The notes beneath the pieces were generated by a model. That model was not told the origin of the DNA and searched no databases. It worked only from the letters and a program-made list of their open reading frames with translations. A DNA stretch of 64,000 bases from positions 25,130 through 89,129 of the IMG/VR virus record IMGVR_UViG_3300033153_009650, one strand, 5' to 3'. How positions within the stretch are numbered: the first letter of the stretch is position 1; each line of letters starts with the position of its first letter. This stretch comes from a virus. Shown one piece after another: positions 1 to 64,000 of the stretch. Both the position numbers and the translations under genes were made by a program.

Positions 1-937
1 CGTGAGCCAAACGCTTTAATTCTTTACCATGTTCTTTTGGTCCCCAATCTGGTTGTATCGGAGGCAAGGAAATATCTTGCTTTGAAATTCTAAATTCACA
101 ACATTGTTTGGCTACTTTTATGGTATTCCTCATAGCAATTAAATATTCTGAACGAGAGAAATGATTTTGTTTTCTAAAAGCTTCTGCCATTTCGTCTGCT
201 GTCCGAAGATGCAATCCTTTGAAGTTAAATTTAAAACGATTTTCATCATCCCATTTTGCCTTGGTTTGTATAGCAAGAAGAACTTCCTGGACTTTCCATT
301 CATCCTCATTTATATAATGGCAGTCATTTGTAGCTATAAAGGGAATGTTTTTATATTCTTCAAGAAGACGATAAGCTTTTATGGTATCGTGAATTTCTTT
401 TTGAACTTCGATATTGTGAGGCATTATTTCAAAATATAAATCATCACAATATTGATGTAATTTGTAAAGAAATTCCGTTGCTCCTTCTAAATGAAGAAAT
501 GAACCTGCACAAGCTGTCATAATTACAAAATCCGATAGTTCGCATCCTAATAAATAATTATAATCGATTCTTGGAATAGTTCTCCCATACACACTTCTTG
601 CTCCAGTTAGATTGGCATAGGTGAGGAGCCGGCAGAGACTTTCAAATCCATTTTGATTTTTAACAAGGAGCGTTATATGTCCTCTTTTTTCTTTTTGAGG
701 TTTAATAGCTGCATTGGGAACGATATAAGCTTCACAGCCCAGTATTGGTTTAATACCTTGTTTATTACATTCCCTTTGGAAGTTGAGAAGGCCGTCGATG
801 TTACCATGATCTGTGCAAGCTAAAAATTTGAATCCTAATTCCTTGGCTTTTTTAACATAATTTTTTACTGTACCAAATCCATCTAACTGAGAATATTCAG
901 TATGTACATGAAGGTGAGCAAACGTTTTGTTTAGCAT
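1..937 (-). CDS. dnaE: DNA polymerase III alpha subunit, N-terminal part (cut by left edge)
   Basis: Replicative DNA polymerase catalytic subunit, or at least its PHP domain. About 312 residues are visible from the ATG at 937, which has a GAGG ribosome site just upstream; the rest lies beyond the left edge. The N-terminus carries the PHP signature HLHVHTEYS (metal-binding His8, His10, His12), then CTDHGN near residue 40, a GCEAY motif and ATNDCHYI near residue 210. These are typical of the DnaE/PolC PHP domain. It is the last gene of the leftward replication operon and sits with two clamp-like genes, a DnaB-type helicase and a primase, so the phage probably builds much of its own replisome. 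Whether the polymerase palm follows cannot be seen here. Confidence 0.85.
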   Translation of the reverse strand, partial: MLNKTFAHLHVHTEYSQLDGFGTVKNYVKKAKELGFKFLACTDHGNIDGLLNFQRECNKQGIKPILGCEAYIVPNAAIKPQKEKRGHITLLVKNQNGFESLCRLLTYANLTGARSVYGRTIPRIDYNYLLGCELSDFVIMTACAGSFLHLEGATEFLYKLHQYCDDLYFEIMPHNIEVQKEIHDTIKAYRLLEEYKNIPFIATNDCHYINEDEWKVQEVLLAIQTKAKWDDENRFKFNFKGLHLRTADEMAEAFRKQNHFSRSEYLIAMRNTIKVAKQCCEFRISKQDISLPPIQPDWGPKEHGKELKRLAH

Positions 938-974
938 ATATAATCCTCGTTTCTTTATTTCCTGAATTAACTTT

Positions 975-1328
975 TTATTTTTGTCTTCCTAAATTATAAT
1001 ATGGCTGTGTTAGAAAAATTTTCTTTCCAATAGATTTAGCATATCTTTTTTCTTTTTCAATGCCCCTTGATTGAGGCCAATATGGCAAATTAGCAATTAC
1101 CATCTCATCACACCAATCGATCCATAATCTATTGAGCTTTTCCCAATAATTAGAGCTGATTGGTAAGGATCCATATATTGCTATTGGATGAGAATGTGCA
1201 ATAGGGCAAAATACAGCATTTCCTTCGTTTATCAATTTTGCGGCTATTTTGCAGACCTCTTTAAATCTCTGTTCCCGTATGTTTGGATTTCTATGCGAAT
1301 ATGGACTTGCCAAATATATTTTTTTCAT
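975..1328 (-). CDS. DUF1937 family protein (nucleoside deoxyribosyltransferase-like)
   Basis: 117 residues. The start MKKIYLASPYSH and the later segments FCPIAHSHPIA and WIDWCDEM match the DUF1937 family, which has a fold related to nucleoside 2-deoxyribosyltransferases. A role in nucleotide metabolism is likely, but the substrate is unknown. Its ATG overlaps the stop of the upstream helicase-methyltransferase gene (TAATG arrangement), so the two are translationally coupled. It lies directly before the polymerase gene. Confidence 0.7.
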   Translation of the reverse strand: MKKIYLASPYSHRNPNIREQRFKEVCKIAAKLINEGNAVFCPIAHSHPIAIYGSLPISSNYWEKLNRLWIDWCDEMVIANLPYWPQSRGIEKEKRYAKSIGKKIFLTQPYYNLGRQK

Positions 1329-3595
1329 TATTTTGCCTGCGCGATATTAAATCCCCTATTTCTTTTTCCAACTGATTTCAAATTTCTTATTGCCACGTCA
1401 TAATATCCTTTCTTGAGCTCGCATCCCTTGAATTTCCGTTCAAGTTTTAAAGCAACATATCCCGTTGAACCAATTCCTGCGAACGGGTCATATATAATAT
1501 CCCCTGGATTGCTCCATAATTTGATCGCCCTTTCGATTACCCCAAGTTGCAAAGGGGCCAAATGTTTTTCGTCTTTGTTATTCTTTGCATCTCGATAATT
1601 TCTCAAAACATCTGTTTGTCTTATACCACCAGGATATTGAGGAGTTTGTCTATACCAAACAGGAGCAGCCCACTCAATCCACTCTTCTTGAGTAATCCAT
1701 CCTTGTTCTTTATTTTTTCCTGCTTTTATAGGATTAATATTTTCTCCAGGCTTTCTGAATTGTAATAAGTAATCCGCTAAGGCACAATGCAAATGAGAAG
1801 CGTCAGATCTCAATGTTTTAAAAAGCAAGCCCCTATCTTTAGTCCTGATAGCTGTTACTTGAGGATTCTTATCGATGCAAACTTCTCCATAATAAATCCA
1901 ACCTTCTTTTTCCATCATTTGTATCACTTTACCTCGGAAATCCTTAATACCAATATACCCATCTCTACTTTGAAAAGCAACTCCTTGGCATAGATGGATA
2001 CAACAATGACGACCAGGCATAGTAATTCTCAAGAGATGATCTTTATTAATGACAAATCGGAATTGCTCAATTAACTCCTCAATAGATTTTGTATTACCAA
2101 TATCATGTTGGCTATTGGTATATACATACATTCCAGGAAACGGAGGACTGAAAACAGATAGCCCAATCGAATCCGTCTTAATATTTTTCATTGTCAACAC
2201 ACTATCTCCCAATTGTAATTCCCACCCTTCCCTTTTCTTGATTTTTTCCATGTAAATCATTTCCTCTCTTTTTGTTCCAAGCTGTCCTGACAGATTCATA
2301 TTTAAGATTAACTCATTAAACATTTTTGTAGAATCTTTTTCCTTTCGTTTGATATTCTTTACCACTCCCCCTTCAATTTCCGTAGTAATAACATAAACAT
2401 TTACAGGATGCTTTTGACCAAATCGCCAGCATCTCCTCATCGCTTGATAAAACTTTTCATAAGAATCGCTTAATCCGACAAATGCCATATTGTGACAAGA
2501 TTGAAAATTCATTCCAAATCCAGCAATAGAAGGCTTTGTCACAAGACATTTGATTTTTCCATCCTGAAAATCAAGTAGCGACTGTTCCTTATGTTGTGAT
2601 GAATCAGATCCTTTAACTTCTACCGAGTTATTAATCTGCTTGGAAAGTAAATTTGACTCTTTATTAAGATCGCACCAAATTAACCATGTTTCATTTGATT
2701 TGTTTATTATTTCAGAACATAGTTCGATTCTACTTTCAATACTATTTTGTCTTGCAATTTGTCTGTCCCTCAAACCTCTTGCCTCAGTCGCAAATAATTC
2801 TCCTGGTTTGATATCTCTGTTTGTTGCAGGAATTGTTTTTTGAATTATCCTTAATTCCGGCAAGATAAATCCATCGTTGTCATAGCCTAAATCAGAAGGA
2901 GAACGCAGGGCTACAGACCACGATGCAAGCCACTTCCAAAATGCTTGTTTTGCATGGCCTTTGAGAACCCATTTTTGGACCATATCCTGAGCCCGATTGG
3001 TAAAGAATAACGATTTAATCTCTTTCTCTGTCATTATCCCAAGGAACTCGGCATGATTGATTATTTCAAGCAGATCATTTGGCGCTGGGGTAGCCGTACA
3101 AGCGAATCGAAAAGGAACTTGAGAACCAAACTCTGTAATTGCCTTTCTGAATTTGCCATCAAATCCCTTCAAAATTGAACTCTCGTCCAATACAATCCCT
3201 CCGAGATTATCAGAATTGAAATTCTTCAACATTTCATAGTTAGTAATATTGATTCCCTTTTTAATATTAGCTTGCCTACGACAAATATTCACAGGGACAT
3301 GGAATTTTATTCCTTCTCTTTGTGTCTGCTTTGACACGGCAAGAGGAGCGAATATCAAGACTGGAAGTTTGGTTTTTTTCACAACATGGTTTGCCCAATC
3401 CAACTGGATAGGGGTCTTGCCCAATCCACAATCCGCAAAACAGGCAGAGCGGCCTCTCATCAATGCCCATTTTGTGATATCTTTTTGAAAGTTAAACAAC
3501 ATCGGATTCAACTTATTGGAAGAAAGTCGAAATCCCGAGTTGATATCCTCTATAGTTTTCTGTTCGAGAAATTTTTGGTATTTAAGATCTTCCAT
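1328..3595 (-). CDS. Fusion of SNF2/DEAD-type helicase and DNA methyltransferase
   Basis: About 755 residues. The N-terminal half is a superfamily 2 helicase: Walker A GLGKT near residues 57-61, DESS motif II near 137, ATPAP motif III, and RRCWRFGQ motif VI. The C-terminal half is a beta-class amino methyltransferase with SPPF near 483-486 (catalytic motif IV) and DPFAGIGST near 703 (SAM-binding motif I). SPP motifs are usual in N4-cytosine or N6-adenine methylases. A TTG codon at 3631 would extend the protein but has no ribosome site. The ATG at 3595 gives MEDLKYQKFLEQ, which fits the domain start better. It may methylate phage DNA against restriction, or couple translocation to methylation. 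Confidence 0.8.
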   Translation of the reverse strand: MEDLKYQKFLEQKTIEDINSGFRLSSNKLNPMLFNFQKDITKWALMRGRSACFADCGLGKTPIQLDWANHVVKKTKLPVLIFAPLAVSKQTQREGIKFHVPVNICRRQANIKKGINITNYEMLKNFNSDNLGGIVLDESSILKGFDGKFRKAITEFGSQVPFRFACTATPAPNDLLEIINHAEFLGIMTEKEIKSLFFTNRAQDMVQKWVLKGHAKQAFWKWLASWSVALRSPSDLGYDNDGFILPELRIIQKTIPATNRDIKPGELFATEARGLRDRQIARQNSIESRIELCSEIINKSNETWLIWCDLNKESNLLSKQINNSVEVKGSDSSQHKEQSLLDFQDGKIKCLVTKPSIAGFGMNFQSCHNMAFVGLSDSYEKFYQAMRRCWRFGQKHPVNVYVITTEIEGGVVKNIKRKEKDSTKMFNELILNMNLSGQLGTKREEMIYMEKIKKREGWELQLGDSVLTMKNIKTDSIGLSVFSPPFPGMYVYTNSQHDIGNTKSIEELIEQFRFVINKDHLLRITMPGRHCCIHLCQGVAFQSRDGYIGIKDFRGKVIQMMEKEGWIYYGEVCIDKNPQVTAIRTKDRGLLFKTLRSDASHLHCALADYLLQFRKPGENINPIKAGKNKEQGWITQEEWIEWAAPVWYRQTPQYPGGIRQTDVLRNYRDAKNNKDEKHLAPLQLGVIERAIKLWSNPGDIIYDPFAGIGSTGYVALKLERKFKGCELKKGYYDVAIRNLKSVGKRNRGFNIAQAK

Positions 3596-3717
3596 TTTTT
3601 GATTTTTTGATTGGTTAGTAAAATTCTCCAAAACGATTCGAGGTTATGTCTGACTTTGGGAAGTCTTTTGTAAGAGACGGTTTCTCTCATAATGGTATCT
3701 GCAAAATAAATTTTCAT
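3550..3717 (-). CDS. Small ORF between clamp and helicase-methyltransferase genes
   Basis: 55 codons starting MKIYFADTIMRETVSYKRLP and ending inside the beginning of the helicase-methyltransferase gene. Its ATG overlaps the stop of the clamp gene (ATGA). Its opening resembles another small gene in the cluster (4848-5000), which also starts MKI and has an aromatic LLSYYFL-like stretch where this one has NLESFW. No strong ribosome site and no recognised domain, so it is only a candidate. Confidence 0.3.
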   Translation of the reverse strand: MKIYFADTIMRETVSYKRLPKVRHNLESFWRILLTNQKIKKWKILNTKNFSNRKL

Positions 3718-4712
3718 TTAGAAGCCAAAGAAATAACATGTTGAAAATTATCGCCTTCAAAAAGAAGAGACATTTCTCCAATGGTAACTTCTTTGAGTCT
3801 ATTCAAAATTTCTCTAAGAAATACCGGATGTATGAAAAGTTTAATTTCTTCTCCTGTGTATCTAATACGATGTTCTTCTTCAATAAAACCAAGAGGACCT
3901 TGCCCTTTACATATTAAAGTTGATTTTTTAAGAGTCAAGGAAATGATCAAATCCTGTTCAAATTCTGTTTTGGCCAGAATTTCTGCCCTATCAATAGATT
4001 CGGCAAGACTGACAGGGAATTTTACTTTCTCTCCTTCCACTTTCAAAAAAGATTCTATATCAGGATATTCAACATCCATGATTCGAGTACTGAAGATTGT
4101 TTTTTCTTCATTAATAAAATGAAGCCATTCCTTTTGTAGAGAATATTTTATTGGAGAATAGTTGATAAGATGAGTGGCTGCATTCCCCGGGAGAAAAAAT
4201 TCTTTTTTAATGGACTGATTCATAATTCTTTTTGTAATCCGAAATTTATCAGTAGATAAAATTTTGTTTTTAATAATTCTAAGATTAGTAAGTTCCGGTC
4301 TGGTCATATCTTTACTCACGGAAAACAAACAGAACTTAACTGCATTGGAAAAATCATCTGATAAAGGAAGCCATGTTTGAATATCATCGAAGAAAAGAGG
4401 AAGCTTGTGTTCTTGTGTAATATTGATATGGGCTTTGCTTCTCTTTCCTTTAATAATAAATTTATCTTCTTCCATTTGAATGTCTAATTCTTCGTCAGGT
4501 AATTTACTGATTAAAGCAAAAAATTCATTGGCTTTGACTGCCCCTTGTAATCCTGTCTTCATCATTTGTAGAATAGAAATTTGATCATTGTAAGTTTGGA
4601 TTGTCGTTTCATTGAAAACAAAATGAGTCGTGAATTCAATGATTTCTTTATTTGCCAATCCAGGTTTAACTTTAACCAAAGCTTCTACTAACTCTTGTCT
4701 ATTAATTTTCAT
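3714..4712 (-). CDS. dnaN: DNA polymerase III beta subunit-like sliding clamp
   Basis: 332 residues, slightly shorter than bacterial DnaN (about 365). The layout is typical of a clamp: MKINRQELVEALVKVKPGL at the start, a region at about 190-240 with YPDIESFL and SLAESIDRAEILAKTE (as in the DnaN domain 2-3 linker), and a final domain with LFIHPVFLREILNRL. Sequence divergence is high, so this rests on pattern rather than close similarity. It has a good ribosome site (AAAAGGAG) and lies between the DNA-modification genes and the helicase-methyltransferase. It would tether the phage polymerase. Confidence 0.72.
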   Translation of the reverse strand: MKINRQELVEALVKVKPGLANKEIIEFTTHFVFNETTIQTYNDQISILQMMKTGLQGAVKANEFFALISKLPDEELDIQMEEDKFIIKGKRSKAHINITQEHKLPLFFDDIQTWLPLSDDFSNAVKFCLFSVSKDMTRPELTNLRIIKNKILSTDKFRITKRIMNQSIKKEFFLPGNAATHLINYSPIKYSLQKEWLHFINEEKTIFSTRIMDVEYPDIESFLKVEGEKVKFPVSLAESIDRAEILAKTEFEQDLIISLTLKKSTLICKGQGPLGFIEEEHRIRYTGEEIKLFIHPVFLREILNRLKEVTIGEMSLLFEGDNFQHVISLASK

Positions 4713-4847
4713 AATGTCTCCTTTTTAATTTTTTTAATCCACATTATTAATGATTCTTTCTGAAAAGCCAGTTCCTCAATAACATAGTAAAATGAAATAA
4801 GCCGTTTATGAATATAATATATAATTCTGTTCCCGCAAAGTATATTT

Positions 4848-5000
4848 TCATTTTTTAGTCATGTATTTCTTAATTTCCTGATTAATATTTTCCCTTTTAC
4901 TTAGGAAATAATATGAAAGTAATCTGTTATAAGCTTTAAGTTTATTTAATGCTTCCTCTTGGCTTTTTTCTTCCAACCAGGTAGCAAGAATAATTTTCAT
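4848..5000 (-). CDS. Small protein downstream of dpdA
   Basis: 50 residues, MKIILATWLEEKSQEEALNK at the start, then KAYNRLLSYYFLSKRE. The ATG at 5000 overlaps the last codons of dpdA (4997), so translation is coupled. No domain is recognised. The MK-hydrophobic-A start followed by an LLSYYFL-like patch resembles small proteins or N-terminal segments I associate with phage DpdA loci, which suggests a partner of the transglycosylase. That is inference only. Confidence 0.55.
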   Translation of the reverse strand: MKIILATWLEEKSQEEALNKLKAYNRLLSYYFLSKRENINQEIKKYMTKK

Positions 5001-5944
5001 ATCTCAAAACCTCCTGATGGTCTTTTTTTGAAGGGCCAAGGCCATTCTGGCATTGATTTTTCCAAGTCCAAAAAATAAATAATATTTAATTCATCTCTTT
5101 GTTTATAATCATTACTAAGTCCTGGTTCAATCACTGTTTCAACTATTTTGTCCTTTGACCAGCCAAAAGTGACTCTTCCATCCTTGAGCCCATGAATTCC
5201 TCTTTGGGCATCAGCATCTTGTTTACCAAACCATCTTTCTCCATCCTTGAGTTTATAATTATTATCTACCTTTTTCAAATCTGACTTTCCTAATTTATAT
5301 CCTTTTTCCTCGAAGTATTGAAAAATGATGTCCTGCTGTTTAGGAGAAAAAGTATTAAAATGTTTATTTACTTCTTTTTGGGAAGGAGACTTACTTGATA
5401 TAGCTACCTTCCAGGAATCCTCATCATAAATCCATTCTCCTTGTTTATATTTTGGAATGTAAATTGATCCTGTTCGACTTGTCATTACCCAGGACGTACT
5501 GTCTACACTGTACCAGGGATATCTAAGCATAAGTTTGAGAGAAGTTAAACCAAAGCCATGTATTTTATGAGTAGGTAAATAAGAATTGCTTTCAGGACAT
5601 ATTATAGAAAAGATGTAATCGTAAAATCTTGCCCTGACTGGAGTAGCTACTAAAGCGGCTCCTCCTAAACCAAAATATTCATATTCCAAAACTTTTCGTA
5701 AATATTTTTCATCTTCTTTAAAGTGATAAACTGGTAAGGGAGAGAGTCCTTGTCTTTCCATCTCTTTTTGATTTTCCCAAGTTTTTTCGGGACTGTTTAA
5801 ATCATCAAGATTAACATACACTTCTAAATATTGTTTATGCTCATAAATAAAATCTATATACTTTTGCAAAGAAATTTTTGCTCCTTTACTCCATGCACTG
5901 TAAGCCCCAGAGTCAAGAAATAAGTTTATTTTTTCCTTTCTCAT
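4997..5944 (-). CDS. dpdA: DpdA-like DNA 7-deazaguanine transglycosylase
   Basis: 315 residues. The start has FLDSGAYSAW (residues 9-18), the counterpart of the TDSGGFQ loop of tRNA-guanine transglycosylases that carries a catalytic aspartate; this version is characteristic of phage and bacterial DpdA. Further family-like segments are VYVNLDD, LPVYHFKED, GLGGAAL and KIHGFGLTSLKLMLRYPWYSVDSTSW, broken by no gaps. The C-terminal part lacks the zinc-binding cysteines of bacterial Tgt. DpdA swaps guanine in DNA for preQ0 or a derivative. The same operon encodes FolE, QueD, QueE and QueC, the full route from GTP to preQ0. GAGGAG ribosome site ahead of the ATG. Confidence 0.88.
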   Translation of the reverse strand: MRKEKINLFLDSGAYSAWSKGAKISLQKYIDFIYEHKQYLEVYVNLDDLNSPEKTWENQKEMERQGLSPLPVYHFKEDEKYLRKVLEYEYFGLGGAALVATPVRARFYDYIFSIICPESNSYLPTHKIHGFGLTSLKLMLRYPWYSVDSTSWVMTSRTGSIYIPKYKQGEWIYDEDSWKVAISSKSPSQKEVNKHFNTFSPKQQDIIFQYFEEKGYKLGKSDLKKVDNNYKLKDGERWFGKQDADAQRGIHGLKDGRVTFGWSKDKIVETVIEPGLSNDYKQRDELNIIYFLDLEKSMPEWPWPFKKRPSGGFEI

Positions 5945-5958
5945 AATGGTCTCCTCAA

Positions 5959-6636
5959 CTATATTTTTTCAAGAATGACATATATCCAATTTTGGGGTGC
6001 TTTGAAATATCTGATAATTTTAAAACCAAAGTCCTTTGTTAAAATTTCAAAGGCTTTTCTTGTTAACATACAAGTATGCTCAAGATGATAAAACATTGGT
6101 ATATGGGCATCAAATGAATCCCCATCGTTTGTGCTTATAAAGAATCTACCACCAAGTGTCAACATCTTATAAATAAGTCCAAAGGTTTCTCTAATGTCAT
6201 TTATGTGCTCAACAACATCTACTAAGAAGACATTGAGATAAAAAAGATTCCTTCTATAACTCTCAATTGAACCTATGTATTTACTAATATTACAATCTGA
6301 ATATTCCATTCTCAATAAATCTTTTATTTCCGAGTAAAAGACCCTATATTTGGAATCTACTTTTCTTCTAACTAAGTAAGTAAAATCACCGTCCGCTGCT
6401 CCAAACTCTATTGAGTCCCCATTAAGAATATAATCCTCGAACCAAGCATATCTGGCTCTTTGATGTAATTTTAATCCCTCATCCCCTTTATACCAATAGT
6501 CAGATTCATGATAAAACTCTATATTTACATTAGTAGATCGAAAGGTACAACCACAGTTAGTACATTTCAAAATACCTTGTGGATAGATTAAATTTTTACA
6601 TGATCCAGAACCACATATCTTACATCTTATATTCAT
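5959..6636 (-). CDS. Class I SAM-dependent methyltransferase with N-terminal zinc ribbon
   Basis: 225 residues. The first 30 contain two cysteine pairs (CKICGSGSC and CTNCGC), a probable zinc ribbon. A Rossmann-type methyltransferase follows: SIEFGAADGDFTYLV is a degenerate SAM-binding motif I, DVVEHI is the acidic motif often seen in this superfamily, and LTLGGRFFISTND is the strand-4 loop. The gene lies between dpdA and a HAD protein with 3-4 base overlaps, so it belongs to the 7-deazaguanine operon. It could methylate the modified base, another nucleobase or a small molecule; the substrate is not visible. Confidence 0.72.
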   Translation of the reverse strand: MNIRCKICGSGSCKNLIYPQGILKCTNCGCTFRSTNVNIEFYHESDYWYKGDEGLKLHQRARYAWFEDYILNGDSIEFGAADGDFTYLVRRKVDSKYRVFYSEIKDLLRMEYSDCNISKYIGSIESYRRNLFYLNVFLVDVVEHINDIRETFGLIYKMLTLGGRFFISTNDGDSFDAHIPMFYHLEHTCMLTRKAFEILTKDFGFKIIRYFKAPQNWIYVILEKI

Positions 6637-7268
6637 ATCTTCTCCAGGCTTTTACAATAAGATAAGGTTTTTTCACAATTACAAATTAAATCATTATCCA
6701 CAAAACCACTTAGTTTTATTTTTCCATCAAATTCAGGTAAATTACAACAATATTTTTCATGTATTCTAATCAAGGTTATATAAGTTAGTAATGGAATATT
6801 ACAAAGGCACTTTCCACATTTAGGACAAGGCATTATTCCACATTTAGGACAATCCATTACAGAAATATCAATTTGAAAACCACAGAAGAAACAAGGATGT
6901 TTTTCGTCCGGAGAAATAAATCCATGTTTAAATCTCCAACATGAGTTATGAAAGTTGTAACTTAAATATTTTTCAAGATCTTCAGGAATTGTTGGAATGG
7001 CTTTATCATCAATCATTACATTACATACTGGTTTTCTTCCATACATTATATTAGTGTATTTTACATTGTATTTTACTAACCATTCCTCAGTCATTTGTTT
7101 ATCTTCAACATATCGGGCAGTAAAGAGAGTAATCATGTGTCCTAAGTCCACAAGTCGATTAATCTTACCTATTGCCTTAAAGTTAGGGGTCCTGTAAGGA
7201 TAATAATCTTTTCCCCATCCTTCTGACTCTAAAGTTAATACTCCATCAATGTCAACTAAGATAAGCAT
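6633..7268 (-). CDS. HAD-superfamily phosphatase-like protein with C-terminal zinc ribbons
   Basis: 211 residues. The start LILVDIDGVL holds the DxD motif I of HAD hydrolases. TLFTAR is motif II, and GRKPVCNVMIDDKA gives motifs III and IV. From about residue 120 there are many cysteines (CFFCGF, CPKCG, CPKCGKCLC, CNCEK), suggesting two zinc ribbons fused to the phosphatase. It overlaps both neighbours by a few bases in the DNA-modification operon. A phosphatase acting on a nucleotide intermediate or on a polynucleotide 5' or 3' phosphate is plausible; the cysteine-rich tail could bind nucleic acid or a partner. Confidence 0.68.
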   Translation of the reverse strand: MLILVDIDGVLTLESEGWGKDYYPYRTPNFKAIGKINRLVDLGHMITLFTARYVEDKQMTEEWLVKYNVKYTNIMYGRKPVCNVMIDDKAIPTIPEDLEKYLSYNFHNSCWRFKHGFISPDEKHPCFFCGFQIDISVMDCPKCGIMPCPKCGKCLCNIPLLTYITLIRIHEKYCCNLPEFDGKIKLSGFVDNDLICNCEKTLSYCKSLEKI

Positions 7269-7848
7269 CTATTTCCCACCATTTTTCACCTCTTGGATTT
7301 TCCATCCAAATATAAACATGATTATTTTTAATTTTATTAACACGTCTATAGTCCACTGAATTTAACTTTTTATTAGAACATCCCCATTTGTGATTTGCGA
7401 GATTATTGATATCTTTATAATCGTTATTTTTTTTTGGTTTTGGAAATCCTACAATAATTACTTTACCATATAATTTCAATTTATCTAAACATTTGAGAGC
7501 ATCTTTCTCTCTCAAATGTTCAAAAATTTGCTGACCTAAAATAATATCAAACTTCTGGTTAAAACAACGCTTCCTTAGAATATAATCTACAACATCTATT
7601 TTATAAATCTCATTATAAATCTCATTATTTAGTTGGTCAAATCTTTTGAAGCTTCCAAGATCAATACCAACCAACTGTATGTTCCAACCATAGACCATTC
7701 TCATTAGACTACCATATAATCCTTTGCCACATCCAATATCTAAAAAAGAAAAAGCTTTATAATTTAAACCGATCATATAGTCTATTAATCCAAATAATTC
7801 ACTCACTTGTTTTATATTACTAACGCCGTGTCCAAAAGGTCTTCCCAT
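7252..7848 (-). CDS. Class I SAM-dependent methyltransferase
   Basis: 198 residues. FLDIGCGKGLYGSLMR near residue 35 is a clear SAM-binding motif I, VGIDLGS is the acidic strand-2 end, and ILGQQIFEHLRE occupies the motif IV region. Ribosome site AAAAGGAG before the ATG. It sits between queC and the HAD gene. It is the second methyltransferase of this operon and lacks the zinc ribbon of the first. Its target is unknown; DNA-base or modified-base methylation is the contextual guess. Confidence 0.75.
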   Translation of the reverse strand: MGRPFGHGVSNIKQVSELFGLIDYMIGLNYKAFSFLDIGCGKGLYGSLMRMVYGWNIQLVGIDLGSFKRFDQLNNEIYNEIYKIDVVDYILRKRCFNQKFDIILGQQIFEHLREKDALKCLDKLKLYGKVIIVGFPKPKKNNDYKDINNLANHKWGCSNKKLNSVDYRRVNKIKNNHVYIWMENPRGEKWWEIDAYLS

Positions 7849-7860
7849 GTGTTCTCCTTT

Positions 7861-8514
7861 TTAAGTGAGATAGGCATCCACTTCTCTTATAATTGCTACA
7901 TTCCTCTCTGGTAAGTATTGTCCTTTTTTAGCCGCTTGATAATAATTTAACATTAGTATTCGATCTACAAATTCAATATCAACTCCATGACTTCGGAGGA
8001 CAGTCCATTTTCTAAAACAAGAAGGACAAGCTCCACAATAATTACTTACTTCAGTTGATGAGTAACAAGAAATGGTATCGAGTAATAATTCCGGCTTACC
8101 AACATTCTTTATAAACCACTTGACAACTTCCGCTTTCGACATTAGCCAGAACGGACTGAATACTAAAATACCTGGGTTCATAATAGATAGTAGCCGACTA
8201 AATTCTTTAAAGATAAATTCATTTTTGTCTGATACGACATCATCTTTAACTCCAGCAATACAAATCTCTTGATCATACTTCACTGCAAGCATTGCTAAAT
8301 ACAAGTTTCTAAAAGGGATGTACGCTTTTGAACCGACCTGTCTACTGTTAAGATTAAGTGTATTGTCGATAATTGTATCAGGTATCAGTTTTTTAATTAC
8401 CCGTAACTCTCTATGAGTATAGGGAGTTCCTAAATCGAAATAAACAGTTTGAGGTTTATTTAAATAATGATAAGCAACAAAGGAGTCTATACCACCAGAA
8501 AACAGTAAAATCAT
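7861..8514 (-). CDS. queC: QueC-like 7-cyano-7-deazaguanine (preQ0) synthase
   Basis: 217 residues. PP-loop ATPase motif SGGIDS at residues 6-11, IPFRNL (equivalent of the PGRN-type segment), GVKDDVVSDKNEF, and a C-terminal zinc motif CGACPSCFRK preceded by an upstream Cys (SCYSS). QueC converts 7-carboxy-7-deazaguanine to preQ0 with ATP and ammonia. No glutamine amidotransferase domain is fused, so the archaeosine-type Gat-QueC route is not indicated. AAGGAG ribosome site; between a methyltransferase and the Vsr-like gene. Confidence 0.85.
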   Translation of the reverse strand: MILLFSGGIDSFVAYHYLNKPQTVYFDLGTPYTHRELRVIKKLIPDTIIDNTLNLNSRQVGSKAYIPFRNLYLAMLAVKYDQEICIAGVKDDVVSDKNEFIFKEFSRLLSIMNPGILVFSPFWLMSKAEVVKWFIKNVGKPELLLDTISCYSSTEVSNYCGACPSCFRKWTVLRSHGVDIEFVDRILMLNYYQAAKKGQYLPERNVAIIREVDAYLT

Positions 8515-8523
8515 TTTATCTCC

Positions 8524-8865
8524 TTATTTTTGTTTTTCATTACAAAATTTTTTGTATCCAACTACAGAAAAAATATTAATTCTATCTTGCATATGTTCTT
8601 TAGAATTTTTTCCTACTCGTTCCTCGGAATGCCAGTAATCACCGAAAACTTCTATAATAAGTTTTCTTCCATTTACATTTACAAAGTCTGGACATTTGCC
8701 TCGAATGATAAGACTTCCATCTCCGGCATATTTCCACTCGTTTGGAAAGTTTTCTTTATATTGGGCTATGGAAATATTATGTTTGAATAATAGATGTTTG
8801 TTAGAAATTACTTTGTATTTTTTCTTACATAATTGACAAATTACATAATCTTTATTTTCTATCAC
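8524..8865 (-). CDS. Vsr-like / EDxHD-type homing endonuclease with MucR-like zinc finger, perhaps truncated
   Basis: 113 residues from a GTG start with a well-placed AGGAG. The N-terminus has CQLCKKKYKVI and HLLFKHNISIAQYKENFP, a ROS/MucR-type finger common in phage endonucleases. The second half, CPDFVNVNGRKLIIEVFGDYWH, is the conserved core of very-short-patch-repair-like nucleases. Family members usually continue after the GYK segment with a strand like LVIWE. Here the protein stops soon after GYKKFCNEKQK next to a run of six A residues, so a frameshift or truncation is possible. A free-standing homing endonuclease inserted in the modification operon fits best. Confidence 0.65.
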   Translation of the reverse strand: MIENKDYVICQLCKKKYKVISNKHLLFKHNISIAQYKENFPNEWKYAGDGSLIIRGKCPDFVNVNGRKLIIEVFGDYWHSEERVGKNSKEHMQDRINIFSVVGYKKFCNEKQK

Positions 8866-9868
8866 TTGAATAATCTCCTATATGTACATAACTATCGAAT
8901 GGTAGTTTCCCAGCCTTGATATAATGGGCATCAATATGTGTCCCCCATAAACAGCCAGGACAATTTTCCTTTACAATAGGTTTCCATATGTCTTGAAATT
9001 CTTGCCAGCGATTGTACAACTCAGTTACACAAATTTTTTTACCCGATCCAAGATCAGGTTGAAAGTCATCGCAAGGGTAAACAAAGCCATCACAATCTAC
9101 AGTAACCCATGAAGGAAATTCCTTATAATTAGCACAATTCCATGAGTAGTCTGTTAGTAGATTAGGATTGTCCCTTAATAAGTCAATGAACAGCCTACTT
9201 GTATGACATAATTCTCCCTGTTCCTTTAATTCGTATAACTCATTTAAGAAGGAGATAAACTGAACTATGTCTTCATTACGGAAAAGTAGTTCTTGCATTT
9301 CTGGATAATTTTTGCATTTGCTTCCAGGCTGTCCCCTATCCTGATGTATAAGGTCAAAAAAACTCCAGATTTTTTTCTGACTCATTTTTTTCACTGAATC
9401 AATAAATAGTTTATAGTTATTTCTTGTCAATGTTGTAATAGCCGCAACATCCCGAACTCGCCCTAACTGGAGAAATTGAGTTAAGGCGGGAACGGCGAGA
9501 TCGTTTTTGAGAGAACTTGATTTGTCTATTCCTTCAATATCAAAACTCATTGATAAAGATTTTGCCCCAGACAAATAAAGTTGTTCTACCTTGTTCCAAA
9601 AATTAGGTACCATTCCTGAAGTTATAACAGTTGTATGAATTCCTAAAGATTCGGTATATCCTACAACTTCTGGTAATTTTTCAAAATCGTATAAAGGCTC
9701 AGCCCCATAGAATGCAATGAATCCACATCCTATTTTTTTCAAATTATCAATTCCTTTTAACCAACTTTCACAAGATAGGGAATTACTTTTTCCAGTAACC
9801 ATCCCACAATAACTACATCTAAGAGGACAGATTCTGGTCCATAAAATTTCAGCTTTTACTATTTCCAT
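8852..9868 (-). CDS. Radical SAM enzyme in the 7-deazaguanine operon
   Basis: 338 residues from the ATG that overlaps the folE stop (TAATG). An in-frame GTG at 9880 is less likely. CPLRCSYC (Cys14, Cys18, Cys21) is the CxxxCxxC site for the 4Fe-4S cluster and SAM, followed by FIAFYGAEPL, the GGEP-like motif. Extra C-terminal cysteines (WNCANY, CDGFVYPCDDF, CPGCLWG) resemble SPASM-type auxiliary clusters. It is not QueE, which is encoded separately. Position between folE and queC suggests a step in, or beyond, preQ0 chemistry, such as base tailoring. Reaction unknown. Confidence 0.8.
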   Translation of the reverse strand: MEIVKAEILWTRICPLRCSYCGMVTGKSNSLSCESWLKGIDNLKKIGCGFIAFYGAEPLYDFEKLPEVVGYTESLGIHTTVITSGMVPNFWNKVEQLYLSGAKSLSMSFDIEGIDKSSSLKNDLAVPALTQFLQLGRVRDVAAITTLTRNNYKLFIDSVKKMSQKKIWSFFDLIHQDRGQPGSKCKNYPEMQELLFRNEDIVQFISFLNELYELKEQGELCHTSRLFIDLLRDNPNLLTDYSWNCANYKEFPSWVTVDCDGFVYPCDDFQPDLGSGKKICVTELYNRWQEFQDIWKPIVKENCPGCLWGTHIDAHYIKAGKLPFDSYVHIGDYSSDRK

Positions 9869-10431
9869 TATCTGGTCCACAATGACATTAATTCACTTCT
9901 GGCAGCGAAACCTTTGTTAGAATCCTCCAAAAATATTCCTTTCAAAGAGCTGTATCCCATAATAGAATTTTGTTTTTCAACTCCTCTACAAGCAATACAA
10001 AGGTGTTTTGCCTCGGTTAGACACGCTGCTCCAAGAGGATTTAAATATTTCATTAAAGTATTAGTAACTTGTTCACCAATTCTTTCCTGTATTTGAAGTC
10101 GATGAGAAAAAATATCTAAAAGACGGGCCATCTTAGATACTCCAATAACAGGTCCATTAGGAATGTAAGCAATAAAAGCATTACCATAAAATGGAAGTAT
10201 ATGATGTTCGCACATACTATAAAATTCGATATCCTTCAAATAAATAAGTCCTCCGAATTGTTCCTCTTCATCTTCAAAGGTCTTGATTACATCTTCTGGA
10301 CTTTCACTATATCCTGAGAATAAATGTTTAAATGATTCAATAACTCTCTCAGGGGTTTCAATCAGTCCTTCTCTACTTGGATCGTCTCCTGTTAACTTTA
10401 GGAGTTCGGTTACTATTTGTTTTTCTTTCAT
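9868..10431 (-). CDS. folE: GTP cyclohydrolase I
   Basis: 187 residues, normal length for the family. It converts GTP to dihydroneopterin triphosphate, the first step to 7-deazaguanines. The CEHH motif (Cys74, His76, His77) and Cys145 in HLCIACRGV are the zinc ligands and active site; GVSKMARLLDIFSHRLQIQE is the usual core helix. Strong AAGGAG ribosome site. It opens the sub-operon with the radical SAM, Vsr-like and queC genes. A hairpin lies just upstream (10457-10503). Confidence 0.95.
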   Translation of the reverse strand: MKEKQIVTELLKLTGDDPSREGLIETPERVIESFKHLFSGYSESPEDVIKTFEDEEEQFGGLIYLKDIEFYSMCEHHILPFYGNAFIAYIPNGPVIGVSKMARLLDIFSHRLQIQERIGEQVTNTLMKYLNPLGAACLTEAKHLCIACRGVEKQNSIMGYSSLKGIFLEDSNKGFAARSELMSLWTR

Positions 10432-10456
10432 AAAGGCTCCTTAAAACAAAAAGGTT

Positions 10457-10503
10457 CTGGTGGGAATATTCTCAAGTTCTTCTCTGAAGATTTTTCCCAC
10501 CAG
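10457..10503 (-). terminator. Hairpin between the HTH gene and folE, terminator-like
   Basis: Perfect 10-bp inverted repeat (CTGGTGGGAA / TTCCCACCAG) with a 27-nt loop, followed on the minus strand by AACCTTTTTGTTTT and then the folE ribosome site. The U-rich tract suggests an intercistronic terminator or attenuator that would separate folE-queC from the genes upstream. Confidence 0.55.
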
Positions 10504-10534
10504 TCCTTATATCTTTAAATTTTTCCTTTCCTCT

Positions 10535-11026
10535 TTATGAGACCACTTTGAAAACGCCCTTGTTCTCTTTGACTTCAAGTCCTTTATCCTTTTTGAGATG
10601 TTGGAGATGACCTTTAACCCTGCCTTCTTTTACTCCTAATTTCTCAGCGGCTTTCTCAATGGTAGTTCCTTTGAAAAAGAGTTCATCCAATGCGGCTGAC
10701 TGAGAGCCAAGCTTATGGCCATATCTGCTTTTCTCTTTGACAGATTTTGCTTTCTTTTCTTTCGGAGGTTTTGATTCCGATGGTTTTGATTCTGGAGGTT
10801 TTGGCATTTCAAATCCCAGGACCTTTAAAGTAGCAATTGATTCTTTTGTCAACTTGTCACCAGGCTCCAGCATTTTTGTGACCTTTTTGATCTCATTTAT
10901 CAATTTATCTTTCGTGGTTTTCTGCGCTGTTGGTAAGGCTGGTTCAAGATCCATAAGGTTGTTCAGGTCCTTTGCCAATTCAATCAATTCCTTTACTGTG
11001 GGTTCATTATTTTTCTTTTTCGCCAT
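10535..11026 (-). CDS. Lys/Pro-rich protein with C-terminal winged-helix DNA-binding domain
   Basis: 163 residues. A short helical N-terminus is followed by a Pro/Lys/Ser-rich linker near residues 75-100. A C-terminal domain (about 110-160) has the look of a winged helix: ALDELFFKGTTIEKAAEKLG, then VKEGRVKGHLQHLKKDKGLEV and a beta wing. It may be a structural DNA-binding or regulatory protein. The leader (11053-11066) contains ATTAACCATTTAAT, a motif shared with other early leaders. Confidence 0.6.
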   Translation of the reverse strand: MAKKKNNEPTVKELIELAKDLNNLMDLEPALPTAQKTTKDKLINEIKKVTKMLEPGDKLTKESIATLKVLGFEMPKPPESKPSESKPPKEKKAKSVKEKSRYGHKLGSQSAALDELFFKGTTIEKAAEKLGVKEGRVKGHLQHLKKDKGLEVKENKGVFKVVS

Positions 11027-11072
11027 TTTCTTTTCTCCTTTCCTTTTTTTTGATTAAATGGTTAATGACTGT

Positions 11073-11510
11073 CTATCTCTCTTTCCTTATAAGATTCCCT
11101 CCTTTAAGAATACTATGGATTTCAGGATTCCCAGACAGGTTGTCTCCAAAACGGTTAGTAAATCCAAATCCATGTAATGTCCCTAAACCTTCATTTATCA
11201 AGCACGATTCATATATCTTTCGTAGAAGATCTGGTTGATTTTTTGGAAAATATTTTTTTACAGAATTTACTTGTTTAAGGAATTTTGTTGTTTTTGTTTT
11301 TGCTGATCCTTTTACAGATTTGATTATTGGATGATAAAAATTAACAAGCATATCCATTATACTCAAGTATAAACTTTTCAAGGAAGGATAGGGCCAGTAG
11401 TTAAGATTTGGCATACTTAACAAAATATCCGACATTATCTCGTTAGGATTGGCGTCATAAGGATAAGATCTTTTCTTGCCATTGATAATTATTAAAATAG
11501 ATTCTTTCAC
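11073..11510 (-). CDS. Hypothetical protein between queE and the HTH gene
   Basis: 145 residues from a GTG preceded by AAAGGAGG. Not recognised. It is basic in the middle (KSVKGSAKTKTTKFLKQVN) and ends with GTLHGFGFTNRFGDNLSG, with no signal peptide. It has its own promoter-like leader (11532-11560) almost identical to the one before the 61-aa gene at 17369. Confidence 0.6.
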   Translation of the reverse strand: MKESILIIINGKKRSYPYDANPNEIMSDILLSMPNLNYWPYPSLKSLYLSIMDMLVNFYHPIIKSVKGSAKTKTTKFLKQVNSVKKYFPKNQPDLLRKIYESCLINEGLGTLHGFGFTNRFGDNLSGNPEIHSILKGGNLIRKER

Positions 11511-11531
11511 TCTTTCACCTCCTTTCTAAGT

Positions 11532-11560
11532 ATTATATATTATTTTCAGATGTTTTTAAT
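11532..11560 (-). promoter_or_regulatory. Promoter-like leader, copy 1
   Basis: On the minus strand ATTAAA (-35-like), a 17-nt spacer, TATAAT (-10), then ACTTAGAAAGGAGG. It matches the leader at 17574-17602 over about 42 nt with only three differences, which supports a conserved phage promoter plus ribosome site rather than chance AT-richness. Confidence 0.5.
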
Positions 11561-11572
11561 ATTTTTTTTGTT

Positions 11573-12226
11573 TTAAATCCCTCTTTTTTCAGAATCCCAA
11601 ATGATTTTATGTAGTTGCACATTCACAGTCACGTCCCAAAACTTATCCTTTTTAATCATTGAGATTAAATCTGCCGGACTAAACTTTCCAAATACTGTGC
11701 TCAATGCCACATTAGCTTGACTCCCCAAATCTCTTAATCTGGAAACTGTTTCCTTTGCCAGATAGTATTCTTCTGGGCTTTGAAGAACCAACTTAATCCA
11801 ATCACAAGAAGTCAAACGAGTAAAGTTTTTTGTAATCATCTTTTCCCAACACCATAACTTGTAATCAACAATCCAACCAAAATTTTCGTCATATAAATCT
11901 TGGGGAAGCTCAATACTTCCATTTGTTTCTACTGTGACTTTATGCCCTTTATACAGAAGCTCTTTAATTAAAGGAATTAATTCTCTCACCTGCAATAAGG
12001 GCTCTCCTCCAGTAATCGTAATTTTTTTACAACCAATAGTCTTAACAAGATTAAAAATAGCGGCTTGTTCATATATTTCCCCAGCATTTGCTTTCTGAGC
12101 ATACTTGGTATCACAGTAAGGACATTTTAAATTGCATCCGGCAAAACGAATAAATGTTGACATTGTTCCTTGATGAAAAGTGCTAACTTCTCCGTCGATA
12201 CTGGTAAAGATTTCGTTTATAATCAT
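11573..12226 (-). CDS. queE: QueE-like 7-carboxy-7-deazaguanine synthase
   Basis: 217 residues from the ATG with AAAGGAG seven bases upstream; a TTG 18 bases earlier is unlikely. Radical SAM enzyme of the preQ0 pathway: INEIFTSIDGE is the typical QueE start, CNLKCPYC gives the CxxxCxxC cluster ligands (Cys31, Cys35, Cys38), and ITITGGEPLLQ is the GGEP motif. It rearranges 6-carboxytetrahydropterin to 7-carboxy-7-deazaguanine, the substrate of QueC. Confidence 0.92.
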   Translation of the reverse strand: MIINEIFTSIDGEVSTFHQGTMSTFIRFAGCNLKCPYCDTKYAQKANAGEIYEQAAIFNLVKTIGCKKITITGGEPLLQVRELIPLIKELLYKGHKVTVETNGSIELPQDLYDENFGWIVDYKLWCWEKMITKNFTRLTSCDWIKLVLQSPEEYYLAKETVSRLRDLGSQANVALSTVFGKFSPADLISMIKKDKFWDVTVNVQLHKIIWDSEKRGI

Positions 12227-12354
12227 TTTCTTTCTCCTTTCCAAAATAACGTTTCATTATAAGTTTCCATGTTATTTTTCTGAATGGAATTGATCCTACA
12301 GCTATATCATAATATGAGCAGTATGCTTATCTCCGGCAGCTAAGTAAATTTTCA

Positions 12355-12762
12355 TTAAGCCGTCACCTCTGCGTATGATGTTGGGGTTTCATAGAGACGA
12401 ACAAAAGATATCTTTCCCTCTATCCTCATCTCCTCCCACCTATTCTGTAAACGACTCAGTATCCAAATAACCATATTCTCCGCTGTTGGCATTTCCCAAG
12501 GGAAGTTAATCCCAAGTTGCCCGGGTTCTGATTTTAAATCATTGAGCAAAACATGATCAACATGATCAAGAATCTCCTGTTTTACTATGATTTTTAAATG
12601 GGTAAAATCAATCACCATTCCCGAGTCATAGTCTATCTTTCCTTTAACTCCGACTAAAAGTCGGTATCCATGGCCGTGAAGACTTTTACATTTTCCCTTA
12701 TATCCCGGCAGACGATGAGCCGCATCAAAAGTAAATTCCTTAATCACTGTTACCTGATTCAT
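12355..12762 (-). CDS. queD: QueD-like 6-carboxy-5,6,7,8-tetrahydropterin synthase
   Basis: 135 residues from the ATG at 12762, which has an AAAGGAGAGG site. An in-frame upstream ATG at 12876 would add 38 residues and overlap the previous gene; the family's usual length of about 120 favours the shorter form. Zinc ligands His16, His29 and His31 in FDAAHRL and LHGHGY, catalytic Cys25 in the CxxxHGH motif, and ETPTSYAEV near the end are all present. It makes 6-carboxytetrahydropterin from the FolE product. Confidence 0.93.
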   Translation of the reverse strand: MNQVTVIKEFTFDAAHRLPGYKGKCKSLHGHGYRLLVGVKGKIDYDSGMVIDFTHLKIIVKQEILDHVDHVLLNDLKSEPGQLGINFPWEMPTAENMVIWILSRLQNRWEEMRIEGKISFVRLYETPTSYAEVTA

Positions 12763-12868
12763 TTTTCCTCTCCTTTCGTTTATAGTTTTTAGCCATTTAT
12801 ATAATTCATCTCCGATAGCTTCTCTTAAGTTTTTTTCTTGATGTTTTGCTATATTTTTTATTCTTGAT

Positions 12869-13453
12869 CTATACATCTCTCACTCTCTGGATTATGGCAA
12901 TTTTGCCTTCTTCAAACTGAAATCCATTGCAGATTTCCTTAAGAATTATAGGAGTCTGTTTGTTTCTGCTAAATCCAATATTAACCCATCGACCGTTAAA
13001 TGAAGTCAAGGCATTAATAATATATTTTGGATTAATCTTTATTTCAATCTTTTGTTTGATAGATTTATCTGTATCAATTTTTCCTTCCATTTTTCCTATG
13101 TCAAGATTTAAAACTTTTATTTTAAGACTACGTCCAAAAATAAGACTCATAGCGATATATCTTTTGTCTGTCAATATTTTGGCATATCTTGCCAGATGTA
13201 ATAATTCAATTCGATTAATTCTTATTATATGATCAAAATCTTTCTGTAATATATTGCTAATATCTGGATATTTCAGATTTTCACTGATGGGAGATAAAAT
13301 TATAATATTCTCTTTCTTTTCTAAACTATATAACCCTTCCTCTCTCTGTTGACCAAAATAACCTATATGAAGACTATATCCATCACTGGCAAACAAATTT
13401 CCTTGTTTCACATATAAATAACCAAGAGATTTAAATATTACAGTTTCTTTCAT
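12869..13453 (-). CDS. Possible second sliding-clamp-like protein
   Basis: 194 residues. Segments look like DnaN domains: YPDISNILQKDF, RINRIELLHLARYAKILTDK, KIEIKINPKYIINALTSFNG and then NKQTPIILKE. The protein is only about half the length of a clamp and divergent, so this is tentative. It could be a clamp relative, a clamp inhibitor or an independent fold. It lies between queD and the DnaB-type helicase. The other clamp gene is at 3714-4712. Confidence 0.45.
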   Translation of the reverse strand: MKETVIFKSLGYLYVKQGNLFASDGYSLHIGYFGQQREEGLYSLEKKENIIILSPISENLKYPDISNILQKDFDHIIRINRIELLHLARYAKILTDKRYIAMSLIFGRSLKIKVLNLDIGKMEGKIDTDKSIKQKIEIKINPKYIINALTSFNGRWVNIGFSRNKQTPIILKEICNGFQFEEGKIAIIQRVRDV

Positions 13454-13532
13454 AACCTTGGCACAAAATGTAACTGTATCAAAGTCAGATCTATTCCTTT
13501 TCCTGTCAATTCTAATTTGTTTTATTTTTTTT

Positions 13533-14996
13533 TCATATTAAGCAACTATCCAAGTAAGGTTTTCCAATTTTGAGTTGTTGAAGAACTATGCACTGTTGAG
13601 AAACGCTGAAATCATCATCTCTTATTTTCATTGGAGAGATTCTCATAATCCCCAACTCTTTTTCTTCTGGAGTTTGATTTAAAGAAAAAGCAATATCTAC
13701 TTCTGCCTTTTTTCTAATATCCTCAGCAAAGTCTCCCGATCTTACAACTTTTGAATCGTCTCTTCCTGTATTACTCTGACTACCAGTTACAATTAAACAG
13801 TGCTTTTCCATAGCAAGAGCTTTATGCATTAATACCGTTTCGTATATCCTGTGACGGTATTCATTGGTCTTTGAATTCTCAGGAGCAAACTTGTCTGCAT
13901 AATCAGTCACGATTATATCAGGAACCCATCCTTCATAGTATTCCCAATTATCAAGCATTCCTCTAAGTTTTGAAATATTCAGAGAGTTAGGAGGAGGGGT
14001 TATTAACTTAAATCTGTTGCCTCTTAAAAAAGTTTTCTTCAAAGCCTGCCCTTTATCAATTCCATCTTTAGCCGTTAGTTCTTCTTTTCTTTTCACAATA
14101 TGATAAACAGCTGGTTTAAATTCTTCTGTTCCTCTACACTTGGTACAATATTTTCCTAAATCTGTTTTTCTACATTTTTTATTTTGTCTTAATTCACAAT
14201 CAAATACAGGAATTGAAATTTTGCCCGCCCATCTGGATTTAGGGAGTCCTGTCAAATTATGCTGAATTCTTCTTGTCATTTGTTTTTCCGACATTTCCAA
14301 ACTAATGAACAAAACATTAAACCCTATGAACAATCCTCTCAATGCAATTTCTTGAAGCCACCATGTTTTTCCTCTTCCCATTGGACCAACGACCATTATT
14401 AACATATCCCTTTCAAAAGATCCAAACATCTTACCTAAATCGCCAGGCAGAGCAAACATCCTATCTCCTACATCTTTATCAAATGCTTTCTTAATTACCT
14501 TTGGGTCTGTGATAGGATCTATTCCGATTGTTTCCGATCTGGCTATTCTACTAAAATTGGCAATGAGAGTTTCTGCTTCTTCCACATTATCATTAACAAG
14601 ATCGCTTGACAATTGCTGTCTTAGAATTTCTAAGGATGACTTTCTGAAATGAATTTCTGACTTATCGAGGATATAATCTATATTGAATGTCTGACTACTT
14701 TCATATTCTCCTGAGATGCTGGCAAGGAAATCTCTTATCAAGGCAATCTGATCAGGATCATTTTCTCTTTTTTCATAGGTTAAAAATAGATCCTGAATTT
14801 GTTTCCCTGGGGCTTGCTTATATTGACCATAATATTTTTTGCACCATTCTGCAATAGTTTTGGCATAAGGCAAAAGAAGAAAATCAGGACGATAGATATC
14901 CAACACTTGCGTCAAAAAGTTAGTACTGATTATCATTCCTGTTATGATTTGCCGTTCTATACGACTATCGATTATGGGTTTACGTCTGGTGATCAT
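13533..14996 (-). CDS. dnaB: DnaB-type replicative helicase
   Basis: 487 residues. The N-terminal domain (about 1-150) starts with the DnaB-like DSRIERQIITGMI. The RecA-like ATPase has Walker A GPMGRGKT (204-211), FISLEMSEKQM, and Walker B IIVTDYADKF near 361-370. A four-cysteine insert (Cys267, 275, 284, 287) suggests a zinc finger within the motor, unusual for bacterial DnaB but seen in phage versions. Residues 432-446 (EVDIAFSLNQTPEEK) recur in a small ORF at 32080-32295. Its ATG overlaps the stop of the upstream initiator-like gene. It unwinds DNA at the fork. Confidence 0.88.
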   Translation of the reverse strand: MITRRKPIIDSRIERQIITGMIISTNFLTQVLDIYRPDFLLLPYAKTIAEWCKKYYGQYKQAPGKQIQDLFLTYEKRENDPDQIALIRDFLASISGEYESSQTFNIDYILDKSEIHFRKSSLEILRQQLSSDLVNDNVEEAETLIANFSRIARSETIGIDPITDPKVIKKAFDKDVGDRMFALPGDLGKMFGSFERDMLIMVVGPMGRGKTWWLQEIALRGLFIGFNVLFISLEMSEKQMTRRIQHNLTGLPKSRWAGKISIPVFDCELRQNKKCRKTDLGKYCTKCRGTEEFKPAVYHIVKRKEELTAKDGIDKGQALKKTFLRGNRFKLITPPPNSLNISKLRGMLDNWEYYEGWVPDIIVTDYADKFAPENSKTNEYRHRIYETVLMHKALAMEKHCLIVTGSQSNTGRDDSKVVRSGDFAEDIRKKAEVDIAFSLNQTPEEKELGIMRISPMKIRDDDFSVSQQCIVLQQLKIGKPYLDSCLI

Positions 14997-15886
14997 GAAT
15001 AGTAAAATTCCTCCTTAGGAGTTTTTCGGATTGTCCCTGTAGGTTCTTTTTTCTTTCTTAATACTTTTGGTTTATGTTTTTCAGGTTGGGATTGTAAATA
15101 TGCAGACATGATGTTTTCAAATTTGGTTAAACCATTTTTAGATTTATGACGAAGAACAACAAGACTCCTTAAATTTGCTTTCCAAAAATTATTATTCAGA
15201 ACCCATTTTATTACAGGAGTAATTTCTTTTTGGAAGTTGAATCCATCAATACGAACCAACTTGTCTAAAGTATCAACAGAATTAGAAATGACAGAACCTT
15301 TTGGAGAGGATTTGTTTGTATCCCAAATACTATGCATATCCTTACCTCCTGTTATGGAGGCTCTTTCCTTTAGAAACCAGTTGGAAAGATTTTTGTAAAG
15401 TCTGTGATTTTTGATTTTGGGGTAAATATTTTTCTTATTACTATATATCTTATTACTATATATCTTATTACTATACCCTTGGTTTTCTATTTCTGGATTA
15501 TCTATTTCATGGAAATCTAAAACAAGCTTTTCAAGTTTATCTTCATTTATTATCGTCGGAGTTGAAAAACAAATATGGACCCAATTAGTTATTCTCTTTT
15601 TTTCATCCCTCATAGAAGTTCTGTATAAATAATGATTTTTAATTAATTCGTTAATGGAAGATCTTATGGCGGTTTCTCCGTCTGTAGAAGTAGATGTTAG
15701 ACTACTAATCCATAATTTCCAATTGTCAGGTCGGGTCATTATGTAGGCATGAAGACCTTTTGCTTTAAAAGATAAATTCTTGTCCAATAAGGAAGTTAGA
15801 TTAATAGTTTTGTGGTATTCGTCTTGCTTGCCTGCTTTGACGATTATTAACATGCCTTTTTGAGGATCGTTTCTTTTATATTCCAA
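14993..15886 (-). CDS. Replication initiator-like helix-turn-helix protein
   Basis: About 297 residues. The N-terminal region resembles phage replication initiators/DnaD-helix proteins: a segment like NLTSLLDKNLSFKAKGLHAY, then RPDNWKLWISSLTS and TAIRSSINELIKNHYLYR, a winged-helix pattern. The middle has a repeated YSNKI sequence and the C-terminus is basic. Start choice is uncertain: a TTG at 15886 has GGGAGG six bases upstream, while the first ATG (15853) has no clear site but gives a start typical of the family. It probably recruits the DnaB-type helicase encoded right after it. Confidence 0.65.
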   Translation of the reverse strand: MEYKRNDPQKGMLIIVKAGKQDEYHKTINLTSLLDKNLSFKAKGLHAYIMTRPDNWKLWISSLTSTSTDGETAIRSSINELIKNHYLYRTSMRDEKKRITNWVHICFSTPTIINEDKLEKLVLDFHEIDNPEIENQGYSNKIYSNKIYSNKKNIYPKIKNHRLYKNLSNWFLKERASITGGKDMHSIWDTNKSSPKGSVISNSVDTLDKLVRIDGFNFQKEITPVIKWVLNNNFWKANLRSLVVLRHKSKNGLTKFENIMSAYLQSQPEKHKPKVLRKKKEPTGTIRKTPKEEFYYS

Positions 15887-15948
15887 AGACAACCTCCCAG
15901 GTGTTGGCAACAGTCGTATGTTGCGAAGGTTAATAAGAAAAGAGGGTA

Positions 15949-15976
15949 TGTCGGGGACACACCACTATCCCCGACA
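15949..15976. other. GC-rich hairpin between primase and initiator genes
   Basis: Perfect 9-bp inverted repeat TGTCGGGGA / TCCCCGACA with a 10-nt loop, in a 195-bp gap that is clearly richer in GC than the surroundings. No T-run follows on either strand, so a classical terminator is unlikely. It could be an RNA leader structure, an operator or part of a replication origin next to the initiator gene. No gene is seen in the gap. Confidence 0.45.
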
Positions 15977-16105
15977 CAAAACCTTGTTGGCCTCAAGGCA
16001 CCCTGCACCGGACCGACTGGAAAAAATATCCAATCTGAGGGTATAATATAATAGTAAATTAAAGAAATCAAGTATTTTTTTATTTTTTTTATTTTCCTAA
16101 ATATT

Positions 16106-17011
16106 TCAATTAGATAACAGTTCTGATTTCAATTGTCGCGCGTCTTTTTGCGACATGTTTGCAGGGTCGTCTTCTGTGGATATAATTTCTACATCTTTTC
16201 CAAATCCATTTAAAATGATAGCTAATTTATCTGCTTGCGCTTGTGCTTGTGGATCATCATCAAAGAAAACGAAATAAGATTCAAATTGATTTAGAAGCAT
16301 TCTGACTTGGCTCTTAGTAAATTCAATTCCAAAGGTTCCGACCGCTCCAGGACCAAATCTCCAAACATCGGTAATCCCTTCGACTATGATCACTGATTTA
16401 TTTTTGGTTTTATCAATTCCATAGAGTGTATGTTTGTGGTGAAGAATTTCATTTTCCATTTCACAGGCTTTATACTTTGCTTCTTGTCTATCTGTAATAT
16501 CTCTACCTTGATAGCTAACGAATTGATTTTGAAAATAAATAGGGGCTATAATTCTAAATCTATAATCTCCAAGATGACTTGTTCCTTTAAGATTCCATTC
16601 ATGGATAAGGTCGTCAGGATCAAAATTTCTGGATAATAGGTATTTTCTGTGAAAATCACTAAGAGACTGGCAATTTGGAGGAAAAGTCATGCCTTTATAT
16701 TGGGGAGAGGGTAAACGTCGAGTCTCACCTATGTCTCGACTGGATTCAGGCTTGTTTTTATATTTTTTAAGGTAGGTTTTGGCTGCGGGAAAAGAACATC
16801 CTAATAATTCCATGATAATATCGGGAAGAGATCTCCATCCGCAGCGCCAACAATTATAATATTCCTTTTCGATATTAAAACCTCCGTGCCAACCTTCATG
16901 TCCTGAACAGAATGGACATTTGATTTGTATCCATTTTGTCCTGGCGTGTTTGCCTCGGTCAGTATTTGGGATTCCAAAATCGTCAAGGAATTGTTTAATG
17001 TTGAATATCAT
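16106..17011 (-). CDS. dnaG: DNA primase, zinc ribbon plus TOPRIM
   Basis: 301 residues, shorter than bacterial DnaG, as usual for phage primases. The zinc ribbon is CPFC (Cys32, Cys35) and CWRC (Cys54, Cys57). The middle segment has FRIIAPIYFQNQFVSYQGRD, a primase RNA-polymerase-domain pattern. The TOPRIM domain has VIIVEGITDVWRFG (Glu211) and FFDDDPQAQ (Asp251-253). No C-terminal helicase-binding domain is visible. Its ATG overlaps the stop of the 53-aa gene upstream (TAATG). Confidence 0.88.
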   Translation of the reverse strand: MIFNIKQFLDDFGIPNTDRGKHARTKWIQIKCPFCSGHEGWHGGFNIEKEYYNCWRCGWRSLPDIIMELLGCSFPAAKTYLKKYKNKPESSRDIGETRRLPSPQYKGMTFPPNCQSLSDFHRKYLLSRNFDPDDLIHEWNLKGTSHLGDYRFRIIAPIYFQNQFVSYQGRDITDRQEAKYKACEMENEILHHKHTLYGIDKTKNKSVIIVEGITDVWRFGPGAVGTFGIEFTKSQVRMLLNQFESYFVFFDDDPQAQAQADKLAIILNGFGKDVEIISTEDDPANMSQKDARQLKSELLSN

Positions 17012-17172
17012 TAACGGTCCTTTGTCTGTTGAATTTTTTGATTATCGACAAGTATGCTTAAACATATAGGACATATGGACCAAAACGTGGTTGCTGGATC
17101 ATAAGGATCTCCGTCTCTATCTGTTAGAGCTTCGCAATCATCGATATTTCTATCACATTCAGGACAATACAT
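17011..17172 (-). CDS. Small four-cysteine protein upstream of primase
   Basis: 53 residues starting MYCPECDRNIDDCEALTDRD, then CPIC near the end. Two CxxC pairs suggest a zinc-binding knuckle. AAGGAG seven bases before the ATG; the stop overlaps the primase ATG, so it is translationally coupled to it. Function unknown. Confidence 0.65.
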   Translation of the reverse strand: MYCPECDRNIDDCEALTDRDGDPYDPATTFWSICPICLSILVDNQKIQQTKDR

Positions 17173-17202
17173 TATTATCTCCTTATTTTAGGTTATTGGT
17201 CG

Positions 17203-17382
17203 TTACATAAGCTCCTCAATATAATCAGGTTCCAGACCAAACCAATCCTCGCATATATCATAAGGTATTTCTCCTGCTTCTAATCTTTCAGCAAGATCTG
17301 TTTTGGCTTCATCAATTAAATCTTCTGCTTCTTCCTCTGTCATGCGATCCCTTTTCATAAGAATGTCTTTAATTTTTTCCAT
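17203..17382 (-). CDS. Small acidic phage protein
   Basis: 59 residues, MEKIKDILMKRDRMTEEEAE at the start, then LAERLEAGEIPYDICEDWFG and LEPDYIEELM. Acidic and helical, with a start overlapping the previous gene by 14 bases and an AAGGAA ribosome site. The pattern of an EEA helix followed by CEDWFGLEPDY looks like a widespread phage protein of unknown function. Confidence 0.65.
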   Translation of the reverse strand: MEKIKDILMKRDRMTEEEAEDLIDEAKTDLAERLEAGEIPYDICEDWFGLEPDYIEELM

Positions 17383-17554
17383 TACGTTCCTTCTCTATTT
17401 CTCTTAAAAGTCCATCTCGTTGTCGACAACGAATGCATCCTTCTTCTTTTCTTTCTCCTCTGGCAATACACATTGTTAATAACATCCAATTAGCTTGTTT
17501 ATAACACCAAAAGAAATTTTTCTTTGCTGGTTTCCTTCGAATATATTCTGTCAT
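17369..17554 (-). CDS. Small basic cysteine-containing protein
   Basis: 61 residues, basic, with CIARGERKEEGCIRCRQRDG near the centre. Strong AGAAAGGAG site and the conserved promoter-like leader (17574-17602). No domain recognised; the three grouped cysteines might bind metal. Confidence 0.55.
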   Translation of the reverse strand: MTEYIRRKPAKKNFFWCYKQANWMLLTMCIARGERKEEGCIRCRQRDGLLREIEKERNGKN

Positions 17555-17573
17555 TTAGTTCTCCTTTCTAAGT

Positions 17574-17602
17574 ATTATATATTATTTTTAGACTTTTTTA
17601 AT
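17574..17602 (-). promoter_or_regulatory. Promoter-like leader, copy 2
   Basis: ATTAAA, 17-nt spacer, TATAAT, then ACTTAGAAAGGAG, nearly the same as the leader at 11532-11560. The -35-like box overlaps the stop codon of the SNF2 helicase gene, so this promoter would restart transcription within the leftward operon. Confidence 0.5.
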
Positions 17603-19652
17603 ATTTTATTTTTGTCATTATCTTGTTAAGCAGTTCTGTTAATAATGAGCTTTCTTCAACTTTCTTTCCATCAAGAACCTGGGATAAAATTTTTCTTTTA
17701 TTATCGATCAATTCTATGATTTCTTCTTCAAGGGTATCATAGGCAATTAAATAATAAGAGCTGACAGAATCCGCTTCTTGTCCTATTCTGTGAATTCTGT
17801 CCTCTGCTTGATCGTGTTCTCCGGGAGTCCAGCCTAATTCTATGAAGCAGGTTGAACTGGCGGCAGTGAGTGTTATTGCAACTCCAGCAGCTTTTATATT
17901 GCCAATGAAGAGTCTAATTTTATCATTAGATTGAAATTCATTGACAGCTTTCTTTTTAGCTGCTTCAGAATCTCTGCCATCTAATCTGACCGCTTGAGGC
18001 CCATAAGCTTCTGTCAAGATATCAACCGTTTGTTGATGAGTACAGAAGATAACCAATTTTTGCTCCGAGTCCAGAAAATTATCAATCCAATCAATAATGG
18101 CCTTCATTTTGCCCTCAATTATTATTTGTTTTAATGTTTCAATTTTAGTGAGGGCTTGGGCTTTGTCTGCTTTAATCGCTTTTTCTTTTCCATAATGTAT
18201 TCTAATCCAATCAATGAAGTCTCTTTCTGCCTCTATGTATTTTTCCTTATTATTAATTTCTAAGGGAATAACAGTTCGAATTTTAGCTGGCAATTCTTTG
18301 AGGACGTCTTTTTTCAAACGTCTGATCATTATGGATTTGGTGACTTTTTCATGAAGTTCTTCTGTGTTGGAAGAGCCGGTAAAATCCCAACCAAAGCCGT
18401 TATTTTTTGCTCCACAGTATCGGTGGGCATATCGCCAATAGGAAGTAAATCGTTCTGGAGCAATCATGTTTAAGCAGTTAAAAAATTCAATTGGCCTGTT
18501 AATGATTGGAGTTCCTGATAATCCTATAATATATTTTGATCTTTTAGCCAATTTTCTAATTGCTTTAGTTCTTTGGGCTTTACTGTTTTTTGTATAATGG
18601 ACTTCATCTAAAATCAAAGTCTTTCCTTTATATCCCTCTTGTTTTAGAATAGATTCCCATCCTTGGGATCTTTCTATAACTTTGCCATCCTTATTTTTTC
18701 TCACTCTGTCTGCAATGATGTCATAATTAATGATTGAGATTCCTTTTTGCAAGGTAAGAGAATCAAAGACTTTTGACCTTCCAGAAAGAACTTGAACAGG
18801 AATATCAGGTATACATATTTTATGCTCTTTTTGCCAAACAAATTTGGCGGTTGCAGGAGTTATGATTAAGGCAGGTAAAGATGTTTCTTCATTAAGTTGA
18901 AGCCAAGCTAAGGCTTGAGAGGTTTTGCCTAATCCCATTTCGTCTCCAATTAAAGCCCTTCCGTTTCTGCTCTGTACAAATTCAACCCCTTCCATTTGGA
19001 AAGGATAAAGTTTTCTTTTTAATCCAGGAATATTAAGAATGGTTTTAGTTTTTTTGTATTGCATTTTGTTATGCCATTCTTTTAGTTTAGGGGCAATTTC
19101 AAAACCCCATTCTATCAATTTTTCAAGACTGTCAACAGTACAAGGGCAAGTCCAAGGTTTGTCATCTAAATCAGGATTCCATTTTCTTCCTTCTAAAGTT
19201 TTGACCTGATCTAATGTTTCTCTGAATTGAGGATCTCCTCTTGGAAATTGAAATTTGATTAGAATTTTCTTTCTTCCATCTAATTGACCCGCCCATTTAA
19301 GTGATTCAATATTTTCTTCTTTTTTCTTTTCTATTTTTTTGATAGGCATTGGTTTGACTTCTAAAAAGGAAAGTTGTCTGTGATATTTCATAATGGTTCT
19401 TCTGACAAATGAAATTTGTTTAGATGTCAGATATCCTCTGGTTTCATAAAATTCTGCAATATCACTGAGTACTCCGGCATCTAAGGCGTTGAATCCTACA
19501 CTGTTTTGCCAGTTAGTTCTTTTCATTAATTGTTCATCAGCTTCTTGTTTTCCATAAAGAGCCAGAAGCGCCCCTATTACATACTCATCTTTTTCTTGGA
19601 TGAGCATTATGATGTCCGGTCGCTCGTTTTGAGCTTTGTCGGATGTTGCCAT
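17598..19652 (-). CDS. SNF2-family (SMARCAL1-like) annealing helicase or translocase
   Basis: 684 residues. Motif I DEMGLGKT (237-244), motif II LDEVHYTK, motif III LSGTPIINRP, and motif VI DRIHRIGQ. Before the motor, residues 125-185 (ILIKFQFPRGDP through EGRKWNPDLDDKPWTCPCTV) look like a HARP-type substrate recognition domain of SMARCAL1 relatives, with a unique N-terminal 100 residues. Such phage proteins may remodel forks or recombination intermediates. GGAGACAAAAGAAAATG ribosome site; upstream of the primase group. Confidence 0.85.
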   Translation of the reverse strand: MATSDKAQNERPDIIMLIQEKDEYVIGALLALYGKQEADEQLMKRTNWQNSVGFNALDAGVLSDIAEFYETRGYLTSKQISFVRRTIMKYHRQLSFLEVKPMPIKKIEKKKEENIESLKWAGQLDGRKKILIKFQFPRGDPQFRETLDQVKTLEGRKWNPDLDDKPWTCPCTVDSLEKLIEWGFEIAPKLKEWHNKMQYKKTKTILNIPGLKRKLYPFQMEGVEFVQSRNGRALIGDEMGLGKTSQALAWLQLNEETSLPALIITPATAKFVWQKEHKICIPDIPVQVLSGRSKVFDSLTLQKGISIINYDIIADRVRKNKDGKVIERSQGWESILKQEGYKGKTLILDEVHYTKNSKAQRTKAIRKLAKRSKYIIGLSGTPIINRPIEFFNCLNMIAPERFTSYWRYAHRYCGAKNNGFGWDFTGSSNTEELHEKVTKSIMIRRLKKDVLKELPAKIRTVIPLEINNKEKYIEAERDFIDWIRIHYGKEKAIKADKAQALTKIETLKQIIIEGKMKAIIDWIDNFLDSEQKLVIFCTHQQTVDILTEAYGPQAVRLDGRDSEAAKKKAVNEFQSNDKIRLFIGNIKAAGVAITLTAASSTCFIELGWTPGEHDQAEDRIHRIGQEADSVSSYYLIAYDTLEEEIIELIDNKRKILSQVLDGKKVEESSLLTELLNKIMTKIKY

Positions 19653-19668
19653 TTTCTTTTGTCTCCTT

Positions 19669-19905
19669 TCAGTATATTGGTATATTGTTTAAATCAATTT
19701 TGATGATATATTCAGACCATAATCTTTGCCAGTCTCCCCAAGAATTTTTGATTTCTTTTCTTAGTTTAATGGAAGTAAACTTGAACCTTTTCGTTTTGTT
19801 GTCATTATAGAAGAGATTGGGATAGCTTTTTGATTGTTTAAATCCTTTTTCGGTTAGTAATTCTTTGATTATTGCAATTTTTACTATTCTTTGTTTTGGT
19901 GTCAT
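19669..19905 (-). CDS. Small basic hypothetical protein
   Basis: 78 residues, lysine-rich: VKIAIIKELLTEKGFKQSKS then YPNLFYNDNKTKRFKFTSI and SWGDWQRLWSEYIIKIDLNN. No domain recognised, although the alpha-beta pattern could be a small DNA-associated fold. AAAAGGAG site, and a leader containing AACCATTTAAT, like other early genes. Confidence 0.6.
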   Translation of the reverse strand: MTPKQRIVKIAIIKELLTEKGFKQSKSYPNLFYNDNKTKRFKFTSIKLRKEIKNSWGDWQRLWSEYIIKIDLNNIPIY

Positions 19906-19976
19906 TTTATTCTCCTTTTTATTAAATGGTTGTTATTAGAAGATTAAATCATTTATTACCTGCTCCAAATGAGTCG

Positions 19977-20031
19977 CCTATGAAGCTTCATCGTTTCTGA
20001 TCCATCAAGTGGTCTAACGGCTTTTCATAGG
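19977..20031. other. Intergenic inverted repeat CCTATGAA / TTCATAGG
   Basis: Eight-base perfect inverted repeat (19977-19984 and 20024-20031) flanking a 39-nt loop that includes the palindrome ATGAAGCTTCAT. It lies in a 180-bp gap with no convincing ORF. I looked for a tRNA and found no T-arm or acceptor match. It may be a structured leader or small RNA. Confidence 0.35.
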
Positions 20032-20084
20032 TCTTACTTTAAAAATCTTCTTCTTGGGGCAGGGATAAAAAAGTTAATCCTTTT

Positions 20085-20246
20085 TTACCAGTACAAAGGT
20101 TTTTGTTTATAGAAGCGGCAGTCTTTACCATTTCTTCTTACACTTACGGTTTCTCTTAATCCAAAAAGACGTAGTATATATATTTTCTTTGTCCTGGCAA
20201 CAATTTCCTTTACTTCAAATAAGGTATTTTTAATCGTTATATACAT
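20085..20246 (-). CDS. Small basic protein upstream of the gap
   Basis: 53 residues, MYITIKNTLFEVKEIVARTK then IYILRLFGLRETVSVRRNGK. Basic, probably a small beta fold. GGAG site nine bases from the ATG. Function unknown. Confidence 0.5.
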   Translation of the reverse strand: MYITIKNTLFEVKEIVARTKKIYILRLFGLRETVSVRRNGKDCRFYKQKPLYW

Positions 20247-20251
20247 TTAGT

Positions 20252-20599
20252 TTATCTCCTTAGCATCTTTAAAATTCTCCGAAACTGCGGCACGGTATGA
20301 AATTCTGTTGGTCTAAATTCTTCCCGCATCCAGAACCTTATATACCCACGCCTTAAAGAAATCCATTGCTTTTCACCATTGATTAGGGTATATGCCTGGG
20401 CATGGTGTAATGATCTCCCTATACTTGGTCCAATAGCCACCATAGCCATATGCCCTGAATATAATTGGTATATCTCCGCGCAGATCAGAGCTTTTTCCCC
20501 ACAGATGAACTTGATTTTTGTTATGTCCGGCCCGTATTTATTTTGATGTGTGGCGCAACCGATCAAAAGCAAGGGTATAATCAACCATAGCTTTTTCAT
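20252..20599 (-). CDS. Putative lipoprotein
   Basis: 115 residues with a classic lipoprotein signal peptide: MKKLWLIIPLLLIGC, lipobox LIGC with the lipidated Cys15. The mature part is short and aromatic (YSGHMAMVAIGPSIGRSLHH, GEKQWISLRRGYIRFW). It would be anchored in a host membrane after export. It is paired with a second lipoprotein gene, so the two may act together in superinfection exclusion, lysis or periplasmic DNA or protein interference. Confidence 0.65.
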   Translation of the reverse strand: MKKLWLIIPLLLIGCATHQNKYGPDITKIKFICGEKALICAEIYQLYSGHMAMVAIGPSIGRSLHHAQAYTLINGEKQWISLRRGYIRFWMREEFRPTEFHTVPQFRRILKMLRR

Positions 20600-20617
20600 G
20601 CTAACTCCTTTCCCCGA

Positions 20618-20968
20618 TTAATTGTTATCAGGATTGCCAATGTCACGATCAACATATGTCAATAAATGCTGTAGCTCATGGCCCAGTAAACACTCAGACC
20701 ACGGCCGGATTTTACTATTTTTTCTAACTGCTAAAATCCAGATTGACTGGGTGTTCGGGTCATAAAATCCGTCAATATTCTGTTCGCCCGTAATCGCTTG
20801 TTGCCATTTATATGTGTGGTTTTTTAGGAACATACTCCGGTCCGAGCAGAAATGTATTGTATGTGCTGGTACAGTCACCACCCGGTAAAATGATTCGGGT
20901 TTTGATGTTACGCATGATATTGCTAATAAAATCATTGCTAAGATTAGCCCGGATAATTTTCTATTCAT
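20618..20968 (-). CDS. Putative lipoprotein with HExxH metallopeptidase motif
   Basis: 116 residues. Hydrophobic N-terminus ending AISC (Cys19), a probable lipobox, although Ala at -3 is not ideal. Near the C-terminus LLGHELQHLLTYVDRD holds HExxH (His97, Glu98, His101), the zinc-peptidase signature. A small secreted zinc protease anchored at the membrane is the simplest reading. Its ribosome site lies immediately after the stop of the 27-aa membrane peptide gene. Confidence 0.6.
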   Translation of the reverse strand: MNRKLSGLILAMILLAISCVTSKPESFYRVVTVPAHTIHFCSDRSMFLKNHTYKWQQAITGEQNIDGFYDPNTQSIWILAVRKNSKIRPWSECLLGHELQHLLTYVDRDIGNPDNN

Positions 20969-20977
20969 AGCCGCCTC

Positions 20978-21061
20978 CTAATGAATTGCCATCCAGCACC
21001 AGTAGTAACCAAATGCCACTCCAAAAAGCCAGATAAAAAAGTATTTTAGATATTTATTCAT
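20978..21061 (-). CDS. 27-residue membrane peptide
   Basis: MNKYLKYFFIWLFGVAFGYY followed by WCWMAIH. One predicted membrane helix, with GGAGG nine bases before the ATG. The stop TAG runs into the ribosome site of the metallopeptidase-like lipoprotein (TAGGAGG), which suggests translational coupling. Confidence 0.55.
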   Translation of the reverse strand: MNKYLKYFFIWLFGVAFGYYWCWMAIH

Positions 21062-21065
21062 TTAA

Positions 21066-21263
21066 TCACACCTCCTCGATTTTAAAATTATCTACTTGTC
21101 CATTAAATCTATCCGTTACTGCTCGTAGGATTTGGCCGGAATCCTTTACTATTCTCATCATGAATAATCTTTTTGCTTGAGCAGATGAAAATGCACGACA
21201 GTAATAGATCAAGGGTTGTCCACTAAAATTAAAGGTTCCCCGATAATGTTTTTTTTGTTTCAT
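21066..21263 (-). CDS. Small hypothetical protein
   Basis: 65 residues, RGTFNFSGQPLIYYCRAFSS then AQAKRLFMMRIVKDSG. Strong AGGAGG site and its own promoter (21283-21310). The sequence suggests a beta-hairpin and a helix; no domain recognised. Confidence 0.6.
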   Translation of the reverse strand: MKQKKHYRGTFNFSGQPLIYYCRAFSSAQAKRLFMMRIVKDSGQILRAVTDRFNGQVDNFKIEEV

Positions 21264-21282
21264 TATTTCCTCCTTTCTTTGT

Positions 21283-21310
21283 ATTATATAATATTTTTTA
21301 ACATTTTCAA
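21283..21310 (-). promoter_or_regulatory. Sigma-70-type promoter
   Basis: On the minus strand TTGAAA (21305-21310), 16-nt spacer, TATAAT (21283-21288), followed by a purine-rich leader with AAAGGAGG. It lies directly downstream of a terminator, a clear transcription-unit boundary. Confidence 0.6.
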
Positions 21311-21313
21311 AAT

Positions 21314-21342
21314 AAAAGGCAATATCCTCAAGATTGCCTTTT
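21314..21342. terminator. Intrinsic terminator, bidirectional
   Basis: Perfect 10-bp stem AAAAGGCAAT / ATTGCCTTTT with a 9-nt loop, T-rich on both strands. It would end the early minus-strand unit (21.4-25 kb) just before the promoter at 21283-21310. Confidence 0.75.
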
Positions 21343-21360
21343 CGATCAAAATGTTAAGTG

Positions 21361-21516
21361 CTACATTTCATCCTCATCAAATAATGGCATTTCTAACATC
21401 TTATAGCAGACTCTTTTGTGGCCAGGAACTTGCGGTTCATTTGTCATATAGTGGCAAAACCATTGACCGTCTGGAAGGTTAATGAGAGAAATTATCTCAG
21501 TATTAGACGGTTGTAT
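21361..21516 (-). CDS. Small ORF without a standard start codon
   Basis: An open frame that reads like protein: NTEIISLINLPDGQWFCHYM then TNEPQVPGHKRVCYKMLEMP and LFDEDEM. The only ATG gives 28 residues. An ATA at 21516, eight bases after AAGGG, would give 51 residues. It overlaps the end of the 85-aa gene, so initiation at a non-standard codon, or entry by frameshift from that gene, is possible. Confidence 0.35.
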   Translation of the reverse strand: MQPSNTEIISLINLPDGQWFCHYMTNEPQVPGHKRVCYKMLEMPLFDEDEM

Positions 21517-21749
21517 TTCCTTGCCCTTTTCAAAGCTCTTTCGATATTTATGTTAAGAGGCATAACTTTTTCTCCTTTCGTAAAAATGTTAAAAACTGTA
21601 TTGACCAGATCGTCGTCAATATCTACATCAATCATTAACTCAACGTTTAATTCCATCATGTATGCTCGAATTTCATCTTTTCCTGGTTTTTGTCCTTCAA
21701 AATGGATTACAATCATTTCCCATGCATCACCTGTTTTTTCATTCATCAT
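21492..21749 (-). CDS. Small hypothetical protein
   Basis: 85 residues: acidic centre (ELMIDVDIDDDLVNTVFN) and basic tail (ERALKRARKYNRLILR). GGAGGAG before the start. No domain recognised. It is the last clear gene before the terminator at 21314-21342. Confidence 0.55.
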   Translation of the reverse strand: MMNEKTGDAWEMIVIHFEGQKPGKDEIRAYMMELNVELMIDVDIDDDLVNTVFNIFTKGEKVMPLNINIERALKRARKYNRLILR

Positions 21750-21751
21750 TT

Positions 21752-22243
21752 TTATCTCCTCCTTTTGTATTGAATTCCTTGCGCCATCTGAATTTGTTCT
21801 TTTAGGTTTGCTCTGGCTTCTTCAATTTCTTTTGCCTGTTCTGAGGTTGAAATTATTTTATTCTCTTTTCCTCCATCTAATTCCCTCAAGCCTAATCGGA
21901 TTTCGTTGAATGCATTTTTTATGGCAGGAACAACCCACCCCTGATGTCGTAAATATTTGAATATAGCGTGGCGAGTTATGCCTCTTCCTGTTTCTAATGC
22001 AATTTCTATTAATTCAGTTGGAGTATTGAAAATTAGTTCAGTTACTTCTTTTGCCTCTTCAGATAGAATACTGAGAAGTTCTCTGAAGAGAAATTCTCTT
22101 TCTGGAGTTTCTGAGATTTCAATATTTTCTGATGCAATTAATTCATTTTCCCATTGTTCGTAATTCAACCAGGGAAGTTGTTCGAAAAGTAGAGCCTTTC
22201 TGGCAGGATTGAGTTTTCTTTCATCTGGATTCCAATGTTGCAT
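21752..22243 (-). CDS. Putative helix-turn-helix protein
   Basis: 163 residues. The middle, LSEEAKEVTELIFNTPTELI followed by GRGITRHAIFKYLRHQGWVVPAIKNAFNEI, has the spacing of a winged-helix domain found in many phage early proteins. A DNA-binding regulatory role is likely but the target is unknown. Charged C-terminal helix. Confidence 0.55.
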   Translation of the reverse strand: MQHWNPDERKLNPARKALLFEQLPWLNYEQWENELIASENIEISETPEREFLFRELLSILSEEAKEVTELIFNTPTELIEIALETGRGITRHAIFKYLRHQGWVVPAIKNAFNEIRLGLRELDGGKENKIISTSEQAKEIEEARANLKEQIQMAQGIQYKRRR

Positions 22244-22245
22244 TT

Positions 22246-22458
22246 TTATTCCTCCTCCTCAAGTTTTAAACAGTCCAGTGGCTTGGGCACTCTTCCTTTC
22301 TTATCATAGTATAAAGGACCAAAACCAAAGTTGCATACGGGAAGAGCCTCTTTATTGCTGAAATGTGTGCATATACTGTCACCATTCCAGCAGTATTCGC
22401 CTTCAGGAACATTAATTGGCATAAGTACCGTCTTATATCTTTTTTCATATTGTATCAT
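22246..22458 (-). CDS. Small phage protein with conserved cysteines
   Basis: 70 residues, VPEGEYCWNGDSICTHFSNK, PVCNFGFGPLYYDKKGRVPK and a Cys in DCLKLEEEE. The four-cysteine layout with KGRVPKP looks like a common phage small protein of unknown function, probably metal-binding. AGGAG site before the start. Confidence 0.6.
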   Translation of the reverse strand: MIQYEKRYKTVLMPINVPEGEYCWNGDSICTHFSNKEALPVCNFGFGPLYYDKKGRVPKPLDCLKLEEEE

Positions 22459-22485
22459 TTTTTTTCTCCTATTTATATGTTGTCT

Positions 22486-23001
22486 TCATATTTTTTCAAT
22501 ATCATTTCTATATCTGCAAAATTCGTTGTAGTATGGCCGTAATACTCTCAGCGCTTTCTGCGCTTTTTTAGATACATTTTTTGTGTCTAATCGGCCTATA
22601 TGAGCTATTAATTGCCAAACAAATCGAGTATTGACTTTCATTCCAAAACTACCACACCACAAGGGCAAACAGCTAAAATCAAGGTCGGCTCCCCGAAGGT
22701 CAGCTCCCTGAAGGTGAGCTCCCTGAAGTTGGGCTCCCCGAAGGTCAGCTCCCTGAAGGTGAGCTCTCCAAAGGTCGGATCCCCGAAGGTCAGCTCTCCG
22801 AAGGTCGGCTTCCTGAAGGTCGGTTCCCTGAAGTTGGGTTCTCCAAAGGTCGGATCCCCGAAGGTCAGCTCTCCGAAGGTCGGCTTCCTGAAGGTCGGCT
22901 CTCCGAAGGTCGGCGTCCTGAAGTTGGGCTCCCTGAAGGTCGGCTTCAAAAGTTGTTTCAATTTCCAACATAACCTGTCCAAAACGATTTTTAATTTTCA
23001 T
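22486..23001 (-). CDS. Pentapeptide-repeat protein
   Basis: 171 residues. Residues about 20-105 are A(D/N)Lxx-type pentapeptide repeats (ADLQGAQLQDADLRRADLQE and so on), forming a right-handed beta helix. A helical C-terminal domain follows. Pentapeptide proteins can mimic DNA and inhibit gyrase (Qnr type) or act as scaffolds; which applies here is unknown. The DNA is a near-perfect 15-bp tandem repeat, so repeat number may vary between relatives. Confidence 0.85.
   Translation of the reverse strand: MKIKNRFGQVMLEIETTFEADLQGAQLQDADLRRADLQEADLRRADLRGSDLWRTQLQGTDLQEADLRRADLRGSDLWRAHLQGADLRGAQLQGAHLQGADLRGADLDFSCLPLWCGSFGMKVNTRFVWQLIAHIGRLDTKNVSKKAQKALRVLRPYYNEFCRYRNDIEKI
22675..22950. repeat. 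15-bp tandem repeats inside the pentapeptide gene
   Basis: About 17 copies of a 15-bp unit (plus-strand form like GAAGGTCGGCTCCCT) with a higher-order pattern: blocks such as TCCGAAGGTCGGCTTCC recur. The codon-level uniformity suggests recent expansion by slippage or unequal exchange. Confidence 0.75.
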
Positions 23002-23027
23002 CTCTCTCTTCCTCCCGTTTATAGTAT

Positions 23028-23312
23028 TTAACCTCTGTTAATCCGCCGTCTCAGTGTATCCACAGCTTCCTCGGCAACAGCATGTTTTCCTTTCGCAGAG
23101 AGCGTGTAAAACTCGCCCAGCGAGTCAGCATAGGCTGCCAAATTGTGCCGATTGTCGATGATAATTGTCACGTCCATAATGCCCTGTGCATGCATTGTTG
23201 GCCCTGAGTAACGCAGTAAATTGTCAATTTGTTTACCGGTCAGATTCGCTGTTTTGACTATATTAGTGACCCATTTGTTTTGTTTTTCCGAACCATTAAA
23301 TTTAATTTCCAT
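23028..23312 (-). CDS. Hypothetical protein next to the ring nuclease gene
   Basis: 94 residues. SEKQNKWVTNIVKTANLTGK, then YSGPTMHAQGIMDVTIIIDN and AEEAVDTLRRRINRG. Alpha-beta composition, no known domain. Its GC content is higher than that of the flanking genes, as for the next genes upstream, suggesting a shared origin. It may work with the AcrIII-1-like protein encoded just before it. Confidence 0.6.
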   Translation of the reverse strand: MEIKFNGSEKQNKWVTNIVKTANLTGKQIDNLLRYSGPTMHAQGIMDVTIIIDNRHNLAAYADSLGEFYTLSAKGKHAVAEEAVDTLRRRINRG

Positions 23313-23341
23313 TTTCCTATCTCCTGTGTTTGGGGTTAGTG

Positions 23342-23848
23342 TTAGTCATCCCAAAAATGACCAAAAAAGCCATTTCCGTTGATTTCCCAGTGGGGGTTCC
23401 CCCATGCATCCTGCATAAGAGTCACGTCCCCGTTGACCAGATCGGCAACCTGATCGGCGGCGCGGTCGAGAGCGCCGTAAATGGAGCTACTATTTTTCGT
23501 CCAAGTGCGCTCCATTGGTTTTGGTTCGGCATCCAAGCGGACACAAAGCCATCTGATCTCAAAATCATCTGGGAGTGTAGTTGCTCCCTCTGGGAGTCGT
23601 CCACCAACTAATTGACCGACATACAATATGTCAGTGTCAGTCAACGTGATGGACTGCCTGTTTTGGGCAATCTCAATGCCTAATAGATCGGAAAACACCC
23701 GTGCAGTATCGGCATGACCGACAATCGACACAGGTTTCGACAGTCTTTTGGCGATGGATGGCAGGTTGACAGGTTTCACCCTGATTGTCCCGCCGTCCGG
23801 TGTCATTGACAGTGCAAAAGCGTTTGAAATATAGATTGTCATTTTCAT
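23342..23848 (-). CDS. DUF1874 / AcrIII-1-like viral ring nuclease with C-terminal extension
   Basis: 168 residues. The first 105 match the DUF1874 (AcrIII-1) pattern: YISNAFALSMTPDGGTIRVK at the start, SIVGHADTARVFSDLLGIEI with His45 in the position of the catalytic histidine, QSITLTDTDILYVGQ, and GRLPEGATTLP. In this family the dimer cleaves cyclic tetra-adenylate, the messenger of type III CRISPR systems, and so blocks that defence. The C-terminal 60 residues (IYGALDRAADQVADLVNGDV then WGNPHWEINGNGFFGHFW) are outside the core domain and might be a binding module. Family and mechanism are known; activity here is inferred. Confidence 0.82.
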   Translation of the reverse strand: MKMTIYISNAFALSMTPDGGTIRVKPVNLPSIAKRLSKPVSIVGHADTARVFSDLLGIEIAQNRQSITLTDTDILYVGQLVGGRLPEGATTLPDDFEIRWLCVRLDAEPKPMERTWTKNSSSIYGALDRAADQVADLVNGDVTLMQDAWGNPHWEINGNGFFGHFWDD

Positions 23849-23881
23849 TCTCCTTTCGCGCCCTATCTCTCAGGCGCATGG

Positions 23882-24055
23882 TTAATAATCGTCCTCTCGT
23901 CCGTAGCAGGTTTTGCAGATCGAATCAAACACATTCCCTACTGCACCACAATTAGGGCAGACCCACCTATTACCAGGGCAGTCTGTCCACCTACATTCTC
24001 CGATGTTCGGGTCAATTTTTCGGCCGCAGTCGGAACAAATCAATTCCTCTGTCAT
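23882..24055 (-). CDS. Small double zinc-ribbon protein
   Basis: 57 residues with nine cysteines arranged as CSDCG, CRWTDC, CPNCG and CKTC, probably two zinc knuckles. GGAGGAG before the ATG at 24055; its start overlaps the end of the next gene upstream. Found in the GC-richer patch with the ring nuclease gene. Confidence 0.65.
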   Translation of the reverse strand: MTEELICSDCGRKIDPNIGECRWTDCPGNRWVCPNCGAVGNVFDSICKTCYGREDDY

Positions 24056-24374
24056 TTTTTTCTCCTCCTTCTCTTAGGTCAAGAGTCATGGTACCATGGC
24101 CCTGGTCAATAAATCCCACACGACTATACACTCGTCTGCGTGTAGGCCCCCTGCCGTCCTCGCATGTGGGCTCGCACCAGAGGAAAGTCACCTTCCGCGA
24201 GGCGCACCACGTGAGGATACACTCCCACACGTGGCGGAGCTCGTTGAGATTACCGCGCCCGCGCCCTGACACAGCAGCAGAGCCACTGGTCATAGGTTTA
24301 GACAGCTCCACCTCACCCGTGGCATCAACATATGCCTCGATGTGGGTGGTCCGCAATCTTAACACTTTTTTCAC
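24012..24374 (-). CDS. Possible GNAT-like acetyltransferase
   Basis: 120 residues. Segments RGNLNELRHVWECILTWCAS and RRRVYSRVGFIDQGHGTMTL resemble the last strands of GNAT enzymes (a Y-x-R-x-GF pattern then a beta strand), but the acetyl-CoA loop is not clear. It could be a degenerate or unusual member. Higher GC content than neighbours. Confidence 0.4.
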   Translation of the reverse strand: MKKVLRLRTTHIEAYVDATGEVELSKPMTSGSAAVSGRGRGNLNELRHVWECILTWCASRKVTFLWCEPTCEDGRGPTRRRVYSRVGFIDQGHGTMTLDLREGGEKNDRGIDLFRLRPKN

Positions 24375-24458
24375 TTTCTCTTCTCCTTTTGTTTGGGGTT
24401 ATCGTTTAACCTCTCAGTATACCCGCTAGTCTCGATTGATTCCCTTATTATCAATGGA

Positions 24459-24683
24459 TTAAAACCTTTTTACTATTCTTTGAAAAGATCTCTCTTTGCC
24501 ATCCTCGCATAAAAGAATATAAGCAGGATTTCTATACGGCCCATTTACTGTTACATAACAACGAACAAGAATTCCTGTTAATCCATTTGAACTACTGCCT
24601 TCTCGACAGCCAATGTATTCTTCTCCAATGATATGTTTTCTTGGAGTCATTGAAGCGTGATTGCTTTTCATTGTGAATCTCAT
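24459..24683 (-). CDS. Small hypothetical protein
   Basis: 74 residues, GEEYIGCREGSSSNGLTGIL then VRCYVTVNGPYRNPAYILLC, likely a small beta-barrel. Its leader contains the 19-base motif (24694-24712) also found before the next gene. AAGGAGAGAG ribosome site. Confidence 0.6.
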   Translation of the reverse strand: MRFTMKSNHASMTPRKHIIGEEYIGCREGSSSNGLTGILVRCYVTVNGPYRNPAYILLCEDGKERSFQRIVKRF

Positions 24684-24774
24684 TTTCTCTCTCCTTGTAT
24701 TAAAGGGTTAATTAAAGAGGCCAATTGCCAAAAGGAAAATGTTCTAATCTTTGTAGTTAATAAATTAAAATTTC

Positions 24775-24999
24775 TTATAACTTTTCCGCTGGAACCTCTG
24801 CCAATTTAGCAATTCGAGTGATCAAATTAAGGTTCTGTTCTTCAGGATTTTCTCCGTCTTTTCTTATCCAATGGAGAATTTGTATCATGCCATATAAAAT
24901 TTCTTTTCTCTGTCTTTGTTCTTTATTTCTTCTTTCTATCTCTCCATTGGCATTTATTACTCGACCTAACATCCTTTCAATTTCTTTTTCTGTTCTCAT
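24775..24999 (-). CDS. Small helical protein, first gene of the leftward operon
   Basis: 74 residues from the ATG at 24999, which has AAAGGAGGAG right upstream. An ATG at 25062 in the same frame would add 21 charged residues but has only a weak site. Charged helices (EKEIERMLGRVINANGEIER, EILYGMIQILHWIRKDG). Function unknown. Confidence 0.55.
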   Translation of the reverse strand: MRTEKEIERMLGRVINANGEIERRNKEQRQRKEILYGMIQILHWIRKDGENPEEQNLNLITRIAKLAEVPAEKL

Positions 25000-25073
25000 T
25001 TTCTCCTCCTTTTGTTCTGATTTTGTTTCTACTTCTTTTTCCCATTCCTTTATTGTTGTCATTTCTCATTCTT

Positions 25074-25092
25074 CTTGTATTAAAGGGTTAAT
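25074..25092 (-). promoter_or_regulatory. Leader motif ATTAACCCTTTAATACAAG
   Basis: Identical 19-base sequence at 24694-24712. Both copies lie right before minus-strand genes. Shorter relatives (ATTAACCATTTAAT at 11053-11066, AACCATTTAAT near 19925) precede other early genes. It may be a phage-specific promoter element, operator or mRNA leader signal. Confidence 0.4.
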
Positions 25093-25110
25093 AATTTTGG
25101 TTCCTATTAA

Positions 25111-25153
25111 AAACCACAACCAATCAGGTATCCAAATAAATTAGTTGTGGTTT
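25111..25153 (-). terminator. Strong intrinsic terminator or attenuator in the leftward leader
   Basis: Arms 25111-25124 and 25140-25153 pair over 14 positions on the minus-strand RNA, with one G-U pair and a 15-nt loop. TTTTTAATAGG follows directly. It would stop leftward transcription entering from the divergent region, or act as an attenuator of the early operon. Confidence 0.65.
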
Positions 25154-25757
25154 CTATAAAAATCAAAATCATCAATTCTCGATGAAAAATTAGTTGGCTA
25201 TCTAATTTTTTTTTAGCTGTCTTGAACTATTCCCTGAGGGAATTTTCTAAAGGCTCGGCTGTTCTGGTCTCTTCTATCATGACAGAGACAATGGCATTTA
25301 ACATGACCATTTCAGCTATGAGTTATACATGACCAAGTTCCTCTTGATCGGAGTCCAATTCGTTTATGGTCAATTGGGAACCCGTGGCGATGAGGTAGAA
25401 AAATAGATGATTAAATTTTTAGAGTGGTATGTTGGAAGGTTTGTGGAAGGTTTGTTATTTTGCAATTTTGTTTTTCATTGAGTAAAGGGAGTCTGCAAAT
25501 CTTCCTCAGTTTCAAATTTATTTTCCTTTATGGAAATTTCCGTCTAAACTGTAAAACGGGCAATTTTTTATCTGGGGTTGCAACCCATTTTTGAAAAAAT
25601 CCAGCCATCAAAATTTAGGAAAAAATATTGAGAGATTTTTTTTCTTAATTTCCGAGTTTCGAATTTTTTATCTTGAATTCCGGCAGCCGGTTCATCCTTT
25701 CGGTCAAGATCCCTTTCGGGCTTTTTTCATTTCCTTGGTTAAGACGGAAATCCTGGA

Positions 25758-25827
25758 TTTGTTTTGATCACCTCCTTTTGTATAATTTATAATGCTCATG
25801 CTGAACATTATAATCCATCAAAACAAA
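25758..25827. promoter_or_regulatory. Nested dyad with full-length ribosome-site sequence
   Basis: Outer arms TTTGTTTTGAT / ATCAAAACAAA (25758-25768, 25817-25827) and inner arms TATAATG / CATTATA (25788-25794, 25806-25812). Between the left arms the plus strand reads GATCACCTCCTTTT, the 3' end of bacterial 16S rRNA; the minus strand therefore carries a complete AAAGGAGGTGATC, yet no start codon follows at a normal distance. Operator, RNA switch or leftover leader are possible. Confidence 0.4.
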
Positions 25828-25859
25828 GAAATCAAGTTTTTCAAGAAAAAAAAGACTAA

Positions 25860-25969
25860 TGATATCAATAGGTTATATAGGGTCAAATCCTGATTATTTA
25901 ATGATATCAATGGGTTAGTCATGATTTGCATTTTTCTTAAAAAAAATATGCCCTGATATCAATGGGTTA
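25860..25969. repeat. Three iteron-like direct repeats TGATATCAATRGGTTA
   Basis: 16-base copies at 25860-25875, 25902-25917 and 25954-25969 (one A/G difference). Start-to-start spacing is 42 and 52 bp, about four and five turns of DNA, so all lie on the same face. Expected for operators of an oligomeric regulator or for origin iterons. Confidence 0.65.
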
Positions 25970-26068
25970 ACATTTTTCTTGGAATTTTTTACACTGAAAT
26001 CCATTTTTTTCTTTATTTTTCCCTATTTTTCCTTTACTATTATATAAATAAAAATTGAGGATTTATAA

Positions 26069-26917
26069 ATGGCAAAAGGATGGAGTAAGCAATATTCTTG
26101 TTGTATGAATTGTGCGAAAGATAAGATCCCTCATAAAGCAGATGGATTATGTCGAGAATGCTATGCTAAAAGAAAGAAGGGAAAAGAAATTTCAGAAGAG
26201 ACTTGGAAATATTATACTTTTTGTTCAAATTGTAAAACCACTAAAACCCCACATAAGGCAAAAGGATTATGTAGAAGATGCTATGATGATTGGTTTGAGA
26301 GAATAAATAGGCCTAAAAGATGGCATTGTGTTGAATGTGGTTTGACCACAAATCCTCGTGGATCACATGGATTATGTATAAACTGTTATAGTATATGGAG
26401 AGGAAAACAACCTGCTCTTTATGACACCTATGCTCATCAAATTAATTGTTGTGAAGAGACAAGGAGAGATCCTGACAACTCTAAATATCTCCAAGTCAGA
26501 TGTACGGAAAGTGATTGCAGAAAATGGTTTACTCCTATCATCCGTGAAGCCGCAAGTAGATTAGCTGCTATAAATTCAGTAGGAGGAGGCAATAATTTTT
26601 ATTGTTCAGAAGAATGCAAACATAATTGTTCACTATATGGTAGAAGTAAATATCGTAAAGGAGAAGGTCCGGATAATTCAAGACCCGATCAAGCTGAATG
26701 GGTAAAGCTGGTTTTAGAAAGAGATGATTATACTTGTCAAAGATGTGGAGCTACTGAAAATTTAGAAGCTCATCATTTGGAAGGTATATATCAAAATCCT
26801 TTAATGTCGGCCGATGTTGATACGGGTATTACTTTATGTGATGTATGTCATAAATCAGTGCATGCAGAAATGGGATGCCGATATGTAGATTTAACAAGAC
26901 GAAGCTTGTGTGTGTAG
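26069..26917 (+). CDS. HNH endonuclease with N-terminal zinc ribbons
   Basis: 282 residues. Three CxxC...CxxC units in the first 115 residues (CMNCAKDKIPHKADGLCREC, CSNCKTTKTPHKAKGLCRRC, CVECGLTTNPRGSHGLCINC) form tandem treble-clef fingers. After a further Cys-rich linker comes the HNH core ERDDYTCQRCGATENLEAHH with LCDVCHKSVH. HNH proteins encoded just upstream of terminase genes often cooperate with terminase in genome cleavage. First gene of the rightward operon; GAGG site before the ATG. Confidence 0.85.
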   Translation: MAKGWSKQYSCCMNCAKDKIPHKADGLCRECYAKRKKGKEISEETWKYYTFCSNCKTTKTPHKAKGLCRRCYDDWFERINRPKRWHCVECGLTTNPRGSHGLCINCYSIWRGKQPALYDTYAHQINCCEETRRDPDNSKYLQVRCTESDCRKWFTPIIREAASRLAAINSVGGGNNFYCSEECKHNCSLYGRSKYRKGEGPDNSRPDQAEWVKLVLERDDYTCQRCGATENLEAHHLEGIYQNPLMSADVDTGITLCDVCHKSVHAEMGCRYVDLTRRSLCV

Positions 26918-26929
26918 AGAGAATATAAA

Positions 26930-27694
26930 ATGGAATATAGAAGAAGAAAAAATGGTAATGGGAAAAATAATAAAAGGAATTCAAGTACAGGTCTTCAAGT
27001 AGGTACAATGGCTACCCCTGGAAGGACTGTCCGCAATGGGGGCCTTACTGAAATGCAAGAATTATTTTGTCGCGAGTTTATTGTTGATATGAATATTTCC
27101 CAAGCAGGAGTAAGAGCTGGTTATTCTGAAAAGGTAAAAGGAGTTGCTGGATGGCAAGTTTTCCAATTAAAAAAGGTTAGGCGGCGTATTAATGAATTGA
27201 TGAAAGATCGATTAGATAAACTTAATAAACGGTTTAAAGATTTAGATCTGACCGCTGAAAGGCTTCTTTTAGAATTAGCATCCATTTCCTTTTTTAATGT
27301 ACAGGATCTTTATGAGGATGATGGAACATTGAAGCCTATTAGCGAATGGACAGAAAGACAAGCGGCTGCAATAGCAAGTATTAAAACAACAGAATTATTT
27401 GATGGTCAGGGAGAAGATAGGCGTCAAATAGGAGTATTAAAAGAAATAAAAACCCATCCTAAAGTAGAAGCCATTAAACTTGGAATGAAATATTTTGGAT
27501 TGCTTCATGAATATCTTCATGTTAAAGAGGAGAAAATCAAAACTCACAGAATAGAAATTGATGTAAAATCAGAGCAGATCAGATCTTTAAATTTAGGGAG
27601 GGAAGAACTTGAACAGTTTGCCTCTTTCCTTAGTCAGCTCAACCCAGGGACAACAATACCTGGAATTGGAAGCAGTGAACAAGATTCTGGCTGA
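26930..27694 (+). CDS. terS: Terminase small subunit
   Basis: 254 residues. LTEMQELFCREFIVDMNISQ and AGVRAGYSEKV form the helix-turn-helix of the Terminase_2 family; a coiled central part and an acidic tail follow. Recognises phage DNA for packaging. The first 35 residues are basic and low-complexity, so the true start might be the internal ATG giving MATPGRTVRNGGLTEMQ. Its last 86 bases overlap the large subunit gene. Confidence 0.85.
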   Translation: MEYRRRKNGNGKNNKRNSSTGLQVGTMATPGRTVRNGGLTEMQELFCREFIVDMNISQAGVRAGYSEKVKGVAGWQVFQLKKVRRRINELMKDRLDKLNKRFKDLDLTAERLLLELASISFFNVQDLYEDDGTLKPISEWTERQAAAIASIKTTELFDGQGEDRRQIGVLKEIKTHPKVEAIKLGMKYFGLLHEYLHVKEEKIKTHRIEIDVKSEQIRSLNLGREELEQFASFLSQLNPGTTIPGIGSSEQDSG

Positions 27695-29069
27695 GGATTA
27701 TTTAAATCATTTTATAAAACAAGCCTGGCATATAGTGGAGCCAAAGAACGACCTTATATGGGGTTGGCATTTGGATGCTATTTGTGAGCATTTAATGGCT
27801 GTCACTAATCATCAAATACAAAACCTTATAATCAATATTCCTCCAAGACATACCAAATCAATATCAGCCTCAGTAATGTGGCCAGCATGGGAATGGACAA
27901 AACGTCCTGAAACCAGATGGCTTTATTCTTCATACGCTGAAGCTCTGTCAATACGGGATTCCAGAAAATGTAGAAATGTAATCCAATCAAATTGGTATCA
28001 ACAAAGATGGGGGGATAAGTTTGAAATAGTAACAGATCAGAATCAGAAAGTAAGATTTGATAATGATAAAACAGGATATAGAATAGCAACATCGGTAGGA
28101 GGGGTAGGAACAGGGGAGGGAGGGAGTCGTATTGTAAGTGATGATCCCCATAATATTAAGGAAGCCGAATCGGAGGCTGTGAGAGGAGGAACGATTTTAT
28201 GGTGGGACGAATCAATGAGTACAAGGCTTGATAATCCCAAAACAGGATCAAAAGTAATTATAATGCAAAGAACCCATGAAGCTGATTTGTCGGGTCATGT
28301 ATTAGAGAAGGAAATAGGATATGTTCATCTTTGTTTGCCTGCCAGGTATGAATTGGAAAGGAAGAAATTATTTACTAAAACCCCTTTGTCGTTCAAAGAT
28401 CCTCGGACAAAAGAGGGAGAGCCTTTATGTCCAGAGCGGTATGGAGAAAAGGAATTAGAGAAACTTGAAAAGGAATTAGGAACGTATGCAACGGCGGGTC
28501 AACTCCAACAAAGACCTCATCCTCGGGGCGGCGGTTTATTTGAAGTCGCTAACTTTGTTTTGGTTCATGCTCTTCCCCCGGCTATTAGTTCTGTCCGGTA
28601 TTGGGATAAGGCGGGAACAGAAGGTGGAGGAGCAAGAACAGCAGGTGTTCTTTTTCTTAAATTTGCCGATGGAACATTTGGAGTATCTGATGTAGTGAAA
28701 GGGCAATGGGCGGCTCCTAAAAGAGAAAGGGTGATTAAACAGACGGCTGAGTTAGATGGCCCTAATGTTGTCATTTGGGTTGAGCAAGAACCGGGATCGG
28801 GGGGGAAAGAATCGGCGGAGAGTACTGTTCTTAATTTAGCGGGTTTTAAAATACATACAGAAAGGGCGACAGGAGCAAAAGAAGTAAGGGCGGAACCTTA
28901 TGCTGTTCAAGTAGAAGCTGGTAATGTGAAAGTGTTGATTGCTGACTGGACAAAGGATTTTATTAATGAACATGAGAAAGCCCCTACAGGCAAATTTAAA
29001 GATCAGTGGGATGCGGCAGCTGGAGCTTTTAATAAATTGGTTAGAACTAAAAAGGCGGGAACGTGGTAA
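27609..29069 (+). CDS. terL: Terminase large subunit
   Basis: 486 residues from a TTG six bases after GGGAGGG. The ATPase part has IINIPPRHTKSISASVMWPA (Walker A-like PPRHTKS), and a Walker B region near GGSRIVSDDPHN. The nuclease part has YWDKAGTEGGGARTAGV, with a metal-binding Asp, then IWVEQEPGSGGKESAESTVL and DQWDAAAGAF. This is the motor and nuclease that fills the capsid. The overlap with terS suggests coupling. Confidence 0.9.
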   Translation: MNSLPLSLVSSTQGQQYLELEAVNKILAEDYLNHFIKQAWHIVEPKNDLIWGWHLDAICEHLMAVTNHQIQNLIINIPPRHTKSISASVMWPAWEWTKRPETRWLYSSYAEALSIRDSRKCRNVIQSNWYQQRWGDKFEIVTDQNQKVRFDNDKTGYRIATSVGGVGTGEGGSRIVSDDPHNIKEAESEAVRGGTILWWDESMSTRLDNPKTGSKVIIMQRTHEADLSGHVLEKEIGYVHLCLPARYELERKKLFTKTPLSFKDPRTKEGEPLCPERYGEKELEKLEKELGTYATAGQLQQRPHPRGGGLFEVANFVLVHALPPAISSVRYWDKAGTEGGGARTAGVLFLKFADGTFGVSDVVKGQWAAPKRERVIKQTAELDGPNVVIWVEQEPGSGGKESAESTVLNLAGFKIHTERATGAKEVRAEPYAVQVEAGNVKVLIADWTKDFINEHEKAPTGKFKDQWDAAAGAFNKLVRTKKAGTW

Positions 29070-29070
29070 C

Positions 29071-29289
29071 ATGAATAAATATCCAAAATTAAAGAAGTCT
29101 TGCTTAATTCAGTTACACCATCAGTTTAGAGATGGTAGCACAAAAATATGCGCTCAAAGAGAGATAGAGGATTATAACCAGATGGGAGTATTTCTTGATG
29201 AAACAAAAGCGAGTCATCCATTACCTGCGAACGCTCAATGGTTGGCTTGTACTATAGAATCGAAACATTTTGTAATGGTTCCCACTTAG
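29071..29289 (+). CDS. Small hypothetical protein
   Basis: 72 residues, MNKYPKLKKSCLIQLHHQFR then DGSTKICAQREIEDYNQMGV and ASHPLPANAQWLACTIESKH. The ATG follows the terL stop within two bases. No domain recognised. Position between terminase and portal suggests a packaging or head role. Confidence 0.5.
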   Translation: MNKYPKLKKSCLIQLHHQFRDGSTKICAQREIEDYNQMGVFLDETKASHPLPANAQWLACTIESKHFVMVPT

Positions 29290-29298
29290 GAGGGGCTT

Positions 29299-30672
29299 AT
29301 GGTCGCCAAAATTACAAGTATAAAAGAAGGAACAGATGATGGAGGATGGAGCTTCAGGTCATTGGCTTCCGCTCTTGTAGAAAGAGCAAAGTATGCATCC
29401 CAGTTGGGAATGTCTTTTGGTTCAAATCGAGATCTTTATGAAGCTCTTGGCTATGTCAAATCTCCAACATTTGATCATTATAATGCAAGATATCAGAGAC
29501 AGGATATTGCAAAACGTATTGTAGAAGCTTATCCTGATGCTTGTTGGAAAAAGAAACCTGTCATATCAGAAAAGACGGATGAGGAAACGCCTTTCGATAA
29601 AGAATGGATTACCCTTGTCAAGGATTTTAAGGTATGGCATTATCTTTTAAGGGCAGACAGAATCAGTGGTATAGGGGAGTATGGAGTTTTGTTGATGGGG
29701 TTTAAAGACGGAAAGAAATTGATAGAACCGGTTGATACAGCAACAGAGCTTCTTTATTTAATTCCTTATACACAGGAGAATGCTATTATTAAAACTTGGG
29801 TAGGAGATAAGCAAGATATAAGATATGGTTTGCCGGAGACCTATGTTATTAAAATGAAACAGTCGGGAAGTACTGCTGGGACAAAGGATATTCCTGTTCA
29901 TAATAGTAGGGTTATTCATATTGCAGAAGGGTTGACTAATGATGATGTTCATGGAACACCAAGACTAAAATCTGTTTTAAATAGATTGCAAGATTTGGAG
30001 TTGATAGCAGGGGGTTCGGCTGAAATGTTTTGGAGGGGGGCATTTCCCGGATACGGATTAAAAGCGGATTCAGATGCTACTTTTGGGCCACAGGAGAAAG
30101 CTGATCTTGAAGATGAGATTCAAAACTATATGCATAATCTTCAACGATACATAAGATTGCAGGGTATTACTATCGAATCATTAACACAACAAGTAGCTGA
30201 TCCAAGTAAGCATTTTCAGATTTTGATTAGTTTGATTGCAGGCGGGAAAGCCATACCCCAAAGAATCTTATTGGGTTCGGAAAGAGGAAATCTTGCAAGC
30301 ACCCAGGATGAAACTGCTTGGAATAGTAGGGTTGCAGAAAGGAGGGAAGATTTCTGTGAGCCTATGATACTAAGGCCCTTCGTTGATAAAATGATTGAGG
30401 TTAAAGTTCTTACAGCTCCAAAGGAAGAATATACTGTGGAGTGGCCAGATGTTTCAGCTCCAACAGAAAAGGACAGGGCTGAAGTAATTAAATTGAAGAT
30501 GGATGCATTAGAGAAGTATATTACTTCTGGGGCGGATGCATATATGCCATTTGAAATGTTCTTAAGAAAGTTTATGGATTTTACTGCTGAAGATATAGAA
30601 CAGGTTGAGGAGTCGTTTGAAGGTCAAGAGGAAGAAATCGATGAAGAGGAATTGGAAGAGGAAGAAGAGTAA
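29299..30672 (+). CDS. Portal protein, DUF1073-type
   Basis: 457 residues, typical portal length. MSFGSNRDLYEALGYVKSPT, DIAKRIVEAYPDACWKKKPV, ADRISGIGEYGVLLMGFKDG and RILLGSERGNLASTQDE fit the DUF1073/anti-CBASS-like portal family. Note that databases label part of this family by the anti-CBASS nuclease Acb1 fused to some members; no such nuclease domain is seen here. Acidic C-terminal tail. It forms the DNA entry ring. Confidence 0.8.
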   Translation: MVAKITSIKEGTDDGGWSFRSLASALVERAKYASQLGMSFGSNRDLYEALGYVKSPTFDHYNARYQRQDIAKRIVEAYPDACWKKKPVISEKTDEETPFDKEWITLVKDFKVWHYLLRADRISGIGEYGVLLMGFKDGKKLIEPVDTATELLYLIPYTQENAIIKTWVGDKQDIRYGLPETYVIKMKQSGSTAGTKDIPVHNSRVIHIAEGLTNDDVHGTPRLKSVLNRLQDLELIAGGSAEMFWRGAFPGYGLKADSDATFGPQEKADLEDEIQNYMHNLQRYIRLQGITIESLTQQVADPSKHFQILISLIAGGKAIPQRILLGSERGNLASTQDETAWNSRVAERREDFCEPMILRPFVDKMIEVKVLTAPKEEYTVEWPDVSAPTEKDRAEVIKLKMDALEKYITSGADAYMPFEMFLRKFMDFTAEDIEQVEESFEGQEEEIDEEELEEEEE

Positions 30673-30675
30673 TAA

Positions 30676-30858
30676 ATGGAAATGTGTAAAAGTTTAATTT
30701 ACAATTTTTTGCATCCAAAGCCAAGGCTGATTTGTATTTGTAATAATTTCAGATGGACGGGTGAAGAAGATAAGGAAAATGATAAGAAACTAACTTTAGG
30801 CGAACTTCTTAATTGTGTTGGGGCTTCTCTCCATGCCCGTTGTTCTGATATAGTTTGA
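30676..30858 (+). CDS. Small hypothetical protein
   Basis: 60 residues: HPKPRLICICNNFRWTGEED, then ENDKKLTLGELLNCVGASLH and ARCSDIV. Four cysteines. The pattern of CIC, FRWTGEED and LLNCxGAxLHARC looks like a conserved phage protein, but no function is known. Starts three bases after the portal stop. Confidence 0.55.
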   Translation: MEMCKSLIYNFLHPKPRLICICNNFRWTGEEDKENDKKLTLGELLNCVGASLHARCSDIV

Positions 30859-30880
30859 AGAAAGAAATTGGGAGTTTTCA

Positions 30881-30922
30881 ATGACAGATTTATTTTTTGC
30901 AGTTGAGGAGGTAAAGGACTAA
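30881..30922 (+). CDS. 13-codon leader peptide of the NlpC/P60-like gene
   Basis: MTDLFFAVEEVKD, with GGGAG eight bases upstream. Its codons for VEEVKD include the GAGGAGG ribosome site of the next gene, and its TAA overlaps that gene's ATG. Translation of this leader could open or control the downstream gene. Confidence 0.35.
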   Translation: MTDLFFAVEEVKD

Positions 30923-31533
30923 TGAATATTGAAATAAGAGCTGGAGATCTATTCTGTACTCGTTGTCCTGCCTCGTTAGGTAGAGCAATCAATACTGTTC
31001 AAGCAATAGTGTCAAGGGATGGTAAGAGTTATTATTCCCATGCAGGTATTCTTATTGATCATAAGGGAACTACCTTTGAAGCTATTGGCTGGAGGATTAA
31101 AAGACAAAACCTGTTTGAAGCTTATGCGGGTCAGGAAGTTTTAATTGCTCGATGGCAAGGTATGACGCAGATAATATTTGATCGGGTCTTTGAAACATTG
31201 CGAAAGGATGAAGGCAAGATATATCCGGGCTGGAGGCTACCTTTAAATATTGTTCCCTTTATTGGTAAGTATACATCCTTTGGCAAACGATTCTTGGTAT
31301 GCAGCGAGGAGGTTGGTAAATTTCTTTATCTGGTATTTCAAGATTATGGTTTTGTTAGCAGAGGTGGTTATTGCTGGCCTCGCCATAAATGGTATACCGG
31401 AACCAGCCCGGATACTTTGGCCGATGAATGGCATCGGTGGAAGCAATTTCGGATTGTATTTGAAGATAGGTTGCCAACTATTATAAGAGGTATAGGGGGA
31501 AATATTTTAAAGCGTTGTGTGGATGAAAAATGA
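30922..31533 (+). CDS. Permuted NlpC/P60 (YiiX/YebB-like) cysteine peptidase or amidase
   Basis: 203 residues. RAGDLFCTRCPASLGRAINT, then SYYSHAGILID with His40 and later FLVCSEEVGKFLYLVF with Cys127. The order His before Cys is that of the circularly permuted papain-like NlpC/P60 clan. These proteins cleave peptidoglycan peptides or acyl-type bonds. Encoded beside the portal, it might act on ejection, on lysis or as a head-associated enzyme. A second NlpC/P60 gene, of the tail-tip type, is at 60923. Confidence 0.7.
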   Translation: MNIEIRAGDLFCTRCPASLGRAINTVQAIVSRDGKSYYSHAGILIDHKGTTFEAIGWRIKRQNLFEAYAGQEVLIARWQGMTQIIFDRVFETLRKDEGKIYPGWRLPLNIVPFIGKYTSFGKRFLVCSEEVGKFLYLVFQDYGFVSRGGYCWPRHKWYTGTSPDTLADEWHRWKQFRIVFEDRLPTIIRGIGGNILKRCVDEK

Positions 31534-31670
31534 ATCTTGACGAAATTAGTTATGATGAAAGGTCAGATGTAACCAAGGCAAGGTGGGAGATTATGGAAAA
31601 TATGCAAGAGGCCAATCCTCACTTCTGGTTTGGATGGGATGGCATTATAGTAATTGTCTGTTGGGTTTGA
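31530..31670 (+). CDS. 46-residue small protein
   Basis: MNLDEISYDERSDVTKARWE and then NPHFWFGWDGIIVIVCWV. ATG overlaps the preceding stop (ATGA). C-terminal half is hydrophobic and aromatic, perhaps membrane-associated. Function unknown. Confidence 0.45.
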   Translation: MNLDEISYDERSDVTKARWEIMENMQEANPHFWFGWDGIIVIVCWV

Positions 31671-31684
31671 AGGGAAAATAAGTA

Positions 31685-31834
31685 ATGTCTGAAGAAGTAA
31701 CTTCTGATATTTTAAAGGATGTTCTTGCAATGAAGAAACAGATAATGGAGAGGGGCGATTATGATATACCTCAATATGTTATCCAACACATAATTGATCA
31801 GGGAGCAGCAGGATTATATGATGAGGAGGAATAA
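31685..31834 (+). CDS. 49-residue small acidic protein
   Basis: MSEEVTSDILKDVLAMKKQI, then MERGDYDIPQYVIQHIIDQG and an acidic end that also encodes the next ribosome site (GAGGAGG). Helical; function unknown. Confidence 0.5.
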   Translation: MSEEVTSDILKDVLAMKKQIMERGDYDIPQYVIQHIIDQGAAGLYDEEE

Positions 31835-31837
31835 CCA

Positions 31838-32053
31838 ATGGCAAAATTAAATGCTGTTTTTGGTGTTGATCTGTTTCTAACTGATACAAGGGTAAGAACT
31901 TGTATAAATGCAGATTGTAGATTTCATACTACTAATGAATTTACATATGCAACCGAGTCAGGAGATTCCAAAGAGAAAAATGGTTGTACCCTGAAACGAA
32001 TTGAAATTGGTGGAGATGGAAAGTGTGATAAATTCGAATCAATAGAGGCATAA
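31838..32053 (+). CDS. Small four-cysteine protein
   Basis: 71 residues with CINADCRFH and CTLKRIEIGGDGKCDKF, a probable zinc site. GAGGAGG before the ATG. Seen from its pattern only; no family recognised. Confidence 0.55.
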   Translation: MAKLNAVFGVDLFLTDTRVRTCINADCRFHTTNEFTYATESGDSKEKNGCTLKRIEIGGDGKCDKFESIEA

Positions 32054-32079
32054 CCAAAATTCGATAGGAGAGATAATCA

Positions 32080-32295
32080 ATGCCAATCGACAAATTTGAT
32101 GCGGCAAGAACAACATTTGGTAAGGAAAAGGTAGACAACTTCTTGGCAGCGTTTGGCCTTGGGCCAAAGTATGTACCTAAAGAACCTAAGAAGTATAAGA
32201 GTAATGTTTACTATGAGGTTGATATTTCTTTCTCTTTAAATCAAACACCTGAAGAAAAAAGAAGCTCCGATTGCAAAACCATTATAGAGGAGTAA
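32080..32295 (+). CDS. Small protein carrying a DnaB-derived 15-residue segment
   Basis: 71 residues. Residues 46-60 read EVDISFSLNQTPEEK, identical at 14 of 15 positions to residues 432-446 of the phage DnaB-type helicase (13659-13703, minus strand). Most codons differ at the third base, so the copy is not recent. The rest (FDAARTTFGKEKVDNFLAAF) is not recognised. It might be a helicase-interacting peptide or the relic of an old recombination. Confidence 0.55.
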   Translation: MPIDKFDAARTTFGKEKVDNFLAAFGLGPKYVPKEPKKYKSNVYYEVDISFSLNQTPEEKRSSDCKTIIEE

Positions 32296-32299
32296 TCTA

Positions 32300-32731
32300 A
32301 TGAAGAAAAATTTTTGCACAGATAAAGGTATTAATGTAAAGGTTAACCAAGATTTGGAAATACCAAAAACATTGGATAATGCAAATGATTATCGAAAGTT
32401 TGTTAAATCTCTTGCGGGCGAGGTCGTGCCTATTCCTGGTAAAAGTATTTTTTCTTTTGAGGCATTAGGAATAAAGGCAGGTCCTTTCCCTCAGAGTGTG
32501 ATCATTTATAATGTAAAAACAGGAGAAGAGCTTCCTGGCGTTTATTCTGTTGATATTAACCTTTGCCTTGATGATATAGCAACAGCCAAAGTTGAGATGC
32601 ATGTTTCTAAAGTTAAGATGGAAGGTGTTTGTCTGGAACAAGTGAGATTTTTTGAAATTTTAACAGGTAAGAAATATAAGTTGGTAGAGGTAAGTAATGG
32701 CAGAAAAACCAGAAAAGATATCTCGATATGA
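32300..32731 (+). CDS. Hypothetical protein
   Basis: 143 residues, predicted mostly beta: KTGEELPGVYSVDINLCLDD, TAKVEMHVSKVKMEGVCLEQ, FFEILTGKKYKLVEV. No domain recognised. It lies in the string of small genes between portal and the head morphogenesis gene. Its 3' end overlaps the next small gene. Confidence 0.55.
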   Translation: MKKNFCTDKGINVKVNQDLEIPKTLDNANDYRKFVKSLAGEVVPIPGKSIFSFEALGIKAGPFPQSVIIYNVKTGEELPGVYSVDINLCLDDIATAKVEMHVSKVKMEGVCLEQVRFFEILTGKKYKLVEVSNGRKTRKDISI

Positions 32732-32852
32732 ATGGTCGATATATTATAAACGCTTCCTGAAGAAAATTACTAAGAGAAGAAGGAGAAGAATTGGGAAGTT
32801 TTTATTAGATGAAACTCCAATTAAAAACGAATATTGTGGATGGAGTGTTTAA
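32697..32852 (+). CDS. 51-residue basic protein
   Basis: Starts MAEKPEKISRYEWSIYYKRF, then a very basic run (KKITKRRRRRIGKFLLDE). AGAGGTAAG ribosome site within the previous gene; stop overlaps the ATG of the sigma-like gene (TAATG). Possibly RNA- or DNA-binding and translationally coupled to it. Confidence 0.5.
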   Translation: MAEKPEKISRYEWSIYYKRFLKKITKRRRRRIGKFLLDETPIKNEYCGWSV

Positions 32853-33340
32853 TGGAAGTTGATCAAGCAATATCGATTGCACGAAGTTTGAGTAATAGGT
32901 TTTATCATACTCATAATATGATTCCTCATCTGGAGCAGGAGGATTATACACAAGATTGTCTTGTAGCTTGGTTAAGATATAAGAATATGAATTTTGCTTG
33001 TATAGATACTTTCCGAGATCATGCTCCCCTGAGTAGAAAGTATGCAAGAGAGGGAAAGCCTGTTCCTATTCATATTAATAGAGAAATTTTAGATTATGAT
33101 AGTTACTCAGAAGTGGAAGGAAATCTTGATTTATATTTTATTCAGAGGGCAATGAGAAAGCTACCTGATAGGATATATCAGGTATTGGATATGTATTATT
33201 TCCAACATATGTCTTTGTTGGAAATAGGTTTATTAATGGGATTTACTGAAAGTCGAGCATTGCAAATCAAGGCTGAAGGAATTAAAATATTGAAAAGGAA
33301 ACTTAATGGGAATGGTTGCAAGACAACAATTAGTCACTGA
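32852..33340 (+). CDS. Sigma-factor-like protein
   Basis: 162 residues from an ATG seven bases after GGAG. LEQEDYTQDCLVAWLRYKNM resembles sigma region 2 (DLxQE helix). RAMRKLPDRIYQVLDMYYFQ followed by HMSLLEIGLLMGFTESRALQ and KAEGIKILKRKL is a typical sigma region 4 with helix-turn-helix for -35 binding. The central part is short. It could direct host RNA polymerase to late promoters, or be a sigma-like DNA-binding protein. Unusual place, inside the head gene operon. Overlaps the next gene by 35 bases. Confidence 0.72.
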   Translation: MEVDQAISIARSLSNRFYHTHNMIPHLEQEDYTQDCLVAWLRYKNMNFACIDTFRDHAPLSRKYAREGKPVPIHINREILDYDSYSEVEGNLDLYFIQRAMRKLPDRIYQVLDMYYFQHMSLLEIGLLMGFTESRALQIKAEGIKILKRKLNGNGCKTTISH

Positions 33341-34349
33341 TGTAATAATGAACGAGGTCATTCAGCCAAGAGTGACTATCAATACTGTCTTGAATATAGA
33401 TCCTTCGAGAACATTAACTCTGAGGAAGGCGTTTGAGAAGGACGCTATTCGTCGGTTTAAGTTTATCCAAAGAGTTATAAAAAGAGCCATTGTAGATCTG
33501 GATTGTTTTGGATTAAGTAAAGAGAATCCTATTCTTATTCTTGCCAAAACGGCAGAAGGTATTAGGACATGGCAAGTGTCAAGAATGCAACGACAAGCAA
33601 TTATGACTGTTGATGAGGCAATGAAGTCGATGGCAGCCAGGCAATTTGCCTTTCGAACTTCCGCTGGTAAAGTAGAAGGATTTATGTCCTGGTTAAATGA
33701 GATGGAAGAAAGAAGCGTTCTTCAAGTCGTTCGTAGACCAGGGCTAAGACAAGGAACAGGCGCTTGGTCGGATATGTATATTCAATCAGCATATCAGAAA
33801 GGGATATTGAGAGGACGTCATGAGTTGAGAAACGCCGGGTTAAAAGATATTCCTCGATATAGTTCTCAGGAAGCAGTGAGTGCGATGTTTAATAAGCCAT
33901 TTCATGCTGAGAGAGTGGGTTTGTTGATGACCAGAACCTTTAATGAACTTAAAGGTATTACTCAAGCAATGGATATGGATATAAGCCGAACTTTAGCTCA
34001 AGGTATGGCGGAAGGAAGAAATCCTCGAGCTATTGCTTATGATCTTGCTGGTAAGAAAGGAATAGTAAAAAAGATTGGGATTAACCGAGCAAGAACATTA
34101 GCCAGAACAGAAATAATCAGAGCTCATCATTCTGCTAATGTCCAGGAGTATAGAGATGCACAAATAGAAGGAGTTCGGGTTAAAGCGGAGTGGAGCACAG
34201 CGGGTGTTGGTGTATGCCCTATATGCACATCAATGGAGGGTGAGATATTTACTATTGATCGAATTGAAACGATGATTCCCGCACATCCAAATTGCAGATG
34301 CGTAGCGTTACCTGTGGTCAAGTTGCCAAAAGGTAGAGTATATAAATAA
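33306..34349 (+). CDS. Head morphogenesis protein (SPP1 gp7 / Mu F type)
   Basis: 347 residues. The C-terminal domain is characteristic: GINRARTLARTEIIRAHHSA, then VCPICTSMEGEIFTIDRIET and IPAHPNCRCVALPV. The N-terminal 200 residues are helical. This minor capsid protein binds the portal and is needed for infectious heads. AAAGGAAAC ribosome site. Confidence 0.88.
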   Translation: MGMVARQQLVTDVIMNEVIQPRVTINTVLNIDPSRTLTLRKAFEKDAIRRFKFIQRVIKRAIVDLDCFGLSKENPILILAKTAEGIRTWQVSRMQRQAIMTVDEAMKSMAARQFAFRTSAGKVEGFMSWLNEMEERSVLQVVRRPGLRQGTGAWSDMYIQSAYQKGILRGRHELRNAGLKDIPRYSSQEAVSAMFNKPFHAERVGLLMTRTFNELKGITQAMDMDISRTLAQGMAEGRNPRAIAYDLAGKKGIVKKIGINRARTLARTEIIRAHHSANVQEYRDAQIEGVRVKAEWSTAGVGVCPICTSMEGEIFTIDRIETMIPAHPNCRCVALPVVKLPKGRVYK

Positions 34350-34359
34350 AAGGATAAAT

Positions 34360-34491
34360 ATGAATCTCCCTTGGGTGCGATGTAAAAGATGTAAAAGAAA
34401 ACTCTTTCGAGGAGAAGTAGTTAAAATTGAAATCAAATGTTCCAAGTGTGGTTGTGTTCAGATAATTCGAGGAGGAAAAGAAAACACTTGA
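34360..34491 (+). CDS. com: Com-like zinc-finger protein
   Basis: 43 residues: VRCKRCKRKLFRGEVVKIEI then KCSKCGCVQIIRGG. Cys8, Cys11, Cys27 and Cys30 form a zinc finger of the Mu Com family, whose founding member activates translation of the DNA modification gene mom. Here no mom gene is next to it. The last gene before a strong terminator. It may be an RNA-binding regulator of some phage message; several Com relatives occur in phage head regions, so function may differ. Confidence 0.7.
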   Translation: MNLPWVRCKRCKRKLFRGEVVKIEIKCSKCGCVQIIRGGKENT

Positions 34492-34564
34492 TTTATTGAA
34501 AAAACTTTATTAATATACAGAAAATTAGAGAGTGGTTCAACCGCCTTAAGACCCAGAGGCTTAC

Positions 34565-34612
34565 AAAGCCCAGTTTCCTGAGATATTATTTCTTAGGAGT
34601 TTGGGCTTTTTT
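34565..34612 (+). terminator. Strong intrinsic terminator
   Basis: AAAGCCCAxxxxCCTxAG / CTxAGGxxxxTGGGCTTTTTT-type stem of about 13 pairs with an AT loop and six or more T residues. Ends the packaging and head-assembly unit before the DUF2213-capsid unit. The other part of the 34492-34626 gap holds no gene. Confidence 0.85.
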
Positions 34613-34626
34613 ATTGGGGGAATAAA

Positions 34627-34671
34627 ATGCTTACAGAAAATACAGTTAAGAAAATTGGAAGTCAATGGTGA
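34627..34671 (+). other. In-frame start of the DUF2213 gene, ended by TGA
   Basis: ATG with GGGGG upstream reads MLTENTVKKIGSQW then TGA, then continues in the same frame into VVHGHPKKPGSKTDKP of the next entry. The first part looks like the natural N-terminus of that protein. The TGA could be a nonsense mutation bypassed by restart at the adjacent GTG, a readthrough codon, or a recoded Cys/Sec/Trp codon. Confidence 0.5.
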
Positions 34672-36378
34672 GTGGTTCATGGGCACCCGAAGAAACCCGG
34701 GAGCAAGACTGATAAACCAAAAGGAACTATCATTAAATGTTTTCCAACAAAGAAGGAGGCGGATGCAATGCACAAAGCTATAATGGCAAATACTAAATTA
34801 CAAATTCTTGAATCATTTACTATTAACATGCCCTTACGAAAAGAGATGTTTGAAGATCGGGAACATCTGGTAGCTCCTGTTATCGCTATTGTTGAGGGTG
34901 TTCATAATGGTCTGTATTATCCAGAAGAAGAGATAGGAAAGTTTGCAGAAGCCTGGAATGGAATTCCCCTTCTTGTTGGTCATCCAAAAGATGTTGATGG
35001 GCATTCTGTTTCTGCCAATACACCTGAAATTATAGAAGAGAATGCCGTTGGTAGATTTTTCAATGTCTATATGGAAGAAGGAAAGTTAAAGGGCGAAATC
35101 TGGCTTGATGTTAAAAAGACGAAGGAAGTCAATCCAGCTGTATTAGATATTATTAATGGAGACGGACAACTTGAAGTGTCAACTGGTTTATGGACTGAAG
35201 ATGAAAACACAAGTGGTGAATGGAAGGGTGAAAAGTATGAGGCGATTATGAGGGGCCATCGCCCAGATCATTTAGCTCTCCTTCCTGGAGGAGAAGGGGC
35301 TTGTAATTGGGAAGATGGTTGTGGCGTTCGCGTAAATACTAAGGAAGGAGGTGAAGAAGTGGATGATAAAGAATTATTCGAGAAGTTAGAGGCTGAGGGC
35401 AAGAAGTCTGGTGAAGCTCCAAATAAGTTTAAATTAATGTTCATCAAACTTGCTAACAAATTGGGTTATAAAACTTCAGAGGTTTCACATAACGAAATCT
35501 ATGGCCGGTTATCAGATATGATTGGTAGTAGTAATATGGAGGTAGGATCAAAAGGGCCTTATCGTTATGTGAATAGTGTTTTCGATAATTATTTTATTTA
35601 CGAAGAACACATGGAAGGGGAGGCTTCTAAATTGTTCAGGCAGGATTATAGAATCAATGCGGATGACGAGATTAAGTTCGTTGATGAGCCTGTACAAGTG
35701 AAGAAGGAAATTAAGTATGTTAAACTTTCAACAGAGAAAGGAGGAACAAAGACTATGGAGAAAAATGAAAACTGCTGCAAGGAATTAATTGATTCTTTGA
35801 TAGCAAACGATGCGGTTCAATTTGTGGAAGATGATCGCAAGTGGTTGGAAACTCTTGAGGAAGATCAACTGAAGAAATTTGAGCCGGTGGTTGATGAGGA
35901 CGCTGTGGCCAAAGCCAAGAGAGATCAAGATCTTGCGATTCAGGCAGCCAAGGAAGAGGGTATTGCAGAAGGGAAGGCTTTGAAGGATAATGAACCTAAT
36001 CCTAATGCAAATCCGGACTCTAAACCGGGCGGAGAATCTACTCCTGATCCACAGACTGCCGAGGAGTTCATTGAGAATGCTCCTGAAGGCATTCGAGAAA
36101 CCTTGCAGCGTTCCTATAAACGGGACCAGGAATTGAAAGCCAATTTGGTTAAAAGCTTGCTCGCCATTAAGAGAAATACCTTCACAGAGGAACAGCTCAA
36201 TAGCAAGACAATGGATGAATTGGAGAGTTTGGCAAAGTTAGCCGATGTTCCGGCTGATTATTCAGGTAAGGGTGGAGCCCCTGTGGAGAATGAAGTAAAG
36301 GACAATGAGAGACATGAAGATGGCACCGGTGTTCCGGATATGCCTACCTTGCAATTGGGTAATTCGGCAAATGTTTAA
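34672..36378 (+). CDS. DUF2213 protein (prohead protease/scaffold-like)
   Basis: 568 residues counted from the GTG right after the in-frame TGA; with the upstream part it would be 583. HGHPKKPGSKTDKPKGTIIK then CFPTKKEADAMHKAIMA opens it, and the DUF2213 core has IPLLVGHPKDVDGHSVSANT, ENAVGRFFNV, LEVSTGLWTEDE and RGHRPDHLALLPGG. A long acidic region and a coiled tail (about 330-568) resemble a scaffold. Proteins of this kind lie before the capsid gene and are thought to process or scaffold the prohead. Confidence 0.78.
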   Translation: MVHGHPKKPGSKTDKPKGTIIKCFPTKKEADAMHKAIMANTKLQILESFTINMPLRKEMFEDREHLVAPVIAIVEGVHNGLYYPEEEIGKFAEAWNGIPLLVGHPKDVDGHSVSANTPEIIEENAVGRFFNVYMEEGKLKGEIWLDVKKTKEVNPAVLDIINGDGQLEVSTGLWTEDENTSGEWKGEKYEAIMRGHRPDHLALLPGGEGACNWEDGCGVRVNTKEGGEEVDDKELFEKLEAEGKKSGEAPNKFKLMFIKLANKLGYKTSEVSHNEIYGRLSDMIGSSNMEVGSKGPYRYVNSVFDNYFIYEEHMEGEASKLFRQDYRINADDEIKFVDEPVQVKKEIKYVKLSTEKGGTKTMEKNENCCKELIDSLIANDAVQFVEDDRKWLETLEEDQLKKFEPVVDEDAVAKAKRDQDLAIQAAKEEGIAEGKALKDNEPNPNANPDSKPGGESTPDPQTAEEFIENAPEGIRETLQRSYKRDQELKANLVKSLLAIKRNTFTEEQLNSKTMDELESLAKLADVPADYSGKGGAPVENEVKDNERHEDGTGVPDMPTLQLGNSANV

Positions 36379-36396
36379 TAATGTTTGGTTGGTAAC

Positions 36397-36442
36397 TTTT
36401 TAACACAATAAAATTTAAATGAAGGAGGTAACTTAGTTATGG
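36397..36442 (+). repeat. 46-bp duplicated leader, copy 1
   Basis: Identical to 36902-36947. Starts TTTTTAACACAATAAAA and ends with the ATGG of the decoration gene. It contains GAAGGAGGTAAC and a five-codon frame ATG AAG GAG GTA ACT TAG that covers the ribosome site. Confidence 0.9.
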
Positions 36443-36891
36443 CAAGTAAAACGATTTTGTTAAAAGGAGATCCTCTGCGGAAGGAATATGAATGCGGAGG
36501 GACAATTACTCCAGGCCATCTTTGCAAACTGAATACCGACGGAGATGCGGTGGTTCATTCGGATGCGGGAAAAACAGCTTCTAAATTGTTTGCGATTGAG
36601 AACGCTCTTCAAGGAGACGAAATTGGAGATGATTATTCTGATGGCGATCGCGGTCAGTTTGTTGCTGCACGGCAAGGAGACGAGATTTATGCCTGGCTGG
36701 CAGATGGAGAAACAGCGGTTATTGAAAGCTATCTGGAGTCAGCGGGAGATGGAACTCTCCAAGTATATGCAGCCAGTTCTGCTGGAGCTGTTGAATATCC
36801 AAATAGCATCGTAGGTAAAGCTCTTGAAGCTTTGGATCTTTCAGCCTCGGCAATATCTGCTGCTGCCAGGATTAAAATCGAGGTCATGTAA
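36439..36891 (+). CDS. Capsid decoration protein-like (DUF2190-like)
   Basis: 150 residues. ASKTILLKGDPLRKEYECGG, then GTITPGHLCKLNTDGDAVVH and DRGQFVAARQGDEIYAWLAD and ALEALDLSASA. Beta-rich, with the pattern of small head decoration proteins encoded before major capsid genes. Strong AAGGAGG site in a leader identical to that of the capsid gene, so both should be highly expressed. Confidence 0.72.
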   Translation: MASKTILLKGDPLRKEYECGGTITPGHLCKLNTDGDAVVHSDAGKTASKLFAIENALQGDEIGDDYSDGDRGQFVAARQGDEIYAWLADGETAVIESYLESAGDGTLQVYAASSAGAVEYPNSIVGKALEALDLSASAISAAARIKIEVM

Positions 36892-36901
36892 ACAAGTTCA
36901 T

Positions 36902-36947
36902 TTTTTAACACAATAAAATTTAAATGAAGGAGGTAACTTAGTTATGG
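36902..36947 (+). repeat. 46-bp duplicated leader, copy 2
   Basis: Exact copy of 36397-36442, ending with the ATGG of the major capsid gene. Keeping both copies identical suggests selection or gene conversion for equal, strong translation. Confidence 0.9.
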
Positions 36948-37915
36948 ATCTTATTTATAAAGGAAAGGCTGTTGGTGATGTGGCAATGAAATTGCTACAG
37001 TCAAATTTCAACATCAACGCTTTAAGAACAAATGATGTCTTGCTCTATGACGAATGGAAGGTTATTGATAAGGCGGTTTTAAAAGCGGCAACGCAAAGAC
37101 TGCTTGGTATTGGCGATCTTCAGAGTCGTGGACTGACATATGACATTCCAAATGGTCTGGCAAAGACGGTTTTGGCGTGGCAGGATTCGTCTGATCTTGA
37201 AGATGCATCCATGAGTATGGATGGTATTACCAGAGGTCAAAGAGATCGGCCGGAATTTGATATCAACTATATTCCTCTGCCAATTATCCATTATGATTTT
37301 TCTTACTCAGTTAGGGAAATTCAACAGAGCAGAGATGGTAGTATGCCTTTGGATACCACCACGTCAGAGTTGGCGGCAAGAAAGGTAATTGAGAAAGCCG
37401 AAACAATTTTATTCCAAGGCTCAAGTTCCTACAAGTTTGGCGGAGGAACCATTTATGGTTATCAGGATGCTCCCCAAAGGAATACCGGTAGCTTGACTGC
37501 TAATTGGGATGACAGTGCAGCTTCCGGAGCAACCATTCTGGCTGACGTTCTTGCCATGAAGCAGGCTTCCATAGATGCGTATCATTTCGGACCCTGGGTA
37601 CTTTATATTCCCACAAATTTTGAGTCGGCAATTGATGATGATTTCAAAGCCAATTCCGATAAGTCCATTCGGACAAGGTTACTTGAAATTGCAGGGTTGT
37701 CCGATATCAAAGTTGCAGACTTCTTGAGTTCCGATAATGTGGTTCTGGTGCAAATGACTACTGATGTTGTCAGGCTTGTTAATGGTCTGGCTATTACCAC
37801 AGTACAATGGGATTCTGAAGGTGGGATGCAAGCCAATTTTAAGGTTATGATGATCATGGTTCCTCAGATCCGTAATGACCAGAATAACAGGTCCGGTATT
37901 GTACACTATACCTAA
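36944..37915 (+). CDS. Major capsid protein, encapsulin-like HK97 fold
   Basis: 323 residues. GVISTR-like features of encapsulin relatives are seen as: DEWKVIDKAVLKAATQRLLG, IPLPIIHYDFSYSVREIQQS, ARKVIEKAETILFQGSSSYK, IYGYQDAPQRNTGSLTA, YIPTNFESAIDDDFKANSDK and WDSEGGMQANFKVMMIMVPQ. Position after decoration and DUF2213 genes supports this. It forms the icosahedral shell. Confidence 0.8.
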   Translation: MDLIYKGKAVGDVAMKLLQSNFNINALRTNDVLLYDEWKVIDKAVLKAATQRLLGIGDLQSRGLTYDIPNGLAKTVLAWQDSSDLEDASMSMDGITRGQRDRPEFDINYIPLPIIHYDFSYSVREIQQSRDGSMPLDTTTSELAARKVIEKAETILFQGSSSYKFGGGTIYGYQDAPQRNTGSLTANWDDSAASGATILADVLAMKQASIDAYHFGPWVLYIPTNFESAIDDDFKANSDKSIRTRLLEIAGLSDIKVADFLSSDNVVLVQMTTDVVRLVNGLAITTVQWDSEGGMQANFKVMMIMVPQIRNDQNNRSGIVHYT

Positions 37916-37954
37916 ACAACGAAAACCCTTTAACCATAAGGGAGGTTTTATCTT

Positions 37955-38575
37955 ATGGCTTTATATAGATTAAAAAGAGGATGCGGACCTCATCGTAAAA
38001 AGGTTGAGGGCGTGATGAAGAAGCTCGTTCCTGGAGACGAAGTTGAATTGACTTCTCAAGAGGTTGTTGCGTTTAAAGATAAGTTCGAGCTTGTAGGCCC
38101 GCCGCCCCCAGATCCTGAAGATCAGATTCCTTTGGTTGGATTAACTCTTCAGCATCAAGGGGGAGGGAAGTACAATGTTTTTAATGAGGCAACAAAAGAG
38201 TTTATCAATGATGAACTTCTGACAAAGAAAGAGGCGGAATCTCTTATCTCTGATGTTGCTAAAGCAGAGGAAGGAATTGAACCGGGGAAAGATTCTGTGC
38301 TTGGCAAATTGCTTTTTAACCTTCGTAATAAAGAAGAGAAAGAAGATACTCCTAATCTTGACGAAGAGAATATGCCGGTAGATAAAGAAAATCAAGAACA
38401 AAAGAAAGACGAGGAGACGGTAGAAGATGGCCCGGAACCAAAAAATGATAAGGAAACAAAGAAGGATGAATCCACCAAAGTGGAAAGTCCCAAAGATTTG
38501 GCCGGGAAGAACCGTGTTCCTCGTAGGCGGAGGTCCGTCTCTAAAAAAGGTAAATCTAAGTCTAATAAAAAATGA
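37955..38575 (+). CDS. Head-associated protein with low-complexity tail
   Basis: 206 residues. The N-terminal 60 residues (LYRLKRGCGPHRKKVEGVMK, PGDEVELTSQEVVAFKDKFE) look like a small beta domain common after capsid genes. The rest is increasingly charged, with a run of Lys/Glu/Asp and a final RRRR and KKGKSKSNKK. The last 149 bases are also read in another frame as the start of the following gene. Confidence 0.6.
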   Translation: MALYRLKRGCGPHRKKVEGVMKKLVPGDEVELTSQEVVAFKDKFELVGPPPPDPEDQIPLVGLTLQHQGGGKYNVFNEATKEFINDELLTKKEAESLISDVAKAEEGIEPGKDSVLGKLLFNLRNKEEKEDTPNLDEENMPVDKENQEQKKDEETVEDGPEPKNDKETKKDESTKVESPKDLAGKNRVPRRRRSVSKKGKSKSNKK

Positions 38576-39089
38576 AAGAGTGATAGGTATTAATAACGCC
38601 TATCAATTAGGATCTTGGGTAGATGTGTGTTGGTTTACCGATTCAAGATGGTTCGATTGGCATAAAGAGAAACTTCTTAATTTTGCTGGTTTGAAAGTCC
38701 ACTGTGTCAATCGTCTAAAATATGTTGGTTGGCTTAAACGTTTGCTTAGAGGGAAACCAATGGGAATAGAAAAGAATCCCGGAGTAGTTTCCTGGAATAA
38801 ATGTAGTGGATCAAGTGCAATAAATCTTGCATATCATTTTGGGGCTAAGAGAGTTGTATTGATCGGGTATGATATGCAACGGGTAGACGATGAAGCCAAC
38901 TGGCACAGCGACCATCCATATCCCAAGAAAGATCCTTATGATAATTTCTTAAAATGTTTTCCATCGATTGCTAAAGACGCCGAGGAGTTAGGGCTTGAGA
39001 TCATTAACGCGACTCCCGGGAGCTTAATTGATGTTTTTCCAATTACGACATTAGAGGAGGCTATCCATGCAAGCAATGTCTCAACATAA
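38427..39089 (+). CDS. DUF115/MptE-like protein (Maf glycosyltransferase-related)
   Basis: 220 residues. TVFLVGGGPSLKKVNLSLIK (nucleotide-binding GGGPSL motif), VIGINNAYQLGSWVDVCWFT, then SSAINLAYHFGAKRVVLIGYDM. This matches the DUF115 family, which includes pterin pyrophosphokinase-like enzymes and flagellin-modifying Maf glycosyltransferases. Beside the sugar island it may transfer or handle a sugar. It overlaps the preceding gene by 149 bases. Confidence 0.7.
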   Translation: MARNQKMIRKQRRMNPPKWKVPKIWPGRTVFLVGGGPSLKKVNLSLIKNERVIGINNAYQLGSWVDVCWFTDSRWFDWHKEKLLNFAGLKVHCVNRLKYVGWLKRLLRGKPMGIEKNPGVVSWNKCSGSSAINLAYHFGAKRVVLIGYDMQRVDDEANWHSDHPYPKKDPYDNFLKCFPSIAKDAEELGLEIINATPGSLIDVFPITTLEEAIHASNVST

Positions 39090-39213
39090 GTATGAACCAA
39101 AACAAATTGCTACAATGGTCCCAGAAGGTAAGGAAGAACAGCTTAAAAACTTTCGATTGAAACAAGGGAACAGAGTATCCGTGAGAAATGAATGGGCAAG
39201 TGGCTCAATTTAA
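39067..39213 (+). CDS. 48-residue small protein
   Basis: MQAMSQHKYEPKQIATMVPE then GKEEQLKNFRLKQGNRVSVR. GAGGAGG site; starts inside the previous gene. The segment MVPEGKEEQLKNFRLKQGNRVSV seems like a conserved motif but the function is unknown. Confidence 0.55.
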   Translation: MQAMSQHKYEPKQIATMVPEGKEEQLKNFRLKQGNRVSVRNEWASGSI

Positions 39214-39289
39214 AGCTATTGCAGTTAGACCAAATGGTAAAATAACATTGAAAATGCTTGGATTTGTAAGAAAGAAACATCCAAAATAA
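39188..39289 (+). CDS. 33-residue small ORF
   Basis: MNGQVAQFKAIAVRPNGKIT then LKMLGFVRKKHPK. It begins in the end of the 48-residue gene, without a clear ribosome site. Basic. Low confidence. Confidence 0.3.
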   Translation: MNGQVAQFKAIAVRPNGKITLKMLGFVRKKHPK

Positions 39290-39372
39290 CAGTTTCTTTT
39301 TAAAAACCTATATACTGATATAGATTATGCGGAGAAGATTGATTGTAGACAGTATTTCATAAGGATTTCGCT

Positions 39373-41325
39373 ATGAAAATAGGTTGGTTTATTGAAGAAA
39401 ATAATTTAGTTGCCGAAGCTCTCATGCAAGAAATGGAAAAGGATGAACATTTGATCAATGAGATGGGAGAAATTACCATCGTCTTGTCTATTGATCAATT
39501 TAATTATCCAGAAGAAAAATCTGTTCAAAGGAAAAGAACTCCAAGAAAAAAGGTTCTAAGAATAAAAGAAAAAGAGATCGAAGATATTCCAATAAGTATA
39601 GCAATGACTAACTATAATCATGAGCGATATATCAAGGCGGCAATCAAGAGTGTTGTTAAGCAAACTCATAAAAATTGGGAATTAATTATAGTAGAAGACA
39701 ATTCTACTGATGGATCTCTTCAGGCTATTGAAGAATGTATTGTTAAATGTGGAATAGAAAAAAAGGTTAATGTAATTAAGCATGATCAGAATAAAGGTTA
39801 TGGAGCAAGTTTAGGAGAGTCAATTACGGCTGCTACAAATGACTTGGTCGTTATCCTTGATTCAGATGATGCTTTATATACTAATACAGTTTTTCAGACG
39901 TGTATTAACACTCATCAAAACCATCCAGAAGCTTCAATGACATATAGTAATTTTATAGTTTGCCACGATGATTTGAAAATGAAGATAGATAAAAAAGGAA
40001 AACCTCTTCAAACAAAGTCAAGACAAATCGAGGAGGGAGAAGATTGGTTAGATCGTTCTCCAAAAACAGGAGAAGTCCTTAGAACAAATTTGCCAATCAG
40101 TCATCTAAAAGTATTAAAACGAAAATTTTATGATTTGACAGAAGGCATAGACCCTGCTCTTAAAAAGACAGTAGATAAAGATTTGGTTTTAAAATTAGAG
40201 GAAGTAGGAAAACTTATTTACATAGACAAGCCTTTATTATTATATCGAAAGCATACAGGTTCTATGAATGCGGTTTATCATCGTTCCAGTACAAAAGACA
40301 AACAGAAAATCATAAATGCTCGACATCAAATATTTAATAGTACTTTGAAGAGAAGGGCTAAACAGAAAGAAACTAATTTATGTATATTTATTGATGGGTC
40401 AAGAAGAAATGCGATAAGAAGAATGTTTTCTTACTGGAGATCTCAAGGGGCTGTTTTAGTCGCTCATCCAACGGAGGCTAATGTCCAATTTTCTACAGCA
40501 AGAAAATCTATCAAATCTAATTTGCCAACACTATTACGATTGGATGGAATTTATTACGACAAGGATTTGGACTATAGAATAAAAAATGAGGGCATTAGTC
40601 AGTCACATTCTTTTGTAGAAGCCATTGTGTATCAAAGCGATTGCTCTCGATCAATGTGTGAAAGGTATCTTCTTGAAAGGAAAACAAATTATCATCAAAT
40701 AATACATAATGGGGTTGATAAATCAAATTGGTATAATCCGGCCGATCATGAGGGAATTAATGTTGTTTCCTGTTCTAAGTGGCGTAGGATAAAAAGATTG
40801 CCTGAGATGATTGAGATATTTAAGGCGTTCCGAAAAGTTTATCCTGAAGCAAAGCTTCATATAATAGGGGAAATGGCCAGAGGAGGAAAGAAAATCTCTT
40901 CTGAGAATGTCATTTATTATGGATCTCAATCATTAGAAAAAATTAAAGAAATATATCGAACTGGAGATATAGCCTTGCATTTATGTAAAAAAGATTCTTG
41001 CCCAAGTAATGTTCCTGAATCAATAGCTGCCGGAATACCTGTTGTCACCACTAATCTTTGTGGAGGGGCAACGGAAATGTGCGAGCTTGTAGAAGGGTGT
41101 AAGATTGTCTATGAAGGGGAACAAGATTTTAAACCAGATTATATCTATCGAGATTCTTATAATGAAATGTCAAAGAAGACAGAAGAAAGTTTTGTAGAAG
41201 CAATGGTTAGTATTATACAGAATAAAATTCGAGTAGAATTACCAGAACAACTATCAATTGAATATGTCGCTCAAAAGTATTTAACAATGATGGAGGGAAT
41301 ATGTCAAAAAAAAGCTATAAACTAA
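39373..41325 (+). CDS. Two-domain glycosyltransferase, GT2 plus GT4
   Basis: 650 residues. Residues about 70-300 are a GT-A glycosyltransferase of family 2: ISIAMTNYNHERYIKAAIKS, LIIVEDNSTDGS, and LVVILDSDDALY with the DxD. Residues about 335-630 look like GT-B (GT4): HNGVDKSNWYNPAD, AKLHIIGEMARGG, SCPSNVPESIAAGIPVVTTN with the Glu of the EX7E motif. Such fusions build two successive sugar links. First gene of the island; the start follows AAGGATTTCGCT. Confidence 0.85.
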   Translation: MKIGWFIEENNLVAEALMQEMEKDEHLINEMGEITIVLSIDQFNYPEEKSVQRKRTPRKKVLRIKEKEIEDIPISIAMTNYNHERYIKAAIKSVVKQTHKNWELIIVEDNSTDGSLQAIEECIVKCGIEKKVNVIKHDQNKGYGASLGESITAATNDLVVILDSDDALYTNTVFQTCINTHQNHPEASMTYSNFIVCHDDLKMKIDKKGKPLQTKSRQIEEGEDWLDRSPKTGEVLRTNLPISHLKVLKRKFYDLTEGIDPALKKTVDKDLVLKLEEVGKLIYIDKPLLLYRKHTGSMNAVYHRSSTKDKQKIINARHQIFNSTLKRRAKQKETNLCIFIDGSRRNAIRRMFSYWRSQGAVLVAHPTEANVQFSTARKSIKSNLPTLLRLDGIYYDKDLDYRIKNEGISQSHSFVEAIVYQSDCSRSMCERYLLERKTNYHQIIHNGVDKSNWYNPADHEGINVVSCSKWRRIKRLPEMIEIFKAFRKVYPEAKLHIIGEMARGGKKISSENVIYYGSQSLEKIKEIYRTGDIALHLCKKDSCPSNVPESIAAGIPVVTTNLCGGATEMCELVEGCKIVYEGEQDFKPDYIYRDSYNEMSKKTEESFVEAMVSIIQNKIRVELPEQLSIEYVAQKYLTMMEGICQKKAIN

Positions 41326-42137
41326 CAGAAGAACATAAAAAGAAAATATCCTTAGCCCGTATTAATAAAAAACTCTCCGAGATTACTAAGGAAAAAATGT
41401 CATTATCAAAGTCAGGTAAAAGTAATCCTATGTATGGTAGAAAACATTCTGAAGAAACAAAAAAGAAAATATCTCTGTCGAGTTTAGGTAAAAAGTTTTC
41501 TATGGAAACAAGAAGAAAAATATCTTTGTCCAGTAAAGGACGTATTGGGTATAAACACTCTGAGAAAGCAAGGAAAGCAATGTCTATTGCCCGTATTGGT
41601 ATGAAGCTTTCAGAGGAAACAAAACAAAAAATGTCTGAACTACATAAGGGGCAAAAATCTTGGAATAAAGGCAAAAAGATGTCAAAAGAATTTAGGGCTG
41701 CAGTTTCTAAATCCAGGGTAGGAAAGAAACATTCTGGAGAGACAAAAAGAAAAATATCAATTGGCCAAAAGGGGAAGATAGTGTCAGAAGAAACCAAGAA
41801 GAAGCTGTCCGTTGCTAATTCTGGTATAAATCATTCTAATTGGAAAGGTGGAATATCCTGTGAGCCTTATTGTGATGTTTGGTTAGATAAAGAGTTTAAA
41901 GAATCTATCAAAGCAAGAGATAACTATAAATGCCAAAATCCTGATTGTTGGGGTAATTGCAATCACTTGTCTTTAGGAATTCATCATATTAATTATATTA
42001 AAAAAGATTGTCGCCCTAACAATTTGATAACTTTATGTCTTAGTTGTAATTTTAGAGCAAATTTTAACAGAGATTATTGGGAAGAATTTTATAGGGATGT
42101 TATATTATTAAAAAGGAAAAATTGTCAAGCTAATTAG
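41301..42137 (+). CDS. NUMOD3/HNH homing endonuclease
   Basis: 278 residues. The first 170 are about nine copies of a NUMOD3-like helix unit (SEETKKKISLSSLGKK, HSEKARKAMSIARIGMK and so on) that bind DNA. The C-terminal part is an HNH nuclease, SIKARDNYKCQNPDCWGNCN, GIHHINYIKKDCRPNNLITL, CLSC. A free-standing homing endonuclease, probably a selfish insertion in the sugar island. Its start overlaps the GT gene by 25 bases. Confidence 0.85.
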   Translation: MSKKSYKLTEEHKKKISLARINKKLSEITKEKMSLSKSGKSNPMYGRKHSEETKKKISLSSLGKKFSMETRRKISLSSKGRIGYKHSEKARKAMSIARIGMKLSEETKQKMSELHKGQKSWNKGKKMSKEFRAAVSKSRVGKKHSGETKRKISIGQKGKIVSEETKKKLSVANSGINHSNWKGGISCEPYCDVWLDKEFKESIKARDNYKCQNPDCWGNCNHLSLGIHHINYIKKDCRPNNLITLCLSCNFRANFNRDYWEEFYRDVILLKRKNCQAN

Positions 42138-42149
42138 GAGCAATAAAAC

Positions 42150-42878
42150 ATGGAAGTTCATAGGGAAGAAGAATTTATACTTGAGAAATTTAAACAAGGT
42201 TATTCCATGGCTCGTTATGGTGATGGAGAATTTAAAATAATGCGGGGCTCATCTATAACAAATATGCAGGTATATGATGTAGGATTAGAACAAGGACTTT
42301 TGAAGGTATTTGAAAAACCTTTAGAAAAATTACTTATAGGAATACCCGACCCTCTTTGCACAAGGTCCTATGTTGAAGGTTTTCATAAAAAATTCGACAA
42401 ATTTATTTTGGACAAGGCGGCGAAAGAAGAAAGTATTTTTGTTTCAGCCTTTTTCTCGCGCCCAAGTTTAGTCAATTTAGACTCTGAAGAATATTTTGAT
42501 AAGATAAAAAATATTTGGAAAGATAGAGAGGTCGTTCTTGTTAATTCCAAACCCGATCTTCCTAATCATTTTTTATTTAGAGATAGTATTTGTGAGTTTG
42601 TGGAAATCTCTCCGAGGAATTGTTTTTTGAATTATGAACAAATCTTGTATGCCTGTTATCAATTCTTTGGAGAAAATAAAATATTTATTCTTTCGGCGGG
42701 GCCGGTAGCTACTTGTCTTGCTTATGATATATGTCTTGAAGGAGAACAAGCTCTCGATATGGGAGCGATTGCTTTTGAATATAGTTTATTTAAGAAAGAA
42801 CCCCATCCGGAGAAGTGGAGTTATCAGGATGCATACAAAATAAAACGTGGATATTTACGGGGAATAAATGATGAGTGA
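42150..42878 (+). CDS. GT-D fold glycosyltransferase (DUF1792-type)
   Basis: 242 residues. SMARYGDGEFKIMRG is the RxGDGE motif of GT-D enzymes; ILSAGPVATCLAYDICLEGE and QALDMGAIAFEY complete the fold. The founding member DUF1792 transfers glucose in O-glycosylation of bacterial serine-rich adhesins. This suggests sugar transfer to a protein or glycan. Followed with 11-bp overlap by a methyltransferase. Confidence 0.78.
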   Translation: MEVHREEEFILEKFKQGYSMARYGDGEFKIMRGSSITNMQVYDVGLEQGLLKVFEKPLEKLLIGIPDPLCTRSYVEGFHKKFDKFILDKAAKEESIFVSAFFSRPSLVNLDSEEYFDKIKNIWKDREVVLVNSKPDLPNHFLFRDSICEFVEISPRNCFLNYEQILYACYQFFGENKIFILSAGPVATCLAYDICLEGEQALDMGAIAFEYSLFKKEPHPEKWSYQDAYKIKRGYLRGINDE

Positions 42879-43650
42879 AAAAGAATCAAAATTAGAAGAA
42901 TTAAAAACTGTCCAGAAACGGTTGAAAGAAGAAGTCAAAAAATTAGAGGGGAGTGAAAAGTGGAAAAGGCTGAAGGTATTGGAAAGTTCTATAAAATCGA
43001 AATTGAAAAAAATAGAAAGAGTAGAAAGGGAGAAGAAATTTCAAGGATTGAATGATATAAAAGTCAATATCATTCATACAAAAGAAGGATTACAACGAAG
43101 AGTAGAAGACGGTATTGTTATGAACGAAGGCAATTTTGTTCGGTTGTTGAATGCCTTTATGTACTTTACAGATTGTGCGAATAAGGATCTTCCTCTTTTA
43201 GATATTGGTACACGAGAAGGATGGTTTTTAGAGTTCTTGATAAAAGCAGGATATAAAGATGTCCAGGCCATAGAGATCTGTCAAGAGGGAGTTGATCAGG
43301 TAAAGGCTAAGGGGTTAAGATGCACAAAAATGGATGTGCAAAAAATGCCATTTCAAAATCTGTTTGGAACTATTACTGCGATTCATGTTTTGGAGCATTG
43401 TTCAAATCCACAAATTGCGGTTCATAATATCTATAACGCTTTGATGAGGGAAGGTATTCTCTATATTGAAATTCCATTAGAGTCAGATGCTAATCCTAAT
43501 AAATCAGCCCATTTTAGTAGCTTTCCAAGGAAGGAAATCTTGTTTAGTTTATTTGATGCCCGGTGGTCATTGTTGAAGAATGAAGTTGTTAATATGAATA
43601 ACACAGGAACTAAAAGAAATCTTCGAAGTGTTTTTAGAAAGGCTTACTAA
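42868..43650 (+). CDS. SAM methyltransferase with N-terminal coiled coil
   Basis: 260 residues. First 50 residues are a charged coiled coil. LPLLDIGTREGWFLEFLIKA is the SAM-binding motif, then AIEICQEGVDQ, ITAIHVLEHCSNPQIAVHNI and EGILYIEIPLES, a class I fold. Probably methylates a sugar or peptide within the island. Overlaps neighbours on both sides. Confidence 0.75.
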   Translation: MMSEKESKLEELKTVQKRLKEEVKKLEGSEKWKRLKVLESSIKSKLKKIERVEREKKFQGLNDIKVNIIHTKEGLQRRVEDGIVMNEGNFVRLLNAFMYFTDCANKDLPLLDIGTREGWFLEFLIKAGYKDVQAIEICQEGVDQVKAKGLRCTKMDVQKMPFQNLFGTITAIHVLEHCSNPQIAVHNIYNALMREGILYIEIPLESDANPNKSAHFSSFPRKEILFSLFDARWSLLKNEVVNMNNTGTKRNLRSVFRKAY

Positions 43651-44390
43651 TGAAAATTTGTTTACTTAAATTTAAAAGTGCTTCGGCTCGCATTACAAAT
43701 AGCATTATGGAAAATTCTTTAATGGATTTAGGGCATAAACTGGTTGAACATTCTAAAGCAGAGATTGTGATTGGGATAAGAAATTTCTTTGAAATAGATA
43801 AGAAGTATTCGGATAAGAAATACATTTTGTTACAAACAGAAGGATATAAAAATAAGGCCGCTCAGGTAGAATCCTTTTATTCTTTTGGCCCTGATGAGAT
43901 TTGGGGGTTTGATATTGAAAACGAAAGAGAAAAATATACTCCTCTTGGATATCATCCTTGTTTACTTTTTGAATCCTTTTTGCCAGAAGATGTCGATGTT
44001 GGGTTTATGGGTTGGCATAGAGGAAGGAGAGAGGCTTGGAGAAATAAGGTTAGAAATAAATGGGCCATTCTGAATTCTCATGAGGATAAACTCCGGGGCG
44101 AAAATATCTCGCGAGCAAGAATAAATTTGAACCTTCATTTCAGCGATGGAGTAACGATTACAGAATGGACTCGGACGGCTTACTTTCTTGCAAATGAACA
44201 GTTCTTTATTAGTGAAGAAGTTTATTGTCCGATTGTTGTGCCCCAATTTAACAGTATTGAATCTTATGATGGATTGGTTGATTTTTATTTGTCTCATCCA
44301 AAAGAAAGAAAGAAGAGAGCTCGGGAAATGACTAAGGAATATCGAACCAACTTTGACATGAGAAATATTTTGAAGGAGAGAGGATTGTAG
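43650..44390 (+). CDS. Glycosyltransferase-like protein
   Basis: 246 residues: ILLQTEGYKNKAAQVESFYS, FGPDEIWGFDIENEREKYTP, DVDVGFMGWHRGRREAWRNK, RARINLNLHFSDGVTITEWT, then a C-terminal helix with REMTKEYRTNFDM. The GWHRG and ARINLNLHF pieces resemble GT-B enzymes such as CgeB-like transferases, with no clear nucleotide motif. Position supports a sugar-transfer role. Confidence 0.55.
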   Translation: MKICLLKFKSASARITNSIMENSLMDLGHKLVEHSKAEIVIGIRNFFEIDKKYSDKKYILLQTEGYKNKAAQVESFYSFGPDEIWGFDIENEREKYTPLGYHPCLLFESFLPEDVDVGFMGWHRGRREAWRNKVRNKWAILNSHEDKLRGENISRARINLNLHFSDGVTITEWTRTAYFLANEQFFISEEVYCPIVVPQFNSIESYDGLVDFYLSHPKERKKRAREMTKEYRTNFDMRNILKERGL

Positions 44391-45358
44391 TGGAACTAAA
44401 TAGTACAGATAAGAAAGTTTTATATCACCTAAAAGATTTTGAAGATCTTTTGGAAGGGAAGTTTGTGTTTCCCATAACCTGTGAAATCGATCCTTCAAAT
44501 AGGTGCATGTTGTCCTGTTCCTTTTGTTTGTTTAAAGATAGGTTGAAAGATTGTCAGGTAGATTTGGATTGGGATGTTTATTGTAATTTAATACAAGAAC
44601 TCAAACGGGGAGGGACTAAGTCTGTCACTTTTACTGGGGGCGGAGAACCTCTTTTGAATCCTCGTTTTAATGATATGGTAAAGCTTGCCTGTGATATGGG
44701 ATTTCAAATTGGTTTAATTACTAATGGAGTCTTGTTAGATCGAGTTAATTGTTTAGATTCTTTTTATTTTATAAGGATATCTTTGGATGCGGCAACGGCA
44801 GAAACTTATAAAAAGATAAAAGGGAAACCAATGTTTTATGAAGTTTTAGCTAATGTTGACAGGGCTGTTATTAGGACGAAGGGTTCTGATAAGACAGTTA
44901 TTGGTTTATCGTTTGTAGTTTGTGAACAGAATAAAAAAGAGGTTGAAAAGATGCCTCAATTAGCAAAGGATTTTGGAGTTAATTATTTACAGATTAAACC
45001 AGCTTGGATAGATGGAGATATTTTCAATGGTTACGAAGATGTTTTAGGACAAGAGAATGTAATTTTAATGAGGAGGCAGAAAGCAAGAGATCATTCTTCT
45101 TGTCAAATTGCAGGATATGTTGGAATAGTTAATGCTGATGGGAGCGTTTATTTTTGTTGTCAACATCGAGGGAATCCTTATTTTCAGTTGGGCTTTTTAC
45201 AAGATGCTCCGTTTTTGGATTTGTGGAAGAAAAGAAAAAATCTTCAACCGGATATAACAAAATGTCCAATGTGCCGTTATACAAATTACCTTCATGCTTA
45301 TAGAAGGGTGACGGGAACGGAAGAGTTTTCGTTTTTTGAACACAAGAATTTTTTGTAG
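44390..45358 (+). CDS. Radical SAM/SPASM enzyme
   Basis: 322 residues from a GTG overlapping the previous TAG. CMLSCSFC is the CxxxCxxC cluster motif, VTFTGGGEPLLNP the GGEP motif; the C-terminus has CQIAGYVG, FCCQHRG and CPMCRY, auxiliary-cluster cysteines of SPASM type. Such enzymes epimerise, dehydrogenate or modify sugars and peptides. Its substrate here may be the island's sugar. A second, different radical SAM enzyme is at 8852. Confidence 0.82.
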   Translation: MELNSTDKKVLYHLKDFEDLLEGKFVFPITCEIDPSNRCMLSCSFCLFKDRLKDCQVDLDWDVYCNLIQELKRGGTKSVTFTGGGEPLLNPRFNDMVKLACDMGFQIGLITNGVLLDRVNCLDSFYFIRISLDAATAETYKKIKGKPMFYEVLANVDRAVIRTKGSDKTVIGLSFVVCEQNKKEVEKMPQLAKDFGVNYLQIKPAWIDGDIFNGYEDVLGQENVILMRRQKARDHSSCQIAGYVGIVNADGSVYFCCQHRGNPYFQLGFLQDAPFLDLWKKRKNLQPDITKCPMCRYTNYLHAYRRVTGTEEFSFFEHKNFL

Positions 45359-45370
45359 GAGAGAATAACC

Positions 45371-46387
45371 ATGGAAATATTCAAAGACAAAATAGTTTTA
45401 GTTACAGGCGGGACAGGTTCCCTTGGCAAGGTACTCGTGAAACGTGTATTGTCTGGAGAAGAAGGAATGCCTAAAAAGGTTGTCGTCTTTTCGAGAGACG
45501 AGGCAAAACAACATTATATGAGAACAGAATACTATCATGATATAGCGCCTGCCTCTGACCGGCTTGAATTTGTAATTGGAGACATTCGTAATTATGCCAG
45601 TGTTTGTTCTGTCATAAAAAATGTCGACATCATTATTAATACAGCAGCATTGAAACAAGTTCCTGTCTGTGAATATTTTCCAGAGCAGGCGGTATTAACT
45701 AATTGTATGGGAGTTCAAAATATAATTCGAGCTATTAATGAAAATGACTATCCAGTTGAGACGGTTATTATTATTAGTACAGATAAAGCATGTAAGCCCG
45801 TGAATGTTATGGGTATGACAAAAGCAATTCAAGAGCGCATGGCTATTGTGGCAAACATCGCAAATCCTGGTACTCGTTTTATCTGTGTTAGGTATGGGAA
45901 TATTATATCCAAACTTTCTGTTGGTTCTGTAATTCCTATTTTTCAACAACAAATCAAAGAAAGGGGGCCTGTTACTGTTACATCTTTAGAAATGACTCGT
46001 TTCATGTTTACTATGGATCAAGCGGTTGATATTGTATATGCCGCTATAAGAGAGGGCTTATCTGGAGAGGTTTATATTCCTATACTTATTTCATTTAAAA
46101 TGATTGATGTTGCCAGGGCAATGATTGACTCGAAGGAATGTGAGATTAAAATAACTGGGATACGGCCCGGAGAAAAAGTTCATGAGATTATAATTTCTGA
46201 AGATGAGTATATACGGGTTTTGAAAAGAGGAGATTATTATGTAATCGCTCCAATGTTGCCAGAACTTTCCAATACTGATAATGAGGAGAAAAACATTCTA
46301 ACGGGAGAGTATAATTCTGCTAATGTTCTTATTGACTTTCAGGAAACGAAAGACTTGTTAAAGAAATATAATCTTTTACCTGAGTGA
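45371..46387 (+). CDS. UDP-sugar 4,6-dehydratase (PseB/CapD-like)
   Basis: 338 residues. VLVTGGTGSLGKVLVKRVLS (NAD-binding GxxGxxG, residues 13-19), FVIGDIRNY, NTAALKQVPVCEYFPEQAV, ISTDKACKPVNVMGMTKAIQ and IRPGEKVHE. The MxxxK triad corresponds to that of PseB/FlaA1 enzymes. It makes the 4-keto-6-deoxy intermediate from UDP-GlcNAc-like sugars. No matching aminotransferase is seen, so the host or a neighbour would supply later steps. Confidence 0.88.
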   Translation: MEIFKDKIVLVTGGTGSLGKVLVKRVLSGEEGMPKKVVVFSRDEAKQHYMRTEYYHDIAPASDRLEFVIGDIRNYASVCSVIKNVDIIINTAALKQVPVCEYFPEQAVLTNCMGVQNIIRAINENDYPVETVIIISTDKACKPVNVMGMTKAIQERMAIVANIANPGTRFICVRYGNIISKLSVGSVIPIFQQQIKERGPVTVTSLEMTRFMFTMDQAVDIVYAAIREGLSGEVYIPILISFKMIDVARAMIDSKECEIKITGIRPGEKVHEIIISEDEYIRVLKRGDYYVIAPMLPELSNTDNEEKNILTGEYNSANVLIDFQETKDLLKKYNLLPE

Positions 46388-46399
46388 GAGAGGCTTGTA

Positions 46400-46996
46400 A
46401 TGAAGAATTTGGTGATAGCTCCGCATGTTGATGATGAAGTTTTAGGTTGTGGAGGTATTTTGAATAAAGACTTTCATGTTGTCTTTTGCGGAATGCAAGA
46501 ATATCATATTCTGCCTGCCGTAGAAAGATATGAGGAGCTAAAATCTGTAGCTGATTATTTAGGATTTACTTGGCGTATGTTGACTATTGATAAAGTGAAT
46601 TATTATAGGAAACAGAATTATATAGATCTTCTTCAAGATATAATCAATGAGGGAAGACCGGACAAGATTTTTATTCCTTATCCTTCTTACAACCAGGATC
46701 ATCAAGCTATTTATAAGGCTTGTATGATAGCTCTTAGACCCCATGATAAAAATCATTTTGTAAAGAAAGTTCTTATGTGCGAATCGACTGATTGTAATTG
46801 GGGTTGCGCTCCTTATGAAATAAACCATCTTGTTAAGATTGATATAAATCGAAAACTTAAAGCTTACTATTTATATGGTTCCCAGGTAAGGAGACATCGT
46901 TCTCCAGATTATATAGAAGCAATAGCGGTTACAAGGGGGCAAATGATGGGAGAATCATATGCAGAGGGGTATATCATAAAACGATGGATAGAATAG
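46400..46996 (+). CDS. LmbE/PIG-L family deacetylase
   Basis: 198 residues. [13 protein letters not shown] (PHxDDE, residues 8-13) is the zinc-binding motif; [20 protein letters not shown] carries the second His. Members remove N-acetyl groups from GlcNAc-type sugars. With the following LpxD-like acyltransferase this suggests deacetylation followed by acylation with another group. Confidence 0.85.
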
Positions 46997-47853
46997 AACT
47001 TGGCGATATTTGCCAATTAATAAAGGGTCCTTATTCTGTGACTAATCCGGGGGCAGGGATATCAATCGAGAAATTTTCTCCGCTGGATGAAGCCACAAAC
47101 AATTCGCTTTCGTTTTGTGACGACCCAAGGGTGGGAAATTTTGCCCGCGCTCCTTTGGATATATTAGATAATGGGTATAGAGTAAAACCAAGTGATCAAG
47201 ATAAAGAGATAATATGGAAAAGGGTTAGAGAATCGGAAGCAGGAGTAATAATTTTACCAGATTATATGATGGGAAGCGTGTTTTATAAAGAAAAAACTTT
47301 TATCTTTGTGGAAAATCCACGGGTAGCTTTTATGAATGTTGTTAAACATTATTATCCTGGGAGGAATGATGGTATTCATCCAACTGCTGTCATTATGGAC
47401 TGTGTTGTTATAGGAAAGAGAGTAATGGTTGGACCTTATACTATTGTGGGTACTATCAGCGTTGCAAATCGCAGAGACAACAAAGGAAGATTGATTAATT
47501 TTCCACAGATAGGAAGAGTGATTATTGAAGATAATGTTGAAATTCATTCTCATGTTTGCATAGATCGTGGGGCTTTAGGGGACACAATTATTGGAGAAGG
47601 AACCAAAATAGATAATCTTGTTCATATTGCCCATAATGTAAAAATCGGGAAGCATTGTTTTATTGTTGCTAATGTTATGCTTGGAGGTTCATGTTCCATT
47701 GGAGACTACAGTTGGATTGCTCCTTCTGTTTCTATTCTAAATGGAATTAAGATAGGAAAGAATTGTACGATAGGAATGGGCTCTGTGGTAATGCACGATA
47801 TTCCTGATAACTCAGTTGCATATGGGGTTCCAGCAAAGGTAAAGAACCATTGA
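46984..47853 (+). CDS. LpxD-like left-handed beta-helix N-acyltransferase
   Basis: 289 residues. N-terminal 110 residues resemble the uridine-binding domain of LpxD. Then hexapeptide repeats: [60 protein letters not shown] with the catalytic-type His. The end has [10 protein letters not shown]. It would transfer an acyl group to an amino sugar. The ATG lies inside the end of the deacetylase gene. Confidence 0.8.
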
Positions 47854-49484
47854 AAACAATTATTAGCTTAGAATACGAGCATATGAATTGGAGTTGGGGT
47901 AATATCTGTCAAGCTCTTTTGAAAGAATTAAGATCGGATTTTAAAATTGTATCAGTGGATTACAAATTATGGAGAAAGAGAAATATGAAAGCCGAAGAAA
48001 TAAAAGCTGATGGAGATTTCTACTTCCTAAGTCAGAATGTTGCGCAGCTTCAAGACCTAAAAGATTATAGAAAAGTCATATGTCGTTTAGGAGGCAACCT
48101 TTCTTTTGAAGATCAATCTCCAATTCGAGTTGAAAAGTATTTAAGGCGGATATCTAAGTGCTTTGCTGTTATTGCCACTAATGAAAAGCTGGCAGGAATA
48201 GCAAGACAGGTTCATAAAAAAGTTCATCTAATTCCTAATGGACTAAATCTGGAGGAATGGAAATTTAAAGAAAGAAAAGTTGAGGAATCTGTTTTAAAGG
48301 TGGGGTTTGTGGGTAATGTTCAGACCTTACAAAAAAGCAAATATAAAGGATATGGAATTATACAAAAGGCTTGTTCCGTTTTAGGTTATCCTTTGTATAC
48401 AGCTCTCTATAAGGATAATCAGATTCCTTATAAACAAATGCAGGAAAAGTTTTATGATAAGATCGATGTTCTTGTTTTATTAACAGACGGAGAAGGATGT
48501 AGTAACGCTGTTATGGAAGCTCTTGCTTGTGGGATACCTGTTATAACAACAAAGGAAGCAGGATACCATGGAGAGAAGATGGTGCATAGGGAGAACGTTT
48601 TGTTTTGCAGAAAGTTTAAAAAGTTTCTTATATCCCAATTAGAAGAATTAAAAAATGATAAGATTCTTTTTAAGAAGATTTCTTTGGGAGGGCGTAAGTT
48701 TGCTGAAGAACATCATGATATAAAAGTAATTGCTAAAGAGTATCGAAAAATATTTTTAGAATGTTCTGAACAATCTCCTGTTGCTTTGAAGCAACTTTTG
48801 AGCAAGATGAAAGCAGCTAAATCCAGACGGAGTGGTGTTCCTGAAGATGTTACTGTTATGTGTGTTTTAAAATCCGGAGGTATTTTTACAAAAGAGTGGG
48901 TATTGAAATTAAAGAATACGCTTGAGCGAAATGTAACTACTTCTTTTGATTTTGTTTGTCTTACTGATTTTGATAATGTTGATGGCTGTAGAACAATAAA
49001 GTTGAAAGACGATTTGCCAGGTTGGTGGTCTAAAATAGAACTTTTTAGGGAGGGGTTAGTTGATACGAAAAATATAATTTACTTTGATCTTGATACTATC
49101 ATTCTCAGAAATATTGATGATTTATTTTTAATCCCTCTTAATTTTGTTGCCTTACAACCTTGGAATATTACGAGTAGAATAAATCGCCACCTTGCATCTG
49201 GTATAATGGGCTGGAGAAATGGAGATTATTCTTTTATTTATGATAAGTTTATATTTCAGGAGATAGAAGAACAATCTTTTAGTGGAGATCAAGAATATAT
49301 TTCAAGAGCACTATCTCAAGAGAATAAAACTTATCAACCTCTTCAAAAATTAATCCAGGGTATTTTCTCTTACAAAAGAGATTGTCGGCAAAAGTTACCT
49401 GGAGGAGCAAGAATTGTTTGCTTTCATGGAAATCCGTCATTGGACAGAGTCAGAAGGAAGTGGGTAAAAAGACATTGGAGATAA
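47850..49484 (+). CDS. Two-domain glycosyltransferase, GT4 plus GT8-like
   Basis: 544 residues from a TTG that overlaps the previous stop. Residues 1-300 are [53 protein letters not shown]. Residues about 330-540 have [20 protein letters not shown] (DxD of GT-A) and [13 protein letters not shown], like GT8. Probably adds two sugars to a carrier or protein. Confidence 0.78.
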
Positions 49485-49485
49485 T

Positions 49486-50244
49486 ATGAAAATTTTTAAT
49501 CCGATATTGATTACTGGCGCGGCACGATCCGGAACTTCCCTGGTTGCTGGTATTGTGAATATGAGTGGGGCATGGGGAGGAGATTTAGCTGGTCCGACAA
49601 GATTTAACAGAAGAGGAATGTTTGAAAATACACAAATCAGAAACGATCTTGTTAAGCCTTTTTTGAAAGATGCAGGCTGTGATCCAATGGGGCAAAAGCC
49701 TCTTCCAAGAATACGAAGACAACTCCAAGGTAATGATGCAATTCTTATAGGCTTTGGTAATGGCGATCGTTTTGTATCTGTCAATACTCATTTAGCTGCT
49801 ATATGGATGCATAACCTTGAAGAAATCTTGAAAAGTCAAGGATATAATGGGCAAAGGTTTTTTTACAAGGGGGCAAAAATGTGTTTGATGTGGCCTTTGT
49901 GGCATCTTCTTTTTCCTGAAGCTAAGTGGATAATTGTTAGAAGGGATGTTGAAGATATTGTCAGATCTTGTTTAAGAACTTCTTTTATGAGAGCTTTTCA
50001 AACGCGTTCTGGTTGGCTTAATTGGGTTTCTGTTCATGAAAGAAGGTTTGAAGAAATGTATGAACAGAAATTAGATATAAGGGAGGTATGGCCACAACGT
50101 ATGATGAATGGAGATTTTTCTGAAATGCAAAATGTGATTAACAGTCTTGATTTAGAATGGGATCTTGAAAAAGCAAAAGCCTTTGTAGATCCTAATCTTT
50201 GGAATAGGGGCAAACGAGATGGTAGTAAGAGTAGTAAAGAATAA
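49486..50244 (+). CDS. Sulfotransferase family protein
   Basis: 252 residues. ITGAARSGTSLVAGIVNMSG contains the 5'-phosphosulfate loop (GAARSGTS, 11-18); WIIVRRDVEDIVRSCLRTSF is the 3'-phosphate-binding region. Uses PAPS to sulfate a sugar or protein. Last gene of the island, directly before a head-completion gene. Confidence 0.78.
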   Translation: MKIFNPILITGAARSGTSLVAGIVNMSGAWGGDLAGPTRFNRRGMFENTQIRNDLVKPFLKDAGCDPMGQKPLPRIRRQLQGNDAILIGFGNGDRFVSVNTHLAAIWMHNLEEILKSQGYNGQRFFYKGAKMCLMWPLWHLLFPEAKWIIVRRDVEDIVRSCLRTSFMRAFQTRSGWLNWVSVHERRFEEMYEQKLDIREVWPQRMMNGDFSEMQNVINSLDLEWDLEKAKAFVDPNLWNRGKRDGSKSSKE

Positions 50245-50258
50245 TATAGGAGAATAAA

Positions 50259-50624
50259 ATGTCTACGCGTGTAACAAGCGATGAGGTTAAGGAGATTATT
50301 GATACTGATATTTCTGACATATCAACTTTTATAACAGCCGCTAATTTAATTGTTACTGATAAGTTAGGTTCGGCAGGTTTGAGTTCTGCCTTGATGAAAG
50401 AAATAGAACGATGGCTCTCGGCCCACTTCGTCGCTATCAGAGATCAGATGCCACAATCAGAAAAGACAGGAGAGAGTTCAATTAAATATCAAGGTAAAAC
50501 AGATATGGGGCTTGATTTTACTTCTTATGGCCAACAGGTCAAACTTCTGGATACTTCAGGGATATTGGTGGCTCTTGGTAAAAGAGCAGCGGAGTTTATT
50601 GCTCTTGATTTAGATTTAGACTAA
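50259..50624 (+). CDS. Head completion / head-tail connector protein
   Basis: 121 residues. VTSDEVKEIIDTDISDISTF, ITAANLIVTDKLGSAGLSSA, LMKEIERWLSAHFVAIRDQM, MGLDFTSYGQQVKLLDTSGI. This pattern is typical of connector proteins that follow the capsid genes, here displaced by the island. Confidence 0.7.
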   Translation: MSTRVTSDEVKEIIDTDISDISTFITAANLIVTDKLGSAGLSSALMKEIERWLSAHFVAIRDQMPQSEKTGESSIKYQGKTDMGLDFTSYGQQVKLLDTSGILVALGKRAAEFIALDLDLD

Positions 50625-50644
50625 AAAAAAGGAGGGGGATGAAA

Positions 50645-51028
50645 ATGAAAAAATTGTTAAGGATAGGACTTGCGGCTTTTGTGCTATTTGCTTTTCTTTC
50701 AATAGCACAGGCGGCTGATTATGTGACCGCCACAATTAGTAGCGCTCCGCCTGCGGCAGGAACCTGGACTGATGGTATTGCTCCTGCTCTTAAAGCAAGA
50801 GGGGGATTTTTAAGCATTACTATTTCTGGTACTTGGGTAGCAACCGTTACTCTCCAATGTTCGACCGATGCGGGTGTAACATATAGTGACGTTGATTATA
50901 CTTGGACCTCGAATATTCGAAGAGCTTTAGTTGATCCAGAAGCAGGAGTAAGATACCGAATTGGAGTTAAGAATGGGGATTATACTTCTGGTTCTGTTAT
51001 TGTTCGATTAGGTCGAATGAAAAAGTAA
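50645..51028 (+). CDS. Secreted Ig-like small protein with signal peptide
   Basis: 127 residues from the second ATG, nine bases after GGAGG. MKKLLRIGLAAFVLFAFLSI then AQA is a Sec signal with an AxA cleavage site. The mature part is beta-rich: LSITISGTWVATVTLQCSTD, GVRYRIGVKNGDYTSGSVIV. It resembles beta-sandwich attachment proteins. Signal peptides on virion proteins are unusual; it may be an exported surface protein. Confidence 0.6.
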   Translation: MKKLLRIGLAAFVLFAFLSIAQAADYVTATISSAPPAAGTWTDGIAPALKARGGFLSITISGTWVATVTLQCSTDAGVTYSDVDYTWTSNIRRALVDPEAGVRYRIGVKNGDYTSGSVIVRLGRMKK

Positions 51029-51046
51029 GGAAAGGAGGTGGAGAAA

Positions 51047-52786
51047 GTGAAAAAGACTTTTTTGATTTTAGTTTTGGGTTTTTTGTTAGGGCTCCTTCCC
51101 TTACAAATCCACGCTGGACAGTTTGGTGAAGATTTGGGTCTTTTGGGGGTTGGAAATGTAATTAATACCGCTCCTGAGTATTGGGATAATATTACAAACA
51201 AGACCCCATCCGCAAATGCTTTATATGATTATTTTATTATATTTGATCCTGATCTTGATGGGACTATAGAGGGAGGAGAAGTAAAATTAAATACTGTTGG
51301 TTCTCCTGCTTACGACGATGTTCAAGATTGGTTGAATACAACGCAATCTGCAGGGATCCTTTCTGGAGGAGAACTTACGGATGCTGGAGCCAGTGGGGTT
51401 ACAGTTTCGGCTGGTCAAGGATTTATCAAATTGACAGACAGCGAAATTGGAGAAGTGGCGTTCTTCAGTTGGGCGGAAACTCTCGTACCTTTGACTGATG
51501 CGGTTTTAAATTATATTTATGTAACTACTTCTGGTGTGACATCAACCACGACAGATTCAGATATAAATCATACAACGGAACTTCGACTTGGAAAAGTTTA
51601 TAAAGATGGAAGTGAATTGCATATGCTTACTGGGGGAACTGATGCTTATAATTTAGCACGTAAAGTTCATCGTAGATTGGGAAAAGTAGACGGTTTTGCG
51701 AGAGGGGCCGGTCTTGTTCTTGGTGATGGGGGGAATCAAACTATTACAATTACGGCTGGAACATTTTTTAAGGGGTTAAATGAATTTAATGTAGACTCTT
51801 TTGATTCTGCTATGTCTCCATTTTCGACTTGGTATTATGACGGTTCTGCTTGGGTAGAAACAACTGGGGTCACTGAAGTGAGTATTACTCAGTATAACAA
51901 TACAGCTTCTGGTCTTGCAAATTTAACTTCTTCAGATAAATATGGAGTCCATTTTGTTTACATTCATGAGGATGAAGATGTCCATGTAGTATATGGACAA
52001 GATAAATATAAATTAGCAGAAGCTCAAGTAACAACTCTCCCTTCAAGTTTACCAGCTAAAGTATCTCTTATGGGAGCTGCGGTAGGTAGGATAATTGTTG
52101 AGAAGGACGTTGTTACTTTTAAAGAAGTTTCTGACTATTGGAAGGAGGGGTTTGAAGCTTCTGGAGTTGTAGATCACAATGGATTAGCAAATCTGCAAGG
52201 GGGAGAGGTTGATCAATATTACCATTTAACAAATGCTCAACATGGGGATCTTACTACAGGATATAGAACGATTTATGTTCCTGCTAATGTAATGACCCCG
52301 ACAGCTACGGATTTTGCAACTGCTGGTACTCATGAGTATGCGACGAATGATGTCAACCTTGATTATTATTCGTTCGATGGGGCGACCAGACAGTATATTG
52401 AATATAGTCGAGTGTTAGATGCTCAGTGGGATCTTTCGACTATTAAGTTTAAGTTTTATTGGACCCCTGGAGCAAGCTCTTGTACTGCGGGGGATACAGT
52501 TGAATGGGCAGTAACAGCAGAAGCTGTATCTGATGACGATCCTATTGATGTAGCCTCTGGAGTTAGCCAGGTCGTATCTGATACTGTAACTGCTGGTAAG
52601 AATGGGGATATGCATATCACGGCGGCTACACCAGCATTAACTGTTGCGGGTACTCCTGCCTCTGGAGACCTAATCCATTTTAAATTTAGCAGGAATGTAA
52701 ATGGAATTGATGATATGGAGGAGAAGGGATGGTTGGTTGGAGTCTTTTTTCAATATCGAATAGGCACTATTCCAGCGGCATGGTAG
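51047..52786 (+). CDS. Probable adhesin or tail-fibre protein with signal peptide
   Basis: 579 residues from a GTG, nine bases after GGAGG. MKKTFLILVLGFLLGLLPLQ and then IHA is a signal peptide. The body is beta-rich and repetitive with LTDAGASGVTVSAGQGFIKL, DGGNQTITITAGTFFKGLNE and YYHLTNAQHGDL, which recalls tail-fibre and baseplate-wedge proteins. No coiled coil. It could be an exported host-surface protein or a virion spike with a retained signal. Confidence 0.6.
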   Translation: MKKTFLILVLGFLLGLLPLQIHAGQFGEDLGLLGVGNVINTAPEYWDNITNKTPSANALYDYFIIFDPDLDGTIEGGEVKLNTVGSPAYDDVQDWLNTTQSAGILSGGELTDAGASGVTVSAGQGFIKLTDSEIGEVAFFSWAETLVPLTDAVLNYIYVTTSGVTSTTTDSDINHTTELRLGKVYKDGSELHMLTGGTDAYNLARKVHRRLGKVDGFARGAGLVLGDGGNQTITITAGTFFKGLNEFNVDSFDSAMSPFSTWYYDGSAWVETTGVTEVSITQYNNTASGLANLTSSDKYGVHFVYIHEDEDVHVVYGQDKYKLAEAQVTTLPSSLPAKVSLMGAAVGRIIVEKDVVTFKEVSDYWKEGFEASGVVDHNGLANLQGGEVDQYYHLTNAQHGDLTTGYRTIYVPANVMTPTATDFATAGTHEYATNDVNLDYYSFDGATRQYIEYSRVLDAQWDLSTIKFKFYWTPGASSCTAGDTVEWAVTAEAVSDDDPIDVASGVSQVVSDTVTAGKNGDMHITAATPALTVAGTPASGDLIHFKFSRNVNGIDDMEEKGWLVGVFFQYRIGTIPAAW

Positions 52787-52796
52787 GGGGTAAATA

Positions 52797-54686
52797 ATGA
52801 AAAAATATTTAATTCCTATATTAGTTTTCCTCGGATTATTCTACTACACCTATGCCTCCAGTTGGGATGCTCGCAGGGCTATGCGACCAAAGTTCTCTAT
52901 TCCTCAAGAGACTTCCACAAGACCGGTGATTGACTGGCATGGAGAACTTGGCGAAGGGACCTTCACCCGCAACAGCCCTGTCAACTATTGGGGTACTGAC
53001 GGGGTTATGCACTCAGGGGTAACTGATGAGGAAGTTTATCAGTGCGTGGGCATGAGCGGTACAACTCCGGCCTATAATTGTGCAAACTGTGAGCTTGCTG
53101 GCTTGCGTGAACCTGCTTCGACCAATAGCATCCTGGGAGCGAGGGACTGTGATAATGCGGCTATTTGGACGCTCACGGCAAGTGCTACTCAAGACCAGAC
53201 AGGAATATTTGGGGATGCGAATAGCGGGGTGAGCTGTACTGATGATGATGGAGCTGCTGTTGAATATATAGTTCAAGACATTGTTATACCTGATGACAGT
53301 AATACATATACTTTCTCAGTTTACATAAAAAAGGATAGTAACGAAGCCCGATTCCCTATGGCTAATATTCGTGTTGTCGGTGGAAGCGCGATTAAGCATA
53401 AAGTTATGCTTAATACTAAAACTGGGAATTGGAATGAGATAGATGATGAAGGTTCTGATAATGTAGGCGTAATTAATTGTGGAGATTGGTGGAGATTTTG
53501 GGCAGGTGTTACTAATAATGGAAGTGGAAATACTAAATTCCAAGTCTTTCTTTATCCTGCTGGAGGAACAGCTTGGGGTATACAAGACGTTGCCGCCACC
53601 GGCACCATAATCGTAGACGGTATCCAGGTTGAGCTAAACACAAAAGCCCCTTCCAGCTTTATCGACACCCAGGGCGCTCCTGTCACCCGTGCTACAACTT
53701 CGGGCTATCCGAGGTACACCCTGCCGACCAATACGTTTGCGGAGAGTTTGGGGGCGGAGTTGGTATTAAACCCTGGACTTGAAACTGGTGGTACAGGTGG
53801 AAATTTCAATGGTGGAGCTGAAATAGATGACAATACTCAGGACGGTTTTACAAGTTGGACGGTATCCGCTGATGATGGAAACAGAAGAGTTGAAGCTACA
53901 GCCACAAAGCATGGCGGGAACTATGCTGCTAAATTATATCGTATCACAGATTCACCTGTCATCAATCAGGCTTTTAGCGTAACTTCAAATGCTTTATATA
54001 AATGCTCAGTTTGGACGCAGGGTGATGGAACTAACAGTATTCGATTCAAGGTTGCAGATAATACCAATGCTGTTACTTTGTATGATGAATTTACTGGATT
54101 GACCGCAGCAGCATATAATCAATTTACTATTTATATTGCAGCTCCTCCAACCTGTACCGAATTTAAGGTTTATGCTCGTAATATTATAAGTGGAACGACT
54201 CTTTATGTTGATGATTTTTCTTGCAAACAAGTCACCAAAGCCCGTAATGATCAACCCTGTCCTGGCACGGCTGTTATTTGGTGGAGGCCAGGGTTTAATA
54301 TTCCTGCTGGTGGAGATAAAGCTATATTATCCCTTAAAAACAGCGACTTCAGTTTATTACGACATAATAATGTAGGGTTTTATTCCTATGATGGTTCAGT
54401 TGAAGTGGGCAAAAATATCGCTTTTACATCAGGTTCTTGGTATAAGTTAGTTATTCAGTGGGGTTACTTGGTCTCTAATGCGGCAAAGTATCGAGTGGGG
54501 TATGACAATGGCTCTGGGATTACATGGGGGACAGCGGGCAATTATGATGGAGCTTTTGATACTACTGGAAATCTTTTAAAAATTACACATAATATGGAAG
54601 GCCCCATGCACACCAAACGCCTTGCGATATTTGACCGGATACTAAGTGATGCAGAAATAAACGCTATGGGAAGTCCAATTAACTAA
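52797..54686 (+). CDS. Probable carbohydrate-binding adhesin (CBM/LamG-like) with signal peptide
   Basis: 629 residues. MKKYLIPILVFLGLFYYTYA is a signal peptide. Several beta-sandwich regions: YTFSVYIKKDSNEARFPMAN with WRFWAGVTNNGSGNTKFQVF (lectin-like), VLNPGLETGGTGGNFNGGAE with FTSWTVSADDGNRR (CBM4/9-like), and a final LamG-like part. Ends FDRILSDAEINAMGSPIN, a segment repeated in the small ORF downstream. Likely host-cell binding. Confidence 0.62.
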   Translation: MKKYLIPILVFLGLFYYTYASSWDARRAMRPKFSIPQETSTRPVIDWHGELGEGTFTRNSPVNYWGTDGVMHSGVTDEEVYQCVGMSGTTPAYNCANCELAGLREPASTNSILGARDCDNAAIWTLTASATQDQTGIFGDANSGVSCTDDDGAAVEYIVQDIVIPDDSNTYTFSVYIKKDSNEARFPMANIRVVGGSAIKHKVMLNTKTGNWNEIDDEGSDNVGVINCGDWWRFWAGVTNNGSGNTKFQVFLYPAGGTAWGIQDVAATGTIIVDGIQVELNTKAPSSFIDTQGAPVTRATTSGYPRYTLPTNTFAESLGAELVLNPGLETGGTGGNFNGGAEIDDNTQDGFTSWTVSADDGNRRVEATATKHGGNYAAKLYRITDSPVINQAFSVTSNALYKCSVWTQGDGTNSIRFKVADNTNAVTLYDEFTGLTAAAYNQFTIYIAAPPTCTEFKVYARNIISGTTLYVDDFSCKQVTKARNDQPCPGTAVIWWRPGFNIPAGGDKAILSLKNSDFSLLRHNNVGFYSYDGSVEVGKNIAFTSGSWYKLVIQWGYLVSNAAKYRVGYDNGSGITWGTAGNYDGAFDTTGNLLKITHNMEGPMHTKRLAIFDRILSDAEINAMGSPIN

Positions 54687-54839
54687 AGGAGAGGAAATGA
54701 AAACAAGAATAGCAATACTTCCAAAGCCAGTTGATTACGGTAGGTCTTTAAACATCAAATCAGGGTTGCCAAAACAGAAAGTAAACAATGTCAATATTTT
54801 CAAAGGGATACTAAGTGGTGCGGAAATAAACGCTATGGG
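54637..54839 (+). repeat. Duplicated 34-bp segment at the adhesin C-terminus
   Basis: GGATACTAAGTGATGCAGAA.. at 54637-54670 and 54806-54839, 32 of 34 bases identical, offset 169 bp. The second copy forms the end of the 52-residue ORF, so a piece of the adhesin gene has been duplicated with the intervening part replaced. Confidence 0.8.
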
Positions 54840-54855
54840 TTCACCTTCTAATTAG
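54697..54855 (+). CDS. 52-residue ORF ending like the adhesin
   Basis: MKTRIAILPKPVDYGRSLNI at the start, then the adhesin-like end FKGILSGAEINAMGSPSN. GGAGAGG before the ATG. Looks like a short remnant of another adhesin copy or a small accessory tip protein. Confidence 0.5.
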   Translation: MKTRIAILPKPVDYGRSLNIKSGLPKQKVNNVNIFKGILSGAEINAMGSPSN

Positions 54856-54866
54856 AGGAGTTTAAA

Positions 54867-55013
54867 ATGGGAGCATACCTTAGTCTTTTTATGATAGTTG
54901 TTGGTTGTATCGTTCACGAATTACCAGTAGGGACATTCCTGCACATAGTAGGATTGATTTTGGCTTTTTCAGGCACAGCTTTGCTCACATATAATTTAGG
55001 GAGGGACGAATAA
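54867..55013 (+). CDS. 48-residue membrane protein
   Basis: MGAYLSLFMIVVGCIVHELP, then VGTFLHIVGLILAFSGTALL. Two membrane helices, short basic/acidic end. GAGGAG site. Holin-like size and layout; stop overlaps the next ATG (TAATG). Confidence 0.55.
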   Translation: MGAYLSLFMIVVGCIVHELPVGTFLHIVGLILAFSGTALLTYNLGRDE

Positions 55014-55171
55014 TGGTAGAAGTTCCTATATGGTCTCCAGTAATTTTGATAGTAGTGGCTGTATTGGCATACGGCTTAGGTCGTATTCACGAAAGTCTTA
55101 AAGGAGATAAAAAGAATGAAAAAGAAATGGGCAAAAGTCTTAACAGTCAAATGGCCGAACTGTCTGGTTAA
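55013..55171 (+). CDS. 52-residue single-span membrane protein
   Basis: MVEVPIWSPVILIVVAVLAY then GLGRIHESLKGDKKNEKEMG. One N-terminal membrane helix and a soluble helix, like small spanin or holin-associated proteins. Overlaps both neighbours. Confidence 0.55.
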   Translation: MVEVPIWSPVILIVVAVLAYGLGRIHESLKGDKKNEKEMGKSLNSQMAELSG

Positions 55172-55415
55172 TCCCAAAGCCGAAGGAGTTGGGGAGATGA
55201 AATTCAGCAGCAACTTTATCAACATGAACTTCCTGATCTCCTGCATATACTTTGTAGTAGCCAGCATAATAGGCCATGTCTACTGGATACTCAACCGTGG
55301 GTTTTACACTGTAGTCAAACTATCCGATGTAGGGTACATGAGTCTATGGCTTATATTTTTAGGGTTGGTCCTATGGTACATAAAACTGCCAAGAGAAAGA
55401 AAGACAAAGTTGTAA
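55116..55415 (+). CDS. 99-residue membrane protein
   Basis: Two membrane helices (MNFLISCIYFVVASIIGHVY and MSLWLIFLGLVLWYIKLP) after a basic N-terminus. AAAGGAG site in the previous gene. Together with the two genes before it, a possible holin/antiholin group, although no endolysin is next to it. Confidence 0.55.
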   Translation: MKKKWAKVLTVKWPNCLVNPKAEGVGEMKFSSNFINMNFLISCIYFVVASIIGHVYWILNRGFYTVVKLSDVGYMSLWLIFLGLVLWYIKLPRERKTKL

Positions 55416-55456
55416 TACCAAATCAAGAAGGGTTGAATCAGTTAATGGGAAAGTAA
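55373..55456 (+). CDS. 27-residue basic ORF
   Basis: MVHKTAKRKKDKVVIPNQEG then LNQLMGK. Overlaps the end of the membrane protein gene, ribosome site weak. It ends just before the next gene. Low confidence. Confidence 0.3.
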   Translation: MVHKTAKRKKDKVVIPNQEGLNQLMGK

Positions 55457-55460
55457 CAAA

Positions 55461-55796
55461 ATGACTCATTACTTAATTAAGAATTTAAAACAGACAGCAA
55501 CTTATTGGGGCAGTCCTGTTGCCAGTGGTTCTGGAGGATATACTTTTGCTTCTCCTGTCGCTGTAGATGTCAGATGGGAAAAGAGACAAGAATTATTTAT
55601 AACGGCCGAAGGAAAGGAAGAATTAAGCAAGGCTGTTGTCTATATTGGACAGGACGTTGTCCTTAACGGATATTTATATCTTGGAACTTCAACAGAAGCA
55701 AATCCAAAGGATCAAGAAGGATCTTTTGAGATAAGAGCATTTAGTAAAATTCCAACTCTAAAAGGAAATTACTATCAGAGGAAGATATGGCTGTAA
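55461..55796 (+). CDS. Head-tail joining protein-like
   Basis: 111 residues, beta-rich: TATYWGSPVASGSGGYTFAS, PVAVDVRWEKRQELFITAEG, and DVVLNGYLYLGTST. Encoded before the HK97 gp10-like gene, as stopper proteins are. Call rests on position and the ATYWG...VRWEKR pattern. Confidence 0.55.
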   Translation: MTHYLIKNLKQTATYWGSPVASGSGGYTFASPVAVDVRWEKRQELFITAEGKEELSKAVVYIGQDVVLNGYLYLGTSTEANPKDQEGSFEIRAFSKIPTLKGNYYQRKIWL

Positions 55797-56161
55797 GATT
55801 AAATACATTAACCGGAACAGATAAAGTCCTAAGAAATCTCAATAAAGAAATTAAGGGTATTCGAGGCAGAACGAAAGCGGGTTTAATGGCAGCAGGTCTG
55901 GTTGTAAAGCGAAGATCTATGATACGGACTCCTGTTGATACAGGTAATCTTATTAATAGTGCTTACATAACTCCAACAGGGACAAGAACAAAGCCAGGAG
56001 TTGAGATTGGTTATACAGCTTCTTATGCTCCATACGTTCATGAGATACAGAGGAGTTATAAGAAGCCTGGTAGTTCGTGGAAGTTTTTAGAAAAAGCTTT
56101 GAAAGAATCGGTCAAAGATATAGTACAAATCATTAGAGACCATGCGAGGATAAGAAGATGA
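55787..56161 (+). CDS. HK97 gp10-like tail completion protein
   Basis: 124 residues. KAGLMAAGLVVKRRSMIRTP, then VDTGNLINSAYITPTGTRTK and YTASYAPYVHEIQ, the VDTGxL and YAxYVHE signature of the family. It joins tail to head. Confidence 0.85.
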   Translation: MAVRLNTLTGTDKVLRNLNKEIKGIRGRTKAGLMAAGLVVKRRSMIRTPVDTGNLINSAYITPTGTRTKPGVEIGYTASYAPYVHEIQRSYKKPGSSWKFLEKALKESVKDIVQIIRDHARIRR

Positions 56162-56544
56162 ATCCGCCTTCAGAAGATATTGTAGAAATATTAGAACAAA
56201 GCGGTGTTGGAATAGGAACTTTTGCTACTGATCTTTTCCTTCATCAAATGCCAGATACACCAGACGCTTGTATCTCTGTTCATGACACGGGGGGATTTGA
56301 TCCTGAGCCTCATAATTACAATAAACCAACAGTTCAGGTTCGAGTTCGGGGAGATAAGATGGGCTATCTTGATGCATGGAATCAAGCTGAAGATATAAAA
56401 GACGCCTTGCATGAATTGACTAATGAAACTTTTGGAGGCACCAGATATATTCAGATTATGATGCAAGGAGATATCCTGGATATTGGCGATGATGAAAAGG
56501 GGAGGCCCGTACTTACGTTAAATTTTCTTGTTCATAGGTCATAA
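56158..56544 (+). CDS. Tail terminator protein-like (minor capsid/tail)
   Basis: 128 residues. LFLHQMPDTPDACISVHDTG, PTVQVRVRGDKMGYLDAWNQ and YIQIMMQGDILDIGDDEKGR. Matches the small tail terminator family that follows gp10. It caps the growing tail tube. Confidence 0.72.
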   Translation: MNPPSEDIVEILEQSGVGIGTFATDLFLHQMPDTPDACISVHDTGGFDPEPHNYNKPTVQVRVRGDKMGYLDAWNQAEDIKDALHELTNETFGGTRYIQIMMQGDILDIGDDEKGRPVLTLNFLVHRS

Positions 56545-56697
56545 GGAAAATCGCTATGACAATCAATTTTCTTTTAAAGATCTATAAAAGGTATGGATTA
56601 GAAGATGTTTATTGATTGTCGCCTATGTCTCAACAGGATTCTGGTGGTTAAATACTAATCTTTTAACTTTAAATCTAAGAGAAAGGAGGTAAGGACC

Positions 56698-57120
56698 ATG
56701 ACAACTAATGCTTTTAGTGGTGTAGGGACGGTATTTTCACGAGGAGATGGCTCAAGTAATGAAAGTTTTGATCCAATTGCAGAAATTAATTCTATTGCTG
56801 GGCCGGATAAAACCAGAGATACCATCGATGTTACCAGTTTAGATTCAGCTGGAGGTTATCGCGAGTTCATAACTACTTTTCGTAATGCTGGAGAGATTAC
56901 TCTTGAAATGAATTTCACCAGAGCCGGTTATGAAGATATGGATGATGACTTTGAAAGCGATGATTCGGTAAATTATCGAGTCGTTCTGCCGGACACGGGC
57001 GCGACGCAACTTGATTTTGCAGCGTATGTGGTTGCTCTTGGAATGGCTGTTCCGCTGGATGATAAGGTAACGGCAAGTGTTACCATAAAAATTACTGGTC
57101 AGGTGACATTAACTTCGTAA
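56698..57120 (+). CDS. Major tail (tube) protein
   Basis: 140 residues. IAGPDKTRDTIDVTSLDSAG, GYREFITTFRNAGEITLEMN, FTRAGYEDMDDDFESDDSVN and KVTASVTIKITGQVTLTS; the VTSLDS.GGYREF pattern is that of lambda gpV-type tube subunits. AAAGGAGG site. The 153-bp gap upstream contains only a 19-codon frame (56556-56615). Confidence 0.85.
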   Translation: MTTNAFSGVGTVFSRGDGSSNESFDPIAEINSIAGPDKTRDTIDVTSLDSAGGYREFITTFRNAGEITLEMNFTRAGYEDMDDDFESDDSVNYRVVLPDTGATQLDFAAYVVALGMAVPLDDKVTASVTIKITGQVTLTS

Positions 57121-57141
57121 ATTTGAAAGGAGGAACAGATT

Positions 57142-57516
57142 ATGAAGGTCTTAACCAGAGACGAGATTTTAAATATGGACGATCTCAAAATAGAAGAGGT
57201 CAATGTTCCTGAATGGAACGGAGTTGTCTTTATCCGCACTATTACAGGACAAGAAAGGGATATATTTGAACAAACCATGTCTGAAGCTGGGGGCTTGAGA
57301 AATCTTCGGGCGAGATTGGTTGCTCTCACTGCAATTGATAAGGAAGGGAAAAGAATATTTTCTGAAAAGGATGCTCCTGCTTTGGGTAAGAAAAGCGCTG
57401 CTGTTATTGACCGTCTTTTTAAAGTCGCTCAAGAGCTTAATGGTTGGGGTATCGAAATTGAGAAAATCACAAAAAACTTCTTGGCAGGCCTGAGCGAAGA
57501 TTCTACTTCCGGTTAG
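57142..57516 (+). CDS. Tail assembly chaperone, short (gpG-like) form
   Basis: 124 residues: LTRDEILNMDDLKIEEVNVP, VVFIRTITGQERDIFEQTMS and AVIDRLFKVAQELNGWGIEI. Located between tube and tape-measure genes, where the first chaperone belongs. Ends soon after a -1 slippery site (57471-57477). Confidence 0.8.
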   Translation: MKVLTRDEILNMDDLKIEEVNVPEWNGVVFIRTITGQERDIFEQTMSEAGGLRNLRARLVALTAIDKEGKRIFSEKDAPALGKKSAAVIDRLFKVAQELNGWGIEIEKITKNFLAGLSEDSTSG

Positions 57517-57716
57517 CTCAAAGCCTGGGAATGACAGTTCGGGAGATGTTATCCAGAATGGACGCGCATGAATTGACTGAATGGAGCGCTTTTTTCGTAT
57601 TGGAACAATCTGGATTGAAAGGGAAGAAACAAAGTCCGGAAGAGTTGGGAGAGGCTTTGAAGGGTTTGGCTAAAGTGAAAAAGAGAAAAGACAAACCTGA
57701 GAGGAAAAAGAAATGA
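57142..57716 (+). CDS. Tail assembly chaperone, long (gpGT-like) frameshift form
   Basis: 191 residues by -1 frameshift at A AAA AAC (57471-57477), joining 57142-57477 to 57477-57716. After the slip the frame reads RRFYFRLAQSLGMTVREMLS and RMDAHELTEWSAFFVLEQSG. The segment LAxxLGMTVREMLxRMxxxELTEW is typical of the T-domain of these chaperones. The extension recruits the tape measure protein. The ATG at 57531 lacks a good ribosome site, which supports the frameshift. Confidence 0.78.
57471..57477 (+). promoter_or_regulatory. -1 ribosomal frameshift slippery site A AAA AAC
   Basis: In the zero frame the codons are ACA AAA AAC, the canonical heptamer. After a -1 slip the reading continues as CTT CTT GGC AGG without a stop to 57716. 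Confidence 0.8.
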
Positions 57717-60256
57717 ATATTGGAACAATGATGGCTCGCATAGGAGTCGATACTGCGCCTCTTACAAAAGCTGGGGCCAGAATGAAGGCTTTCACCAGTA
57801 GAACTGTTGCGGGTTTTGCTCGAGTAAAGAAGTCTGTCTTTTCCTTGCAAGGTGCTTTAGTTGGGTTTGTTGGAATGGCAGGAATGGCTCTTATTGCAAA
57901 ATCTTCTGTAAAGACAGCTATGGCATTTGAACAATCTATGTTAACTGTTAAAGGCGTTACCAGGGCTACAGCAGAAGAATTTGAAAATATGACAAACATG
58001 GCTAAGAAGATGGGAGAGACTACAGAGTGGACAGCGTCTCAATCTGCGAATGCTCTCCAATTTTTAGGCATGGCTGGATTTAAAGCAATGGAGGCGACTC
58101 AAGCATTACCCGGAGTCCTTGATTTGGCCACTGCTGGTAATATCGAATTGGCAAGAGCGGCTGATATTGCTTCCAATGCATTGACTGCTATGCAACTTCC
58201 TGTTAGTCAGCTTGGTAAGGTCAACGATGTTTTTGTTGCTACAATTACAAGAACGAATACCAATATGGAAATGATGGCAGAATCTTTTAAATATGCCGCG
58301 CCTGTCGGTAAGGCTTTTGGGTATGAGATCGAAGAATTATCTGCCATGATTGGGCAGTTAGGTAATGCAGGTATTCAAGGATCTATGGCAGGGACTCAGC
58401 TTGCTTTTGCTATGCAAAAAGCTACAAAGGTTGCGAGAGAATTAGGTATTGATAGTTCAAATCTTACCGATGTTCTTCAAGCAATGAAAGATCAAGGTTG
58501 GTCAAACGAGCGAATGTTGAAAGCCTTTGGTATGAGGGGAGGTCGGGCGGTTCTTATCTTAAAAGATATGATTCCTCAAATTAAAGCTTTAACTGTCGAA
58601 TTAGAAAATTCAGAAGGAGAAGCAAAGAAACTTGCGGATATTATGAGGACATCTTTACGTGTAGCTTTTATTACTTTAGGATCTGCCATTGAAAGTATTT
58701 CTATTGAAGCCTTTAAGACTTATGAACAGGAACTTAGACAACTTGTGAAAAACATGACCATGTGGGTCCGAGAACATAAGGATGAAATTATTAGATCATT
58801 AGGAGTGACCAAGGATTTTATTGGAGGATTAGCAAAATATTTTGTCTTGTTAGGTGCAGGTATCGGTGTGACGATGGCAAAAATGAGTACAGGGACAACT
58901 GATGCCGCAACAGGAACAGAATTACTTCATCTTATGATGAAAAAAGTAAAGGAGGAAATGGATCTTGTTCGTGAAATAATGGAAGACCCCACCTATGCCA
59001 GATTTGTTGGAACCAGTAAATATGCAACTAAATCAACAGAAGAATTGGAAGTTATTTTAGGAAAACTTGGGGCTAAATTAATTTTTTTTAAGAACCAGAT
59101 TGATCTTGCTAATAAAGCTCAGCAAGAACTTGCAATTTCTACAGCCGTACTTGCTAAAGAAGAGAAAATGTATTGGTCTCATCCCGAATGGGCTTATGAA
59201 CCTCCTCCTATTTGGAAATCTATTCCTGATATGCCAGAAATTCCTAAAGAAATTATGGAACAGCGTTTGGCCGCTCTTAGAACTATGGCAGAACAAGAAG
59301 CTAATCTGATATATCAACCGGAACCTTATTTATTAGCATTAGAAGCTGAAGCTAATTTTGCAAAGAAAAAGGAAGAAATAATTCAATTTCGTTTAGCGGC
59401 TTTTAAATCGATGGCAGAACAGGAAGCGGCGTTGATATATCAGCCAGAACCTTATTTGATGGCATTAGAAGCTGAAGCTAATTTGGCTGAAAAAAAGAAG
59501 ACACTTAGAGAAAGCCTTAAAACAAATATCATAAATTTTCTAATGACAGAAGAAGAAAGCATACGAGCTTCATATGCTAATAGAATTGAAATGGTGAAAA
59601 AAGCTTTGGAACTACAAGTTATAGAGGAAGAACGTGCGGCTCAGTTGATAGCTAAACTACAGAATAAAATGAATGAAGAAATTAAAGATAAAAAGAAAAC
59701 TTTTGGAGAGGAAATAAAAACTGCTATTACAGGTTGGGCAAGTACATGGAGTCAAACCTTGACGGATATGGTTTGGGGAGCTGAATTAACCTTTGGAAAG
59801 ATACTTGAATCTTTTGGTAAGATGCTAACTCAAATGGCTATTCAACAAATGATTATTAAACCCATGTTGGCAGGCCCAGAAGAAGGATGGATGAAGTGGC
59901 TTTTTGGAGCCAAAGGATTTGCTATTGAAAATGGAGTTCAGAAATTTGCTAAAGGAACTATTGTTAATAAACCAACTATATTTCCGATGCAACAAGGTAT
60001 GGGTTTGATAGGAGAAGCAGGACCAGAAGGGGTCTTGCCTTTAACAAGAACGAAAGGCGGAGATTTAGGAGTGAAAGCGGAAGGTACTGGAGCAAATGTC
60101 ACTGTTAATGTTATTAACCAAACAAGTCAGGAAGTTGAAGCAGAGCAAAGAGGGCAACCGCGATTTGATGGAAATCAATTAGTGGTTGATGTAATACTTA
60201 CTGATCTTAATAGACGAGGACCAATCTTTCAAGGCATGATGGGAGCAAGAGCATGA
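57713..60256 (+). CDS. Tail tape measure protein
   Basis: 847 residues. N-terminal MNIGTMMARIGVDTAPLTKA then SVFSLQGALVGFVGMAGMAL, and the TP901-type core TMANMAKKMGETTEW-like region with WTASQSANALQFLGMAGFKA. A helical middle holds a 42-residue duplication (about 518-559 and 560-601). C-terminal GEAGPEGVLPLTRTKGGDLG is typical. Sets tail length and exits into the cell. Confidence 0.9.
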   Translation: MNIGTMMARIGVDTAPLTKAGARMKAFTSRTVAGFARVKKSVFSLQGALVGFVGMAGMALIAKSSVKTAMAFEQSMLTVKGVTRATAEEFENMTNMAKKMGETTEWTASQSANALQFLGMAGFKAMEATQALPGVLDLATAGNIELARAADIASNALTAMQLPVSQLGKVNDVFVATITRTNTNMEMMAESFKYAAPVGKAFGYEIEELSAMIGQLGNAGIQGSMAGTQLAFAMQKATKVARELGIDSSNLTDVLQAMKDQGWSNERMLKAFGMRGGRAVLILKDMIPQIKALTVELENSEGEAKKLADIMRTSLRVAFITLGSAIESISIEAFKTYEQELRQLVKNMTMWVREHKDEIIRSLGVTKDFIGGLAKYFVLLGAGIGVTMAKMSTGTTDAATGTELLHLMMKKVKEEMDLVREIMEDPTYARFVGTSKYATKSTEELEVILGKLGAKLIFFKNQIDLANKAQQELAISTAVLAKEEKMYWSHPEWAYEPPPIWKSIPDMPEIPKEIMEQRLAALRTMAEQEANLIYQPEPYLLALEAEANFAKKKEEIIQFRLAAFKSMAEQEAALIYQPEPYLMALEAEANLAEKKKTLRESLKTNIINFLMTEEESIRASYANRIEMVKKALELQVIEEERAAQLIAKLQNKMNEEIKDKKKTFGEEIKTAITGWASTWSQTLTDMVWGAELTFGKILESFGKMLTQMAIQQMIIKPMLAGPEEGWMKWLFGAKGFAIENGVQKFAKGTIVNKPTIFPMQQGMGLIGEAGPEGVLPLTRTKGGDLGVKAEGTGANVTVNVINQTSQEVEAEQRGQPRFDGNQLVVDVILTDLNRRGPIFQGMMGARA

Positions 60257-60894
60257 GTTTAGATTTAGCATCAGCAATCGCTACAGCTAAGAATCTATTA
60301 TCTGATCCAGGAGCCTGGCTTATTCTTCTGGAAATTGATACTCCTGCATTAGATGAGCCTTTGAAGTTAGTGCGAAATACTGAAGATATTGTTTGGGATA
60401 GTGAAACCTGGACAGCTTTTCCTTTTGAGCTTGCAGAGTCCAAACAATCTTCTGACGGTATGATTCAATCTATTGCCCTTCGTGTTAGTAATGTTTTGAG
60501 ACAGATAGAAAAATATGTAAATGAGGCTGATGGAGGAACTGATACCACAGTTACTTTGAGGGTTGTTTATAGTGAAGAATTAGCTCTTGATGCTGTAATT
60601 GAGGAAATTTTTAAGGTTGGTAAAATTAGATGTACTAATGATTGGGTAATATTTGAACTTCAACCCGATAGTTTTTTTACTCAACTATTTCCAAGAGATT
60701 TATTTTCTCGAACTTCTTGTAAAAAGAAATTTAAAGGAAGAGAATGCGGATATACAGGTACAATTTATTCTTCTTGTAATAAAGTATTAGAAGATTGCAT
60801 TGCAAGAGGAAATGAATCAAGATTTGGTGGGACCCCATCTATACCAGATGGAATATTTGATGAAGCTGGAGTTGCGCCCAGTTATGCAGAATAA
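60253..60894 (+). CDS. Minor tail protein L-like, with Fe-S-type cysteines
   Basis: 213 residues. LIQEEIDTPALDEPLKLVRN-like strand, VWDSETWTAFPFELAESKQS, and C-terminal CKKKFKGRECGYTGTIYSSC followed by CIARGNESRFGGTPSIPDG. The four-cysteine set and RFGG match the iron-sulfur domain of lambda gpL. Part of the tail tip. Confidence 0.82.
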   Translation: MSLDLASAIATAKNLLSDPGAWLILLEIDTPALDEPLKLVRNTEDIVWDSETWTAFPFELAESKQSSDGMIQSIALRVSNVLRQIEKYVNEADGGTDTTVTLRVVYSEELALDAVIEEIFKVGKIRCTNDWVIFELQPDSFFTQLFPRDLFSRTSCKKKFKGRECGYTGTIYSSCNKVLEDCIARGNESRFGGTPSIPDGIFDEAGVAPSYAE

Positions 60895-60922
60895 GAAGGG
60901 TTGATTATGGGGGTTAGAAAAA

Positions 60923-61324
60923 TTGAAGAATTTCCAAATAAATGATTTGATTGGAAAGCCTTTTAAAGACAAAGCAAGAGGTCCAGATGCTTATGATTGT
61001 TATGGTCTTGTGTTAGAGGTTTTTAGAAGGCAGGGAATAGAAATACCTGATTATGGAGTGGGGTTTGTAACCGAACAAACGGCCCTGATTGATAAGAAAG
61101 TGCAAGAGGTATGGAAAGATTGGGATCAAATTAAAAAACCTATTCCAGGGGGTTTAATTATTTTGGCATTTCCTTTTCCTGGTTGGGCATCACATTTTGG
61201 AGTAATGGTTAATGGTGAAAAGTTTATTAATACCAGAATTAAGACAGGAGTTGTTATTGATCGAATAACTTCTCCTGCTTGGAAGAAAAGAGTTTTAAGC
61301 TTTCATACTTATAAAGGAAATTAA
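60923..61324 (+). CDS. NlpC/P60 tail-tip peptidase, gpK-like
   Basis: 133 residues from a TTG about ten bases after GGGGG. GPDAYDCYGLVLEVFRRQGI has the catalytic Cys in DCYGLV, and GWASHFGVMVNGEKF the His. It is the C-terminal half of lambda K and cleaves cell-wall peptides during entry. An ATG start is not available, so TTG is likely. Confidence 0.82.
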   Translation: MKNFQINDLIGKPFKDKARGPDAYDCYGLVLEVFRRQGIEIPDYGVGFVTEQTALIDKKVQEVWKDWDQIKKPIPGGLIILAFPFPGWASHFGVMVNGEKFINTRIKTGVVIDRITSPAWKKRVLSFHTYKGN

Positions 61325-61326
61325 GG

Positions 61327-64000
61327 ATGAATGAATTGACAATAACTAAAGTTAAAAATCCTTTCATCAAGTCTGATGGCAGAGAGAGGTTTTCTTTAGA
61401 AATTCAAAAAACTTTTACTGTTGGAGATCTCTTAGAATATTGCCAAATTCCTATCCAAAACGCTTCTTATTTTAACGTGGTTATTAATGGTTATGTTTGC
61501 ACCAACTTAAATAAGGTTCTTCAACCAGGAGATTCTATTCTGGTAATTGCAAAACTTCAAAGCGGAGGAGGGGACGGGGGCGGCGGAAAAGATATTATAG
61601 GAACTGTGGCCATGATAGCGGTGATGGTAGCAGCTGTAACCATTGGCAACATTGTAGGTGCACAAGCTGCTGCTGCTGGATGGTCAGCATTTGGAGTTAA
61701 GATGGCTACAGCGGCAACTATGGCTGTTACAGTTGCATCGGGCTCTCTTCTTGTCAATAGTCTACTTCCTTCACCAACAGCTGAATTGCAAGAAGGGGTA
61801 GGGGGGCTTATTGGAGATAGGAAAGCAGATTCTCCGACTTATGGTTTTACAGGAGGACAGACAAGTTTTATTCCTGGTCTCCCTTACCCTGTTTTATATG
61901 GAAAATATCGTCTTGCTGGACAAGTTATTAATCATTGGATTGAAACTAATAATTCTACATATGCACAAACTCTTAAAATGTTACTTTGTATGAGTGAAGG
62001 AATATGTAAAACTCCTGTACAGAGTAAAGATGAAATATATGTAGATAGACAATTAAAGTTTAGTGATATTGAAGAACGCGATTTTGAAGTAACTAAAGGG
62101 GGTCAGGACCAAGCTTCTATTTCGATTGGTGGATTTGAACAGCTTCATCAGTATCGACCCGTTTCTTCAAAGATGACAGTTCGTACCATTTATATGCTTC
62201 ATGGAGATGTTGCCCCTTTTGTAGATTCAAGTGTTTATGGGAAAACGATTACGAATAATAATGTTACTTTGGATGGAGCAGTTAAAAAATTTGGCGCAGG
62301 GTCTATGAAGTTTGATCACACCACAGATTATCTTGAGCTTGCCGCCAGTGATGATTATAGCATGAGTGGAGATTGGAATTTTACTTGTTGGTTATATCGT
62401 GATGCGGAAGTAGCCGGTACTTATTATCATATTATGGGAAGAGTTAAGACAGCTGGTTATAATCAACAAACTATGTACATTTTTAATGACGAATTATATT
62501 TCAAATTTACAGCTAATAATGCTAATAGACTTACAGGATTTAAAGGATCTATTTCTGGTTTACATACTTGGCGATATGTTGAAATATCCAGAGTAGCCCA
62601 CTTCTATTATATGTTTGTTGATGGTGAATTATTAGATAAAGTAGAAGACGAAAGATATCCAGACGATTTTTATGGTGATTGGGGTGTTGCTTTGCGGCTT
62701 GGGACTCTTACAGTTGCAACCGTTGGAGCTTCTTTTATTGGCAGAATAGATGAGGCCCGGTACGAAAAGAAAGCTGGACATACCTCCGATTATGATGTTC
62801 CAACAGCAGCTCCTTCCGATGACTATGGAAAAATAGTTAAAGCAAGAGGAGAGTCAGATAAATTGGTTGCTCATTTTGAAATGCCTTATGGTCTTTATGA
62901 GGTCAATACTTCTGGTGTATTAATAAATCGAAATGTTGATTTTAGTATTGAATATAGAAAACAAATAGAAAATACTTGGATTTTGAGGCAGGCAACGATA
63001 GGTTTTACTTCTGGTGGAACAGCTGAGCCTGTAGAGGATGATGAAATTGAAGGAGGAACAAGTGGGGCAAAAGGAACATTTGTTAGTGCTGATGTTACTG
63101 CTGGAACATGGGGAGGAGGAGATGCTGCCGGAACTATGATTTTAAAGGACATAACTGGTGAATTTGAAACTTCTGAAATTTTAAAAGATAATACTCAAGG
63201 CGTGGCAGATATTGCAACAGCATCAGCATCAGCAAGTGACCTTCAACATTTTGAAAGAATTACAGCGGCAGTTAGAACACCTGTCAGAAAACAATATGAG
63301 ATAGTAAGTTTGGATCGTGATAAGTATGAAGTCCGAGTTACTCGTTTGACTATCGAAGAAACTGAAACTAAGTATGTTTCAGACTTGTTTTGGGTTGGAT
63401 TAGATGAAATTTTAGATATTCAATTAGATTATCCTGGCTTATCTTTATTGGCTTTGAGTATTCAAGCTTCGGAGCAGCTTAAAAGTTTTTCACCAACCAT
63501 TGGAGCTAATTGGAATCGTGGCATTATCGAAGTACCCGATTGGTTTCCATTGCATAGAGATTTTTTAGAATATGTGAAGGTTGATCCTAACTCCCATATA
63601 TCTCTTTTGGATTGGAGGGTTGATTTTGACGGTCTTGATAGCGATGAGGATGCATATCTTTATAAGGATATGGGCGTAGATTGTTTTGATGGGGATTTCA
63701 AGTTTTATCTTGAGTGTGAACTTACTGAAGCGGCGGCTGATGGAATAGCTTTTATATTTGTTTTAGCTAATCTGATTAATGATTGTAAAGGAATCGATAA
63801 TGCAAGTGGTGATTATTTAGGAATATCTTTGCAAGGGTTTTTGACTGATGAATTAGCTCCAACCTCATGTTGCACTGACCCTGATAATGATCAGGATAAT
63901 ACGACTGGGTGGACAGCCGGTGCTGCCACGATAATATCTGAGCCTGGAGGGGTAACAGGAAATAGATTAAAAGTTACTGCTGATCCTGGTTCTTCGGGAT
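61327..64000 (+). CDS. Central tail-tip protein, I/J-like, with inserted LamG-type domain (cut by right edge)
   Basis: About 891 residues visible. The first 90 residues are a ubiquitin-like domain ending in a Gly-rich linker (GGGGDGGGG-like), as in lambda gpI. A hydrophobic stretch VAMIAVMVAAVTIGNIVGAQ follows. Then the J-like core: FIPGLPYPVLYGKYRLAGQV, LLCMSEGICKTPVQSKDEIY, and VRTIYMLHGDVAPFVD. Around residues 300-480 a LamG/concanavalin-like domain is inserted (FGAGSMKFDHTTDYLELAAS, GRIDEARYE). Host receptor contact. ATG with AAGG upstream. Continues past the window. Confidence 0.85.
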   Translation, partial: MNELTITKVKNPFIKSDGRERFSLEIQKTFTVGDLLEYCQIPIQNASYFNVVINGYVCTNLNKVLQPGDSILVIAKLQSGGGDGGGGKDIIGTVAMIAVMVAAVTIGNIVGAQAAAAGWSAFGVKMATAATMAVTVASGSLLVNSLLPSPTAELQEGVGGLIGDRKADSPTYGFTGGQTSFIPGLPYPVLYGKYRLAGQVINHWIETNNSTYAQTLKMLLCMSEGICKTPVQSKDEIYVDRQLKFSDIEERDFEVTKGGQDQASISIGGFEQLHQYRPVSSKMTVRTIYMLHGDVAPFVDSSVYGKTITNNNVTLDGAVKKFGAGSMKFDHTTDYLELAASDDYSMSGDWNFTCWLYRDAEVAGTYYHIMGRVKTAGYNQQTMYIFNDELYFKFTANNANRLTGFKGSISGLHTWRYVEISRVAHFYYMFVDGELLDKVEDERYPDDFYGDWGVALRLGTLTVATVGASFIGRIDEARYEKKAGHTSDYDVPTAAPSDDYGKIVKARGESDKLVAHFEMPYGLYEVNTSGVLINRNVDFSIEYRKQIENTWILRQATIGFTSGGTAEPVEDDEIEGGTSGAKGTFVSADVTAGTWGGGDAAGTMILKDITGEFETSEILKDNTQGVADIATASASASDLQHFERITAAVRTPVRKQYEIVSLDRDKYEVRVTRLTIEETETKYVSDLFWVGLDEILDIQLDYPGLSLLALSIQASEQLKSFSPTIGANWNRGIIEVPDWFPLHRDFLEYVKVDPNSHISLLDWRVDFDGLDSDEDAYLYKDMGVDCFDGDFKFYLECELTEAAADGIAFIFVLANLINDCKGIDNASGDYLGISLQGFLTDELAPTSCCTDPDNDQDNTTGWTAGAATIISEPGGVTGNRLKVTADPGSSG

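What the first reader, a model, noticed from the sequence alone, without database searches (positions are those of the whole stretch)
39373..50244. 11-kb glycan island inside the structural operon
Between the capsid genes and the head-completion gene lie two bifunctional glycosyltransferases, a GT-D enzyme, another glycosyltransferase-like protein, a 4,6-dehydratase, a deacetylase, an LpxD-like acyltransferase, a methyltransferase, a radical SAM enzyme and a sulfotransferase. Together they could build and attach a modified sugar to the virion or the host surface. The DUF115/Maf-like gene at 38427 might transfer it.
Basis: partly seen in the sequence, partly recalled or inferred. Interest (0 to 1): 0.75.

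Follow-up and report, generated by a model that had tools for sequence, protein, structure and literature searches.

The report
Phage sugar-decoration locus beside capsid genes
Between the capsid gene and the first neck gene this phage carries a swappable set of sugar-making enzymes; relatives keep the same three anchor genes at that spot but change almost everything between them, which suggests that each phage paints its own sulfated sugar coat on its particle.

Summary
The island is real. They evolve under purifying selection (dN/dS about 0.15 against a 97%-identical relative that lacks the endonuclease).

The main new result comes from 70 distinct relatives found by capsid protein. The slot is a fixed-site, hypervariable glycan locus. 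Three core families (DUF115/sialyltransferase-like, a GT8-type glycosyltransferase, a sulfotransferase) recur. The other 87 families each occur in at most 7 of 50 loci. Cassettes range from nothing, to DUF115 alone, to DUF115 plus sulfotransferase, to 9-12 kb. Phages with an unrelated capsid carry the trio in the same slot, D3-like phages carry DUF115 there, and P1 has DUF115 and GT8 homologs (pmgO, pmgQ).

Cassette proteins lack membrane segments, so export to the host surface looks unlikely. Best explanation: cytoplasmic synthesis of a variable, often sulfated glycan attached to a virion protein (about 0.6). No glycan has been shown. Virion glycosylation and glycan islands in structural regions are known; the conserved frame, the sulfation and the P1/D3 link look new. 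Verdict: new variant of a known kind.

The parts
36944..37915 (+). major capsid protein (left boundary of the slot)
   Evidence: Pfam DUF6260 3e-24 and Linocin_M18; phrog_771 virion structural; 41% identical to the StAshley major capsid protein
37955..38575 (+). small conserved head-operon protein between MCP and DUF115, with a variable charged tail; function unknown, possible acceptor
   Evidence: homologs after the MCP in most relatives; overlaps the start of the DUF115 gene
38427..39089 (+). core gene 1: DUF115/GT42 (sialyltransferase/Maf)-like transferase
   Evidence: phrog_4603 1e-39; CstII profile match 4e-4; first sizeable gene of the slot in 37 of 38 resolved loci
39373..41325 (+). bifunctional GT2 + GT4 glycosyltransferase
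   Evidence: Pfam PF00535 8e-25 and PF00534 8e-16; fused to DUF115 in L005
41301..42137 (+). NUMOD3 homing endonuclease inserted in the island; not part of the pathway
   Evidence: NUMOD3 1e-36; absent in G001
42150..42878 (+). GT-D glycosyltransferase
   Evidence: PF08759 3e-31; TIGR03728 3e-27, below cut-off; fused to the methyltransferase in L005
42868..43650 (+). SAM methyltransferase
   Evidence: PF13489 7e-13
43650..44390 (+). unknown protein kept with GT-D and dehydratase in L005 and L022; possibly a glycosyltransferase
   Evidence: no family match; structure model useless; homologs
44390..45358 (+). radical SAM/SPASM enzyme
   Evidence: PF04055 3e-16, PF13186
45371..46387 (+). UDP-HexNAc 4,6-dehydratase of the FlaA1/CapE superfamily
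   Evidence: PF02719 9e-83; PDB 4j2o 5e-64, with Asp-Lys kept and Met at the Tyr position
46400..46996 (+). PIG-L-type N-deacetylase
   Evidence: PF02585 5e-12
46984..47853 (+). LpxD-like hexapeptide N-acyltransferase
   Evidence: PF00132 8e-25; LpxD models 187-192 bits, below cut-off; PDB LpxD 1e-29
47850..49484 (+). bifunctional GT4 + core gene 2 (GT8-type, phrog_1962) glycosyltransferase
   Evidence: PF13692; phrog_1962 4e-29 over residues 335-544
49486..50244 (+). core gene 3: PAPS-type sulfotransferase
   Evidence: Sulfotransfer_3 7e-8, above cut-off; last gene before head completion in 31 of 38 resolved loci
50259..50624 (+). head-completion/neck protein (right boundary of the slot)
   Evidence: 35% identical to the StAshley gene that follows its island-free slot; syntenic in 42 distinct loci

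Best explanation
The island is the variable part of a virion-glycosylation locus. During late expression with the head genes, cytoplasmic enzymes make a special sugar: the 4,6-dehydratase gives a 4-keto-6-deoxy-HexNAc nucleotide, and PIG-L plus the LpxD-like enzyme swap its N-acyl group, with the radical SAM enzyme possibly adding a further change. The GT2/GT4, GT-D and GT4/GT8 enzymes assemble it into a short glycan, which is methylated and sulfated. The DUF115/GT42-like enzyme makes one of the end transfers, linking the glycan to a virion protein (capsid, head or tail subunit) or capping it. Relatives keep the anchor enzymes at the fixed site and exchange the middle genes, so the coat chemistry differs from phage to phage, as in O-antigen loci. 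Shown here: gene content, fixed site, conserved anchors, variable middle, purifying selection, absence of membrane proteins. Inferred: the order of steps, that the glycan is on the virion, and its role (changing what the particle sticks to, or hiding it from binding proteins or grazers).
For: Families of sugar synthesis, transfer and modification. Fixed slot: of 61 distinct relatives with at least 1.5 kb downstream of the MCP, 57 have DUF115 in it. In 38 resolved DUF115-bearing loci DUF115 is the first sizeable gene in 37 and the sulfotransferase the last in 31; in these contigs 65 of 67 DUF115, 39 of 40 sulfotransferase and 51 of 51 GT8 genes lie in this interval, about 31% of the coding length counted. 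3 core and 87 accessory families over 50 loci, 51 of them singletons. On the MCP tree the DUF115 label needs only 2 changes, so it is kept while the middle turns over. The same slot holds DUF115+SULF+GT8 behind an unrelated capsid, phrog_10 (L150), and DUF115 alone in Pseudomonas PMG1. In P1, pmgO (DUF115, 3e-33) and pmgQ (GT8, 2e-46) lie downstream of an annotated late promoter. Interval proteins lack TM-like segments (307 of 311; outside 625 of 664; Fisher p=6e-4). Pfam APS_kinase, the maker of the sulfate donor, matches 2 of 103 accessory proteins, and L020 has such a P-loop protein just upstream of its sulfotransferase. No integrase or resolvase match in the 89-kb record. Precedent: glycans on mycobacteriophage capsid and tail-tube subunits (cited in PMC12619734 and PMC11256854).
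Against: No acceptor is identified and no glycan has been seen in any of these phages. P1 pmgO and pmgQ are non-essential for lytic growth (PMC10695390), which fits decoration but also a host-directed role. The GT42 assignment is remote: Pfam MptE-like is below its cut-off, and Foldseek of a good model (pLDDT 94.5) found nothing at E<=0.001. Caulobacter and Brevundimonas jumbo phages have DUF115 next to tail and lysis genes, so the association is with structural genes in general, not only the capsid. Some LPS-core transferases are soluble too.
Confidence: 0.6

Rival explanations
1. Host-surface modification: the enzymes decorate LPS core or O-antigen of the infected cell, blocking superinfection or re-adsorption of progeny.
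For: This is how glycosyltransferases in the structural-region island of pelagimyophages were read (PMC7029224); phages known for O-antigen conversion exist; PHROGs files the GT8-type family under moron/host takeover; PIG-L and LpxD-like enzymes recall lipid A chemistry.
Against: No flippase, polymerase, ligase or GtrA/GtrB-like membrane protein: no island protein has a TM-like segment and only 4 of 311 cassette proteins have even one. Locus embedded in the head operon in at least three capsid settings. No integrase or resolvase match.
Confidence: 0.22
2. DNA hypermodification: the transferases glycosylate modified bases of the phage genome.
For: Virus-encoded glycosyltransferases do hypermodify DNA (Pyle 2024, cited in PMC12619734); this phage has a 7-deazaguanine gene set elsewhere, so its DNA is probably modified.
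Against: The deazaguanine genes are in the oppositely oriented early region, not in the island; the core genes are also in P1, which to my knowledge has no glycosylated DNA; the sulfotransferase, N-acyl swap and GT-D fit protein or surface glycans; hypervariability next to capsid genes is not expected for DNA protection.
Confidence: 0.06
3. Unlinked cargo: metabolic or moron genes picked up at a tolerant insertion point of the head operon, with no common product.
For: A homing endonuclease has inserted there; content is highly variable; promoter and terminator scans show nothing special.
Against: Purifying selection on every island gene; conserved first and last genes and three core families almost never found outside the slot; gene fusions joining DUF115 to GT2-GT4 and GT-D to methyltransferase in L005.
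Confidence: 0.1

Closest known systems
Glycosylated virions of mycobacteriophages Che8, Rita and relatives (Freeman 2023, as cited in PMC11256854 and PMC12619734)
   Same: Phage-encoded glycosyltransferases; glycans reported on capsid and tail-tube subunits.
   Different: In Maravista, a Che8 relative, the transferase genes are few and near the 3' end of the genome (PMC11256854). Here there is a large head-operon locus with sugar-nucleotide synthesis, methylation and sulfation and a hypervariable middle. Direct glycan evidence exists there, not here.
Host-recognition hypervariable island of pelagimyophages and cyanomyophages (PMC7029224)
   Same: Hypervariable island at a fixed site in the structural region, with several glycosyltransferases, GT8 the commonest.
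   Different: Those are T4-like phages; that island lies between VrlC and gp14, holds tail fibres and averages 44.6 kb in pelagimyophages. Here the slot is between MCP and head completion, holds no fibre gene in the window, and has DUF115/GT8/sulfotransferase anchors.
Phage P1 pmgO-pmgQ and the MCP-DUF115-Ad1 order of D3-like phages (PMG1)
   Same: Homologous DUF115 (P1, PMG1) and GT8-type (P1) genes in late or head-gene context.
   Different: One or two enzymes only, no sugar-synthesis genes, no sulfotransferase; the P1 genes lie beside baseplate and tail genes, not the MCP.
Bacterial flagellin and adhesin O-glycosylation (Maf with PseB; GT-D of accessory Sec clusters), from general knowledge
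   Same: The same enzyme classes, known there for cytoplasmic protein O-glycosylation.
   Different: No PF01041 sugar aminotransferase in this record; family equivalog cut-offs not reached.
O-antigen and capsule loci of bacteria, from general knowledge
   Same: Fixed place, conserved genes at the ends, exchangeable sugar genes between.
   Different: No export or ligase proteins; all island proteins are soluble.

Membership tests
Virion-glycosylating phages (Che8 type) | Phage encodes glycosyltransferases and sugar-modifying enzymes | tested here: met
Virion-glycosylating phages (Che8 type) | Glycan covalently bound to capsid or tail subunits | not testable with these tools
   needs mass spectrometry of virions
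Virion-glycosylating phages (Che8 type) | Homology of the transferases to those of Che8 or Corndog | not tested
   the source paper was not held and the Che8 transferases were not compared
Pelagimyophage-type structural-region glycan island | Hypervariable gene content at a fixed site in the structural region | tested here: met
Pelagimyophage-type structural-region glycan island | T4-like phage, island between VrlC and gp14, with tail-fibre genes | tested here: not met
   MCP is a DUF6260/phrog_771 type, slot is MCP to head completion, no fibre gene among the island genes
GT42 sialyltransferase/Maf (DUF115), gene 38427 | Sequence-profile similarity over the catalytic domain | tested here: met
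   phrog_4603 E=1e-39; CstII profile match E=4e-4 over positions 17-196 of 207; Pfam MptE-like below cut-off
GT42 sialyltransferase/Maf (DUF115), gene 38427 | Same three-dimensional fold | tested here: inconclusive
   AlphaFold pLDDT 94.5, but Foldseek gives no PDB match at E<=0.001 and only low TM-scores
PseB (inverting UDP-GlcNAc 4,6-dehydratase), gene 45371 | NCBIfam TIGR03589 equivalog score of at least 407.75 | tested here: not met
   280.4 bits; catalytic Tyr replaced by Met as in CapE and 4j2o. A dehydratase of this superfamily, not shown to be PseB
LpxD, gene 46984 | NCBIfam TIGR01853 equivalog score of at least 242.5 | tested here: not met
   186.9 bits; LpxD-like only
PAPS-dependent sulfotransferase, gene 49486 | Sulfotransfer_3 above the curated cut-off and both PAPS-binding motifs | tested here: met
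   33.4 bits against 27; 55 of 74 family members carry both simple motif patterns
O-antigen/capsule export locus | Multi-spanning flippase, polymerase or ligase | tested here: not met
   no TM-like segment in any island protein; no protein with two or more among 311 cassette proteins

The most novel reading that the evidence does not exclude
A widespread, undescribed 'virion glycotype' locus: phages with unrelated capsids keep a DUF115/GT8/sulfotransferase core between capsid and neck genes and exchange the middle genes, so that particles wear a variable, sulfated, O-antigen-like glycan; P1 (pmgO/pmgQ) and D3-like phages carry reduced versions that went unnoticed in laboratory phages.
Probability: 0.35. 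Interest if true: 0.85.

Novelty: new variant of a known kind. Interest (0 to 1): 0.62.

Why it matters
Phage particles are usually taken to be bare protein. If true, a large group of uncultivated phages has a dedicated locus that varies particle chemistry the way bacteria vary O-antigens, with conserved attachment and sulfation enzymes. It also gives a testable meaning to two unexplained morphogenesis genes of phage P1 (pmgO, pmgQ) and to the DUF115 gene beside the D3-type capsid gene, so the question can be settled in E. coli K-12 with gene deletions and mass spectrometry. A phage-encoded sulfotransferase as a core gene is of interest too: the role of sulfotransferases in phage genomes has been called unclear (PMC10580990).

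Tried and rejected
Foldseek of the DUF115 model (pLDDT 94.5) against the PDB gave only low TM-scores and no E<=0.001, so no structural support is claimed. The structure of 43650 from 3 sequences was useless (pLDDT 38) and was not searched; its profile hits nothing in the PDB beyond E=0.05. The sulfotransferase has no PDB match at E<=0.01 by sequence and no phage-record match in INPHARED. Promoter and terminator scans are at chance level. Absence of DUF115 goes with a different, longer tail-tube-like gene (3 of 3 against 0 of 29), but all three fall in one outgroup clade, so this is one event and no evidence of the acceptor. A PseB-to-pseudaminic-acid pathway was rejected as stated: the equivalog score is not met, no PF01041 aminotransferase is in the record, and the catalytic Tyr is Met. 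The idea that the whole island travels as one block was rejected: L022 and L005 share parts of it in different order and make-up. Papers on P1 pmgO/pmgQ gave only essentiality data.
Full report
Where it is. The window is bases 25130-89129 of an 89129-base viral record. The plus-strand half is a head and tail operon: large terminase-like protein, portal (PF06381), MuF-type protein, head protease-like protein, head decoration (phrog_766), major capsid protein (DUF6260/phrog_771), and after the island head-completion and tail genes.

What is in the island. Two refinements: 41301-42137 is a NUMOD3 homing endonuclease sitting at the very end of the GT2-GT4 gene, absent from a 97%-identical relative (G001), where the transferase gene runs straight into GT-D. 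And 43650-44390 matches no family, so its activity is open. The dehydratase is closest to the short FlaA1/CapE/FnlA-type UDP-GlcNAc 4,6-dehydratases; it keeps the Asp-Lys pair but has Met where PseB has Tyr, as do CapE and 4j2o. The LpxD-like enzyme scores 187-192 bits on LpxD models, below their cut-offs, and carries an IAHN segment resembling that of LpxD (sequence; residue identity with the catalytic His is from memory). PIG-L and the LpxD-like gene overlap by 13 bases, which suggests an N-acyl swap (inference).

Under selection. Against G001 all eleven island genes have dN/dS from 0 to 0.31, pooled about 0.15. The DUF115 gene has no amino-acid change at all.

A fixed slot with a variable filling. 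A scan with a capsid alignment returned 80 loci (357 candidates existed; the best 80 were kept), 70 distinct at 95% capsid identity. Between the capsid gene and the head-completion gene they show one plan: MCP, small gene, DUF115, variable genes, GT8-type transferase, sulfotransferase, head completion. Of 61 loci with room, 57 have DUF115 in the slot; 42 loci are resolved to the right boundary, with gaps from 281 to 9604 bases (larger ones, like the window's own, cannot be resolved with 10-kb flanks). In 38 resolved loci with DUF115, it is the first sizeable gene in 37 and the sulfotransferase the last in 31; 155 of 158 copies of the three core families lie in the slot. Over 50 loci, 311 genes fall into 90 families: the 3 core ones in 32-44 loci, the other 87 in at most 7, with 51 singletons. 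Accessory proteins include methyltransferases, GT2, GT11, short-chain dehydrogenases, epimerases, sugar kinases, FkbM, TylF and APS kinase. Accessory content is poorly predicted by capsid similarity: even at 60-70% capsid identity 78% of pairs share no accessory family. Some accessory genes are more alike than the capsids around them (dehydratase 76% against 54% in L005), which points to exchange between phages.

Minimal and empty forms. DUF115 alone (L049; L095, where it follows head completion), DUF115 plus sulfotransferase (L070, L074, L082), sulfotransferase alone (L158, a Bacteroidota MAG), and nothing (L062, L072/L077, L094, Brevundimonas phage StAshley). On the capsid tree the empty phages fall outside the DUF115-bearing clade and only L158 inside it lacks the gene; two changes suffice. 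So DUF115 is old and kept, while the filling turns over.

Beyond this group. DUF115 with sulfotransferase and GT8 sits in the same slot in L150, whose capsid (phrog_10) and portal are of another family; L151 has the same capsid with DUF115 and GT8. In the D3-like phage PMG1 a DUF115 gene lies between the major head protein and the head-tail adaptor. Phage P1 has pmgO (DUF115, 3e-33) and pmgQ (GT8, 2e-46) in one late-promoter region; both are non-essential for lytic growth (PMC10695390). Caulobacter and Brevundimonas jumbo phages have DUF115 next to tail and lysis genes with a methyltransferase or unknown genes.

What it works on. The enzymes are soluble: no island protein has a TM-like segment, and 307 of 311 cassette proteins have none, against 625 of 664 other proteins of the same loci. 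With no export machinery, a cytoplasmic acceptor is most likely, and the head operon position makes virion proteins the best candidates. Maf/DUF115, GT-D and 4,6-dehydratases of this type are known from bacterial protein O-glycosylation (general knowledge). Glycans on capsid and tail-tube subunits are on record for mycobacteriophages (PMC12619734, PMC11256854). The rival of host-surface change is the reading given to a comparable island in pelagimyophages (PMC7029224) and cannot be excluded. DNA modification is least likely; this phage has a separate deazaguanine gene set.

Judgement. It is a new variant of known kinds: virion glycosylation, and glycan islands in structural regions. Database coverage limits the claim of novelty: the paper library holds only open-licence texts.

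Noticed in passing
window 7861-12876 (-), also 4997-5944: QueC, GTP cyclohydrolase I, QueE-like radical SAM and QueD-like (PTPS) genes: a 7-deazaguanine synthesis set, probably for DNA modification; 4997 looks DpdA-like by eye but has no Pfam match.
   Followed up: partly
window 50639-54686: Three genes right after head completion whose products start with hydrophobic, signal-peptide-like segments; 51038 matches a tail-fibre family. Present in G001, absent in L005; 52797 is only 57% identical to G001 while neighbours are 94-100%. A second variable block, unusual for virion proteins.
   Followed up: partly
window 41301-42137: NUMOD3 homing endonuclease at the 3' end of the GT2-GT4 gene, with a natural empty site in G001; L005 has another NUMOD3 gene beside its MuF-type gene.
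   Followed up: yes
L157 (CP070742.1), L159, L158: Members of this phage group lie in Candidatus Zixiibacteriota MAGs, one a 3.7-Mb chromosome record (likely a provirus), and in a Bacteroidota MAG: possible hosts.
   Followed up: partly
L154 (phage P1) 5977-8535: P1 pmgO and pmgQ are homologs of the DUF115 and GT8-type core genes; pmgP also matches DUF115 weakly.
   Followed up: partly
window 57713-60256: Tape-measure gene differs from G001 in its middle (80-86% identical at the ends only, lengths 847 and 794 aa), while flanking genes are 99-100% identical.
   Followed up: no
window 61327-64000 and L012:114-3281: The record appears to begin and end inside the same long tail gene, as expected of a circularly permuted, nearly complete genome.
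   Followed up: no
window 22486-23001 (-): Pentapeptide-repeat protein in a locally G+C-rich stretch.
   Followed up: no
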